Source of the DNA: Geobacteraceae bacterium
GTDB taxonomy: Bacteria; Desulfobacterota; Desulfuromonadia; Desulfuromonadales; BM103
NCBI GenBank assembly: GCA_024641085.1
Contig: JAHEDT010000029.1
Location: 1-39,074, forward strand
Direction: 5' to 3'
Length of the DNA stretch: 39,074 nucleotides
The stretch's first letter is position 1. Each line of letters starts with the position of its first letter. Position numbers and translations under genes: made by a program. Of this stretch, positions 1-39,074 are shown piece after piece. The notes beneath the pieces were generated by a model. It saw only the letters and a list, made by a program, of their open reading frames with translations, was not told where the DNA came from and searched no databases.

Positions 1-2
1 TT

Positions 3-212
3 CCGGAAATAACCGATGAGCTTGGATTCGCATACTACGATTGGTCGGATGTCGTGCAAAATTTTATGATGCAGGAAAAGACCATTTTCTCCAGGTTTGC
101 ACTCTACAGTGATCATGCTCATCTGTCCCCGTTGGGAAATCGTTTGATGGCCGGTGAGTTGCTCTCCATTGTCCAGCAAAAGTGGCCTCACCCAGGCGCA
201 CACCCAAAGTAA
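3..212 (+). CDS. SGNH/GDSL-type hydrolase, C-terminal part (5' end outside window)
   Basis: This is an open reading frame entering from the left edge and ending with TAA at 210-212; about 69 residues are visible. The segment DHAHLSPLGNRLMAGEL matches the C-terminal D-x-x-H block of SGNH hydrolases, where Asp and His complete the catalytic triad with a Ser in the missing N-terminal part. Family members are lipases, esterases or polysaccharide O-acetyl esterases, and the substrate cannot be told from this fragment. The next gene on the same strand is a sulfotransferase, so both may belong to a surface-polymer or lipid-modification cluster extending to the left; that is inference. Confidence 0.7.
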   Translation, partial: PEITDELGFAYYDWSDVVQNFMMQEKTIFSRFALYSDHAHLSPLGNRLMAGELLSIVQQKWPHPGAHPK

Positions 213-228
213 ACCTCTGTCTGCTCAA

Positions 229-316
229 GGTTGGCGCCTCGCTACAGGAAAATCCATCCTGTACAACCAACCGGCCCGCAAGCAGTTGGTCAAAGCCCCT
301 CAGGGCATATTTTTTT
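229..316 (+). terminator. Structured region and weak terminator after the SGNH hydrolase gene
   Basis: A two-part hairpin lies at 229-272: GGTTGG pairs with CCAACC, and inside it TACAGGA (243-249) pairs perfectly with TCCTGTA (257-263). It is followed by a short GCCC/GGGC stem (295-306) and a run of seven T (310-316). The last stem is only 4 bp, so termination may be inefficient. Confidence 0.35.
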
Positions 317-433
317 AATCCTAGTTTACTATGTGACTTGGTCAATCTTGGACCGCTGTCCGGTTTCGGGCCCCGTGTAGCTTGAACTATCATCTCTGGG
401 CTAATGCCGCCTTGTTCAGGGAGAGCAATTACG

Positions 434-1567
434 ATGAGCTATAAAAAGACCACAGAGAGCCTGGCAAGGCTAATGTTGGGCAAGAGTGTTGCCAACTCAA
501 TGATAGGGTATAAGGGTGAATTTACATTCAAAAAATATCGTCGCATCAGAGAGCGCATAAAAATGCTCAGAAAGGAGTCTGGGGAAAACACTGCCGTCCT
601 GAGAAATTTTCACGACCGGTGTATTGAGCATGTCCCCCTTGCGACGGTTCCGATTGTGCTGATTTCACAGATCCAACGTTCCGGCGGGTCCTTTTTAAGT
701 CAGCTTTTCGATGGGCATCAGGAAGTCCATGCTCACCCCCATGAATTGAAGATCGGCTATCCCAAGAAGCACATCTGGCCCGAACTTGACCTTAGCGACA
801 GTCCTCAGCATTGGTTCGAATTTCTTTTCGAAGACGATGTCATCCAGCATTTCAGGAATGGCTATAAAAAGGGGGACAAGTCTAATGAAGTCTTCCCTTT
901 CATTTTTTTGCCGTCTCTGCAAAAAAGGATCTTCCTAAACTGTGTCGCCTCAGTTAAAGATCCGATAAAGCCCAGAAATATCTTCGACGCCTACATGACG
1001 TCCTATTTTTATGCCTGGTTGAACAACCAGAATATTTGCGGGCGGAAAAAAATCATAACAGCCTTCACGCCAAGGTTGGCAATGTGTAGAGACAGTATGG
1101 ACACGTTTTTCCAGACCTACCCGGACGGTCGTTTGATATCCGTGATCAGAGATCCCAGGAACTGGTATCCTTCAGCCCTTCGGCACGAAAATAAGAAGAA
1201 CAAATATGACGACATGAGAAAGGCGCTGAGTCAATGGTCAGAAAGTGCACAAGCGGCGGCTTGGAACAAAGAAAAGTATGGACAGCGAGTTTGCATTGTC
1301 AGGTTTGAAGATTTGATCAGCAACACTGAAGCCGTGATGCGTTACCTCGCCGGTTTCCTTGATATCGAATTCGACGCTATTTTACTGACACCCACCTTCA
1401 ATAAATTCCCGATCGAGGCCAATACAAGTTTCAACTTGGAAAAACCAGGGATTATGACCAGTGCCCTGTCCAGATACAAATCTCTAACCTCAGAAGATCT
1501 GCAAGTTTTGGATGAAATGACGAGCTATGATTACAAGAAGGCTCTCGCCCATGCGATTGCATTTTAA
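434..1567 (+). CDS. Sulfotransferase family protein (PAPS-dependent)
   Basis: The product is 377 residues from the ATG at 434. This start is preferred over an in-frame ATG at 404 because AGGGAGA lies about 10 bases upstream. Residues 81-88 (QRSGGSFL) form a P-loop-like 5'-phosphosulfate-binding motif after a hydrophobic strand. IRDPRNW at 238-244 fits the 3'-phosphate-binding motif with conserved Arg and Ser. Sulfotransferases of this fold move sulfate from PAPS to hydroxyl groups of glycans or lipids. No signal peptide is seen, so it is probably cytoplasmic. By eye the gene is clearly AT-richer than the gene run to its right, which suggests separate acquisition. It converges with the lipid operon; whether it acts on that lipid is unknown. 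Confidence 0.75.
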   Translation: MSYKKTTESLARLMLGKSVANSMIGYKGEFTFKKYRRIRERIKMLRKESGENTAVLRNFHDRCIEHVPLATVPIVLISQIQRSGGSFLSQLFDGHQEVHAHPHELKIGYPKKHIWPELDLSDSPQHWFEFLFEDDVIQHFRNGYKKGDKSNEVFPFIFLPSLQKRIFLNCVASVKDPIKPRNIFDAYMTSYFYAWLNNQNICGRKKIITAFTPRLAMCRDSMDTFFQTYPDGRLISVIRDPRNWYPSALRHENKKNKYDDMRKALSQWSESAQAAAWNKEKYGQRVCIVRFEDLISNTEAVMRYLAGFLDIEFDAILLTPTFNKFPIEANTSFNLEKPGIMTSALSRYKSLTSEDLQVLDEMTSYDYKKALAHAIAF

Positions 1568-1620
1568 ACGGAGGGAAAATAGTATTAATTGGGCCAGCCC
1601 TTGAGAGTAAGGGTTCTGTC

Positions 1621-1654
1621 AACAGGCGGCGCTTTTCATTAAGCGGCGCCTGTT
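1621..1654. terminator. Hairpin between convergent genes
   Basis: A 12-bp stem with one mismatch (1621-1632 with 1643-1654) encloses a 10-base loop. It lies between the stop codons of two convergent genes, where a bidirectional terminator is expected. Neither side has a clear U-run, so it may only protect 3' ends. Confidence 0.4.
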
Positions 1655-1675
1655 ATGTTATGAACCGTCTGTTGA

Positions 1676-2476
1676 TCAAGGATGGTTTGTCATGGACCGC
1701 GATCGCCACTTCTGCAATTTGATGTTGGCCTTTTCCAGCTCCTCGGCTTCTTCAGGGAAGGTCACCGACAGGAGGACGGCACGGCCATATTGAACCTCGG
1801 CGTCTTCGCGGCGGTCCATTCGGTCATAAACCTTGGCCAGGTTGTAACGGTGCGCGATACGGTCGTGCAACTCAATGGCGTGCAGTAGAAGTTTTTCCGC
1901 CTCATCAAGCGACGCCTCGGGTAACCCGCCGTAAACGATATTGGCAAAGGTCCGGGCAAAAAAGCTCAGGTCAGAGATCTTGTAATGCCAGCGGCTCAGC
2001 ACGAGATAGGCAATGTCGTCGTCAGGAGCAAGGGCGATGGCTTTTTCGATATTATCCTTGATCTCCCTTGACTGTCGGACCTGGGTTTCCGTGTCGGTAT
2101 ATTTGGCTTGGCCTCCCAGTGCTATTGCCAACCATTTGTAGCCGTCACTTTTCTCGGGGGCTGCATGCATGGCGGCACGGGCGAATTGCTCCGCCTCCTG
2201 GAACAGCTCCAGAGCCTTTTCTTCGGGGTCAGCCAGGCGACCCATCTCGTAACGGGTTCGGGCCATTCGCCAAAGGAGCTCTTCTTGATCTTCGCTATTC
2301 TCGGTGTTCTCCTGGAGAAGATCCCAGGCCTGCTGGTTCTCGCCGAGGGCCAGCAGTTGATCGACCCTTTGGCAGATCGTCTCACAAGATGCCTGGCATG
2401 ACGAACTACCCAGGCCCTGAAGGGCGAGTAGTATTGTGGCCAATGTGGCTATCTTACAGAAAACCTTCATGTCCAT
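1676..2476 (-). CDS. Secreted TPR protein, RMD-like
   Basis: The product is 266 residues. Residues 1-29 form a signal peptide (Lys, then a long hydrophobic stretch, then SSCQA), so the protein is exported. The rest is helical with TPR-like repeats, and KAIALAPDD and HAIELHDR mark helix pairs. The stretch with IVYGGLPEASLDEAEKLL resembles the TPR domain of the regulator-of-microtubule-dynamics (RMDN) family and its bacterial relatives; this is from memory of the family. It starts 27 bp after the ABC exporter stop and is the last gene of the minus-strand run, so it is probably co-transcribed. A periplasmic scaffold role in lipid export is possible but unproven. An alternative start is the Met at codon 3. 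Confidence 0.7.
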   Translation of the reverse strand: MDMKVFCKIATLATILLALQGLGSSSCQASCETICQRVDQLLALGENQQAWDLLQENTENSEDQEELLWRMARTRYEMGRLADPEEKALELFQEAEQFARAAMHAAPEKSDGYKWLAIALGGQAKYTDTETQVRQSREIKDNIEKAIALAPDDDIAYLVLSRWHYKISDLSFFARTFANIVYGGLPEASLDEAEKLLLHAIELHDRIAHRYNLAKVYDRMDRREDAEVQYGRAVLLSVTFPEEAEELEKANIKLQKWRSRSMTNHP

Positions 2477-2503
2477 TGATCCATGATGATCAAAGCTGCC
2501 GGT

Positions 2504-4255
2504 TCAGGAGGATACTGATGCTTTTGATGCGGATCGAGTAGGCACCTGCACGATGTTTCCGTCAGAAATCTGGAAAACACGATCGGCAACATCGACCAGA
2601 GCCGTCTGGTGGCTGATTGCCAGTATCGTCAAATGTTTGCGCAGCTCCTTCAATGTCAGGCAGATCGCCGCTTCCGTTTTCGGGTCGAGGGCGCTGGTTG
2701 CTTCGTCGAGGATTAATAACTGTGGCCGGTGGATCAATGCCCTGGCAATCGCAATTCGTTGACGTTGCCCTCCCGAAAGCTTTGCCCCCCGCTCACCAAC
2801 TGTTGTGTGTACTCCCTCGGCCATTTCAGACACAAAGTCCCATGCTCCAGAAGCTTTAAGGGCATATTCCACATCGTCCACCGTCAGGGAAGGCTCGCCC
2901 AGGGTCACGTTAATAAAAATGCTGTCGTGCAGCAGGATGGTGTCCTGGGGAACATAGCCGATCATGTGTCGCCAGTAGCGCAGGTCAAGCTCGGGAAGGG
3001 GGATGCCATCGATCAGGACCGCGCCCTTCTGGGGATGGAAAAGGCCTGTTATCAGGTCGACCAGGGTAGTTTTCCCGGCGCCGGACGGGCCGATAATGGA
3101 CGTAAAGGTTCGGCTTGGAATTTCGAGAGAAACATTTTTCAGAACCAGGTGGTCATCACCATAGCCGAAATCAACCTGGTCGAAGGTGATCGCCTGTTCC
3201 AGGGTCGCCTTGATCCCCCCTCCCGGTGGTTCCTTGTACTTCTGGGCTGTGGTGATCTTTTCCTGAAGCGACCAGTAGGCGCTTTCACAAATCGCGACTT
3301 CCTGCATTTTGCGCTGGACCTTGCCGGCCTCGTTTAGCATGCGCGACATGAGAAAGATCAGCATCATGGCCTTGGGCGGGTCCATTTTCATTTGAATGAG
3401 CATCACATAGAGCCCGATGATCACGACCAGGGTCAGTAAAGGCTCCTGGATGCCTCGCAGGGCGGCTTTACTGAAAACCTGTCGGCGCAGGGCTTTCCTC
3501 AGCTGTGTTGTGTTGGTCGACAGAAGCTCTTCGGCAAGGTACTCCCGCCCCATCGCCTTGTAGGCCTTCAAGGAATTGAGGCTGTCCGACAGTCTGGCGA
3601 GCAGCGATTTCAGGAGGCGGGTCTGCTTCTTACCAGCGCGTCGCGACTTGGCGACCATCTTGTACAGCATGAGCAGAATCAGGGCGCCAATGCTGATGAA
3701 GATCAGGGTCGTTTGCCATGAGACCAATAGGGCGACGATGAAATAGGCAAAAGCCTGGATAATCATGGCCACGGCCGTGGCCGCGTGGAGGTAGCCATTC
3801 GCTGACCTCATCACCTCTGTTCCGGCGGCATTGGCCATACTGCCTACCTGCTGGCCGAGTAAATATCCCCAACGGGTTGACAGCAGGGCGCGTAACAGGG
3901 CCAGGCGCAGATCGGTGGCCACATGAGCGACTGTATAACCGATCTTGCGGTCGGCAACCAGAATCAGGAGGCTTCTCAGGACGGCCCCGACCATGATAAC
4001 CACCAGCAGCCAGCCGATCGTCGAGGGAATGCCGAAAAAGGCCAGGACCGTGTCGATCACCTTGTCCGAGGCTGAGACCGAGGCGGCTGCAGGTTTTGCC
4101 GCAGCGGCGCCCAAAGGCAGATTGATGGCTTTTTTTAGAAGGGGCAGGAGAGCCGTCAAACCGACCCCTTCGATAATCCCGGCCATGACCAGCGCTAACA
4201 GCATGGTCAGGCTTTGCCTGGGGTAGGAACGGGCGTATTTAAGAATCAGTCGCAT
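2504..4255 (-). CDS. ABC exporter, fused membrane and ATPase domains (MsbA-like)
   Basis: The product is 583 residues, the usual size of a half-transporter. An N-terminal membrane domain (about 1-320) holds six predicted helices, with an Ala-rich loop at 45-63 between the first two. The ATPase domain follows, with Walker A GPSGAGKTT (389-397), signature LSGGQ (493-497), Walker B LLILDE (513-518) and a downstream H-loop His (AISHQ). Proteins of this type flip lipids, lipid-linked glycans or peptides across the inner membrane. It lies downstream of SPT, ACP and HAD genes on the same strand, so a sphingolipid or its intermediate is the best substrate guess (inference). The start ATG follows AAGGATATCG. 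Confidence 0.85.
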   Translation of the reverse strand: MRLILKYARSYPRQSLTMLLALVMAGIIEGVGLTALLPLLKKAINLPLGAAAAKPAAASVSASDKVIDTVLAFFGIPSTIGWLLVVIMVGAVLRSLLILVADRKIGYTVAHVATDLRLALLRALLSTRWGYLLGQQVGSMANAAGTEVMRSANGYLHAATAVAMIIQAFAYFIVALLVSWQTTLIFISIGALILLMLYKMVAKSRRAGKKQTRLLKSLLARLSDSLNSLKAYKAMGREYLAEELLSTNTTQLRKALRRQVFSKAALRGIQEPLLTLVVIIGLYVMLIQMKMDPPKAMMLIFLMSRMLNEAGKVQRKMQEVAICESAYWSLQEKITTAQKYKEPPGGGIKATLEQAITFDQVDFGYGDDHLVLKNVSLEIPSRTFTSIIGPSGAGKTTLVDLITGLFHPQKGAVLIDGIPLPELDLRYWRHMIGYVPQDTILLHDSIFINVTLGEPSLTVDDVEYALKASGAWDFVSEMAEGVHTTVGERGAKLSGGQRQRIAIARALIHRPQLLILDEATSALDPKTEAAICLTLKELRKHLTILAISHQTALVDVADRVFQISDGNIVQVPTRSASKASVSS

Positions 4256-4384
4256 CGATATCCTTGTGTTGCCACGGCAATTCGAAAGCCCGGAAACTCA
4301 GGGCACATGCCAATGACAGGGGACGTGAAAAAATATGCGCTGCTGCCGAAAACGGCACGGGCCGCAGCGGAAAGATCGAGTCGC

Positions 4385-5047
4385 TCAAGACAAACTGGCC
4401 ACCAGAGCGGAAAGACCGCGCAGATCTTCTACAAGCAGGTCATTCTCCATGACTTCAGGTGCCGTTCCCCTGGCGACTATGGCTACGAAATGACAGCCGA
4501 ACTGTTGCGCTCCCCGCAAGTCGTCAAGCTGGTCGCCGACATGGACCATTTCGTGTCTGGCGGCACCGCAGGCACTGGCAATATCCTCAAGATTTCCCGC
4601 CTTGGAGCCTTCCGCACCGTATACGGTCTGAAAAAAGTGACTCCAGTTACGAAGTTCCAGTATGCGACGCAGTGGTCCGGCTGGTGTCCCCGAGTTGACG
4701 TACAGCAGCAGTCCCATTGCGGTCAGGTCCCGGAGAGCCTGGCTGGCACCGGGCCTTTCCGGGCACCTGGTGATAGCATTTTCACAGCTCGTGGTGTAGT
4801 CCTCGGCCAAACGCTGACTCCATGTCTCTACACAGGAGTCTACCGGAAGCAGCTTTCTGCTGATCAACGCTTCGGCTATTTTACGGGTCTTCCCGTAGCG
4901 ATCGGCAGTGGGCCAGCGCAGAAATACTTCATCGACAACCTGGCCTGATGCGTCCCAGGGTTGAGCGATCTCAAAAAAAGTTTCCCTCTTGATATCGTTG
5001 GAATCTACCAGGGTTCCATCGAAATCAAAGACGACACATTTGATCAT
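4385..5047 (-). CDS. HAD-superfamily phosphatase, phosphoglycolate-phosphatase-like
   Basis: The product is 220 residues. Motif I is DFDGTLVDS (residues 8-16, nucleophile Asp8 and acid/base Asp10). Motif II is SG at 119-120, a Lys at 149 fits motif III, and motif IV is GDQLDD (171-176). A helical cap (about 18-90) makes it a C1-cap HAD like Gph. Such enzymes dephosphorylate small phosphoesters. It starts 79 bp after the SPT stop, with AGGAAG as ribosome-binding site, inside a lipid operon. It might act on a phosphorylated headgroup or lipid precursor, but it could also be a general housekeeping phosphatase. A 129-bp gap with no other gene separates it from the ABC exporter. Confidence 0.8.
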   Translation of the reverse strand: MIKCVVFDFDGTLVDSNDIKRETFFEIAQPWDASGQVVDEVFLRWPTADRYGKTRKIAEALISRKLLPVDSCVETWSQRLAEDYTTSCENAITRCPERPGASQALRDLTAMGLLLYVNSGTPAGPLRRILELRNWSHFFQTVYGAEGSKAGNLEDIASACGAARHEMVHVGDQLDDLRGAQQFGCHFVAIVARGTAPEVMENDLLVEDLRGLSALVASLS

Positions 5048-5126
5048 TCACGAGCTTCCTAAATCAGGCATCGCCCTCATCGGTGCAGAGGGTGATGGTG
5101 TCATAAAGTTTTTTCCCTTATTGAAC

Positions 5127-6326
5127 TCAGGCTTGTTCAGGGGCGGTTATCAGCGGCTGGATCTCGGCAAAGATCTGCAGGATGCGGTCCACTTGCTCGG
5201 ACGTATGGGCCGCGCTGATACTGCAGCGCAGCAAACTCATCCCTGCGGGCGCGGCAGGAGGGAAAACCAGGTTGACGTAGACCCCCCGGTCGAGAAGTTC
5301 TTTCCAGGCGAACAACGTCTTCTCCCGGGTCGGGACACGAACCGCGACAACCGGGCTGAGGTCCGGACCGAGTTCATAACCCAGCTTCTCGAGCCCCTGG
5401 TACATCCGCGTCGCATTTTCCCAGAGCCTGGTACGCAGTTCCGGTCTCGACTGAATGACCCGCAAGGCCTGGCGAACAGAGGCAATGGTCGAGGGTGACG
5501 GCGAAGCGGTAAACACATAAGAGCGACTGACGTAGCGGACCAGGTCCAGTTCCGGGTGGTTACTGACACAATAGCCGCCAATGGCTCCCAGGCTTTTGCT
5601 GAATGTGCCTACGATGAAATCAACATCCCGTTCCACACCGGCAGCTTCGGCCATTCCACGACCCCGTTCACCCAAAACACCCATGGAGTGGGCCTCGTCG
5701 ACCAGCAGCCAGGCCCCGTAACGCCTCTTGAGGGCAGCAATATCCGCCAGAGGAGCACAGTCGCCCAACATGCTGTAAATCCCTTCGACGATAATCAGGG
5801 TATTGGCGGCACGCGATCCCAGACGCTGCATCTTCTTATCCAGATCGGCCACGTTGTTGTGGCGGAAGCGGATCATCTCTGCGCCGCTCATCCTGCAGGC
5901 ATCGTAGATGCTTGCATGAGAGTCGGCGTCCAGTACAATGACGTCGCCCGGTCCGGCAAGGGTGGATATGACGCCGAGGTTGCTGACAAAACCGGTTGAG
6001 AAGACAATCGCATTGCTGCATCCGTAGAATTGGGCCAACTCGCGCTCGAGTTCACGATGCCCGGCAAAAGTGCCGTTGGCCATGCGTGAACCGGTCGTGC
6101 CGGTCCCTTCAATCAGCAAGGTCTCACGGGCGGCGTCTATACACTGTCGGTCAAAGGTCAGGCCAAGGTAATTATTGGTCCCGGCAAGAATGACGCGGCG
6201 TCCGCCAATTGAAGCCTCAGTAGAAGAATAGATCTCGTCGATGACCACATTGAAGGGGTCGACCCCTGGTGGGAGCAACGTTTTCCGGGTTTCAGCGATC
6301 GTATTTAATTTGTCGAGAAGTCCCAT
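5127..6326 (-). CDS. spt: Serine palmitoyltransferase-like alpha-oxoamine synthase
   Basis: The product is 399 residues, a PLP enzyme of fold type I. TFSKSLGAIGG places the PLP-binding Lys at 244. DEAH at 210-213 binds the cofactor, and His137 (in DADSHASI) stacks on it. GTGTTGSRMANGT (75-87) is the version of this loop seen in serine palmitoyltransferases and KBL, unlike the one usual in BioF. The reaction would be decarboxylative condensation of an amino acid, probably serine, with an acyl thioester to give 3-oxo-sphinganine. Its ATG overlaps the last base of the acyl carrier protein stop (TAATG), suggesting translational coupling and an acyl-ACP donor. BioF or a cysteate-using sulfonolipid enzyme are alternatives; context favours sphingolipid. 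Confidence 0.82.
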   Translation of the reverse strand: MGLLDKLNTIAETRKTLLPPGVDPFNVVIDEIYSSTEASIGGRRVILAGTNNYLGLTFDRQCIDAARETLLIEGTGTTGSRMANGTFAGHRELERELAQFYGCSNAIVFSTGFVSNLGVISTLAGPGDVIVLDADSHASIYDACRMSGAEMIRFRHNNVADLDKKMQRLGSRAANTLIIVEGIYSMLGDCAPLADIAALKRRYGAWLLVDEAHSMGVLGERGRGMAEAAGVERDVDFIVGTFSKSLGAIGGYCVSNHPELDLVRYVSRSYVFTASPSPSTIASVRQALRVIQSRPELRTRLWENATRMYQGLEKLGYELGPDLSPVVAVRVPTREKTLFAWKELLDRGVYVNLVFPPAAPAGMSLLRCSISAAHTSEQVDRILQIFAEIQPLITAPEQA

Positions 6327-6580
6327 TAACGGTCCCCAATAATTACTTGAATTTGCGTGACAAAATCTTTTACCGTCCTTAAATCCGACAATGAGTTCAA
6401 CGGGTAGCTGATATCGAACACATCTTCGACATCGTTCAACATTTCCATGACTCTCAAAGAGTCGAAGCCCAGGTCGTTGATCAGTTCGGTCTCGTCCTGA
6501 ATCGGCCCCGGCTGAGGGGCATATTCCTGAAGCAGAACGACAACTTTCTGGAAAATGGTCTCATATTGCGAGTTGGTCAT
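6326..6580 (-). CDS. Acyl carrier protein dedicated to the sphingolipid operon
   Basis: The product is 84 residues. The ATG at 6580 has GGAG about 11 bases upstream; a longer reading from an upstream TTG has poorer support. LGFDSLRVMEM carries the phosphopantetheine-attachment Ser41 in the DSL motif, and the protein has the usual acidic four-helix ACP pattern. It would carry the fatty acyl chain loaded by the FAAL-type ligase encoded upstream and pass it to the SPT-like enzyme, whose start overlaps this stop by one base. In Caulobacter an ACP gene next to spt is needed for ceramide synthesis, so this neighbour pattern is established there. Confidence 0.9.
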   Translation of the reverse strand: MTNSQYETIFQKVVVLLQEYAPQPGPIQDETELINDLGFDSLRVMEMLNDVEDVFDISYPLNSLSDLRTVKDFVTQIQVIIGDR

Positions 6581-6656
6581 TATTGTGCTCACTCCATTTG
6601 CTGAAGATATTTTTTGCAAACTTGAACGAGAGCCGTTGGCAACAGCCCTGGCCTGG

Positions 6657-7586
6657 TTATTGGCCCTTTGAAAACAGGCGTTTCATCCCCTCATGGAATT
6701 GAACCTGCGGCTGCCAGTCGATTGCCCTGGAGATCGCGGTATTATCGCAAACCCAGTCTGGATGGAAGATTTCCCTGACCTTCCCGGGAGTCAGCATCGG
6801 CTGGTAGCCAAACAGCCGACCCAGAGAAACGTTGGCCGAACCGGCAATCTGCATCAATAGCTTGGGGATCGATAAACAGCGGGGCTCTCTGCCATTGAGA
6901 TGAGCAGCAATCGTCGCGATTTGAGGCCAAGTATAACCATCCGGGCGCCCGTCATGCAACTCAAAACATCGGCCATTCTCGCCCTGCGGCGCTCTCAGCA
7001 GGCAACTCACCGCTTCCGCCAGGTCGTCAACGTATAACAGCGAGAACCTGGCGTTTTTTTCACCGATGATGGGAACGATACCACGCTTGATCAGCTGCAG
7101 TAATGGCTGCATCTCCCGGTCACCAGGGCCATAAACAGCCGGTGGGCGCAAGATATCCCAGGACAGCCTACCTTGATAAGCGCGAAGCTCGTCTTCACCT
7201 AATTTCTTGCTTGCCGCATAGGCCGACAGTGAGGGCTCGCGGGCGGCCAGTGAAGACACCAGCAGAAAGCGAGGGACCTTATGCTCAGCCGCCGCCTTCA
7301 GCATGTTAGAAACACCCGTGGTATTGACCCTTTTGAACTGTTCCAGGGTGATGCCGCGCACGGCTCCGGCACAGTGCACGATTGCATCAACACCGGTGAC
7401 AAGGGCGCTCAGGCTGTTTACATCCTCAAGGTTGCCGGGCTGCCATTCAACTGATTCGAGTGGATGGGGAGCAGATGTAGAGGTGGGGCGGTATAAGGCT
7501 CTGACCTGTACGCCTTGGGATAGCAAATGCGTGAGCAGAGTGCTACCGATGAATCCTGTTGCCCCTGTGAGCGCTACAGTGGTCAC
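6657..7586 (-). CDS. NAD(P)-dependent reductase/epimerase, CerR-like
   Basis: The product is 309 residues of the extended short-chain dehydrogenase family. Residues 8-14 are GATGFIG, the Rossmann nucleotide-binding motif. The catalytic set is Ser111/112, Tyr123 and Lys127 in YAASK. Relatives are annotated as NAD-dependent epimerases or 3-beta-hydroxysteroid dehydrogenases. In Caulobacter the equivalent gene between ACP and acyl synthetase, cerR, reduces the 3-oxo group of a ceramide intermediate, and the same position here suggests the same reaction. The start is a GTG with a weak ribosome-binding site, 36 bp after the ligase stop, so expression probably depends on read-through from that gene. 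Confidence 0.78.
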   Translation of the reverse strand: MTTVALTGATGFIGSTLLTHLLSQGVQVRALYRPTSTSAPHPLESVEWQPGNLEDVNSLSALVTGVDAIVHCAGAVRGITLEQFKRVNTTGVSNMLKAAAEHKVPRFLLVSSLAAREPSLSAYAASKKLGEDELRAYQGRLSWDILRPPAVYGPGDREMQPLLQLIKRGIVPIIGEKNARFSLLYVDDLAEAVSCLLRAPQGENGRCFELHDGRPDGYTWPQIATIAAHLNGREPRCLSIPKLLMQIAGSANVSLGRLFGYQPMLTPGKVREIFHPDWVCDNTAISRAIDWQPQVQFHEGMKRLFSKGQ

Positions 7587-7622
7587 GATGGCGATCGTTT
7601 TGGAGAAATTATAGAGACAATT

Positions 7623-9455
7623 CTACTGCGCACGCCTTTGTCCGGTCTCTGCAATACGCAAAACAGGCGTATTCACAAACATGGACGGATCCTCAGAGGA
7701 TTCCAATTGCTGCAGTGACTTCTCTGCCTGACGCTTCAGATAATCGCGCTGCGTACCTGCACGGGACAGCTTGCCAGAAGAAGTCCGGGGGAGGGTGTGT
7801 GCGGGGACAAGTTCGATGATGCAGTCTATACCCAGTTCCTCGCGTACGATGCGGGCAATCCGGCTCGACATCTCACGGCGTTTGCCTTCTTCCGTCTCAC
7901 GGTACTGGACCACCAAGACAGCTTTTTCTGAACCATCTTCAGCCGGGACAGAGATCGCCGAAGCATCGCCAGGCCTGATTTCCGGCTGCTGCTCGGCGTA
8001 GAACTCGAGGTCCTGGGGCCAGATATTGCGTCCGTTGATGATGATCATGTCCTTTTCACGTCCGGTGATAACCAGAGTCCCTTGGTCCAGGTACCCGATA
8101 TCACCTGTGTTCAGCCAGCCATCAACGGAAAGTATCTCGGCAGTGGCGGCGGGGTCACCGAAATAGCCACTCATTACGCTCGGCCCGCGGACGTGAATTG
8201 TGCCGCATTGCCGATCCGGCAGGGCTTGGCCATACTCATCCCGGACCAGGACTTCGTGTCCGGGTAGCGGAGCTCCGCAGTTAACCAGCTTTTTGGTACG
8301 GCGAGCTTGGTCGTTACGGTCAGGCGTTTCGGTGACGGGGAGAGCTTCCTGCCGTTCGGATAGGTGGTCAGCGTCTATTTCGTCGACAATCGCCCCTTGG
8401 TCCAGCTGAGCAAAACTGATGGCCAGCGAACATTCTGCCATGCCGTAACTGGCGACAAAGGCCGTGTGGTTGAATCCATAAGGGGCCAGTTTTTCGGCGA
8501 ATGCCTCTAAAATTTCGGCACGGATCGTTTCGGCCCCAACTCCGGCAACCCGCCAGGCGCTCAGATCGAGTGGCACGGTTTCGTCATAACGAATCCGTCT
8601 TGTGCACAATTCATAACCAAACGGAGGACCGAAAGAAATAGTGCTTCGATTCCGGGTCATCAAGCTCAGCCAAAGGCGAGGCCGCATGGCGAAGTCGCGG
8701 GTCGATAGATAATCAACGGAAAGCTGTGAAGCCAGAGGTGCCAGGACGAATCCGACCAGGCCCATATCATGGTAATAAGGCAGCCAGGAAACACACCTGT
8801 CACCACTGCGGACCTTGAGGCCGTCCCTGGTGATACCAGCAAGGTTATGCATCACGGCGGCTTCGCTGACCATCACCCCCCTCGGGAAACGGGTGCTGCC
8901 CGAAGTGTACTGGAGGTAAGCGGTCTCTTCCGGCTGCAATGGAAACAGCTCGACGGATTGTTCGGCAAGTTGATCAAAATCATCCGGCTGACCGACAAGC
9001 TTCAATCCCAAGCCGCTGCTCGCCTCAAGCAGGAAGGTTAAAAATTCAGCAGGTGCGACGGCAACCGCTGCCTGACTCTTAATCAGCAAGCCACGCAGCT
9101 GTTCGACATAGGCCTTGTGTCCACCCAGGTGAATCGAGGCCGGAAGCGGTACCGGTGTATATCCAGCATATTGGCAGGCAAAAAAGAATCGCGGAAAGTC
9201 AGGATTGGTCTCCGCGATTATGGCCACCCGGGCGCCTCTTTCCAAGTGGAGACCAAGTAGTCTTTTTGCCAGGGTCTGAGCCCCTTCGCGGAGTTTCGAA
9301 TAAGTGAGTACAGTGCGGAGTTCTCCCCGCCCATTGTAGAAATTAAACCCACTTGTCCCCTGGGCAGCATAATCCAACGCTTCTGCCAGATTGGGAAAGT
9401 CGGCGGTTCTAAGGGGAACCTGGCTTTCGGTCGATGTCGGGTTGAGAGGGTTCAT
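7623..9455 (-). CDS. Fatty acyl-AMP ligase / acyl-ACP synthetase
   Basis: The product is 610 residues of the ANL superfamily. YTSGSTRFPRG (183-193) is the phosphate loop, LPYYHDMGLVG (225-235) is typical of fatty acyl-AMP ligases, YGMAE is the A5 motif, and NTGDIGYL and GREKDMIIINGRN are A7/A8. Lys562 in SSGKLSR is the catalytic A10 Lys. These enzymes activate a fatty acid as acyl-AMP and load it on an ACP, here presumably the ACP encoded two genes downstream. As first gene of the minus-strand run it sets the direction of the operon. A roughly 50-residue tail after Lys562 is somewhat longer than usual. It has no membrane segments and is cytoplasmic. Confidence 0.87.
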   Translation of the reverse strand: MNPLNPTSTESQVPLRTADFPNLAEALDYAAQGTSGFNFYNGRGELRTVLTYSKLREGAQTLAKRLLGLHLERGARVAIIAETNPDFPRFFFACQYAGYTPVPLPASIHLGGHKAYVEQLRGLLIKSQAAVAVAPAEFLTFLLEASSGLGLKLVGQPDDFDQLAEQSVELFPLQPEETAYLQYTSGSTRFPRGVMVSEAAVMHNLAGITRDGLKVRSGDRCVSWLPYYHDMGLVGFVLAPLASQLSVDYLSTRDFAMRPRLWLSLMTRNRSTISFGPPFGYELCTRRIRYDETVPLDLSAWRVAGVGAETIRAEILEAFAEKLAPYGFNHTAFVASYGMAECSLAISFAQLDQGAIVDEIDADHLSERQEALPVTETPDRNDQARRTKKLVNCGAPLPGHEVLVRDEYGQALPDRQCGTIHVRGPSVMSGYFGDPAATAEILSVDGWLNTGDIGYLDQGTLVITGREKDMIIINGRNIWPQDLEFYAEQQPEIRPGDASAISVPAEDGSEKAVLVVQYRETEEGKRREMSSRIARIVREELGIDCIIELVPAHTLPRTSSGKLSRAGTQRDYLKRQAEKSLQQLESSEDPSMFVNTPVLRIAETGQRRAQ

Positions 9456-9897
9456 TCGTGACCTAGAGATAAAGCAATAATAATGCCAATATATAGAAGG
9501 GCGTATACATGGGGTCGCCCTCAGTTACTGGTCGGCATAAGGTGCAAATGTGCAACAATTTCACCACATCACTGTGGATTTATTGCTACATACGGCATCT
9601 GCAAACTGCAAAATAATACAGCGTGCGGCTTATTCAACCAAGCCAAATTACTGAAATGAAGAGTAAAAGTCAAACAAAAGCTGCGCTATGAAAAGAAAAT
9701 TGTCGTCGTTACGAATCTTGTGCTTGAACAAACAGCCAAACCTTGATATCGGGCTCTAAAAACTCCTCTGTGAGGCTATTCAACATCGAACCTTAAGACC
9801 CGCGCTCCCGAAAAGATTGCACCCAGAAAGAAAACTTCCTGTGCAAAGCCATAATTTCTGTTGCGTCGTGTTCGAAAAATCACAGACTTCTCAGCAA
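9456..9897. other. AT-rich upstream region of the lipid operon, no gene seen
   Basis: The promoter of the minus-strand lipid operon should lie here, because no gene precedes the ligase. No convincing -35/-10 pair was found. A duplicated TTGCAC word (9539-9554 on the minus strand) could be a regulator site, but nothing supports that beyond the repetition. Short open frames here have no coding character. Confidence 0.5.
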
Positions 9898-10268
9898 AAC
9901 AAAGGTTAGCCACTAAGTCACCAAGGCGCGAAGCAATCACTGTTATTGCAGAGCAAGATACACCCTTGCTTGGCCTGATCAATTGATCTTAACCTGAATT
10001 GTTGAGATGGTTAATTCCCCGCAGCCAGCTGCGCAATGAATAGGGTGCATTTTGGTTCACGCCTTAAATTAAAGAAATCCAGTATCCATAATCCAGAATC
10101 CGGAATGAGTCCCGATTGCCAGGTAGCCCCGCGCGTTTTTTCTGTCTTCTGGATACTGAATTCCGGATCCCCCAGGGCTTGCCGTGGGGTAGCTCATTCC
10201 CGCGTCCTTTTTTTAGCGCCTTCGTGTATTCGTGACAAGTATCACCTTTTTGTGGGTTATAGAAACGG
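9898..10268 (+). repeat. Repeat family B, copy 1, interrupted by repeat family E
   Basis: The left part (9898-10002) and the right part (about 10203-10268) match, in order, the continuous sequence at 25490-25656. Shared words include AAAGGTTAGCCACTAA, ACACCCTTGCTTGGCCTGA and GATCTTAACC on the left, and TCCTTTTTT plus TTCGTG.CAAG on the right. The roughly 200 bases between the two halves are a copy of the family E repeat. The arms are imperfect inverted repeats, so the intact element would fold as a long hairpin. Confidence 0.8.
10001..10200 (+). repeat. Repeat family E, copy 1 (about 200 bp, MITE-like)
   Basis: This is one of three same-orientation copies (others at 13168 and 32903), and the most diverged. 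Shared landmarks are TTCCCCGCAGC near the left end, GAATCCAG and CCAGAATCCGGAAT in the middle, then TCTGGATACTGAATTC, and a GC-rich right hairpin around GCTTGCCGTGGGG. It has no real gene; a minus-strand frame through it gives a spurious peptide. It lies within a family B repeat. No target duplication could be seen. Confidence 0.8.
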
Positions 10269-10355
10269 AAAATTATTCCTGAATATCGGGCCTGTGGATC
10301 CAGAACCGGTTCGCTTGAGAGGATCTCTGGCGAAACGAGTCCAGCCGTTCTTGTG

Positions 10356-10793
10356 CTACTTCCCGGTGAAAATCTGCTGCAAAGCCATGTGCAGACTCTG
10401 ATCCAGCTTTTGTCCGGTTTCGTTAGAGTAAGAGAGGTCCGGAGGGCCGGGCCAGCCAGGATCGATAAATTCCTGACGGCCAAAAGTGCGTGACGCCGCA
10501 TAACGTGGCAATACGTGGAAATGAACGTCATGATCAACCATCATCAACATGAGATAATTGATTTTGTCGTAAGAGAAGCATCGCTTCAAATGGTTTTCTA
10601 TGGCTGTGGTTATCTCTTTTAGTTCCGAAAAAGCGGCCGCACTTATCCGGGAAAAGGTGTCCGCTTCGTTTTTGCAGATCAGGACCAGTGCGCCCAGGGT
10701 GGCCTGCTGGGGGCGCAGTAACAAGGCCCAATGTTCATACTCCTGGATCAATGTTCCCGGGTAGCCGAATTTTTTCATCGTGGCATTCGTCAT
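10356..10793 (-). CDS. HIT family protein (histidine-triad nucleotide hydrolase)
   Basis: The product is 145 residues, the normal length for a single HIT domain. The ATG follows a near-perfect TAAGGAGG six bases upstream. The triad region reads DHDVHFHVLPRY. The last two His of the H-x-H-x-H triad, including the nucleophile position, are present, but the first is replaced by Asp, with a His just before it. HIT enzymes hydrolyse or transfer nucleoside monophosphates from dinucleotide or sugar-nucleotide substrates. It is divergent from the CerS-like/nucleotidyltransferase pair and lies between the two halves of the lipid locus, so a link to headgroup nucleotides is conceivable but unproven. 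Confidence 0.8.
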   Translation of the reverse strand: MTNATMKKFGYPGTLIQEYEHWALLLRPQQATLGALVLICKNEADTFSRISAAAFSELKEITTAIENHLKRCFSYDKINYLMLMMVDHDVHFHVLPRYAASRTFGRQEFIDPGWPGPPDLSYSNETGQKLDQSLHMALQQIFTGK

Positions 10794-11161
10794 GATCGTC
10801 CTCCTTAAATGTGACCGGTTGTTTGTCTCCGGTGCTGGCTACGGTTTGCTGGATCCTATTGCGGGGTCGTTTTTCGGCCTGATGATTGGCTGATGATACT
10901 GATCGATGTGAATCGTTATGATAGTCGCCTTCACAATGGCCTGCGTGTGTTCTTTGAAAATATTGGTCTGTTGCGCCTTGCCCATGATTCAAAAACTCAA
11001 AATGGCCCGAATGGGCAGGCATAAATGGCTTACATACAGGCAGAGGATCGGTTATGATTCAAAGCGGCCATTGCATGTTGTGGTCAGCAGAGACGGACCC
11101 TTTCTCTGGCCGCTTTAGGATTTGAAATCTCTTCACCTTAATATACCTGCCGAGCCATACA
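10794..11161. promoter_or_regulatory. Divergent intergenic region with a 10-bp inverted repeat
   Basis: This gap separates the HIT gene (-) and the CerS-like gene (+), so it must hold both promoters. The clear structural element is AAAGCGGCCA at 11061-11070, paired perfectly with TGGCCGCTTT at 11107-11116, 36 bases apart. It ends about 45 bases before the + strand start codon. It could be a leader hairpin or a regulator site. No confident -35/-10 boxes were found. Confidence 0.4.
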
Positions 11162-12331
11162 ATGCAAAGTCGAGGACATTCAGAAAAGCACCACCAGCAA
11201 TCGTTACGGGTTGTCCCAGTTGCCGGGCGCCGTCCGATGCGCAACTTTATTAAAATGCCCTGGTCGCTCTATGCAGACGATCCCTGTTGGGTCCCCCCGT
11301 TGATTATTGAAAGACAGTGGCACCTATCAAAGAAAAATCCCTACTTTGAGCACGCTGATTTCCAAGCCTGGATTGCCTATCGTGGAGAGCGAATGGTCGG
11401 GCGGATCAGCGCCCAGGTCGATCAGATGCATTTGCAGAAATACCAGGACGCGACCGGGTTTTTTGGTTTCCTGGAAGCAGAAGACGATCCTGAAACCTTC
11501 CGTGGCTTGTTCGAGTCCGCTGAAGAATGGCTGCGCCAGAAAGGTATGCAGCGAATCCGCGGGCCGTTCAACCTCTCAATCAACGATGAATGCGGCTTGC
11601 TGGTTGAAGGCTTTGACAGCCCGCCTCCGATCATGCTGGGGCACGCTCTTCCGTATTATGGCCCGCGCGTGGAAGAGCAGGGGTACGCCGGAGAGCAGGA
11701 TCTCCTGGCTTATCGGGCTCACCCCGACATTGCCCCTCCTCGTCAGCTCGAGGCCCTGAGCAAACGGGTGGCCGGAAGGGTTACGGTTCGTACCATGCGG
11801 CGTGATCGCTTCAATGAGGAGCTGGAGATCATCCGTGACATTTTTGAAGATGCCTGGTCGGAAAACTGGGGATTCATTCCCTTTACGCCCGCCGAGTTCG
11901 CTGAACTTGGGAAAAACCTCAAATTCCTGGTGGACTCAGAGTCGGTCAGGATTGCCGAGCTCGATGGAGAACCGGTGGCCATGATCGTCATGTTCCCCAA
12001 CATTAACGAGGCCATCAGGGATTTGAACGGCCGCCTGCTGCCTTTTGGTTGGCTGAAGCTGCTCTGGCGCCTGAAAGTCGTTGGTCTCAAGTCGGCGAGA
12101 ATCCCGCTGCTCGGCGTCAGGCGCAGCCATCAAGGGGGCCTGCTGGGGGCGGCACTCGCTCTTATGGTGATTGCCCCGCTCCACGTGAAAGCGCGCAAAC
12201 AGGGTATTATGGAAGTGGATATGTCCTGGATTCTCGAGCAGAACCAGGGGATGCGCAAAATCACCGAATCTGTGGGCTGCGATCTCTACAAGCGCTACCG
12301 GATTTACCAGAAGGATTTAACCACAGCATGA
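11162..12331 (+). CDS. Large GNAT-type N-acyltransferase, candidate ceramide synthase
   Basis: The product is 389 residues, much longer than a single-domain GNAT (about 150). The N-terminal motif FIKMPWSLYADDPCWVPPL and the block GPFNLSINDECGLLVEGFD (from residue 134) followed by PYYG mark a distinct family within the acyl-CoA N-acyltransferase superfamily. A second GNAT-like half follows, with VEMDMSW-like strand (EVDMSWILEQNQ) and a conserved NQGMRKITESVG near the end. To my knowledge the bacterial ceramide synthase of Caulobacter belongs to this superfamily, so N-acylation of the sphingoid base is the favoured role here. It overlaps the next gene by 4 bases (ATGA). The ATG at 11162 has no good ribosome-binding site, so the true start may be slightly downstream. 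Confidence 0.65.
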   Translation: MQSRGHSEKHHQQSLRVVPVAGRRPMRNFIKMPWSLYADDPCWVPPLIIERQWHLSKKNPYFEHADFQAWIAYRGERMVGRISAQVDQMHLQKYQDATGFFGFLEAEDDPETFRGLFESAEEWLRQKGMQRIRGPFNLSINDECGLLVEGFDSPPPIMLGHALPYYGPRVEEQGYAGEQDLLAYRAHPDIAPPRQLEALSKRVAGRVTVRTMRRDRFNEELEIIRDIFEDAWSENWGFIPFTPAEFAELGKNLKFLVDSESVRIAELDGEPVAMIVMFPNINEAIRDLNGRLLPFGWLKLLWRLKVVGLKSARIPLLGVRRSHQGGLLGAALALMVIAPLHVKARKQGIMEVDMSWILEQNQGMRKITESVGCDLYKRYRIYQKDLTTA

Positions 12332-13143
12332 AATCGACAGGCCAGCCTTATTGCGCGGTCATTCTGGCCGCTGACCGTGACATTAACGACCCGGTCGCCA
12401 ATGCTGCCGCGGTGAGCTGCAAGGCCCTGGCGCCGGTCTCCGGGCGGGCCATGGTTTTGCGTGTTCTCGATGCCCTCGCGGACGCCCGCGAAGTCGGCGT
12501 TCGGATTCTGGTTGGCCCAGCGATGACTTCGGTCGAGCAGAATGACGAACTTGCCGGTCTGGTTCGCTCCGGCCAGGTTCAGTGGGTTGCTCCGCAAAGC
12601 ACTCCGAGTTCAAGCGCCTTCAGTGTTTTACAGACTTTGCCGAACGATGTCCCGGTACTGCTCACGACCGCCGATCATGCCCTGTTGTCAGCAGCTGTGG
12701 TCGATCATTTCTGCACCATGGCCCGCAGCAGCGGTTGCGATGTCCTGGCCGGGGTAGCCCGGCATGAACTGGTTGCAGAGGCTTTCCCAGGCACCCGCAG
12801 GACCGTCACCAGACTCAAGGATGGAGGCTACTGCGGTTGCAACCTGTTCGCATTTATGACCCCGCAAGCCCGCAAAGCTGCAGATTTCTGGCGTAAGGTG
12901 GAAACGGAGCGCAAAAAACCCCTGCGGGTTGTGAAGGTTATTGGTTGGGTCGCCGTGCTCCGCTACCTGCTCGGACAGTTGACTCTAGGCCAGGCTCTGA
13001 GTCGGTTGTCGCAAAGAATGAATCTCCAGGCCGGGGCCGTCCAGATGCCCTTTGCCGAGGCTGCGGTCGATGTCGACAAGGTCGATGATTGGTTGCTGGT
13101 CGAGTCTGTCCTGGCAAAAAGACAAGCAGAGGCACCTCAATAA
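12328..13143 (+). CDS. Nucleotidyltransferase / GT-A-fold protein (MobA-like NTP transferase)
   Basis: The product is 271 residues from the ATG overlapping the previous stop codon (ATGA). The start CAVILAADR is a variant of the LAGG-type NTP-binding loop, with the usual Gly pair altered, followed at some distance by a conserved Lys (CKALAPV). LLTTADHALL has the Asp at the metal-binding position of NTP_transf_3 proteins, and DVDKVDDW near the end fits the second metal site. Such proteins join a nucleotide to a phosphorylated small molecule. Its coupling to the candidate ceramide synthase suggests activation of a polar headgroup, for example as a CDP derivative; that is inference. The altered glycine loop leaves some doubt about catalysis. 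Confidence 0.65.
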   Translation: MKSTGQPYCAVILAADRDINDPVANAAAVSCKALAPVSGRAMVLRVLDALADAREVGVRILVGPAMTSVEQNDELAGLVRSGQVQWVAPQSTPSSSAFSVLQTLPNDVPVLLTTADHALLSAAVVDHFCTMARSSGCDVLAGVARHELVAEAFPGTRRTVTRLKDGGYCGCNLFAFMTPQARKAADFWRKVETERKKPLRVVKVIGWVAVLRYLLGQLTLGQALSRLSQRMNLQAGAVQMPFAEAAVDVDKVDDWLLVESVLAKRQAEAPQ

Positions 13144-13167
13144 AGCTGGCCTCCTGAGTTTTCAAGC

Positions 13168-13373
13168 GTTCAATCGACGAGAGGGTTGATTCCCCGCAGC
13201 TTGCTGCGCCATGCATTGATTTGCGTTTGGTTGATGCCTTATTGAGGGAATCCAGTACCCGGAATCCAGAATCCGGAATAAGTTCCTTCCACCAGATGGG
13301 TTCACGAGTTTATTCTGTCTACTGGATACTGAATTCTGGATACCCCGTGGCTTGCCGCGGGGCAGTTCATTCG
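13168..13373 (+). repeat. Repeat family E, copy 2
   Basis: This is the cleanest copy. It starts with GTTCAATCGACGAGAGG, then CCCCGCAGCTTGCTGCG, which folds as a small hairpin. It has inner words ATCCAGTA/TACTGGAT and CCAGAATCCGG/GAATTCTGG in opposite orientation. It ends with CCCGTGGCTTGCCGCGGGG, also a hairpin, then GTTCATT. It fills the 298-bp gap between the nucleotidyltransferase and azlD stops. The minus-strand frame across it is a repeat-derived artefact. Confidence 0.85.
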
Positions 13374-13441
13374 AGCAAACAAAGACTGCCTCTCGGTCAT
13401 CCGGGGTCTCAAACCACGGACCCACTGACTCTGCAACGTTG

Positions 13442-13765
13442 TTAGTAGAACATCCCGCCCAGCCAGTACAGCAGCATCCCGACCAGAACCGTCCCGCCGA
13501 GGCTGCGGGTTTTCAGTGCAAAGATCAACGTCGGCACGGCCACGAGCAGCTCCAGTTTACCGAAGGCCAAACTGCGGGTTGCGCTCTCGGTAAAGAGCGA
13601 CGGTGCGAGCAGGGCGCTGAGAATCGCCACCGGGATCAGGGACAGCCAGTCGATCAGCCCCTGGGGCATCTTCCTGTGAGCCAGGTAGAGCAGCGGCAGG
13701 GCACGGGGCAGGTAGGTGGCCAGGCCCATGCCGCCGAACAGGAGCAGGTAGTCGCTGAAGCTCAT
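13442..13765 (-). CDS. azlD: AzlD-type branched-chain amino acid exporter small subunit
   Basis: The product is 107 residues from the ATG at 13765, which overlaps the azlC stop by 4 bases (ATGA); a longer frame from upstream would run back into azlC and is not used. It has about four membrane helices. The segment ATYLPRALPLLYL after the first helix is characteristic of AzlD. With AzlC it forms a two-subunit exporter of branched-chain amino acids in the inner membrane. Translational coupling fits fixed subunit stoichiometry. Confidence 0.88.
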   Translation of the reverse strand: MSFSDYLLLFGGMGLATYLPRALPLLYLAHRKMPQGLIDWLSLIPVAILSALLAPSLFTESATRSLAFGKLELLVAVPTLIFALKTRSLGGTVLVGMLLYWLGGMFY

Positions 13766-14463
13766 CTGCCCCTCCGATAATGGCGTTTCAGCAGGTAACC
13801 GATGGTTGCGGCGCACATCGAGGCACCGACGATATAGGAATCTCCGGGGATCAACAGGTACCAGGCAACGGAAAGTGCCGCGGCCAACAGTCCGGTGACG
13901 ATGTAGAGCCGGCCCTGCAGCTGGAAGACCAGCAGGCAGATGAACATCCCGGTGAGGGCGTAGTCGATTCCCAAGGCCCCCTGGGGAACAAACTGGCCGA
14001 CCAGAGCGCCGCAGATCGTGGCCGTAATCCAGACGGCGTTGGCCAGATGGTTAACGGTCAGGGCACGCCAGCGGTCCCATCCACCTTCACGAAAGCGGGT
14101 CAGGTTGACGGCGAAGCTCTCATCGGTGACGCCGTAGGCGTAAAGTGCCAGGAAAGCCCGATTCACCCGCTGCAGGTAGACTGCCAGGGCCGAGCTCATC
14201 AGGACATGACGCAGGTTGACGACAAAGGTGGTCAGAACGATCGCCGGTGTCGAAGCGCCGGCAGCGAGCATGGCGACGCATATAAACTGGGCGCTGCCGG
14301 CAAAAACCAGCACTGACATCAAGGCCACTGCCCACCAGGGCAGGCCGGCTTTCTGCGCCAGAACCCCCAGGGCCAGGCCAATGGGGAAGTAGCCTAGGCA
14401 AATCGGCCAGGCGGCGGACGCCCCCTGGCGGAGAGTTCGTTTGTGCTCGTGATCTGGATTCAT
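13762..14463 (-). CDS. azlC: AzlC-type branched-chain amino acid exporter large subunit
   Basis: The product is 233 residues with several hydrophobic helices. The N-terminal motif PICLGYFPIGLALGVLA and the following VFAGSAQF segment are hallmarks of AzlC. It acts with the downstream AzlD as an inner-membrane exporter of leucine-type amino acids or analogues. The upstream gene on the same strand is separated by a strong terminator, so azlCD probably has its own promoter in the short gap at 14464-14540; no clear boxes were found there. Confidence 0.88.
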   Translation of the reverse strand: MNPDHEHKRTLRQGASAAWPICLGYFPIGLALGVLAQKAGLPWWAVALMSVLVFAGSAQFICVAMLAAGASTPAIVLTTFVVNLRHVLMSSALAVYLQRVNRAFLALYAYGVTDESFAVNLTRFREGGWDRWRALTVNHLANAVWITATICGALVGQFVPQGALGIDYALTGMFICLLVFQLQGRLYIVTGLLAAALSVAWYLLIPGDSYIVGASMCAATIGYLLKRHYRRGR

Positions 14464-14540
14464 AGTGGGTTAGCGATACCAGGAGACCGAAACCAGAATA
14501 CAGGATATGGCTGCCGGATCCCTCGGCCCATCAGTTGATA

Positions 14541-14565
14541 CAAAAAGGGCGCCCAGGGGCGCCCT
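14541..14565 (-). terminator. Rho-independent terminator of the amino-acid ABC operon
   Basis: On the minus strand AGGGCGCC and GGCGCCCT form a perfect 8-bp GC-rich stem with loop CCTG, followed by a run of T. It lies 26 bases downstream of the ATPase stop codon. Confidence 0.9.
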
Positions 14566-14591
14566 CGTCATATGAGCGGCCCATCATGCAT

Positions 14592-15326
14592 TTACAGGAC
14601 CTGCTTGAGAAACGCCTTGGCGCGTTCTTCACGCGGGGCAGTAAAGAAATGTTCGGGGGTCCCTTCTTCGACCAACTTCCCCTGATCCATGAACAGGACT
14701 CGATCAGCGACTTCCCGGGCGAAGCCCATTTCGTGGGTGACGACCACCATGGTCATCCCCTCACGGGCCAGCTGCTTCATGACTTCGAGTACTTCACCGA
14801 CCATCTCGGGATCGAGGGCGCTGGTCGGTTCGTCGAAGAGCATGATCTTCGGGTCCATGGCCAGCGCACGGGCAATGGCAACACGCTGCTGCTGGCCACC
14901 GGAGAGACGAATCGGGTATTCGTTCTCTTTCTCGGCAATGCCGACTTTCTTCAGCAGCTGGCGGGCCTTCTTCTCCGCCTCATCACGCTTGCGCTTGCGC
15001 ACCACCTGCTGGGCAAGGATGATGTTTTCCAAAACCGTTTTGTGCGGGAACAGGTTGAACTGCTGGAAGACCATGCCGACTTCGCGGCGCACCAGGTTAA
15101 GGTCGGTCTTCTTGTTGGCCAGATCGACGCCGTCGATCATGATATGTCCGGAAGTGAAGGTCTCCAGGCCGTTCAGGCAGCGCAGGTAAGTTGACTTTCC
15201 TGAGCCGGAAGGGCCGATGATAACCACCACCTCAGCGGGCTTGATATGCGATGTTACGCCGTCGACGGCATACACCGTCTGACCGCGGCCGACAAAAGTT
15301 TTTTTCAGATCGACTGTTTTAATCAC
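14592..15326 (-). CDS. Polar amino acid ABC transporter ATPase (GlnQ-like)
   Basis: The product is 244 residues from a GTG at 15326. This start is chosen because GGAGG lies 10 bases upstream, while a TTG three codons earlier is too close to it. It carries Walker [10 protein letters not shown], signature LSGGQQQR, Walker [13 protein letters not shown] and the H-loop [11 protein letters not shown]. The last two sequences are those of the polar-amino-acid uptake family (GlnQ, HisP, ArtP). The start overlaps the permease stop by 8 bases. It powers uptake with the permease and binding protein encoded upstream. Confidence 0.92.
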
Positions 15327-16278
15327 TGATTGCAAGCCTCCGTTCCACCCAGGAGATCACCTGGGACAGCACCGACGTCAACAAAAGATAGAGGAATGCG
15401 ACGACAAACCAGATCTCGAAAGTGGCGAAAGTCGAGGTGATGACCTCACGGCCACTTTTGGTCAGGTCGGTGATGGCGATGACTGAAACCAGCGACGAAT
15501 CCTTGATCAGGCTGATGAACTGACCGGCCAGCGGCGGCAGGGTGCGCTTGAAGGCCTGCGGCAAAATGATGTGGGTCATCGCCTGGGGGACACTCATGCC
15601 GAGAGAGCGGGCGGCTTCCATCTGTCCTTTGGGTATCGACTGGATTCCCGCACGGATGATTTCCGCGACGTAGGCGCCGGCAAAGATCGCCAGGGCGCTG
15701 ATGCCGGCAAGAATCCGGCTGATATCGAGGACTGTGCCGAGGAAGAAGTAAAAGATGAAAAGCTGCACCAGCAGCGGTGTGCCGCGGATCAACTCGATGT
15801 AGGCGACCGAGAGGTTGCGCAGGGTCGGATTATTGGAAACCCGGCAAAGGCCTGTGATCAGGCCGATGATCAGACCGATTACGCTCGAGACCGCTGAAAT
15901 CCAGAGCGTATTCCATAATCCCACCGATAGCGGACCCAGGCGCCATGAGGATACCGAGCCAAGGTAGTCACCCTGGAACAGTTCCTCGTTTTCACTGACC
16001 TTCAGGGAGTCATTGTCGACTTCAAAAGTCTTTTCCTCGCCATTTTCACCGGTCAGCTTGACGGCGGTGGACCCCCCGGACCTCTGCAGAGAGGCAACCC
16101 GGGCGTCGAATGGCGCCGGAACCAGGGTCTCGTCAACGTAGGCGAAGTATTGCGGTACGCGGTTCCAGCGCCACGTATAGTCAATTTTCTTGGTGGCGAC
16201 CCAGAGACCAGCGCCCAATAACAAGAGAATGAAGACTGTAAGGAGGTGCCAGAGCCAAATTTGCTTGCGTGATTTCAA
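15319..16278 (-). CDS. Polar amino acid ABC transporter permease with periplasmic insertion
   Basis: The product is 319 residues, about 90 longer than a typical HisM/GlnP permease (around 220). One helix at about 11-29 is followed by an approximately 85-residue soluble stretch (from [16 protein letters not shown] to [10 protein letters not shown]), then the normal permease domain. That domain has [13 protein letters not shown] and an EAA loop ([23 protein letters not shown]) for contact with the ATPase. The start is a TTG with AGGGA about 8 bases upstream; no closer ATG exists. The extra domain probably lies outside the membrane, near the binding protein. A strong hairpin lies between this gene and the binding-protein gene. 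Confidence 0.87.
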
Positions 16279-16309
16279 GGTGTCTATCCCTGCGCTTGGC
16301 TGACGGTAG

Positions 16310-16346
16310 ATGGTGGAGCTGCCCGGCTATGGGGCAGCTCCACCAT
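16310..16346 (-). promoter_or_regulatory. Intra-operon hairpin after the binding-protein gene
   Basis: Bases 16310-16324 pair perfectly with 16332-16346 (15 bp, 7-base loop). The hairpin sits 12 bases after the binding-protein stop and before the permease start. There is no U-run, so it is more likely an mRNA-stabilising or partial-attenuation element that raises binding-protein output over permease and ATPase, as known for other binding-protein operons. Confidence 0.65.
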
Positions 16347-16358
16347 CATCAGGTTAGG

Positions 16359-17159
16359 TTACTGGAGCTCTTTCAACCACTCGTCGCTCTTGAACCACTT
16401 GGCGTAAATCTTGTCGTAGGTGCCGTCGTTCCTGATCTGGTTCATGAAGTTGTTGAGCCAGTTGAGAAAATCGGGGTTCCCCTTGTTGACAGCCATGGCG
16501 AGCGGCTCGTAGGTAAAGGGGTGGTCAAGCAGTTCGACCTTGCCCTGGCCCTTTTGGGCGTAAGCGATGGCGTTGAAGGGCAGGTCGTAGACGAAAGCAT
16601 CGACTTTGCCATTAAGCAGGTCCATGACGCCTTCCTGCTCCGTTTCGAAGGAGATGTAGGTGGCGTTCGGGATCATCCGCTTGACCGCCTGCTCACCGGT
16701 GGTGCCCAGCTTGGAAGCCACCTTGTACTTCTTGTCATTGAGTTCCTTGTAGGACTTGACCTTGCCGGACAGTTTCTTGTCAATCAGGATGCTTTGACCA
16801 ATAACAATGTAGGGGCTGGCAAAGCTGATCTTCATGTTGCGTTCCTGCGTCAGGGTCATGCCGCTCATGATGACGTCGAACTTATTGGTGATCAGGGCCG
16901 GAATGATGCCGTCCCAGGCGGTGCTGACCAGCTCCAGTTCAACGCCCATGGCTTTGGCCATGCGCTTGGCCATGTCGACGTCGAAGCCGATGATTTCACC
17001 TTTTTTGTTGGTCATTTCAAAAGGCATGTAGCCCGGTTCCATGCCAACCCGCAGTTTGCCGCGCTGCAGGATGTCGTCGAGGGTGTCCGCGGAAGCGATG
17101 CCGGGCAGGACTACACAGAGTGCCAGCAGGCAGGCGAGCAGAAGTTTGACTTGTTTCAT
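16359..17159 (-). CDS. Periplasmic amino acid-binding protein (SBP family 3)
   Basis: The product is 266 residues. A signal peptide ends at about residue 24 (LPGIASA), so it is periplasmic. GKLRVGMEPGYMPFEM and IGFDVDMAKRMAKAMG are the family-3 solute-binding signature. DVIMSGMTLTQERNMKISFASPY and the later DAFVYD complete the two-lobed fold. It would deliver a polar amino acid to the permease and ATPase encoded downstream. AAGGAGGAACAACA before the ATG is a strong ribosome-binding site. The ligand cannot be decided from sequence alone. Confidence 0.92.
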   Translation of the reverse strand: MKQVKLLLACLLALCVVLPGIASADTLDDILQRGKLRVGMEPGYMPFEMTNKKGEIIGFDVDMAKRMAKAMGVELELVSTAWDGIIPALITNKFDVIMSGMTLTQERNMKISFASPYIVIGQSILIDKKLSGKVKSYKELNDKKYKVASKLGTTGEQAVKRMIPNATYISFETEQEGVMDLLNGKVDAFVYDLPFNAIAYAQKGQGKVELLDHPFTYEPLAMAVNKGNPDFLNWLNNFMNQIRNDGTYDKIYAKWFKSDEWLKELQ

Positions 17160-17220
17160 TGTTGTTCCTCCTTGTTTGAAATCGAACGTTGGTTAAGCCG
17201 AAATCTCGGCGGGTTATCGG

Positions 17221-17376
17221 TTAATAGGACTTCCCTTCATCGAGAAGCTCGGAAATTGACATTTGGATTTTGCAGCGGGGGCAGCGGGGCAGGTCTTCAG
17301 CTGGCAGGTAAATGATCTCAGTATAACGGCATTTTGGGCAGATGACTTCGATCGGTTCGTGCTTGCCACGTTTCAT
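17221..17376 (-). CDS. Small zinc-ribbon protein
   Basis: The product is 51 residues from the ATG at 17376. Two CxxC pairs, CPKC (about 13-16) and CPRC (about 32-35), are separated by 15 residues, the spacing of a treble-clef zinc ribbon. The basic start and acidic end are typical of small regulatory or rubredoxin-like ribbons. A longer minus-strand frame through this gene extends to 18504, but only this end looks like protein; the rest is antisense to the exporter gene. It ends 61 bp before the binding-protein start on the same strand, so it might be co-transcribed with that operon. Function unknown. Confidence 0.7.
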   Translation of the reverse strand: MKRGKHEPIEVICPKCRYTEIIYLPAEDLPRCPRCKIQMSISELLDEGKSY

Positions 17377-17411
17377 CTTGAACTCTCTCGCTGCATTGAC
17401 TGAAAAAACAA

Positions 17412-17460
17412 TTGAATTCGCAGACCTCTGCTTATACCATAGCGCCTTCGTCCGAAACAA
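17412..17460. promoter_or_regulatory. Possible overlapping divergent promoters
   Basis: On + , TTGAAT (17412-17417) and TATACC (17433-17438) are 15 bases apart and point to the EamA gene. On -, TTGTTT (17455-17460) and TATAAG (17431-17436) are 18 bases apart and point to the zinc-ribbon gene. The two -10 boxes overlap, so the promoters would compete. Spacings are only approximate to consensus. Confidence 0.3.
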
Positions 17461-17487
17461 GACTCTATCTCTTTTTCGCAGGATTTC

Positions 17488-18393
17488 ATGGATAACAAGA
17501 GCAAACGGCAATTGTTTGCCGAATTCATGCTGGCCAGCGTCACGCTCTTCTGGGGGGCGACCTTCCCGATTGTCAAGGATGCCATCAACGAGATGCCGGT
17601 CATGGCATTCCTCTGGGTGCGTTTTGCCATAGCCGCCGCCCTGCTTGCACTGATCGCCGGCCGCACCGGTTTTGCCTCTCTGGACCGGCGGGGTTGGCGA
17701 CTTGGGGTCCTGCTTGGCACGCTGCTCTTCTGCTCTTATCTCTTTCAGACGTTCGGCCTGGAACGCACCTCCTCTGCGAACGCCGGCTTCCTGACCGGCC
17801 TGGGTGTGATCTGGGTGCCGTTGATGGCCGGTCCGATACTGAAGAAACCAGCCGCATTCGGTTCGAAAATCGGCGTTGGCCTTGCACTGACCGGACTCTT
17901 CCTGCTGACCTGGCATACCCCGTGGACGCTCAACCTCGGCGACCTTCTGGTCGTGATCTGCTCGCTGTTCGTCGCGTTGCATATCATCGGGCTTGATGCC
18001 TTCACCAGGGGATATGACGGCCGGGCTTTGACTTTCGTACAGATCGCCACCATGGCGGTGCTCGGCTGCATCGGCAGCCTGGCCTTTGAGCCGGTCTCCT
18101 GGCCGCAGAGTTGGACCGGTTCGCTGATCTTCGCTTTCGTCGTCACCTCGGTCTTTGCCACCGCCTATGCCTTCTGGGCCATGACCACCTTTCAGAACCG
18201 CACCACGCCGACCCGCGCTGCCCTCATCTATACCCTCGAGCCGGTTTTCGCGGCAATTTTCTCGGTATGGCTGGCCGGCGACCGTTTGACCTCTCTCGGC
18301 TGGTTTGGCGGAGCCATGATCGTTGCCGGCATGATCTTTGCCGAAGTCTGGCCCCTGATGGGGAAAAGGGCTGCGGACGCCAGAACCTCCTGA
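17488..18393 (+). CDS. DMT-superfamily transporter with two EamA domains
   Basis: The product is 301 residues with about ten hydrophobic helices in two homologous EamA halves (roughly 8-140 and 150-290). LFWGATFPIVKDAI in the first helix and RAALIYTLEPVFAAIFSVWLAGD in the second half are typical EamA motifs. Family members export amino acids, metabolites or drugs from the cytoplasm; the substrate here is not predictable. The ATG is preceded by AGGA. A downstream gap of about 190 bp without a gene separates it from the rhodanese gene. Confidence 0.88.
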   Translation: MDNKSKRQLFAEFMLASVTLFWGATFPIVKDAINEMPVMAFLWVRFAIAAALLALIAGRTGFASLDRRGWRLGVLLGTLLFCSYLFQTFGLERTSSANAGFLTGLGVIWVPLMAGPILKKPAAFGSKIGVGLALTGLFLLTWHTPWTLNLGDLLVVICSLFVALHIIGLDAFTRGYDGRALTFVQIATMAVLGCIGSLAFEPVSWPQSWTGSLIFAFVVTSVFATAYAFWAMTTFQNRTTPTRAALIYTLEPVFAAIFSVWLAGDRLTSLGWFGGAMIVAGMIFAEVWPLMGKRAADARTS

Positions 18394-18586
18394 AAATAAC
18401 CACGCTGGACAGGTTATGTCATGGTGCGGTTGACCCTGATCATGTTCATGAATCTTCGGGCCGCAATAAATCGTAAAGAACATAGTAAAGTGCTGATACG
18501 GCAAGTCCTCCTGTCATGGAGAGACTTTTCTGATATGATGATGACCATTGCAGACACCAAATTCGATGTCCAGTTGGAGGAACATT

Positions 18587-18973
18587 ATGACCAAGCCGAT
18601 TGGTTACCAAGAGCTGGTTGACGATGCCGAAACGCGCATCGAAACGATTTCCGCCGTAGCAGCCATCAGTGAGGCCGCCTCTCCAGACGTGGTTTTTGTC
18701 GACCTGCGTGACGTCCGGGAATTGAAGCGCGAGGGTAAAATCCCTGGTGCTTTCCATTGCCCGCGCGGACTTCTTGAGTTCTGGATCGACCCGGAGTGCA
18801 CTTACCACAAGCCGGTCTTTGCCGAGAAGAAGCGTTTCATCTTCTATTGCAACCTGGGCTGGCGTTCCGCCCTGGCGGCCGATATCGCGCAGAAGATGGG
18901 GCTGACAAACGTCTGTCATATCGAGGGCGGTTTCGACGCCTGGAAAATGGCGGGTGGTTCAGTAGAAAATTAG
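18587..18973 (+). CDS. Single-domain rhodanese-like sulfurtransferase
   Basis: The product is 128 residues from the ATG at 18587, chosen because GGAGG lies six bases upstream; the frame is open further back without a good start. The rhodanese fold is marked by VVFVDLRDVREL and GKIPGAFHCPRGLLEF. The active-site loop CNLGWRSA contains the persulfide-forming Cys, and the domain ends with IEGGFDAWKMAG. It has no signal peptide, so it is cytoplasmic. Such proteins carry sulfane sulfur in sulfur metabolism or detoxification. The partner is not evident from neighbours. Confidence 0.9.
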   Translation: MTKPIGYQELVDDAETRIETISAVAAISEAASPDVVFVDLRDVRELKREGKIPGAFHCPRGLLEFWIDPECTYHKPVFAEKKRFIFYCNLGWRSALAADIAQKMGLTNVCHIEGGFDAWKMAGGSVEN

Positions 18974-19046
18974 TAGCGTGAGGCGCGAAGCGAGACAATA
19001 CCTTTAAGCTTGTGCTCGCGTCTCTCTGCTCAGTTCGCGGTTCCAG

Positions 19047-21575
19047 CTACTCACCTCTCAAATAACTCGCCGGCTTCTGCCCCAGGGCCTTCCAGGTGCC
19101 GAGCAGGCCCAGCAGCAGGGTCAGGGCGATCCCTATGAGGACGGTCGTCATGACCGTTGCCGGATGCAGGCTGAATGACATCTTCATCAGTCCGTGCAGG
19201 ATGCCCATAGCGGCCAGGCTGCCGATCACCGCACTGATCATGCCGGCAATCAGGCCGAGCAGCAGGAATTCGGCGGCAAATGCGCCGAGGATGTCGAAAC
19301 GGGTTGCTCCGCAGACTTTGAAAATCACCGCATCATGAATGCGCCGGTGCTGGTCCGCGGAAACCGCGCCGGCCAGCACCAGGAAGCCGGTCAGCAGGGC
19401 AATGGCGGCCATGCTGCGGAAGGCCGTGCCGATGCGTTCGAGGGTGAGTGAGACATTCTTGAGGATTTCCCGGGTGCTGATGGCGGAAACGTTGGGGAAC
19501 TCCCTGGTGATGGCGGTAAAGGCGGCCTCTTCCTGGTCGGGAGCTGCCTGGATCGTTGCAATGTAGGTCTGGGGCGCATTCTCGAGGACCCCTGGCGAGA
19601 AGAGGATGGCGAAGTTCAGGTCCAGGGTTGACCAGTCCACCTCTCTCAGACTGCTGATTCTGGACGTGACCTCACGGCCAAGCACGTTAACCGTCAAGGT
19701 GTCACCCACCACAACGCCGAAGCCCTCGGCAATATCCGCAGTCAATGAAACCAGCGGCTCCCCATGATAATCAGCGGGCCACCACGTGCCGGCCACCAAT
19801 TTGGTGTCAGTCGGCATCTTTGCGGCGTAGCTCAGGAAGCGGTCGCCGCGCACCGCCCATTGCACCGACTGGGCGATGTGCGCTTTGCTGACCGGTGTCC
19901 CGGCAATGGCCATGATGCGGCCGCGCAGGGTGGGGTAACGCTCGGTTTTGCCGATGCCGGGCAAGCTCGCGACAAGTTCGTCAAAATGCTCGACTTGATC
20001 GGTTTGCAGATCGAGAAAGAAGAAGGACGGCGCTTCACCGGGGATGGTTTCTGTGACCATGTCGGCGAGGTTGGCCTGAACGAGCATGATGATGACCAGG
20101 GCGGTCAGACCGAGCCCGAGGGAGAAGAGCGCGCTTGCCGATGGTGAACCGCGCCGGTGAATGTTGGCAAAACCCAGGCGCAGCGAGGGGTTCCCCGGCC
20201 TCGGCAGATGGCGGACCAGCCTGACCATTGCGGCGGCGGCGAGTCGGAAGATGCCGAAACAAAAGGCCGCCCCGCAAATGAACCAGAAGGCAAGCCTCTG
20301 ATCAGAACTCGTGACGACTGCAAGTGCCGCCAGACTCAGCGCGGCGATGGCGATGGTCAGCCGGATACCGAAACCCGGATCAGTGGTGACGCTGTCGCTG
20401 TAGCCACGGAACAGCACCCCTGGAGAAACCCTTCTGGCGATTCCGAGAGCTTTGAGAGAAAAGATCAGGGAGATCAGCAGCCCAAAGAGGGCCGCTGTGC
20501 ACAACACCTGCCAATGAACGGTGGGCGCCAAAGGCACCGGCAATTGGCCGGCGAATAACCAGCCGAGCAGATAGGGCAGGGCCGCCCCGCAGGCCATTCC
20601 GGCGAAGGCACCGATCCCTCCCAAGAAAAGGATTTGCACCAGGTAGGTGGTGAAAACCAGTCGGCCCGGGGCTCCCAGGCATTTCATGGTTGCGATATGG
20701 GTGATCTTGCCAGCCAGGTAGCCACGCACAGCTCCTGAGACACCGAGGCCCCCGACCAGTAAAGCGCACAGTCCGATCAGGGTCAGGTTCAGGTTCATGC
20801 GGTCGAGGAAAAAACGCACCCTGGGGGCGGCTTCCCGCCAGGTTCGCAGCCGCCAACCGATATCGGGGAAGCGGGTTTCTAGCTCTGCTTTGAGCCGTTC
20901 CGCGGTCTCCCGGTCGGGCAGGCGCAGCCGGTAGGCGTGATAGACCAGGCTGCCCGGCTGGACCAGGCCGGTGGCGGATAATCCGGCAAGACTGGTCATG
21001 AAGCGTGGGCCGAGGCTGAACGCCTGAACCGTCCGGTCCGGTTCCGAGTTAATGATGCCGCGTACCTGAAACTCCGCGGCTCCGACCTTGACCAGGTCGC
21101 CGATTTTGAGCGCGAGCCGGGACAGCAGCGGCTGTTCGACCAAGGCGCCATACGGACCATCCTCCTGCAGCGCCACACTGAGCGATAGACGGGGGTCCGT
21201 GGTGAGCTGCCCGTAGAGCGGGTATGCATCATCCACGGCTTTCAACTCGCTGAGGACGCGCTTCGAGCCGCTGCGGTCAGCAACCATGGTCCGCATGGTC
21301 ACGACGTGTGACAGATCACCCTGCTTGCCGAGGTAAGTGAGCGCCTCGTCAGGCAGCTGACGGTGGGCGATACGGACTTCGAAGTCCCCCCCCAGCAGGG
21401 CGCTGGCGTCCGCCAGCAAGCCGGATTTAGCGGATTCGGTGAATGAGCCGATGGCACTGATTGCAAAGACACCGAGGAACAGACAGGTGAGAAAAACGCC
21501 GAAGCCGCGCAGACCGCTGCGCATCTCGCGTCTTGCCAGGCGCAAGGCCTGAAGCAGGATGCGGTGCTCGCTCAT
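19047..21575 (-). CDS. ybbP: FtsX-like ABC permease, YbbP type
   Basis: The product is 842 residues with the YbbP layout. It has one N-terminal helix, a large periplasmic domain, a three-helix FtsX core (about 250-390), central helices, a second periplasmic domain, and a second FtsX core at the end (TGFLVLAGAVSADQHRRIHDAVIFKVCGA region). It overlaps the ATPase gene by 4 bases (ATGA) and forms an ABC complex with it. In other bacteria YbbAP-type systems are linked to release or handling of hydrophobic molecules and sit next to tesA, exactly as here. Confidence 0.88.
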   Translation of the reverse strand: MSEHRILLQALRLARREMRSGLRGFGVFLTCLFLGVFAISAIGSFTESAKSGLLADASALLGGDFEVRIAHRQLPDEALTYLGKQGDLSHVVTMRTMVADRSGSKRVLSELKAVDDAYPLYGQLTTDPRLSLSVALQEDGPYGALVEQPLLSRLALKIGDLVKVGAAEFQVRGIINSEPDRTVQAFSLGPRFMTSLAGLSATGLVQPGSLVYHAYRLRLPDRETAERLKAELETRFPDIGWRLRTWREAAPRVRFFLDRMNLNLTLIGLCALLVGGLGVSGAVRGYLAGKITHIATMKCLGAPGRLVFTTYLVQILFLGGIGAFAGMACGAALPYLLGWLFAGQLPVPLAPTVHWQVLCTAALFGLLISLIFSLKALGIARRVSPGVLFRGYSDSVTTDPGFGIRLTIAIAALSLAALAVVTSSDQRLAFWFICGAAFCFGIFRLAAAAMVRLVRHLPRPGNPSLRLGFANIHRRGSPSASALFSLGLGLTALVIIMLVQANLADMVTETIPGEAPSFFFLDLQTDQVEHFDELVASLPGIGKTERYPTLRGRIMAIAGTPVSKAHIAQSVQWAVRGDRFLSYAAKMPTDTKLVAGTWWPADYHGEPLVSLTADIAEGFGVVVGDTLTVNVLGREVTSRISSLREVDWSTLDLNFAILFSPGVLENAPQTYIATIQAAPDQEEAAFTAITREFPNVSAISTREILKNVSLTLERIGTAFRSMAAIALLTGFLVLAGAVSADQHRRIHDAVIFKVCGATRFDILGAFAAEFLLLGLIAGMISAVIGSLAAMGILHGLMKMSFSLHPATVMTTVLIGIALTLLLGLLGTWKALGQKPASYLRGE

Positions 21576-22249
21576 GTTACGACTCCGTCCATTTCATGGA
21601 GCTTGCCGTCAATCATCTGAACGGAGCGGTCGCAACGTTCTGCGAGGGCCTCGTCGTGAGTCACCAGGACCAGAGTGGTCCCGTGTTCTTTCTGCAGGTC
21701 GAAGAGCAGGTCCATGACGATCAGGCCGGTCTCGCGATCGAGGTTGCCGGTCGGTTCGTCGGCCAGCAGAAGAGACGGTTTGACAACAAAAGCCCTGGCC
21801 AGGGCGACGCGCTGCTGCTCGCCGCCGGACAGCTCTCCGGGAAAATGATTGAGCCGGTCGCCGAGCCCGGTTTTTTGCAGAGCGGCCCGGGCTTGTCCGG
21901 CAGGGTCGTCGGCCTCGGCGAACTCGAGCGGCAGTGCGACATTCTCCAGCGCGGTCATGGTCGGCACCAGATGAAATGACTGGAAAACGATGCCAATGTG
22001 GGCGCGACGGAACCTGGCCAGGCCGTCTTCATTGATGCCGGTCAGGTCGACCCCGGCAACCCGCACCAGGCCGGAGGTTGGGTTCTCCAACCCTGAAAGG
22101 GCCATCAGCAAGGTGGTCTTGCCGGCCCCTGAAGGTCCGAGGATGCTGATCGTCTCTCCCGCTCTGACGTTAAGGTCCACGCCGCGCAGGATATTGACCG
22201 GACCAGCTCCGCCGACTAGACTGAGATGAAGATTCTTGATTTCAACCAT
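21572..22249 (-). CDS. ybbA: ABC transporter ATPase, YbbA/LolD type
   Basis: The product is 225 residues from the ATG at 22249 (MVEIKNLHL), the normal LolD-family start. Upstream in-frame starts would overlap the divergent esterase gene. It carries Walker A GPSGAGKTT, signature LSGGEQQRVALARA, Walker B LLLADEPTGNLD and the H-loop VTHDEALAERC. The DEPTGNLD form is typical of the MacB/LolD/YbbA group that drives FtsX-like permeases without moving solutes through them. It is translationally coupled to the downstream permease gene. GGTGAG just upstream serves as ribosome-binding site. Confidence 0.9.
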   Translation of the reverse strand: MVEIKNLHLSLVGGAGPVNILRGVDLNVRAGETISILGPSGAGKTTLLMALSGLENPTSGLVRVAGVDLTGINEDGLARFRRAHIGIVFQSFHLVPTMTALENVALPLEFAEADDPAGQARAALQKTGLGDRLNHFPGELSGGEQQRVALARAFVVKPSLLLADEPTGNLDRETGLIVMDLLFDLQKEHGTTLVLVTHDEALAERCDRSVQMIDGKLHEMDGVVT

Positions 22250-22259
22250 AGGCTCACCC

Positions 22260-22904
22260 ATGCACTTATTGAAACTGTCACTGCTCCTGCTGCTTGTTAT
22301 GAGCTGCAGCACACAATCGTTACTGGCCAATGATACCTCACAATTGCAGAAACGTCTCCTGGTACTGGGTGACAGCCTGGCTGCAGGCTATGGCCTGGCG
22401 GTGGAAGAAGCCTTCCCGGCGCAGCTCGAAAAGGCTCTGAGACAGGCCGGGCATAACGTTGCAGTCATCAATGCCGGAGTCTCCGGTGACACCACGGCCG
22501 GTGGCCTGTCCAGGCTCGAATGGGCTCTGGCGGACAAGCCTCACCTGGTGCTCGTGGAGCTTGGTGGCAACGATGCCCTGCGCGGCTTGCCGCCGGAAGA
22601 GACCCGTGCCAACCTGAACGCCATCCTTGAGCGGATTGGCAAGGCCGGCGTCAAGGCGCTCCTCGCCGGCATGCAGGCTCCACGCAACCTCGGGGCGCAC
22701 TACACGGAGGACTTCAACCGGATTTATCCGCAACTGGCGCGACAGCACCGGATCATGCTCTATCCCTTCTTCCTCGACGGCGTTGCCCTTGATCCTGCGC
22801 TCAACCAGGACGACGGCATTCATCCGAACGCCCGCGGGGTTGCCGTGATCGTTGCCCGTATCCTGCCGGCCGTTGAGGCCGCACTCAAAACGATTCAGAA
22901 ATAG
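22260..22904 (+). CDS. tesA: TesA-like arylesterase / lysophospholipase (SGNH hydrolase)
   Basis: The product is 214 residues from the ATG at 22260. A signal peptide with a Leu-rich core ends near residue 24 (…SLLAND); a Cys at about 16 (VMSCS) could alternatively be a lipidation site. All SGNH blocks are present: GDSLAAGYGL (nucleophile Ser), GVSGDTTAGG, GGNDALRG and DGIHPNARG (Asp-His pair). TesA-type enzymes cleave acyl esters and thioesters in the periplasm. It is divergent from ybbAP, the same arrangement as in E. coli. Start codons are only about 10 bp apart, so its promoter must lie inside ybbA. Confidence 0.88.
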   Translation: MHLLKLSLLLLLVMSCSTQSLLANDTSQLQKRLLVLGDSLAAGYGLAVEEAFPAQLEKALRQAGHNVAVINAGVSGDTTAGGLSRLEWALADKPHLVLVELGGNDALRGLPPEETRANLNAILERIGKAGVKALLAGMQAPRNLGAHYTEDFNRIYPQLARQHRIMLYPFFLDGVALDPALNQDDGIHPNARGVAVIVARILPAVEAALKTIQK

Positions 22905-22974
22905 CTGCCAACCTAAGCGACGTCGCTGCTATCTGCCTGCCTGAACCTTCCTCTCAATCCTGACCAAAGTTTTC

Positions 22975-23002
22975 TTGGAACAGATATTGCTAATTGTATA
23001 TA
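22975..23002 (+). promoter_or_regulatory. Possible sigma-70 promoter for the small Cys-rich protein gene
   Basis: TTGGAA (22975-22980) and TATATA (22997-23002) are 16 bases apart, in a locally AT-rich stretch 36 bases before the start codon at 23039. A perfect 12-bp palindrome, AGCGACGTCGCT, lies further upstream (about 22916-22927), just after tesA. Confidence 0.4.
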
Positions 23003-23038
23003 TGATTAAATAAATATTTCAAGGGCAGGGTCTTCCTC

Positions 23039-23284
23039 ATGAAAGAATGTCAGTATTTTCAGGAGTGCGAGTTTGTACTGCACTACGTCGCCCAGGTGAA
23101 ACCGCACTGGGATGATTTTGTAACCCTTTATTGTCACGGAGATTTTCAGGATGTATGCAAGCGACGTGAGGCGTTCGTGCGGTTCAAGACCCGGCCGGAT
23201 CCTGATCTGATGCCGACCGGCCAGAGGGTACCGGGAATCCTGGCGGCCCTGCCGGAGGAACGGCAGGACCAGGGGACGACGTGA
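23039..23284 (+). CDS. Small Cys-rich hypothetical protein
   Basis: The product is 81 residues. Four Cys lie in the first half: MKECQYFQEC gives a C-x5-C pair, and YCHGDFQDVCKR gives C-x7-C. This could bind a metal ion or cluster. The second half is Pro-rich and probably disordered. I do not recognise a named family, but the pattern resembles short proteins I have seen as conserved hypotheticals in related genomes. It is flanked by tesA and, convergently, by the glucan phosphorylase. The gene has its own plausible promoter and a purine-rich stretch before the ATG, supporting that it is real. Confidence 0.6.
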   Translation: MKECQYFQECEFVLHYVAQVKPHWDDFVTLYCHGDFQDVCKRREAFVRFKTRPDPDLMPTGQRVPGILAALPEERQDQGTT

Positions 23285-23315
23285 TATGGCTGGACAGCCT
23301 AGGTGAAACGGCCGC

Positions 23316-25031
23316 TCAGCGGAGGTAGGCGTCGGTAACGTAGCGACGCATCATGACGTGCGTGTTGAAATAATAAGCGTTCTTGCCGATCGCGTTCTTC
23401 ATCACGCTGAGCCACCCCGGGCGATCCCCGTAGTAGAGTGGTATGATCGTCTCTTCGAGCTTCTTGTACAGGTCCTGAACGTCTTCGTCGGTATGGTTGA
23501 CGTCGGTGGTTGTTTCGATCGGGGGCGGGCCGATCGACCAGCCGGTCACCCCTTCAATGTGCCCTTCGATCCACCAGCCGTCCAGCACACTGAAATTCGG
23601 CACGCCGTTCAGCGCGGCTTTCATGCCGCTGGTCCCGGAAGCCTCCAGGGGTCGCAAGGGGTTGTTCAGCCAGACGTCAACCCCGGGGATCATCCGGCTC
23701 GCCACGTCCATGTTGTAGTTGGTCAGATAAACGATTTTCAGCTGGTCGCCAAAAACTTCCGTCTGCTTGCGGATCTCCTGGATCATCTCTTTGCCATTAT
23801 CGTCGTGGGGGTGGGCTTTGCCGCCGAAGATCAGCTGCAGCTTGCCGCCGCCGATTTTAAGCAGGCGTTGCGGGTCGCTGAAGATCATGTTGGCGCGCTT
23901 GTATGCCGTCGCCCGCCGGGCGAAGCCGATGGTGAGAATGCCCGGGTCGAGAGAGACCCCGGTCGTCTCCTGGATATATTGGAAGAGGTAGGCCTTGGCC
24001 CCGGCATGGGCGTCATCGAGTTCCTGGTCTGGGATATTGTCCACCCTGACCAGCAGCTCCGGTTCGATCGCCCAACCGGGCAGGTACTTGTCGTACAGCG
24101 ACATCATGTAGGGTGATGCCCAGGTGAAGGGGTGGATACCGTTGGTAATGGCGTGGATCTCGAAGCCGGGAAAGAGGGCCTGGGAGACCTCGCCGTGCTT
24201 CTTGGCGACGCCGTTGACGAAGTGCGACAGGTTCAGTGCCAGCAAAGTCATGTTGAGCTCTTCCTTGCCGCCCAGCTCCTTGAGTAGGTCTATGGGGACT
24301 ACGTCGCTCATGACGCGTTCCACCATGTCATATGGGAACCGGTCGTGGCCCGCCTCCACCGGGGTGTGGGTCGTGAAGACGCATTTCTCCTGGACGCGCC
24401 GGGTATCCCAGGAGGCACGTTCGTCCCAGGTGTCCTCGACATGCAGCCGGTGGTGGTTGAGCAGTTCCAGGGTCAGCAGGCTGGCATGTCCTTCGTTGAG
24501 GTGATACTTGCGGACCTGGAAGCCGAGAATCTGCAACAGACGGGCACCGCCGATGCCGAGGACGATCTCCTGCTTGAGGCGGTACTCCCTGTCGCCGCCG
24601 TAAAGCTGATCGGTAATCTTGCGGTCCTCCGGCAGATTGCCAGGGATGTCGGTGTCGAGAAAAAGGACCGGCAGCTCACCGCCGGTCGGACTTTTGACAC
24701 GATACATCCAGGCCTGGACCTTAACATCACGCTTTTCTATGCTTACCAGTGCCTTGCCTGGCAACAGTTCAAGTAAATCCTCCGGCCTCCATTCGACCGC
24801 GCTCTCCTGCTGCCAACCGGCCTCGCTGAAGGTCTGGCGAAAATAACCCTTGCGACTGATGAGCGTAACCGCCACCAGGGGCAGTTTCAAATCGGCCGCG
24901 CTCTTGATCGTGTCGCCGGCCAGTACGCCCAGGCCGCCACTGTATGTGGGGATTTCCGTGGTCAGGCCGATTTCCATGGAAAAATAAGCAATCCGGGAAA
25001 TTTCCGTGTAGTGTCTCCAGTCTCTCATCAT
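23316..25031 (-). CDS. glgP: Alpha-glucan (glycogen) phosphorylase, short form
   Basis: The product is 571 residues, well short of the 800-plus residues of classic GlgP, but the N-terminus is intact. It opens with RIAYFSMEIGLTTEIPTYSGGLGVLAGD, as in the short alpha-glucan phosphorylase family. HLNEGHASLL and the PLP-binding Lys471 in ASGTSGMKAALNG are present. It phosphorolyses alpha-1,4-glucans to glucose 1-phosphate in the cytoplasm. The gene starts MM; the second ATG has better spacing from GAGG. No other glycogen gene is nearby. It converges with the small Cys-rich gene, with 31 bp between stops. Confidence 0.9.
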   Translation of the reverse strand: MMRDWRHYTEISRIAYFSMEIGLTTEIPTYSGGLGVLAGDTIKSAADLKLPLVAVTLISRKGYFRQTFSEAGWQQESAVEWRPEDLLELLPGKALVSIEKRDVKVQAWMYRVKSPTGGELPVLFLDTDIPGNLPEDRKITDQLYGGDREYRLKQEIVLGIGGARLLQILGFQVRKYHLNEGHASLLTLELLNHHRLHVEDTWDERASWDTRRVQEKCVFTTHTPVEAGHDRFPYDMVERVMSDVVPIDLLKELGGKEELNMTLLALNLSHFVNGVAKKHGEVSQALFPGFEIHAITNGIHPFTWASPYMMSLYDKYLPGWAIEPELLVRVDNIPDQELDDAHAGAKAYLFQYIQETTGVSLDPGILTIGFARRATAYKRANMIFSDPQRLLKIGGGKLQLIFGGKAHPHDDNGKEMIQEIRKQTEVFGDQLKIVYLTNYNMDVASRMIPGVDVWLNNPLRPLEASGTSGMKAALNGVPNFSVLDGWWIEGHIEGVTGWSIGPPPIETTTDVNHTDEDVQDLYKKLEETIIPLYYGDRPGWLSVMKNAIGKNAYYFNTHVMMRRYVTDAYLR

Positions 25032-25156
25032 TTACCTCGAAAACTTATGGACAAGGCGCTCTTGGCCCTTGTTGGTTGTCCTGTCCGTAGCTGTTCTTAT
25101 GAGTTTGCCAGGGATGATCACTTGCCGTTTTTTACGCGTTTACAATCTAAAAATTG

Positions 25157-25248
25157 TTTAACGCAGAGGCGCAAAGGTCGCAGAGGGGGGGCATAAATCT
25201 TAAAAATTATCATGATCTTGGTATTCCTCTCTGCGTTTCTGTGTCTTT
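25157..25248 (+). repeat. Repeat family A, copy 1
   Basis: Left arm TTAACGCAGAGGCGCAAAGG continues with TCGCAGAG, and right arm CTCTCTGCGTTTCTGTGTC is inverted to it. The roughly 40 bases between are AT-rich. It is the same family as the copy at 25683. It would fold as one long imperfect hairpin. Confidence 0.75.
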
Positions 25249-25489
25249 TCGGTCGTCAATGACTTCAGTTTTGTTGTGCCTTGGTTTGGGTTATCGTCCC
25301 ATTTTTATTCTGAAGCATACCATATCGACCGCAGATTTTGCGAACCGCATGGTGTAATAAAAAGCGTCGAAAACCAAGCAAAAAACTATTTAAAATCTGC
25401 AATACAATATTTTTCCCGTTTTGCCCTCGCTATGCATTCACGTGGTGAAGTTTGTGCTGGATTATGGCGCTTTTTTATCCGGGCCTATC

Positions 25490-25656
25490 AAAGGTTAGCC
25501 ACTAAAGACACCAAGACACGAAGCAATCTCTGGTATTACTTAACAAGCAACACCCTTGCTTGGCCTGACAAATCGATCTTAACCCTGAATATTGTCCTTT
25601 TTTGTGTCTTTGTGTCTTCGTGGCAAGCATCTCTTGTTTGGTGGGTACAGAATCGT
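25490..25656 (+). repeat. Repeat family B, copy 2 (uninterrupted)
   Basis: This matches the two separated halves found at 9898-10002 and 10203-10268. Left arm GCCACTAAAGACACCAAG is inverted to CTTTGTGTCTTCGTGGC on the right (about 25608-25624). It has no coding character, although a plus-strand frame runs through it. Confidence 0.8.
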
Positions 25657-25682
25657 TTTTATACCTCTCTTAACTACTATGA

Positions 25683-25775
25683 TTAACGCAGAGTCGCAAA
25701 GGTCGCAGAGGGAAAGTTCATAAGTTTAAAAAATACGACGCTCTTGCCCTTGTTCTCTGCGTCTCCGCGTTACTA
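25683..25775 (+). repeat. Repeat family A, copy 2
   Basis: TTAACGCAGAGTCGCAAAGG followed by TCGCAGAGGG forms the left arm, and CTCTGCGTCTCCGCGTTA the right arm. Together with copies at 25157 and 25490 it fills most of the 966-bp gene-free tract 25032-25998. The rest of that tract is AT-rich with no gene. Confidence 0.75.
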
Positions 25776-25828
25776 AATAGCCTAAGTTTTTTGTTTTTTT
25801 TAACTTGTTAACCTGCACTCGCCTGCCG

Positions 25829-25856
25829 TTGAATAATCTCCAAACAGTTGTAGAAT
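25829..25856 (+). promoter_or_regulatory. Possible promoter of the copper efflux operon
   Basis: TTGAAT (25829-25834) and TAGAAT (25851-25856) are 16 bases apart, giving a leader of about 135 bases before the start at 25999. The leader is very AT-rich. No recognisable CueR- or CusR-type operator was found by eye. Confidence 0.35.
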
Positions 25857-25998
25857 ATTCTTCATAAATGAACCTGATTATTTTTTGAATTCTAAAATAA
25901 CCATCTAAATCATACTGTTATAAATATGGCATGCTCCGTGTAATAGATGGCAAGTTGCATTTGATAGATAGCGATTTTTTTGTAATAAAGGATATTTT

Positions 25999-27318
25999 AT
26001 GAATCGTCACGCGTTGCGGTTAACAGTGATGTCGCTGATCGGACTTATGTTAACCGGGGTGCTCCTGATCGCCAGCCCGCTGCATGCTGAGGGTCTCGAT
26101 CAGCTGGTCAACGAGGCCCTCAGCAGTAATCCCGACCTGGCGGCCGCCAGGGCCAGATGGCAGCAGTTTACTTATCAGGCTCCCCAGGTCGGCAGCCTCC
26201 AGGATCCGGAGCTTTCCTTTACATTTTCCAGTTATCCGAATGACACCCTGGCAAGCGATGAGACGCCGATGACCGGTAATGAACTGAGGCTTGCTCAGAA
26301 GTTCCCCTTTCCTGGCAAGCTGGCTGGACGGGCTGATCTCTCCAGAGAGCAGGCTCGCTGGTTCGAAGCTGTCTACCGCGACCAGCATTACCAGATCGCC
26401 CGCAAGGTCAAGGACGCCTGGTACCGACTCAATTTCAACCAGCAGGCGGTCAAGGTCACCGAGCGCAACCTGGCTCTGGTCGATGATATCATTCGCTTGA
26501 CGGAAGTCCGCTACGAAACCGGGTCCGGACTGCAGCAGGATGTGCTCAAGTCGCAGGTGAAGCGGTCCCAGTTCATGGAACGGCTGATGTCCTTGCGCCA
26601 ACAACAAGCCGTGATCCAGTCTGAACTCAATCGCCTCACCAACCAGCCTGCAAATGCGACCTTCGAACTGCCCGGAGATCTCGACCTGGTGAAAACCGAC
26701 AAGAGTCTGGAAGATTTCAAGCGGGCCGCAGCTGAACAGCGCCCCATGAACGATGCTTACCAGTCACTGATCAGGCGTTACGGCTACCAGGGGCAGCTGG
26801 CGGACCTTGATGACTACCCCGATGTGACCCTGTTTGCCAGCTGGCGGTACCGTGATAATAACCTGCCCGATGGCGGCACCGATTTCATCAGCGCCGGTGT
26901 CAGCATCAACCTGCCAATTTACCGGGACAAGCGTCGGGCTGCCAAAGCTGAGGCGCGGGAGGCAGTGCACATGGCCGAGCGCCAGGCGCAAGAATTCCGC
27001 AACAGCGTCGTGGAATCGATTCAGAATGCCTATGCGCGCATGGAAGAAACCCGCCAGCAGGCCGATCTCTACCGCATGGGGATCATTCCCCAGACCAGCC
27101 AGAGCTTTCAGTCGGCTCTCAGCTCATACCAGGTCGGCAAGCTCGAGTTCATCAGCCTGCTGGATGCCCTGATGTCAACCTACCAGGCAGAGATGGATTA
27201 CTACCGCATCAGCGCCGACTACATGCGCAGCCTGGCCTGGCTCGAGGCTGAATCGACCCTGCCGCTGATCGGCCCGCCGCTGCAGATCGATCGAAAAAAC
27301 ACCGATACCATCAACTAA
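25999..27318 (+). CDS. TolC-family outer-membrane channel (CusC-like)
   Basis: The product is 439 residues. A signal peptide ends at about residue 31 (IASPLHAEG). The rest is long alpha-helical with two outer-membrane efflux protein repeats; the segment NPDLAAARARWQQFTYQAPQVG and the later GVSINLPIYRDKRRAAKAEA are typical. It forms the outer-membrane channel of a tripartite efflux pump with the adaptor and RND genes that follow. The adaptor starts 28 bp downstream. The ribosome-binding site is AAAGGA. In many such operons this gene comes first, as here. Confidence 0.88.
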   Translation: MNRHALRLTVMSLIGLMLTGVLLIASPLHAEGLDQLVNEALSSNPDLAAARARWQQFTYQAPQVGSLQDPELSFTFSSYPNDTLASDETPMTGNELRLAQKFPFPGKLAGRADLSREQARWFEAVYRDQHYQIARKVKDAWYRLNFNQQAVKVTERNLALVDDIIRLTEVRYETGSGLQQDVLKSQVKRSQFMERLMSLRQQQAVIQSELNRLTNQPANATFELPGDLDLVKTDKSLEDFKRAAAEQRPMNDAYQSLIRRYGYQGQLADLDDYPDVTLFASWRYRDNNLPDGGTDFISAGVSINLPIYRDKRRAAKAEAREAVHMAERQAQEFRNSVVESIQNAYARMEETRQQADLYRMGIIPQTSQSFQSALSSYQVGKLEFISLLDALMSTYQAEMDYYRISADYMRSLAWLEAESTLPLIGPPLQIDRKNTDTIN

Positions 27319-27346
27319 TCGTTTTACACGGGATTTCGAGGACACC

Positions 27347-28921
27347 ATGAGTAAAAGCAAACGTCTGCTCTTGATCATCGCACCGGTCTGCATTATCGCC
27401 GGCGTGGCTCTGACTCTGCCCATCTCCGGGCATAGCCCCGATCAGCCTGGAGTGCTTGCCGAGTTGGCCGGGCCGGCCGCGGCCGAGGCGGCTGAGCCGT
27501 CGGGGCAGAAGTATACCTGTGGCATGCACCCGTTTATCATCACTGACGCACCCGGGCTGTGCCCCATCTGCAACATGGAATTAACGCCATTGAAACCAAC
27601 CGGCGGCGCGTCTGCCGCCAAACCCTCCGGCGAACGCAAGATCAAGTACTGGGTTGCACCGATGGACCCGACTTTCATACGTAACGAGCCCGGCAAGTCG
27701 CCGATGGGCATGGACCTGGTCCCGGTCTATGAAGACGAAGCCGCCTCGGGTTCGATCATCTCCATCGATCCGGTGACCTCGCAGAATATGGGTGTGCGTG
27801 TGGCGCCGGTCACGCGCAAGGACCTGAGCCGCACGATTCGCACGGTCGGACTGATTGGTTACGAGGAGCCGAAACAGTTTTCCGTCAACAGCAAGATCGA
27901 CGGCTGGGTCGAACGGCTCCACGTCAATGAAACCGGCCAGTTCGTCAAAAAAGGAGCGCCTCTGCTCGAAATCTACAGCCCGGCGCTGGTCAGCGCCCAG
28001 GAGGAGTTCCTGCTGGCCCGCAACAACAGCCTCGCGCTGGCCGCGTCACCGTTTCCGACCATTGCCGATGGTGCCAAGCGACTCCTCGATGCGTCGCGGC
28101 GGCGGCTCAAGCTCTGGGATATCAGCGATCGTCAGATCGCCCGCCTGGAAAAGACCGGCGAAGTAGCCAAGAGCCTGACCCTTTATGCCCCCTACGACGG
28201 CGTGGTCACGACCAAGATGGTGCGCGAGGGGATGTTCATCAAGAGCGGCATGGAGCTGATGGCGCTGTCCGACATCTCGAAAGTCTGGGTCTACGCCGAT
28301 ATCTACGAATATGAGATGCCCTGGGTCAAACTCGGTCAGAAGGCCAAGATCATTCTGCCATACGTCGGCAGCCAGCCGATCGAAAGTACGGTCAGCTACA
28401 TTTATCCTTTCGTCGAGCCGAAAACCCGCACTGTCAAGGCGCGCTTCGATATCAGGAACCCCGATTTCGCCCTCAAGCCGGATATGTACGTCAATGTCAG
28501 GCTCGAATCGGAGCCGGTTAAAAATGCCTTGACGGTTCCTACCGAAGCGATCCTGCATTCCGGGGAAAAACAGACCGTGTTTGTTGCCCTGGGTGGAGGC
28601 AAGTTCGAGCCGCGACAAGTCAGAACCGGCGTGCAGAACGAAGCCGGCGACATCGAGATCGTGCAGGGGGTGCTCGAGGGCGAGCAGGTCGTGATCAGCG
28701 CCCAGTTCATGCTCGATTCGGAGAGCAAGCTGCGCGAAGCCATTCAGAAGATGCTTGAGCCGAAGTCCCCGTCAGCGGGACAGCAGGTTCATTCCGACGC
28801 CGGGGCCTCCAAAAATCCGGACGACCTCTTCAGCAACGACAGCAAGCAGACAGCCAGCGATGAATCGCTTGACGACCTGTTCAAGGACGATGCGAAATCA
28901 AAAGTGAAAAGTAAGAAGTGA
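27347..28921 (+). CDS. cusB: RND efflux periplasmic adaptor with metal-binding domains (CusB-like)
   Basis: The product is 524 residues. After an N-terminal anchor/signal (about 5-25) come two heavy-metal-binding modules. The first is YTCGMHPFIITDAPGLCPIC (from residue 56), and the second (about 102-130, YWVAPMDPTF then KSPMGMDLVPVYE) lacks the Cys pair but keeps Met. The membrane-fusion core follows, with barrel-sandwich hybrid (VERLHVNETGQFVKKGAPL), hairpin and beta-barrel. It links the RND pump and outer channel and probably hands over Cu(I)/Ag(I). The C-terminus is an acidic tail with two DDLF motifs (NPDDLFSND and SLDDLFKDD), ending in Lys-rich residues encoded by a repeat arm. Confidence 0.88.
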   Translation: MSKSKRLLLIIAPVCIIAGVALTLPISGHSPDQPGVLAELAGPAAAEAAEPSGQKYTCGMHPFIITDAPGLCPICNMELTPLKPTGGASAAKPSGERKIKYWVAPMDPTFIRNEPGKSPMGMDLVPVYEDEAASGSIISIDPVTSQNMGVRVAPVTRKDLSRTIRTVGLIGYEEPKQFSVNSKIDGWVERLHVNETGQFVKKGAPLLEIYSPALVSAQEEFLLARNNSLALAASPFPTIADGAKRLLDASRRRLKLWDISDRQIARLEKTGEVAKSLTLYAPYDGVVTTKMVREGMFIKSGMELMALSDISKVWVYADIYEYEMPWVKLGQKAKIILPYVGSQPIESTVSYIYPFVEPKTRTVKARFDIRNPDFALKPDMYVNVRLESEPVKNALTVPTEAILHSGEKQTVFVALGGGKFEPRQVRTGVQNEAGDIEIVQGVLEGEQVVISAQFMLDSESKLREAIQKMLEPKSPSAGQQVHSDAGASKNPDDLFSNDSKQTASDESLDDLFKDDAKSKVKSKK

Positions 28922-28961
28922 AAAGATGTTAACTACCAACCTTTTACATTTCACATTTAAC
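28901..28961 (+). repeat. Imperfect inverted repeat at the cusB end
   Basis: Left arm AAAGTGAAAAGTAAGAAG continues to GATGTTAAC at 28933. Right arm CTTTTACATTTCACATTTAAC (28941-28961) is roughly its reverse complement. The left arm encodes the last residues of the adaptor (KVKSKK and stop). It resembles GTGAAAAGT-type repeats found in intergenic DNA of related genomes. Confidence 0.5.
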
Positions 28962-28971
28962 AGGAATTATC

Positions 28972-31900
28972 ATGCTTGAACATATTATCGACTGGTCGAT
29001 CAAGAACCGGTTCATCGTTCTGCTGGTCACTTTCTTTGTCATCATCGGCGGTATCTATACCCTGACCAAGACGCCGATCGATGCCATCCCCGATCTTTCC
29101 GATGTCCAGGTCATCGTCTTCACCGAGTACAAGGGCCAGGCGCCCCAGGTGGTGGAGGACCAGGTGACCTATCCGCTGACCACGCAGATGCTGGCGGTGC
29201 CCGGAGCCAAGGTGGTCCGCGGCTACTCCTTCTTCGGCCTGTCCTTCGTGTACATCATCTTCGAGGACGGCACCGACCTGTACTGGGCCCGCTCCCGGGT
29301 CCTGGAGTACCTCAACTATGCGTCGGGGAAATTGCCCCAGGGGGTGACGCCGAGTCTCGGCCCCGATGCAACCGGCGTCGGCTGGGTCTACGAATACGTC
29401 CTGGAAAGCGATCGCCACGATCTGCAGCAGCTGCGCTCCATCCAGGACTGGTTCCTGCGCTATGAATTGACCTCCGTCGCAGGTGTCTCCGAGGTGGCCT
29501 CGATCGGCGGGTATGTCAAGCAGTACCAGGTCGAGGTCGATCCCGACCGGCTGCTGGCCTACCACATCACCATCCCGCAGATCAAGAAAGCCATTCAGCG
29601 CTCCAACAACGATGTCGGCGGGCGGCTGGTGGAGATGGCCGAGACCGAGTTCATGGTGCGCGGGCTCGGCTACATCCAATCGAAGGAGGACATCGAAGAC
29701 GTTGTGGTCGGTACCGACAAGAAGGGGACGCCGGTGCTGGTCCAGGACCTGGCCCGGGTGACGATCGGACCGGAGCTGCGACGCGGCGCGGCCGAACTCG
29801 ACGGCAAAGGGGAGGCGGTCGGCGGCGTCGTCGTGATGCGTTACGGTGAGAACGCCCTGAAAACCATCGAAAACGTCAAACACAAGCTCGAGCAGCTCAA
29901 GGCCGGACTGCCGGAAGGTGTGACCATCAAGACCGTCTATGACCGCAGCGGCCTGATCGAGCGGGCCGTCGATACGCTCAAGGAAAAACTCATCGAAGAG
30001 AGCATCGTCGTCGCGATCATCACGGCCATCTTCCTGTTTCACTTCTCCAGTGCTCTGGTGGCCATCTTTACCCTGCCGGTGGCGATCCTGTTCGCGTTCA
30101 TCATCATGCATTTCCAGGGAATCAACGCCAACATCATGAGCCTGGGTGGCATCGCCATCGCCATCGGCGCCATGATCGATGCGGCGATCATCATGATCGA
30201 AAATGCCCACAAGCACCTGGAGCGGGACCGCGGCAAGCTGTCGCACTGGCAGATCGTCGCCAATGCCTCCAAGGAAGTCGGTCCGGCGCTCTTCTATTCG
30301 CTGCTGGTGATCACGGTCTCTTTCTTCCCGGTGTTCACCCTTGGCGAGCAATCGGGGCGTATGTTCAAGCCACTGGCCTACACGAAAACCTATGCCATGG
30401 CCGGTGCGGCAATCCTCTCCATTACCATCGTGCCAGTCCTGATGGGCTGGTTTATCCGCGGCAAAATCCCCGACGAAGAGAAGAACCCGCTCAACCGTCT
30501 GCTGATTCGCATCTATCACCCGGTGGTCGACTTTGTCCTCAAGTGGCGTTGGCCGGTCCTGATCGTGGCACTATTGTTGACGGTGTCGAGCTATATTCCG
30601 TTCAGCAAAATGGGCTCCGAGTTCATGCCGCCGCTCTATGAGGGCGACCTGCTCTACATGCCGACGACCCTGCCGGGCATCTCGATCACCAAGGCGAAGG
30701 AGCTGCTGCAGCAGACCGACCGGATCATCAGTCAGTTTCCCGAGGTCGAACGGGTCTTCGGCAAGGTCGGAAGGGCCCAGACGGCGACCGATCCGGCGCC
30801 GCTCTCGATGATCGAAACGACCATCACCCTCAAGCCGGAAAGCGAGTGGCGGGTCGTTCACCACGACCGCTTCTATACCGGCTGGTCCGATTCCTGGGAC
30901 TGGCTGAAAAAGCCGCTGCGCTGGGCCTGGCCGGAGCAGGGCCCGATCGATGTCGAGCAGCTCAAGGCCGAATTGAACGACGCGATCAAGTTTCCCGGCC
31001 TGACCAACGCCTGGACCATGCCGATCAAGACCAGGATCGATATGCTGTCGACGGGGATCAAGACGCCGGTCGGCATCAAGATCATGGGCGATGACCTGGC
31101 CGTCCTCTCCGACCTCGGCGAACAGATCGAAGCCGTGGTCCGTGACATCCCCGGGACTTTGAGCGCCTTTTCCGAACGCGTGGTCGGAGGCAACTATCTC
31201 GATTACGAAATCGACCGCCTGGCTGCGGCGCGCTACGGCCTGACCGTCGGCGACGTTCAGGACATCATCGCGGCGGCTATCGGCGGCATGAACGTGACCG
31301 AAACTGTCGAGGGTCTGGAACGCTACCCGGTCAATGTCCGCTACCAGCGCGACTACCGCAACGACCTGCAGTCGCTGCAACGCGTGCTGGTGCCCCTGGC
31401 CGACGGCAGTCATATCCCCCTGTCGCAGATTGCCCAGATCAAGATCAAAAAGGGCCCGCCGGGAATCAAGAGTGAAAATGCACGGCGCACCGCCTGGGTT
31501 TACGTCGACCTGCGCGGCATCGATGTCGGCACCTACGTGGAGAATGCCCAGAAGATCATCGCCGAAAAGATCAACCTGCCGACCGGCTACAACATTATCT
31601 GGAGCGGCCAGTACGAATACATGCAGAAGGCGAGGGCGACCCTGATGGTCGTGATCCCGCTGACCCTGCTGATCATCTTCGTGATCATCTACATGAACAC
31701 CAAGAGCATGATCAAGACCGGCATCATCTTCGTGGCCCTGCCGCTCTCCCTGGTCGGCTGCTTCTGGTACATCTACCTGCTCGGCTACCATATGTCGGTG
31801 GCCGTATGGGTCGGCATCATCGCCCTGGCCGGGATTTCTGCGGAAACCGGCGTGGTCATGCTGCTCTACCTCGACCTGGCCTTCGAACTCTGGAAGAGAA

Positions 31901-32196
31901 ATGGCCGCATGCTCACCCTGGGTGACCTGACCCAGGCGATTCACTACGGCGCCGTGAAAAGGATCCGCCCCAAGGTCATGACGATCTGTGTGATCATTGC
32001 CGGCCTGGTGCCGATCATGTGGTCCCACGGCGCCGGCGCCGATGTCATGAAGCGGATTGCCGCGCCGATGGTCGGCGGGGTGGTGACCTCCGGCCTCATG
32101 GAGCTGCTGGTCTTTCCGGTCATCTACTTCATGTGGCGCGGCATCACACTGCAAAAGAGCCTGGAACCGACTGCCGAAGGCTATTTGAAAGAATAA
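28972..32196 (+). CDS. cusA: Heavy-metal RND pump, copper/silver type (CusA-like)
   Basis: The product is 1074 residues, full length for HME-RND. It has twelve predicted helices and two large periplasmic loops. DAIPDLSDVQVIV near the start, IGAMIDAAIIMIENAHK in helix 4 and the C-terminal GVVMLLYLDLAFE helix are family hallmarks. The Met positions that bind Cu(I) in E. coli CusA (573, 623, 672) appear here as Met563 (LLYMPTT), Met613 (LSMIETT) and Met691 (RIDMLSTG), so copper/silver is favoured over zinc/cobalt. A Trp-rich stretch of about 29 extra residues lies between the second and third Met. It exports metal through the adaptor and TolC-type channel. Confidence 0.92.
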   Translation: MLEHIIDWSIKNRFIVLLVTFFVIIGGIYTLTKTPIDAIPDLSDVQVIVFTEYKGQAPQVVEDQVTYPLTTQMLAVPGAKVVRGYSFFGLSFVYIIFEDGTDLYWARSRVLEYLNYASGKLPQGVTPSLGPDATGVGWVYEYVLESDRHDLQQLRSIQDWFLRYELTSVAGVSEVASIGGYVKQYQVEVDPDRLLAYHITIPQIKKAIQRSNNDVGGRLVEMAETEFMVRGLGYIQSKEDIEDVVVGTDKKGTPVLVQDLARVTIGPELRRGAAELDGKGEAVGGVVVMRYGENALKTIENVKHKLEQLKAGLPEGVTIKTVYDRSGLIERAVDTLKEKLIEESIVVAIITAIFLFHFSSALVAIFTLPVAILFAFIIMHFQGINANIMSLGGIAIAIGAMIDAAIIMIENAHKHLERDRGKLSHWQIVANASKEVGPALFYSLLVITVSFFPVFTLGEQSGRMFKPLAYTKTYAMAGAAILSITIVPVLMGWFIRGKIPDEEKNPLNRLLIRIYHPVVDFVLKWRWPVLIVALLLTVSSYIPFSKMGSEFMPPLYEGDLLYMPTTLPGISITKAKELLQQTDRIISQFPEVERVFGKVGRAQTATDPAPLSMIETTITLKPESEWRVVHHDRFYTGWSDSWDWLKKPLRWAWPEQGPIDVEQLKAELNDAIKFPGLTNAWTMPIKTRIDMLSTGIKTPVGIKIMGDDLAVLSDLGEQIEAVVRDIPGTLSAFSERVVGGNYLDYEIDRLAAARYGLTVGDVQDIIAAAIGGMNVTETVEGLERYPVNVRYQRDYRNDLQSLQRVLVPLADGSHIPLSQIAQIKIKKGPPGIKSENARRTAWVYVDLRGIDVGTYVENAQKIIAEKINLPTGYNIIWSGQYEYMQKARATLMVVIPLTLLIIFVIIYMNTKSMIKTGIIFVALPLSLVGCFWYIYLLGYHMSVAVWVGIIALAGISAETGVVMLLYLDLAFELWKRNGRMLTLGDLTQAIHYGAVKRIRPKVMTICVIIAGLVPIMWSHGAGADVMKRIAAPMVGGVVTSGLMELLVFPVIYFMWRGITLQKSLEPTAEGYLKE

Positions 32197-32263
32197 TCGG
32201 CAAACGATCGCAAACTGAACCGAATCGGCGCAAGCTGATTACAACCACCAAAGGAGACAAAAG

Positions 32264-32821
32264 ATGAAACGTTTGACAATTGCACTGATCGCCCTGGTCT
32301 TCACCATGGGCCTGCCAATCTTCGCGCTCGCCATGAGCCAGGATGACCACAGCGGCCACGGCCAGGCGATGGTTGCGATGAACCATGGAACCATGCAGCA
32401 TGGCGACATGGCTCAGAACAAAGAGATGTCTCAGGACATGCACAAGGGCCATAATATGGCGGATATGGACGGCGGCTTCATCGAAGTCGGCAAGGACACC
32501 CGGGAAGGGGTCGTTGCCACGGTCAAGGTCAAAGCCTACGATGAGAAGGCCATGGCCTCCATGGCGAAGATGGGCATGAACGTCACCCACCATGTCATGG
32601 TGTCTTTCACTGACGAAAAAAGTGGTGCGGCAATTGCCGACGGCAAGGCTGCGGTCAAGGTCAAGGGACAGGACGCCAAACCGGTCATGCTGATGCAGAT
32701 GAGCGCCGGGTTCGGCGGCGATGTCACGCTGGCCGGCCCCGGCATGTACACCTTCGAGATCGGTACCAAGCTCGCGGACGGCAACAAACGTCAGTTCGAA
32801 GTCGGGTTCCACAACCAATAA
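32264..32821 (+). CDS. Met/His-rich periplasmic protein, probable copper-binding
   Basis: The product is 185 residues. The signal peptide (about 1-23) ends at FALA. Residues about 24-72 form a low-complexity segment very rich in Met and His (MNHGTMQHGDM, DMHKGHNMADM), typical of Cu(I)/Ag(I) chelators. The remainder is a predicted beta-sandwich (FIEVGKDTREGVVATVKVKA to KRQFEVGFHNQ), similar to periplasmic YtkA- or FixH-like domains. It lies 67 bp after cusA, with AAAGGAGA as ribosome-binding site, and is the last gene before the terminator. It probably acts as a periplasmic copper scavenger or chaperone, a role like CusF though not homologous by eye. Confidence 0.75.
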   Translation: MKRLTIALIALVFTMGLPIFALAMSQDDHSGHGQAMVAMNHGTMQHGDMAQNKEMSQDMHKGHNMADMDGGFIEVGKDTREGVVATVKVKAYDEKAMASMAKMGMNVTHHVMVSFTDEKSGAAIADGKAAVKVKGQDAKPVMLMQMSAGFGGDVTLAGPGMYTFEIGTKLADGNKRQFEVGFHNQ

Positions 32822-32835
32822 GCTGCAGGAATACA

Positions 32836-32873
32836 GCAACGGGAGCCACACTGACGGCTCCCGTTGCTTTTTT
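32836..32873 (+). terminator. Rho-independent terminator of the copper operon
   Basis: GCAACGGGAGCC (32836-32847) pairs perfectly with GGCTCCCGTTGC (32856-32867) around an 8-base loop. Six T follow. It lies 15 bases after the stop codon. Confidence 0.95.
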
Positions 32874-32902
32874 AGCCACAAAAGAACGCAAAGAAAGGCA
32901 TT

Positions 32903-33103
32903 GTTCAATCGACGAGAGGTGTGATTTCCCGCAGCTTGCTGCGCCATGCATTGATTGACGCTTTGCGCCTTATTGTGGGAATCCAGTAACCTGAATCCAG
33001 AACCCGGAATAAGTCCCGACTGCCAGGTGGGTTCGCGAGTTTTTTCTGACTTCTGGATACTGAATTCTGGATACCACGTGGCTTGCCGCGGGGCCGTTCA
33101 TTA
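32903..33103 (+). repeat. Repeat family E, copy 3
   Basis: This has the same orientation and order of landmarks as the copies at 10001 and 13168: GTTCAATCGACGAGAGG, CCCGCAGCTTGCTGCGCC, ATCCAGTAA, TTCTGGATACTGAATTCTGG, GTGGCTTGCCGCGGGG. The left flank AGCCACAAAAGAACGCAAAG looks like an arm of yet another palindromic repeat, so this copy too may sit inside an older repeat. Confidence 0.85.
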
Positions 33104-33132
33104 TTGACAAACCTTTGCCTCTTTCCTCTCTA
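33104..33132 (+). promoter_or_regulatory. Weak promoter candidate at the right end of repeat E copy 3
   Basis: A perfect TTGACA (33104-33109) directly follows the repeat end. With 17-base spacing the -10 would be TCTCTA (33127-33132), a poor match. It is the best candidate upstream of the VanZ-like gene. Confidence 0.25.
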
Positions 33133-33178
33133 TTGCACCTTTTTTAAAGTCATGAATTAAGGTAATCTCTTTGCCATC

Positions 33179-33619
33179 ATGACTCTCCGCAACACTCTCG
33201 ATACTTCCGGACGACCCTCCGGCAAAATTGCCAAATGGATACTGGCGACCCTCCTCTGGGCCGGCAGCATTGCCTGGCTCTCCCTGATCCCCAGTCCACC
33301 GCAAATCCACGGTATTCTGGGCTGGGACAAGCTGCAGCACGCCGGCGCCTATGGATTGCTGAGCCTGCTGGTCGCTCAGACGCTGTATTCCTTGCCTGGG
33401 TCGAAGACAGCTAAAGCCTGGTGGTATGCGGGTCTGTCGACAGTCAGTTTCGGCGGACTGATGGAAATCCTGCAGTTTGTCATGCAGGCCGGGCGCACGG
33501 CGGAATGGTGGGACCTCGCTGCCGATGCGCTCGGCGTCTTGATCTGTTGTGTCTTATTTCGTCAGGTGGCGAATGTAACCTCACGGCGACAACGACCCGT
33601 GGAGAAAACCCGTGGATAA
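33179..33619 (+). CDS. VanZ-like membrane protein
   Basis: The product is 146 residues with four predicted helices. It starts with a helix carrying WLSLIPSPPQI, then DKLQHAGAYGLLSLL and GLMEILQFVMQAGRTAEWWDLAADALGVLI. The DK-x-x-H and E-x-x-Q...D-x-x-x-N/D pattern is that of the VanZ family. Its biochemical role is unknown; VanZ itself gives low teicoplanin resistance. The stop lies 8 bases inside the following nuclease gene, so the two are translationally coupled, which may be chance packing rather than joint function. Confidence 0.8.
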   Translation: MTLRNTLDTSGRPSGKIAKWILATLLWAGSIAWLSLIPSPPQIHGILGWDKLQHAGAYGLLSLLVAQTLYSLPGSKTAKAWWYAGLSTVSFGGLMEILQFVMQAGRTAEWWDLAADALGVLICCVLFRQVANVTSRRQRPVEKTRG

Positions 33620-36287
33620 GACGCTCTTCGAGGCTGCCAGGGATGGCCACCTGATCATTACGGTCAACGACCGCCTGTCCCGTTACCTGAGCCAGGAGTA
33701 TGATCGTGAACAGCAGTTAAAGGGGCTGCAGGCCTGGCTGCGCCCCGAGATCCTGAGCCTTGCGGCCTGGCTAGCCCGAATTCAGGGGCAGGTGCCGGGC
33801 ATGCCCCTGTTCCTCAACCCGGCGCAGCTGCAGCATGTCTGGGAGCGGATTGTCGCCTCGGATGTCGAGCACACCGGCAACCTGCTCCTGCAGGTTCCGC
33901 AGACCGCCCGCCGCGCCCTGCAGGCCCATCAGCTGCTGATCAGGTATGCGGCCAGGTTCGCCAGTCATGAAGCCGCGGAAGATCACCGGGCCTTTCTGCG
34001 CTGGCGCCAGGCCTGGCAAAGGGTCGCTTCGGAGCATGATTGGCACGATCCGGCCGAGGTCCCCTGGCTGCTCGCAGAGGCCTTCGACCAAGGGCTGGTT
34101 TCTCTGCCGAAGAAGATCCTGTTCGCCGGTTTTGACGAGGTCACGCCAGACCTGTTCCACCTGCGTACTGCCATGGAGAGGCGCGGTACAAGCGTGGTGA
34201 GCTGGCAGCCCAGAGCATTTCCAGACGCCAGACGACTGCGGGTTGCCGCCGATGATGCCTCCGATGAAGTCGGCCGCTGTGCGCGCTGGATAAGAGCTCT
34301 TTTGCGCGCCAATCCTCAGGCACGGATCGGTGTCGTCGCCCCACAGCTGGAAGCTTACCGGGAGCTGGTCGAGCAGATCTTCACCGCCGAACTCGAGCCG
34401 GACAGGTTGCTGGCCGGAGATGAGGTGCCGCACCTGTTCAATCTCTCCCTGGGTCAGAAACTCGACCGGGTGGGGGTGGTTGACGCGGCCCTCAGGCTGC
34501 TGCGGGTGGGCATGCGGGTCGACCAGGGTGAGATCAGCTGGCTGCTCTGTACCCCTTATCTCGGCAAGGCAGACCTGGAGGGTGGCGCCAGGGCGCAGCT
34601 GGATCGCGAGTTACGACGCTTGCGACGCTTTGACTGGCCATTGCCGCGCCTTGCGAAAACTCTCCGTAGCTTTAAAAAGTACGCAATCGCTGCCCCAGGC
34701 TTGGTCGATACGGTCACGATCCTGGCCGCTGAATTGAAGCGATCGTCGAAACATCTGCCGGGCTACTGGGCGGAACATTTTACGCATTTGCTGCAGAAAC
34801 TGGGCTGGCCGGGTAACCGAGGCCTGTCCAGCGTTGAATACCAGGCGGTCGAGCATTTCCGCAAGGCCCTGGCTGAATTGGCCAGCCTGGACGGCGTCTC
34901 GACCGCCATGAATCGTTCCGCGGCTGCAGCGCTTTTGGCACGCATGATCAGCAACGAGGATTTCCAGCCGGAAGGGACCGGTGGCCCGTTGCAGGTTCTC
35001 GGCGAACTGGAATCGAGCGGCATGACCTTCGATCACCTCTGGGTCCTCGGCCTGAACGACACGGCCTTGCCCAGACACCCCAACCCCAACCCGTTCATCC
35101 CGCTGCCGGTCCAGCGTCGTCACCGGATGAAGCGTGCCGATGCGGAACGGGAATACCACTTTGCCGGACAGGTTGCCGACCGACTGTTTAACGCGGCGCC
35201 CGATATCGTATTCAGCTGGCCAGCCCGGGAAAAAGCTGCTGAGCAACGGCCGAGCCCTTTCCTGAAAGGTATCGTCGACGGGCTGCCGCCGCAGGCGGAG
35301 TCCAGTGCTCCGGACCGGGTGTTGTGGCAGGCGCGACCGATCCTTGAAAAAATCACCGACGACCAGGGCCCGCCGATCTCGACCCGCAAACCCTTCACCG
35401 GCGGCACGGGGATCATCAAGGATCAGGCGCTCTGTCCTTTTCGCGCCTTTGCACATCACCGGCTCCGGGCGGAGCGTCTGGATGTGCCGGATATCGGTAT
35501 CGACAACCTGTCGCGAGGCAGCCTGGCACACACGGTTCTGGAGCTGTTCTGGGCGCAGGTCGTCGACCAGGCTACGCTGCTGGCGCTTGACCCGCCGACC
35601 ATCACCAAGCTTCTCAACGACACTGCAGAGGGCGCCCTCGACCGCCTCGAAAGGGAGCTGCGCTATGATCTTCCGTACCGCCAGAGGCAGATCGAAAAGC
35701 AGCGCCTGGTGTTTATCGCCCACCAGTGGCTGCAACTCGAGCGGCGGCGCGGCAGCTTCCGTGTGATGGCTGCCGAGAAAAGCCGCACGGTCACGATCGG
35801 TGATCTGGCGATCCGGACCAGGATTGACCGGATCGATGAGCTTGGCGACGGCACCTGTGCGATTATCGATTACAAAACCGGCCGCGCGGACCCCCTGCAG
35901 TGGCTTGATCAACGGATCACCGAGCCGCAGCTGCCCGCCTACTGTCTTGACCAGCCTCACGGCAGTATCGGCGCCGTGATGTTTGCCGTCGTTCGCAGCA
36001 AGGAGAAGGAATGCGGATTCAGCGGCCTGGCACGCGACACCGAGGCCTGGCCGGGAGCAACGTCCCGTACGCTTGACGCGCGCCTCGAAGAGCAGGGCTG
36101 GACCCTGTTCGAAGAGGTCCTGGCGCACTGGGACAAGGCCCTCCCTGCATTGGGTGATGCCTTTGCCCGCGGCGATGCGGCCGTCGATCCGGTCGACCCC
36201 GAGCTCGCCTGCCAATATTGCGACCTCAAGGCCCTCTGTCGGATTCTTGAACAGCGTTGCGCGCTCCAGGAGGCTGATGATGACTGA
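33612..36287 (+). CDS. AddB-like PD-(D/E)XK nuclease with Fe-S cluster cysteines
   Basis: The product is 891 residues starting with GTG at 33612, with GGAG 8 bases upstream. It has an inactivated helicase-like N-terminal part and a RecB-type nuclease domain. SLAHTVLELFW supplies the conserved His, and IIDYKTG has Asp753 and Lys755 of the PD-(D/E)XK site. Cys608 (ALCPFRAF) plus Cys867, Cys870 and Cys876 (CQYCDLKALC, C-x2-C-x5-C) match the [4Fe-4S] staple of AddB nucleases. Together with the overlapping helicase gene it should form an AddAB-like double-strand-break resection complex. It corresponds to the protein often labelled probable DNA repair protein. Confidence 0.85.
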   Translation: MDKTLFEAARDGHLIITVNDRLSRYLSQEYDREQQLKGLQAWLRPEILSLAAWLARIQGQVPGMPLFLNPAQLQHVWERIVASDVEHTGNLLLQVPQTARRALQAHQLLIRYAARFASHEAAEDHRAFLRWRQAWQRVASEHDWHDPAEVPWLLAEAFDQGLVSLPKKILFAGFDEVTPDLFHLRTAMERRGTSVVSWQPRAFPDARRLRVAADDASDEVGRCARWIRALLRANPQARIGVVAPQLEAYRELVEQIFTAELEPDRLLAGDEVPHLFNLSLGQKLDRVGVVDAALRLLRVGMRVDQGEISWLLCTPYLGKADLEGGARAQLDRELRRLRRFDWPLPRLAKTLRSFKKYAIAAPGLVDTVTILAAELKRSSKHLPGYWAEHFTHLLQKLGWPGNRGLSSVEYQAVEHFRKALAELASLDGVSTAMNRSAAAALLARMISNEDFQPEGTGGPLQVLGELESSGMTFDHLWVLGLNDTALPRHPNPNPFIPLPVQRRHRMKRADAEREYHFAGQVADRLFNAAPDIVFSWPAREKAAEQRPSPFLKGIVDGLPPQAESSAPDRVLWQARPILEKITDDQGPPISTRKPFTGGTGIIKDQALCPFRAFAHHRLRAERLDVPDIGIDNLSRGSLAHTVLELFWAQVVDQATLLALDPPTITKLLNDTAEGALDRLERELRYDLPYRQRQIEKQRLVFIAHQWLQLERRRGSFRVMAAEKSRTVTIGDLAIRTRIDRIDELGDGTCAIIDYKTGRADPLQWLDQRITEPQLPAYCLDQPHGSIGAVMFAVVRSKEKECGFSGLARDTEAWPGATSRTLDARLEEQGWTLFEEVLAHWDKALPALGDAFARGDAAVDPVDPELACQYCDLKALCRILEQRCALQEADDD

Positions 36288-39074
36288 ACAGCAAGTCATC
36301 CGTCCTCCTGACTGGCCGGAGCGACAGCGGGCGGTCGACATTACCCGCTCCTGTATTGTTCAGGCTCCGGCCGGATCCGGTAAAACCGAACTGCTCGTGC
36401 AGCGCATCCTCGCGCTGCTGGCGGTTGCCGACCGACCGGAAGAAATCCTCTCGATCACCTTTACCCGCAAAGCGGCCGGCGAGATGAAACTGCGTCTGCT
36501 CCAGGCCCTGGAACGAGCCGCCGAGGCCGGCCCCCCCGATGAACCCCATGCGCTGGAGACCTGGCACCGGGCCCGTGCCGTGCTGGCCAGGGACCGCAGC
36601 CAGAACTGGTCCCTGCTGCACAACCCATCGAGGCTGCAGTTGCTGACGATCGACAGCTTTTGCGCATTTCTGACCCGCAGGATGCCATGGATGGCACATT
36701 TCGGCGACCAGCCGCAAGTGAACGAGGATCCTGCGGATCTTTACCGGCTGGCCGCCGAAGCATTGCTTGCCAGGCTTGACGCCGGCGGAACCGGACAGGA
36801 TGAGGTTGAGCGCCTGCTGGTTCACCTGGACAATCGGCTCACCCGGCTGCGCGACCTGCTGGTGGCCATGCTTGGTCGACGCGACCAGTGGCTGAGGCAC
36901 CTCATGGCCCGTCGCGGCCTACAGCCGCGTCAGATGCTGGAATCCGGTTTGCAGCTCTATGTGAGCGCCGCCCTGCAGCAGGCCCGGGAGACCCTGGGCA
37001 ATGACCGCTGTCGTGAACTTTGGGCCGTTGCACGTTACGCTGCGGAGAACCTTGCCCAGGACCATCCCGATCACCCCCTGGCGGATCTGCAGTACGCGGA
37101 GTATGACCATGATTCGCTAAAGCAGTGGCTGGCCATGGCGCACCTGGTTTTGACCGCCTCGACCGAGGTCAGGAAAAGCCTCACCAGGGCCAATGGCATC
37201 CCGGCAGACCGGACCCCGCACGCACAGGAGATGAAATCCCGGGCCCTGGCCCTGCTCGAACTGTTCAGGGCAAACCCGGAAGCCGCTCGAGCGTTGCAGA
37301 ACTTGCGTCGTTTACCGGCCACCGGCTACTCAACGGAACAGTGGCTGGTTCTGGAGGCGCTGATCGAACTGCTGCCCCTTGCCGTGGTGGAGCTTCTGGA
37401 GGTCTTCCGGCGCACCGGGCAGGTCGATTTCATCGAAATCGCCGGGGCGGCCAAGGCCGCGCTCGGCTCGGTCACTGAGCCTGAAGAGCTGCTTCTGCAG
37501 CTGGACAGCCGCATTCGGCATATCCTGGTCGATGAATTCCAGGATACGTCTTTCGCTCAATACGATTTACTGCGCAGCCTGACTGCCGGTTGGGACGCTG
37601 GTGACGGCAGAACCCTGTTCGTGGTCGGGGACCCGATGCAGTCGATCTACCGCTTTCGGGAGGCCGAAGTCGGCCTCTACCTGAGGATCTGTCAACGCGG
37701 CCTCGACAGCCTGCCGATGGACCGCATCGTTCTGAATACCAACTTCCGTTCACGGAAGCACCTGGTGGAATGGGTCAACGACACTTTCGGCGGCCTTTTT
37801 CCGGCCGTGGAGGACGAGGTCCGCGGTGCGGTGCGCTTTGCCCGTGCAACCGCTTACGACCGGGAGACCGGTGTGCCGGTGGTCTCCATGCACGGCTTTG
37901 TCGACCGCCAGGACCTGGCCGAGGCCGAGCAGGTCGTCGAGTTGATTCATCAGGCCCGTCAGGACAGGGCCGATGGCTCGATTGCCGTCCTGGTTCGGTC
38001 CCGCAACCACCTGGCCGCGATCGTCAATGCTCTTAAAAAGGCCGGCCTTGCTTATCAGGCCCAGGATATCGACCCACTGAGCGACCGCCCGGTGGTGCAG
38101 GATCTGCTTGCCCTGGCCAGGGCCCTGCAACACCCTGCTGACCGGGTCGCCTGGCTTGCCGTGCTCAGGGCCCCATGGTGCGGCTTAACCCTCGATGACC
38201 TGACCCGGTTGTGCGGCCGGGACGCCCGGGCAACCATTTGGCAACTGTTGACCAAACCTGCCGAACAGGCCGAAATGTTCGAGCAGCTCAGCACGGACGG
38301 CCGGCAGCGCCTGAATCGCATCCTGCCGATCCTTGATCGTGCGTTGAAAAACCGGGGGCGCCTGAACCTGCGGCGGCTGGTGGAATCGACCTGGCTGGCA
38401 TTGAACGGGCCGGCATGCGTGGGCGAGGCGGACCTGCTGGATGTCAGGCAGGTCTTTGCCCTCCTGGCAGAACTCGGCGACGACCCACTGGACAAGTTCG
38501 AGGAGCAGTTGGCGAAACTCTTCGCCGCGCCGGATCCCCAGGCTGGTCCGGAACTGCAGCTGATGACCATTCATAAAGCAAAAGGCCTTGAATTCGACAC
38601 GGTCATTCTGCCCGGGCTCGGCCGTGGGGTGCGCTCGCGCGAACGTGCCCTGCTGCGTTGGCTGGAGCACCCCGACTACGAACTCCTCCTGGCGCCAATC
38701 CCGCCGCTGCAGAGTGATCAACAGGAACCGACCTACCAGGCGATTGGCAATCTTCTTCAGGAAAAGGATGATCTGGAAACCGTGCGCCTTTTGTACGTGG
38801 CGGTCACCAGGGCAAAATCCCGCCTGCATCTGCTGGGACACGTCAGGCTCAATCGGGACGGCCAGATGAGTCCGACCCCAGGGTCGCTGTTGTCCGTTGC
38901 CTGGCCGGCCTTGCATGCCGAATTCTCAGAACATGTGGTTGCTTCATCCAGCGCCCTGACGGAAGAGACGCTGCTGCCTCAATTGTGCCGCCTGCCGCTG
39001 GGGTGGCGTCCGCCTCAATTGGCCGAGCCCCTGGCTGTGATCGAAAGCACGGTCCGGCTGGCTTCGGCAGCCGG
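36280..39074 (+). CDS. AddA/UvrD-like ATP-dependent helicase (runs off the window end)
   Basis: About 931 residues are visible, with no stop. The start is taken at the second of two tandem ATGs (36280) because AGGAGG lies six bases upstream; 36277 is the alternative. It overlaps the nuclease stop. Superfamily 1 motifs are in order: APAGSGKTE with Lys35 (Walker A), SITFTRKAAGEM, LTIDSFCAFL, ILVDEFQDTSFAQ (motif II), VVGDPMQSIYRFREAE (III), NTNFRS (IV), MTIHKAKGLEFD (V) and LLYVAVTRAKS (VI). These fit UvrD/AddA. Whether it ends in a nuclease domain like AddA cannot be seen. Its partner is the upstream AddB-like protein. Confidence 0.9.
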   Translation, partial: MTEQQVIRPPDWPERQRAVDITRSCIVQAPAGSGKTELLVQRILALLAVADRPEEILSITFTRKAAGEMKLRLLQALERAAEAGPPDEPHALETWHRARAVLARDRSQNWSLLHNPSRLQLLTIDSFCAFLTRRMPWMAHFGDQPQVNEDPADLYRLAAEALLARLDAGGTGQDEVERLLVHLDNRLTRLRDLLVAMLGRRDQWLRHLMARRGLQPRQMLESGLQLYVSAALQQARETLGNDRCRELWAVARYAAENLAQDHPDHPLADLQYAEYDHDSLKQWLAMAHLVLTASTEVRKSLTRANGIPADRTPHAQEMKSRALALLELFRANPEAARALQNLRRLPATGYSTEQWLVLEALIELLPLAVVELLEVFRRTGQVDFIEIAGAAKAALGSVTEPEELLLQLDSRIRHILVDEFQDTSFAQYDLLRSLTAGWDAGDGRTLFVVGDPMQSIYRFREAEVGLYLRICQRGLDSLPMDRIVLNTNFRSRKHLVEWVNDTFGGLFPAVEDEVRGAVRFARATAYDRETGVPVVSMHGFVDRQDLAEAEQVVELIHQARQDRADGSIAVLVRSRNHLAAIVNALKKAGLAYQAQDIDPLSDRPVVQDLLALARALQHPADRVAWLAVLRAPWCGLTLDDLTRLCGRDARATIWQLLTKPAEQAEMFEQLSTDGRQRLNRILPILDRALKNRGRLNLRRLVESTWLALNGPACVGEADLLDVRQVFALLAELGDDPLDKFEEQLAKLFAAPDPQAGPELQLMTIHKAKGLEFDTVILPGLGRGVRSRERALLRWLEHPDYELLLAPIPPLQSDQQEPTYQAIGNLLQEKDDLETVRLLYVAVTRAKSRLHLLGHVRLNRDGQMSPTPGSLLSVAWPALHAEFSEHVVASSSALTEETLLPQLCRLPLGWRPPQLAEPLAVIESTVRLASAA

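Follow-up and report, generated by a model that had tools for sequence, protein, structure and literature searches.

A probable AcpR/AasR-dependent ceramide-synthesis locus with a linked ABC exporter gene in a Desulfuromonadales-like bacterium

The window, which is the whole stretch of 39,074 nucleotides analyzed, comes from a Desulfuromonadales-like bacterium related to Desulfuromusa, and its positions 5127–12331 very probably form a complete locus for AcpR/AasR-dependent ceramide synthesis. Loci of this type have been described for alpha-, beta-, and gamma-proteobacteria, and the full system is now placed in a bacterium of this kind as well. All five Caulobacter ceramide genes are matched and linked in this interval: those for an AasR-type ligase, the reductase CerR, the acyl carrier protein AcpR, serine palmitoyltransferase (Spt), and the tandem-GNAT ceramide synthase CerS. 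The high confidence refers to the ceramide part alone; the role of a neighboring ABC exporter as a flippase is graded separately below. The pathway itself is already of a known kind, and the lead on export is the added part, since the locus also contains headgroup-type and export genes. The gene names aasR, epi, acpR, spt, and aca/yghO are those used for C. crescentus and E. coli BL21 in an excerpt of an earlier study (PMC9386255).

Spt is encoded at 5127–6326 on the reverse strand (399 amino acids) and scores 634.8 bits against the NCBIfam serine-palmitoyltransferase model NF047599 (cut-off 500). Its best match among solved structures, from a PDB sequence search, is Sphingomonas SPT 2x8u (447.9 bits). 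Residues K244, H137, D210, and H213 are aligned with K265, H159, D231, and H234 of 2jg2, which we take to be the PLP lysine and the active-site His and Asp residues. The sequence-only reading had described an SPT-like enzyme with a PLP lysine at position 244 and a GTGTTGSR loop; both features are there, with Lys244 lying within VGTFSKSLGAIGGY and the loop starting at residue 74. One position is counted against the ceramide reading: Sphingomonas R378, an arginine with a presumed functional role, is replaced by Phe355 in the window Spt and by Leu in C. vibrioides.

It is highly improbable that the SPT-like protein is instead a BioF/Kbl-type or cysteate-using enzyme in an operon not devoted to sphingolipids. 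Its Pfam family is common to alpha-oxoamine synthases, which would allow such an assignment, but its score against the BioF model is 343.8 bits, below the cut-off of 426.45, a PDB cysteate acyltransferase reaches 191.5 bits against the 447.9 of the Sphingomonas enzyme, and the adjoining genes match the ceramide cluster. A tree, set beforehand by the sequence-only reading as a check, splits Spt from 12 BioF/Kbl rows (6 of them labelled by NCBIfam; no cysteate enzyme included) on a branch with support of 100, obtained with a quick method and with long branches flagged. On the BioF score and this split, a BioF/Kbl identity was rejected. Spt is consequently read as a probable serine palmitoyltransferase of the AcpR-dependent proteobacterial type, with serine as the predicted substrate. 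A sphingolipid-like variant, in which Spt would use alanine or another amino acid and lead to 1-deoxyceramides or sulfono-lipids, is improbable to a lesser degree. According to an excerpt of a Black Sea study, 1-deoxyceramides and sulfono-1-deoxyceramides of the upper euxinic waters may stem from Desulfobacterota and/or Bacteroidota, and other Spt substrates are treated as possible (PMC11334938). A sulfotransferase-like gene also lies nearby in the window, but the score of Spt well above the serine-palmitoyltransferase cut-off and its closest structural match both argue for serine.

The reductase and the fatty acyl-AMP ligase, placed by the earlier reading upstream of spt on the same strand, are found there. 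The ligase (7623–9455, reverse strand), an AasR-like acyl-ACP synthetase, scores 803.8 bits against NCBIfam NF006624 (cut-off 600) and contains the motifs YTSGSTRFPRG and GKLSR. CerR (6657–7586, reverse strand), an NDUFA9-like SDR, matches Pfam Epimerase with 102.8 bits and carries the motifs TGATGFIG and YAASK; complex I NDUFA9 subunits are among its PDB matches, and the gene stands in the same order as C. vibrioides cerR. A CerR orthologue was not found in two relatives with Spt and CerS (G009 and G015), which is counted against the ceramide reading. The specialised acyl carrier protein AcpR (6326–6580, reverse strand) has a Pfam PP-binding score of 36.1 bits and a GFDSL site. The one-base overlap between its gene and spt, likewise reported before, is present, as the TAA stop of acpR and the ATG start of spt have one base in common (TAATG). 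The listed open reading frame starts with a TTG at 6619 and would encode 97 amino acids, while the internal ATG at 6580 would give 84; the ATG is the more likely start because the ACPs of relatives have 84 amino acids.

The large GNAT-type acyltransferase that had been noticed nearby is CerS (11162–12331, forward strand). It matches the CC_1154/YghO N-acyltransferase over its full length, being 47% identical to its C. vibrioides counterpart and 47.7% identical to YghO of E. coli over about 96% of the length, and it was aligned in a set of 30. Its score against the Pfam GNAT model is 19.8, just under the cut-off of 20.7. The predicted model (mean pLDDT 90.7) matches tandem GNATs, the best PDB match being 2wpw (E 3.6e-15, TMq 0.58). 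The tests for ABC, CerS, and CerR covered 10 of 22 family genomes: the 7 that have an SPT orthologue and 3 of the 15 that lack one. CerS is present in 7/7 of the former and 0/3 of the latter. Alignment and fold point to a bacterial ceramide synthase of the CC_1154/YghO type, with a predicted N-acylation of the sphingoid base.

The start ATG of a MobA/CofC-like, CC_1153-like nucleotidyltransferase gene (12328–13143, forward strand; Pfam NTP_transf_3, 41.1 against 27 bits) overlaps the cerS stop by four bases. Such a gene lies directly 3' of cerS in 31 of 37 loci under a strict distance rule; of the other six pairs, five have an overlap exceeding 60 bases, given the start that was chosen, and one is separated by a gap. 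A HIT-family, CC_1157-like protein is encoded at 10356–10793 on the reverse strand (Pfam HIT, 23.5 against 21.5 bits). For wider comparison, similarity to the window SPT was used to pick 84 loci (L052–L135), the 80 best of 539 plus four plasmid stretches; dropping the 21 shorter ones left 63 mutually related loci of at least 15 kb. The HIT gene occurs in 22 of these 63 long loci, and CerS in all 22. An excerpt of a 2024 Caulobacter paper calls CC_1157 probably unrelated (PMC11324152), a question on which the window locus bears.

A single C. vibrioides locus of about 13 kb holds homologues of seven window genes, with identities of 57% for SPT, 46% for the ligase, 39% for CerR, 38% for ACP, 52% for HIT, 47% for GNAT, and 35% for the nucleotidyltransferase; the grouping is therefore not due to chance. 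The ceramide reading is based on this seven-gene match together with the scores, the tree, and the aligned active site of Spt. Identities, linkage, and co-occurrence of the genes can be taken directly from the sequences. The earlier proposal of a bacterial ceramide route thus holds at the gene level, the suggested comparison with Caulobacter proteins having matched all five ceramide genes at 38–57% identity, and the product would be a ceramide. The features it listed are all present, but it understated the locus: the HIT gene and the nucleotidyltransferase went unnamed, and a HAD-ABC-TPR extension at 1676–5047 lay outside the interval it covered.

That the product is a ceramide, in which order the steps occur, and what the ABC, TPR, HAD, HIT, and nucleotidyltransferase proteins do are inferences. 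In the proposed mechanism, the ligase would charge the dedicated ACP with a fatty acid, Spt would condense the acyl-ACP with serine to 3-oxo-sphinganine, CerS would add the second acyl chain, and CerR would reduce the ketone. The order of the CerS and CerR steps is disputed in print. Most likely, the MsbA-type ABC exporter and the TPR protein would flip the sphingolipid, whether completed or only partly so, across the inner membrane, and a second LptF/LptG pair, encoded on another contig, would draw it towards the outer membrane.

The extension comprises three reverse-strand genes, which encode a HAD-family phosphatase (4385–5047; Pfam Hydrolase, 65.7 bits), an MsbA/HepA-type ABC exporter (2504–4255; Pfam ABC_membrane and ABC_tran), and a TPR protein with a hydrophobic N-terminus as judged by eye (1676–2476; Pfam RMD1-3, 66.2 bits). 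Clusters from five relatives (L153, L158, L159, L161, and L163) hold matches to the HAD protein at 58–67%, and a PDB sequence search with it gave no match at 1e-6. The TPR gene follows the ABC gene in 5/5 relative stretches holding TPR (L154, L158, L159, L161, and L162). The exporter is not MsbA proper, as it scores 251.8 bits against an MsbA equivalog cut-off of 602; its best NCBIfam score is for HepA, the heterocyst exporter (305 bits, far under the cut-off of 725).

Because of its linkage to spt and its co-occurrence with SPT, the ABC exporter is proposed as a sphingolipid flippase, a role for which the chances appear about even. With a threshold of E 1e-60, every one of the 7 SPT-positive family genomes tested has it, and all 3 SPT-negative ones tested lack it. 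In 10 of 13 relatives from the phylum it is close to spt, at a distance of 8–173 bases in the nine phylum loci where this is measurable; the 13 gammaproteobacterial loci whose ABC gene is full-length have it at 12–1563 bases from spt. Among the 63 long loci, 10 have the ABC gene (at least 44% identity), 26 have a CC_1166/E. coli-type flippase, and none has both; the exclusion is weakened by the 27 with neither and largely follows lineage, with one clean sister-group contrast. On a Pseudomonas veronii plasmid, the ABC gene comes behind spt in an E. coli-like cluster where no flippase was matched; the SPT encoded there is placed as sister to those of E. coli and Klebsiella (support 100, long branches flagged). 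In the ABC tree, built by the same quick method, the spt-linked set receives a support value of just 80, and the P. veronii protein falls outside the other gammaproteobacterial ABCs on a long branch. Replacement of LptF/LptG by the exporter was rejected, as all 10 ABC loci also have LptF and LptG. The route by which sphingolipids leave the inner membrane for the outer one is described as unknown in an excerpt of the 2024 Caulobacter paper, where LptC2/F2/G2 and CC_1166 are proposed for it, untested by the authors (PMC11324152). The exporters that track spt appear to replace the CC_1166-type flippase, which makes them a concrete, testable transport candidate and could shed light on the way bacterial sphingolipids reach the cell surface. 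No report of an MsbA-type ABC gene at spt or of a bacterial sialylated sphingolipid was found in literature titles and abstracts, among the matches listed.

The ceramide genes may also be as stated while ABC and TPR export another surface glycan or glycolipid, so that linkage to spt would reflect a shared island of envelope genes; this is somewhat unlikely. The HepA score fits such a role, as does the position of the ABC gene directly after a NeuB-type sugar block in G015. NeuB and HAD genes share a contig with spt or ABC in G008, G009, G018, and G020, and a NeuB gene does likewise in G019. Moreover, spt and ABC lie about 7–12 kb apart on one contig in G009, G015, and G018, with sugar genes between them, unlike the window arrangement, and the exporter could consequently serve a glycan. 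In the window, by contrast, the ABC gene comes after spt and HAD, all three on one strand and with no sugar genes, and the NeuB block of the same genome is on contig C99 beside RecG, without ABC-TPR. The position of ABC directly after spt in phylum relatives and P. veronii, as well as the 7/7 versus 0/3 co-occurrence with SPT, also favors the flippase role.

A broader form of the flippase proposal is doubtful. It regards the spt-linked ABC and TPR as a unit specialised in exporting sphingolipids that bear a headgroup, one that could be exchanged in function with the Wzx-type flippase CC_1166. The spt-ABC interval would be a variable headgroup cassette, with nonulosonic-acid (sialic-acid-like) genes in relatives leading to ganglioside-like surface glycosphingolipids, and would have shrunk to the HAD phosphatase in the window strain. 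Given the sialic-acid-like sugar genes nearby in relatives, a decorated glycosphingolipid is a possible product.

Both nucleotidyltransferases of the CPG2 pathway are present, the CC_1153-like one in the window and a CC_1152-like one (54%) on contig C87 of the same genome. Ceramide kinase CC_1160 and CDP-alcohol transferase CC_1159, searched with G015 proteins, had no match in the organism's own assembly (G000), and a CPG2 producer is therefore not claimed; contig C87 ends just past LptG2, so this absence may be an assembly gap. The extra LptF/LptG pair occurs in the 7 SPT-positive family genomes and in G001, and is absent from G004 and G007. In G001, LptF2/LptG2-type genes occur although Spt, CerS, and ABC are all unmatched, which is counted against the main reading. 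It is not regarded as a clean SPT loss, since its assembly is 87% complete and the matches to CC_1152, LptG2, CC_1158, and CC_1159 reach the contig end.

The sulfotransferase-like gene (404–1567, forward strand; Pfam Sulfotransfer_3, 53 bits) lies tail to tail with the TPR gene. A 25%-identical sulfotransferase follows TPR in one relative (L158), and no match at 1e-5 was found among the compared spt loci outside the window. Its link to the lipid is uncertain, and a sulfated sphingolipid is only hinted at. A repeat considered as a plasmid element had no match among plasmids.

Several known systems resemble the window in part. In the Bacteroidetes-like (CFB-type) SPT loci of the same phylum, CerR, SPT, and CerS are adjacent in 17/17, but ACP, ligase, and ABC are unmatched in all 17 within a flank of about 1.5 kb; in the phylum loci L022–L051, which have this flank, a missing gene is one not within it. 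Their SPTs are about 40–45% identical to the window Spt and fall outside its clade; the CFB label comes from NCBIfam scans of 3 of the 17 loci, with CFB scores of 564–576, under the model cut-off of 640. The gammaproteobacterial (mostly Halieaceae) and same-phylum spt loci share spt, ACP, and an ABC exporter 45–50% identical to that of the window, but in the gammaproteobacterial ones ABC is mostly upstream of ACP-spt, with no HAD or TPR match. The E. coli/Klebsiella yghO-spt cluster has the ligase-CerR-ACP-Spt order and a divergent yghO (CerS); it differs in the LptF/LptG, Wzx-type flippase, and yghS/yghT genes beside it and in having no HIT, nucleotidyltransferase, or ABC match within the stretch compared. 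Compared with the Caulobacter crescentus/vibrioides cluster (CC_1152–CC_1168), the window has the MsbA-type ABC, TPR, and HAD genes after spt and no CC_1166-type flippase match; the organism's assembly yielded neither ceramide kinase nor CC_1159, and it has cerS and LptF2/LptG2 on different contigs. The Caulobacter cluster shares with the window the five ceramide genes, the ligase-CerR-ACP-Spt order, the HIT gene, and CerS followed by the nucleotidyltransferase, and it shares CC_1152 and the LptF2/LptG2-type pair with other parts of the window organism's genome.

The locus is arranged in two arms. Read in transcription order on the minus strand, a fatty acyl-AMP ligase (7623-9455), an NDUFA9-like SDR reductase (CerR, 6657-7586), an ACP (6326-6580, from the likely ATG), Spt (5127-6326), a HAD phosphatase (4385-5047), an ABC exporter (2504-4255) and a TPR protein (1676-2476) follow one another. 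The intergenic gaps are 36 bases between ligase and CerR, 79 between Spt and HAD, 129 between HAD and ABC, and 27 between ABC and TPR, while the ACP and Spt genes overlap by one base. The divergent plus-strand arm comprises a tandem-GNAT protein (CerS, 11162-12331) and a downstream nucleotidyltransferase (12328-13143), whose start codon, as read from the sequence, runs into the GNAT stop with a four-base overlap. Between the arms, on the minus strand, lies a HIT gene (10356-10793). The sequence-only reading of this region as a ceramide locus is borne out by the model score and tree position of Spt, the similarity of CerS, and a C. vibrioides counterpart of seven of the genes.

The window Spt reaches 634.8 bits on the NCBIfam serine palmitoyltransferase model NF047599 (cut-off 500) and stays under the BioF cut-off (343.8 vs 426.45 bits). 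Among solved structures it comes closest to the Sphingomonas SPTs (2x8u, 447.9 bits); the PDB cysteate acyltransferase scores 191.5 bits. The Sphingomonas active site aligns with K244, H137, D210 and H213, and the position of Sphingomonas R378 holds Phe355 in the window and Leu in C. vibrioides. In a 94-row tree, which contains no cysteate enzyme, 12 BioF/Kbl rows separate from the SPTs (support 100, long branches flagged). Six of these rows were labelled by NCBIfam, five above the BioF cut-off and one above the BioF/Kbl-family cut-off. A grouping of Spt with BioF, named earlier as an outcome that would refute the reading, is contradicted by both this separation and the failed BioF cut-off. 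The window Spt instead joins six rows from the family or from Desulfuromusa (100) in a clade nested within 46 rows of same-phylum and gammaproteobacterial SPTs (98), both again with long branches flagged. Another 17 same-phylum loci carry a more Bacteroidetes-like SPT with adjoining CerR and CerS, and no match to ACP, ligase or ABC within about 1.5 kb. These SPTs form no single clade, and the three scanned score under the CFB model cut-off.

The ligase clears its NCBIfam cut-off (803.8 vs 600 bits). CerR is similar to the NDUFA9 subunits of complex I, retains both the NAD and the YxxxK motif, and has orthologues (65-71%) in the family genomes G008, G018, G019 and G020. In two further relatives with Spt and CerS, G009 and G015 (99 and 98% complete), the CerR search gives only 33-35% matches and no orthologue; either they use a different reductase, or their product remains oxidised. 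These genomes carry ligase, ACP, Spt and CerS and are natural test cases for the reductase, if any, that finishes the pathway. Because the Pfam GNAT score of CerS falls just below its cut-off (19.8 vs 20.7 bits), this assignment was examined through similarity and fold. CerS shares 47% identity with the GNAT encoded in the C. vibrioides sphingolipid cluster and 47.7% with the spt-adjacent E. coli YghO; PMC9386255 names these genes, CC_1154 and yghO, as the N-acyltransferase. Its AlphaFold model (pLDDT 90.7) resembles tandem GNATs such as 2wpw (E 3.6e-15, TMq 0.58), and the gene occurs in 7/7 SPT-positive and 0/3 SPT-negative family genomes tested. It is disputed whether CerS or CerR acts first: PMC11087976 argues for acylation before reduction and places CerR in the periplasm.

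The nearest named records to the window are two Deltaproteobacteria MAGs and one Desulfuromusa MAG, and we infer a Desulfuromonadales-like host. Of 21 other family genomes, 6 carry the SPT orthologue (81-84% identical in its largest piece), so its distribution is patchy, or some copies are missing because assemblies are incomplete. The NF047599 cut-off is passed in 14 of 297 sampled phylum genomes, the present one counted. PMC9386255 describes the AcpR/AasR type from alpha-, beta- and gamma-proteobacteria, places delta-proteobacterial SPTs (e.g. Myxococcus) with those of Bacteroidetes, and mentions that three myxobacteria have distant homologues of AcpR and AasR; PMC11334938 reports Spt-like genes from 38 phyla, Desulfobacterota included. 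Given these myxobacterial and Desulfobacterota reports, the range extension is modest.

Orthologues of the ABC exporter (71-76%) are likewise present in all seven SPT-positive and none of the three SPT-negative genomes. An additional LptF/LptG pair occurs in the same seven and in the same-genus G001, and was not found in G004 or G007; in the host it sits on contig C87, and the genome has LpxC. Of 13 phylum relatives, 10 have a more distant ABC homologue (45-50%) close to spt; so do 13 gammaproteobacterial loci, counting those in which the gene is full-length. In the ABC tree, the spt-linked proteins share the same side of one branch (support 80); that of P. veronii sits on a long branch. Among 63 loci of at least 15 kb, ten have the ABC gene and 26 a CC_1166/E. 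coli-type flippase; no locus has both, and 27 have neither (Fisher p = 0.004, a value that ignores relatedness of the loci). LptF and LptG accompany the exporter in all ten. The exporter would flip the sphingolipid in an MsbA-like manner, and a dedicated Lpt-like bridge would then transfer it.

As regards the headgroup, CC_1152-, CC_1153-, LptF2- and LptG2-like genes are present in the host assembly, where the CC_1160-type kinase and CC_1159 of G015 found no match; an assembly gap is possible because C87 stops just past LptG2. The CC_1158-1161 set shares the spt contig in G009, G015 and G018. NeuB-type and CMP-activated sugar genes lie downstream of spt in G008, G009, G015 and G018, and the host NeuB block, on contig C99, adjoins RecG. 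The window HAD shares 58-65% identity with the HAD located 3' of NeuB in G008, G009, G018 and G020. This shared HAD and the NeuB-type genes near spt make a nonulosonic-acid sphingolipid a possible product. Across the fetched stretches, NeuB-type genes lie near spt or ABC-TPR in L153/L154 (G015), L158 (G018), L159 (G009), L161 (G020) and L163 (G008), with two architectures, carrying a SAF or a cupin domain.

An interspersed repeat of about 200 nt occurs at 10004-10198, 13168-13371 and 32903-33102, in at least 40 places of the genome (89 candidates), seven times in G001 and as one short match in G015, with none in G008 or G009. Two copies flank the HIT-CerS-nucleotidyltransferase stretch and two precede CC_1152-LptF2-LptG2 on C87, raising the possibility that recombination between repeats split the sphingolipid cluster in this species. 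An 80-nt direct repeat pair (83% identity) lies at 9915-9994 and 25505-25584. The sulfotransferase-like gene at 404-1567, tail to tail with the TPR gene, has a GC of 0.456 vs 0.55-0.56 for the TPR and ABC genes. An outer-membrane efflux protein, a CusB/HlyD-type membrane-fusion protein with heavy-metal-binding domains and an RND pump (25999-32196) look like a metal efflux operon.

On one C. vibrioides contig, L095, seven window genes have homologues within about 13 kb. In the Caulobacter map of PMC11324152, five genes are allotted to ceramide, six to CPG2, a phosphosphingolipid, and four to transport (LptC2, LptF2, LptG2 and flippase CC_1166). The paper deems CC_1157 and CC_1167 probably unrelated and adds that CC_1157 mutants do not show high cofitness with the sphingolipid cluster. 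The L095 HIT gene corresponds to CC_1157. HIT matches were found in the window, G008 and G019; the stretches fetched from G009, G015 and G018 gave none. HIT occurs in 22 of the 63 long loci, all with CerS, which is present in 48 overall; linkage argues for a functional tie to the cluster, the cofitness data against. The cleanest contrast in export is a P. veronii plasmid, whose E. coli-like cluster has the ABC gene directly 3' of spt and no flippase match. The window locus belongs to a known type of ceramide locus, found here in a lineage where it was less expected; the exporter is its most useful lead.
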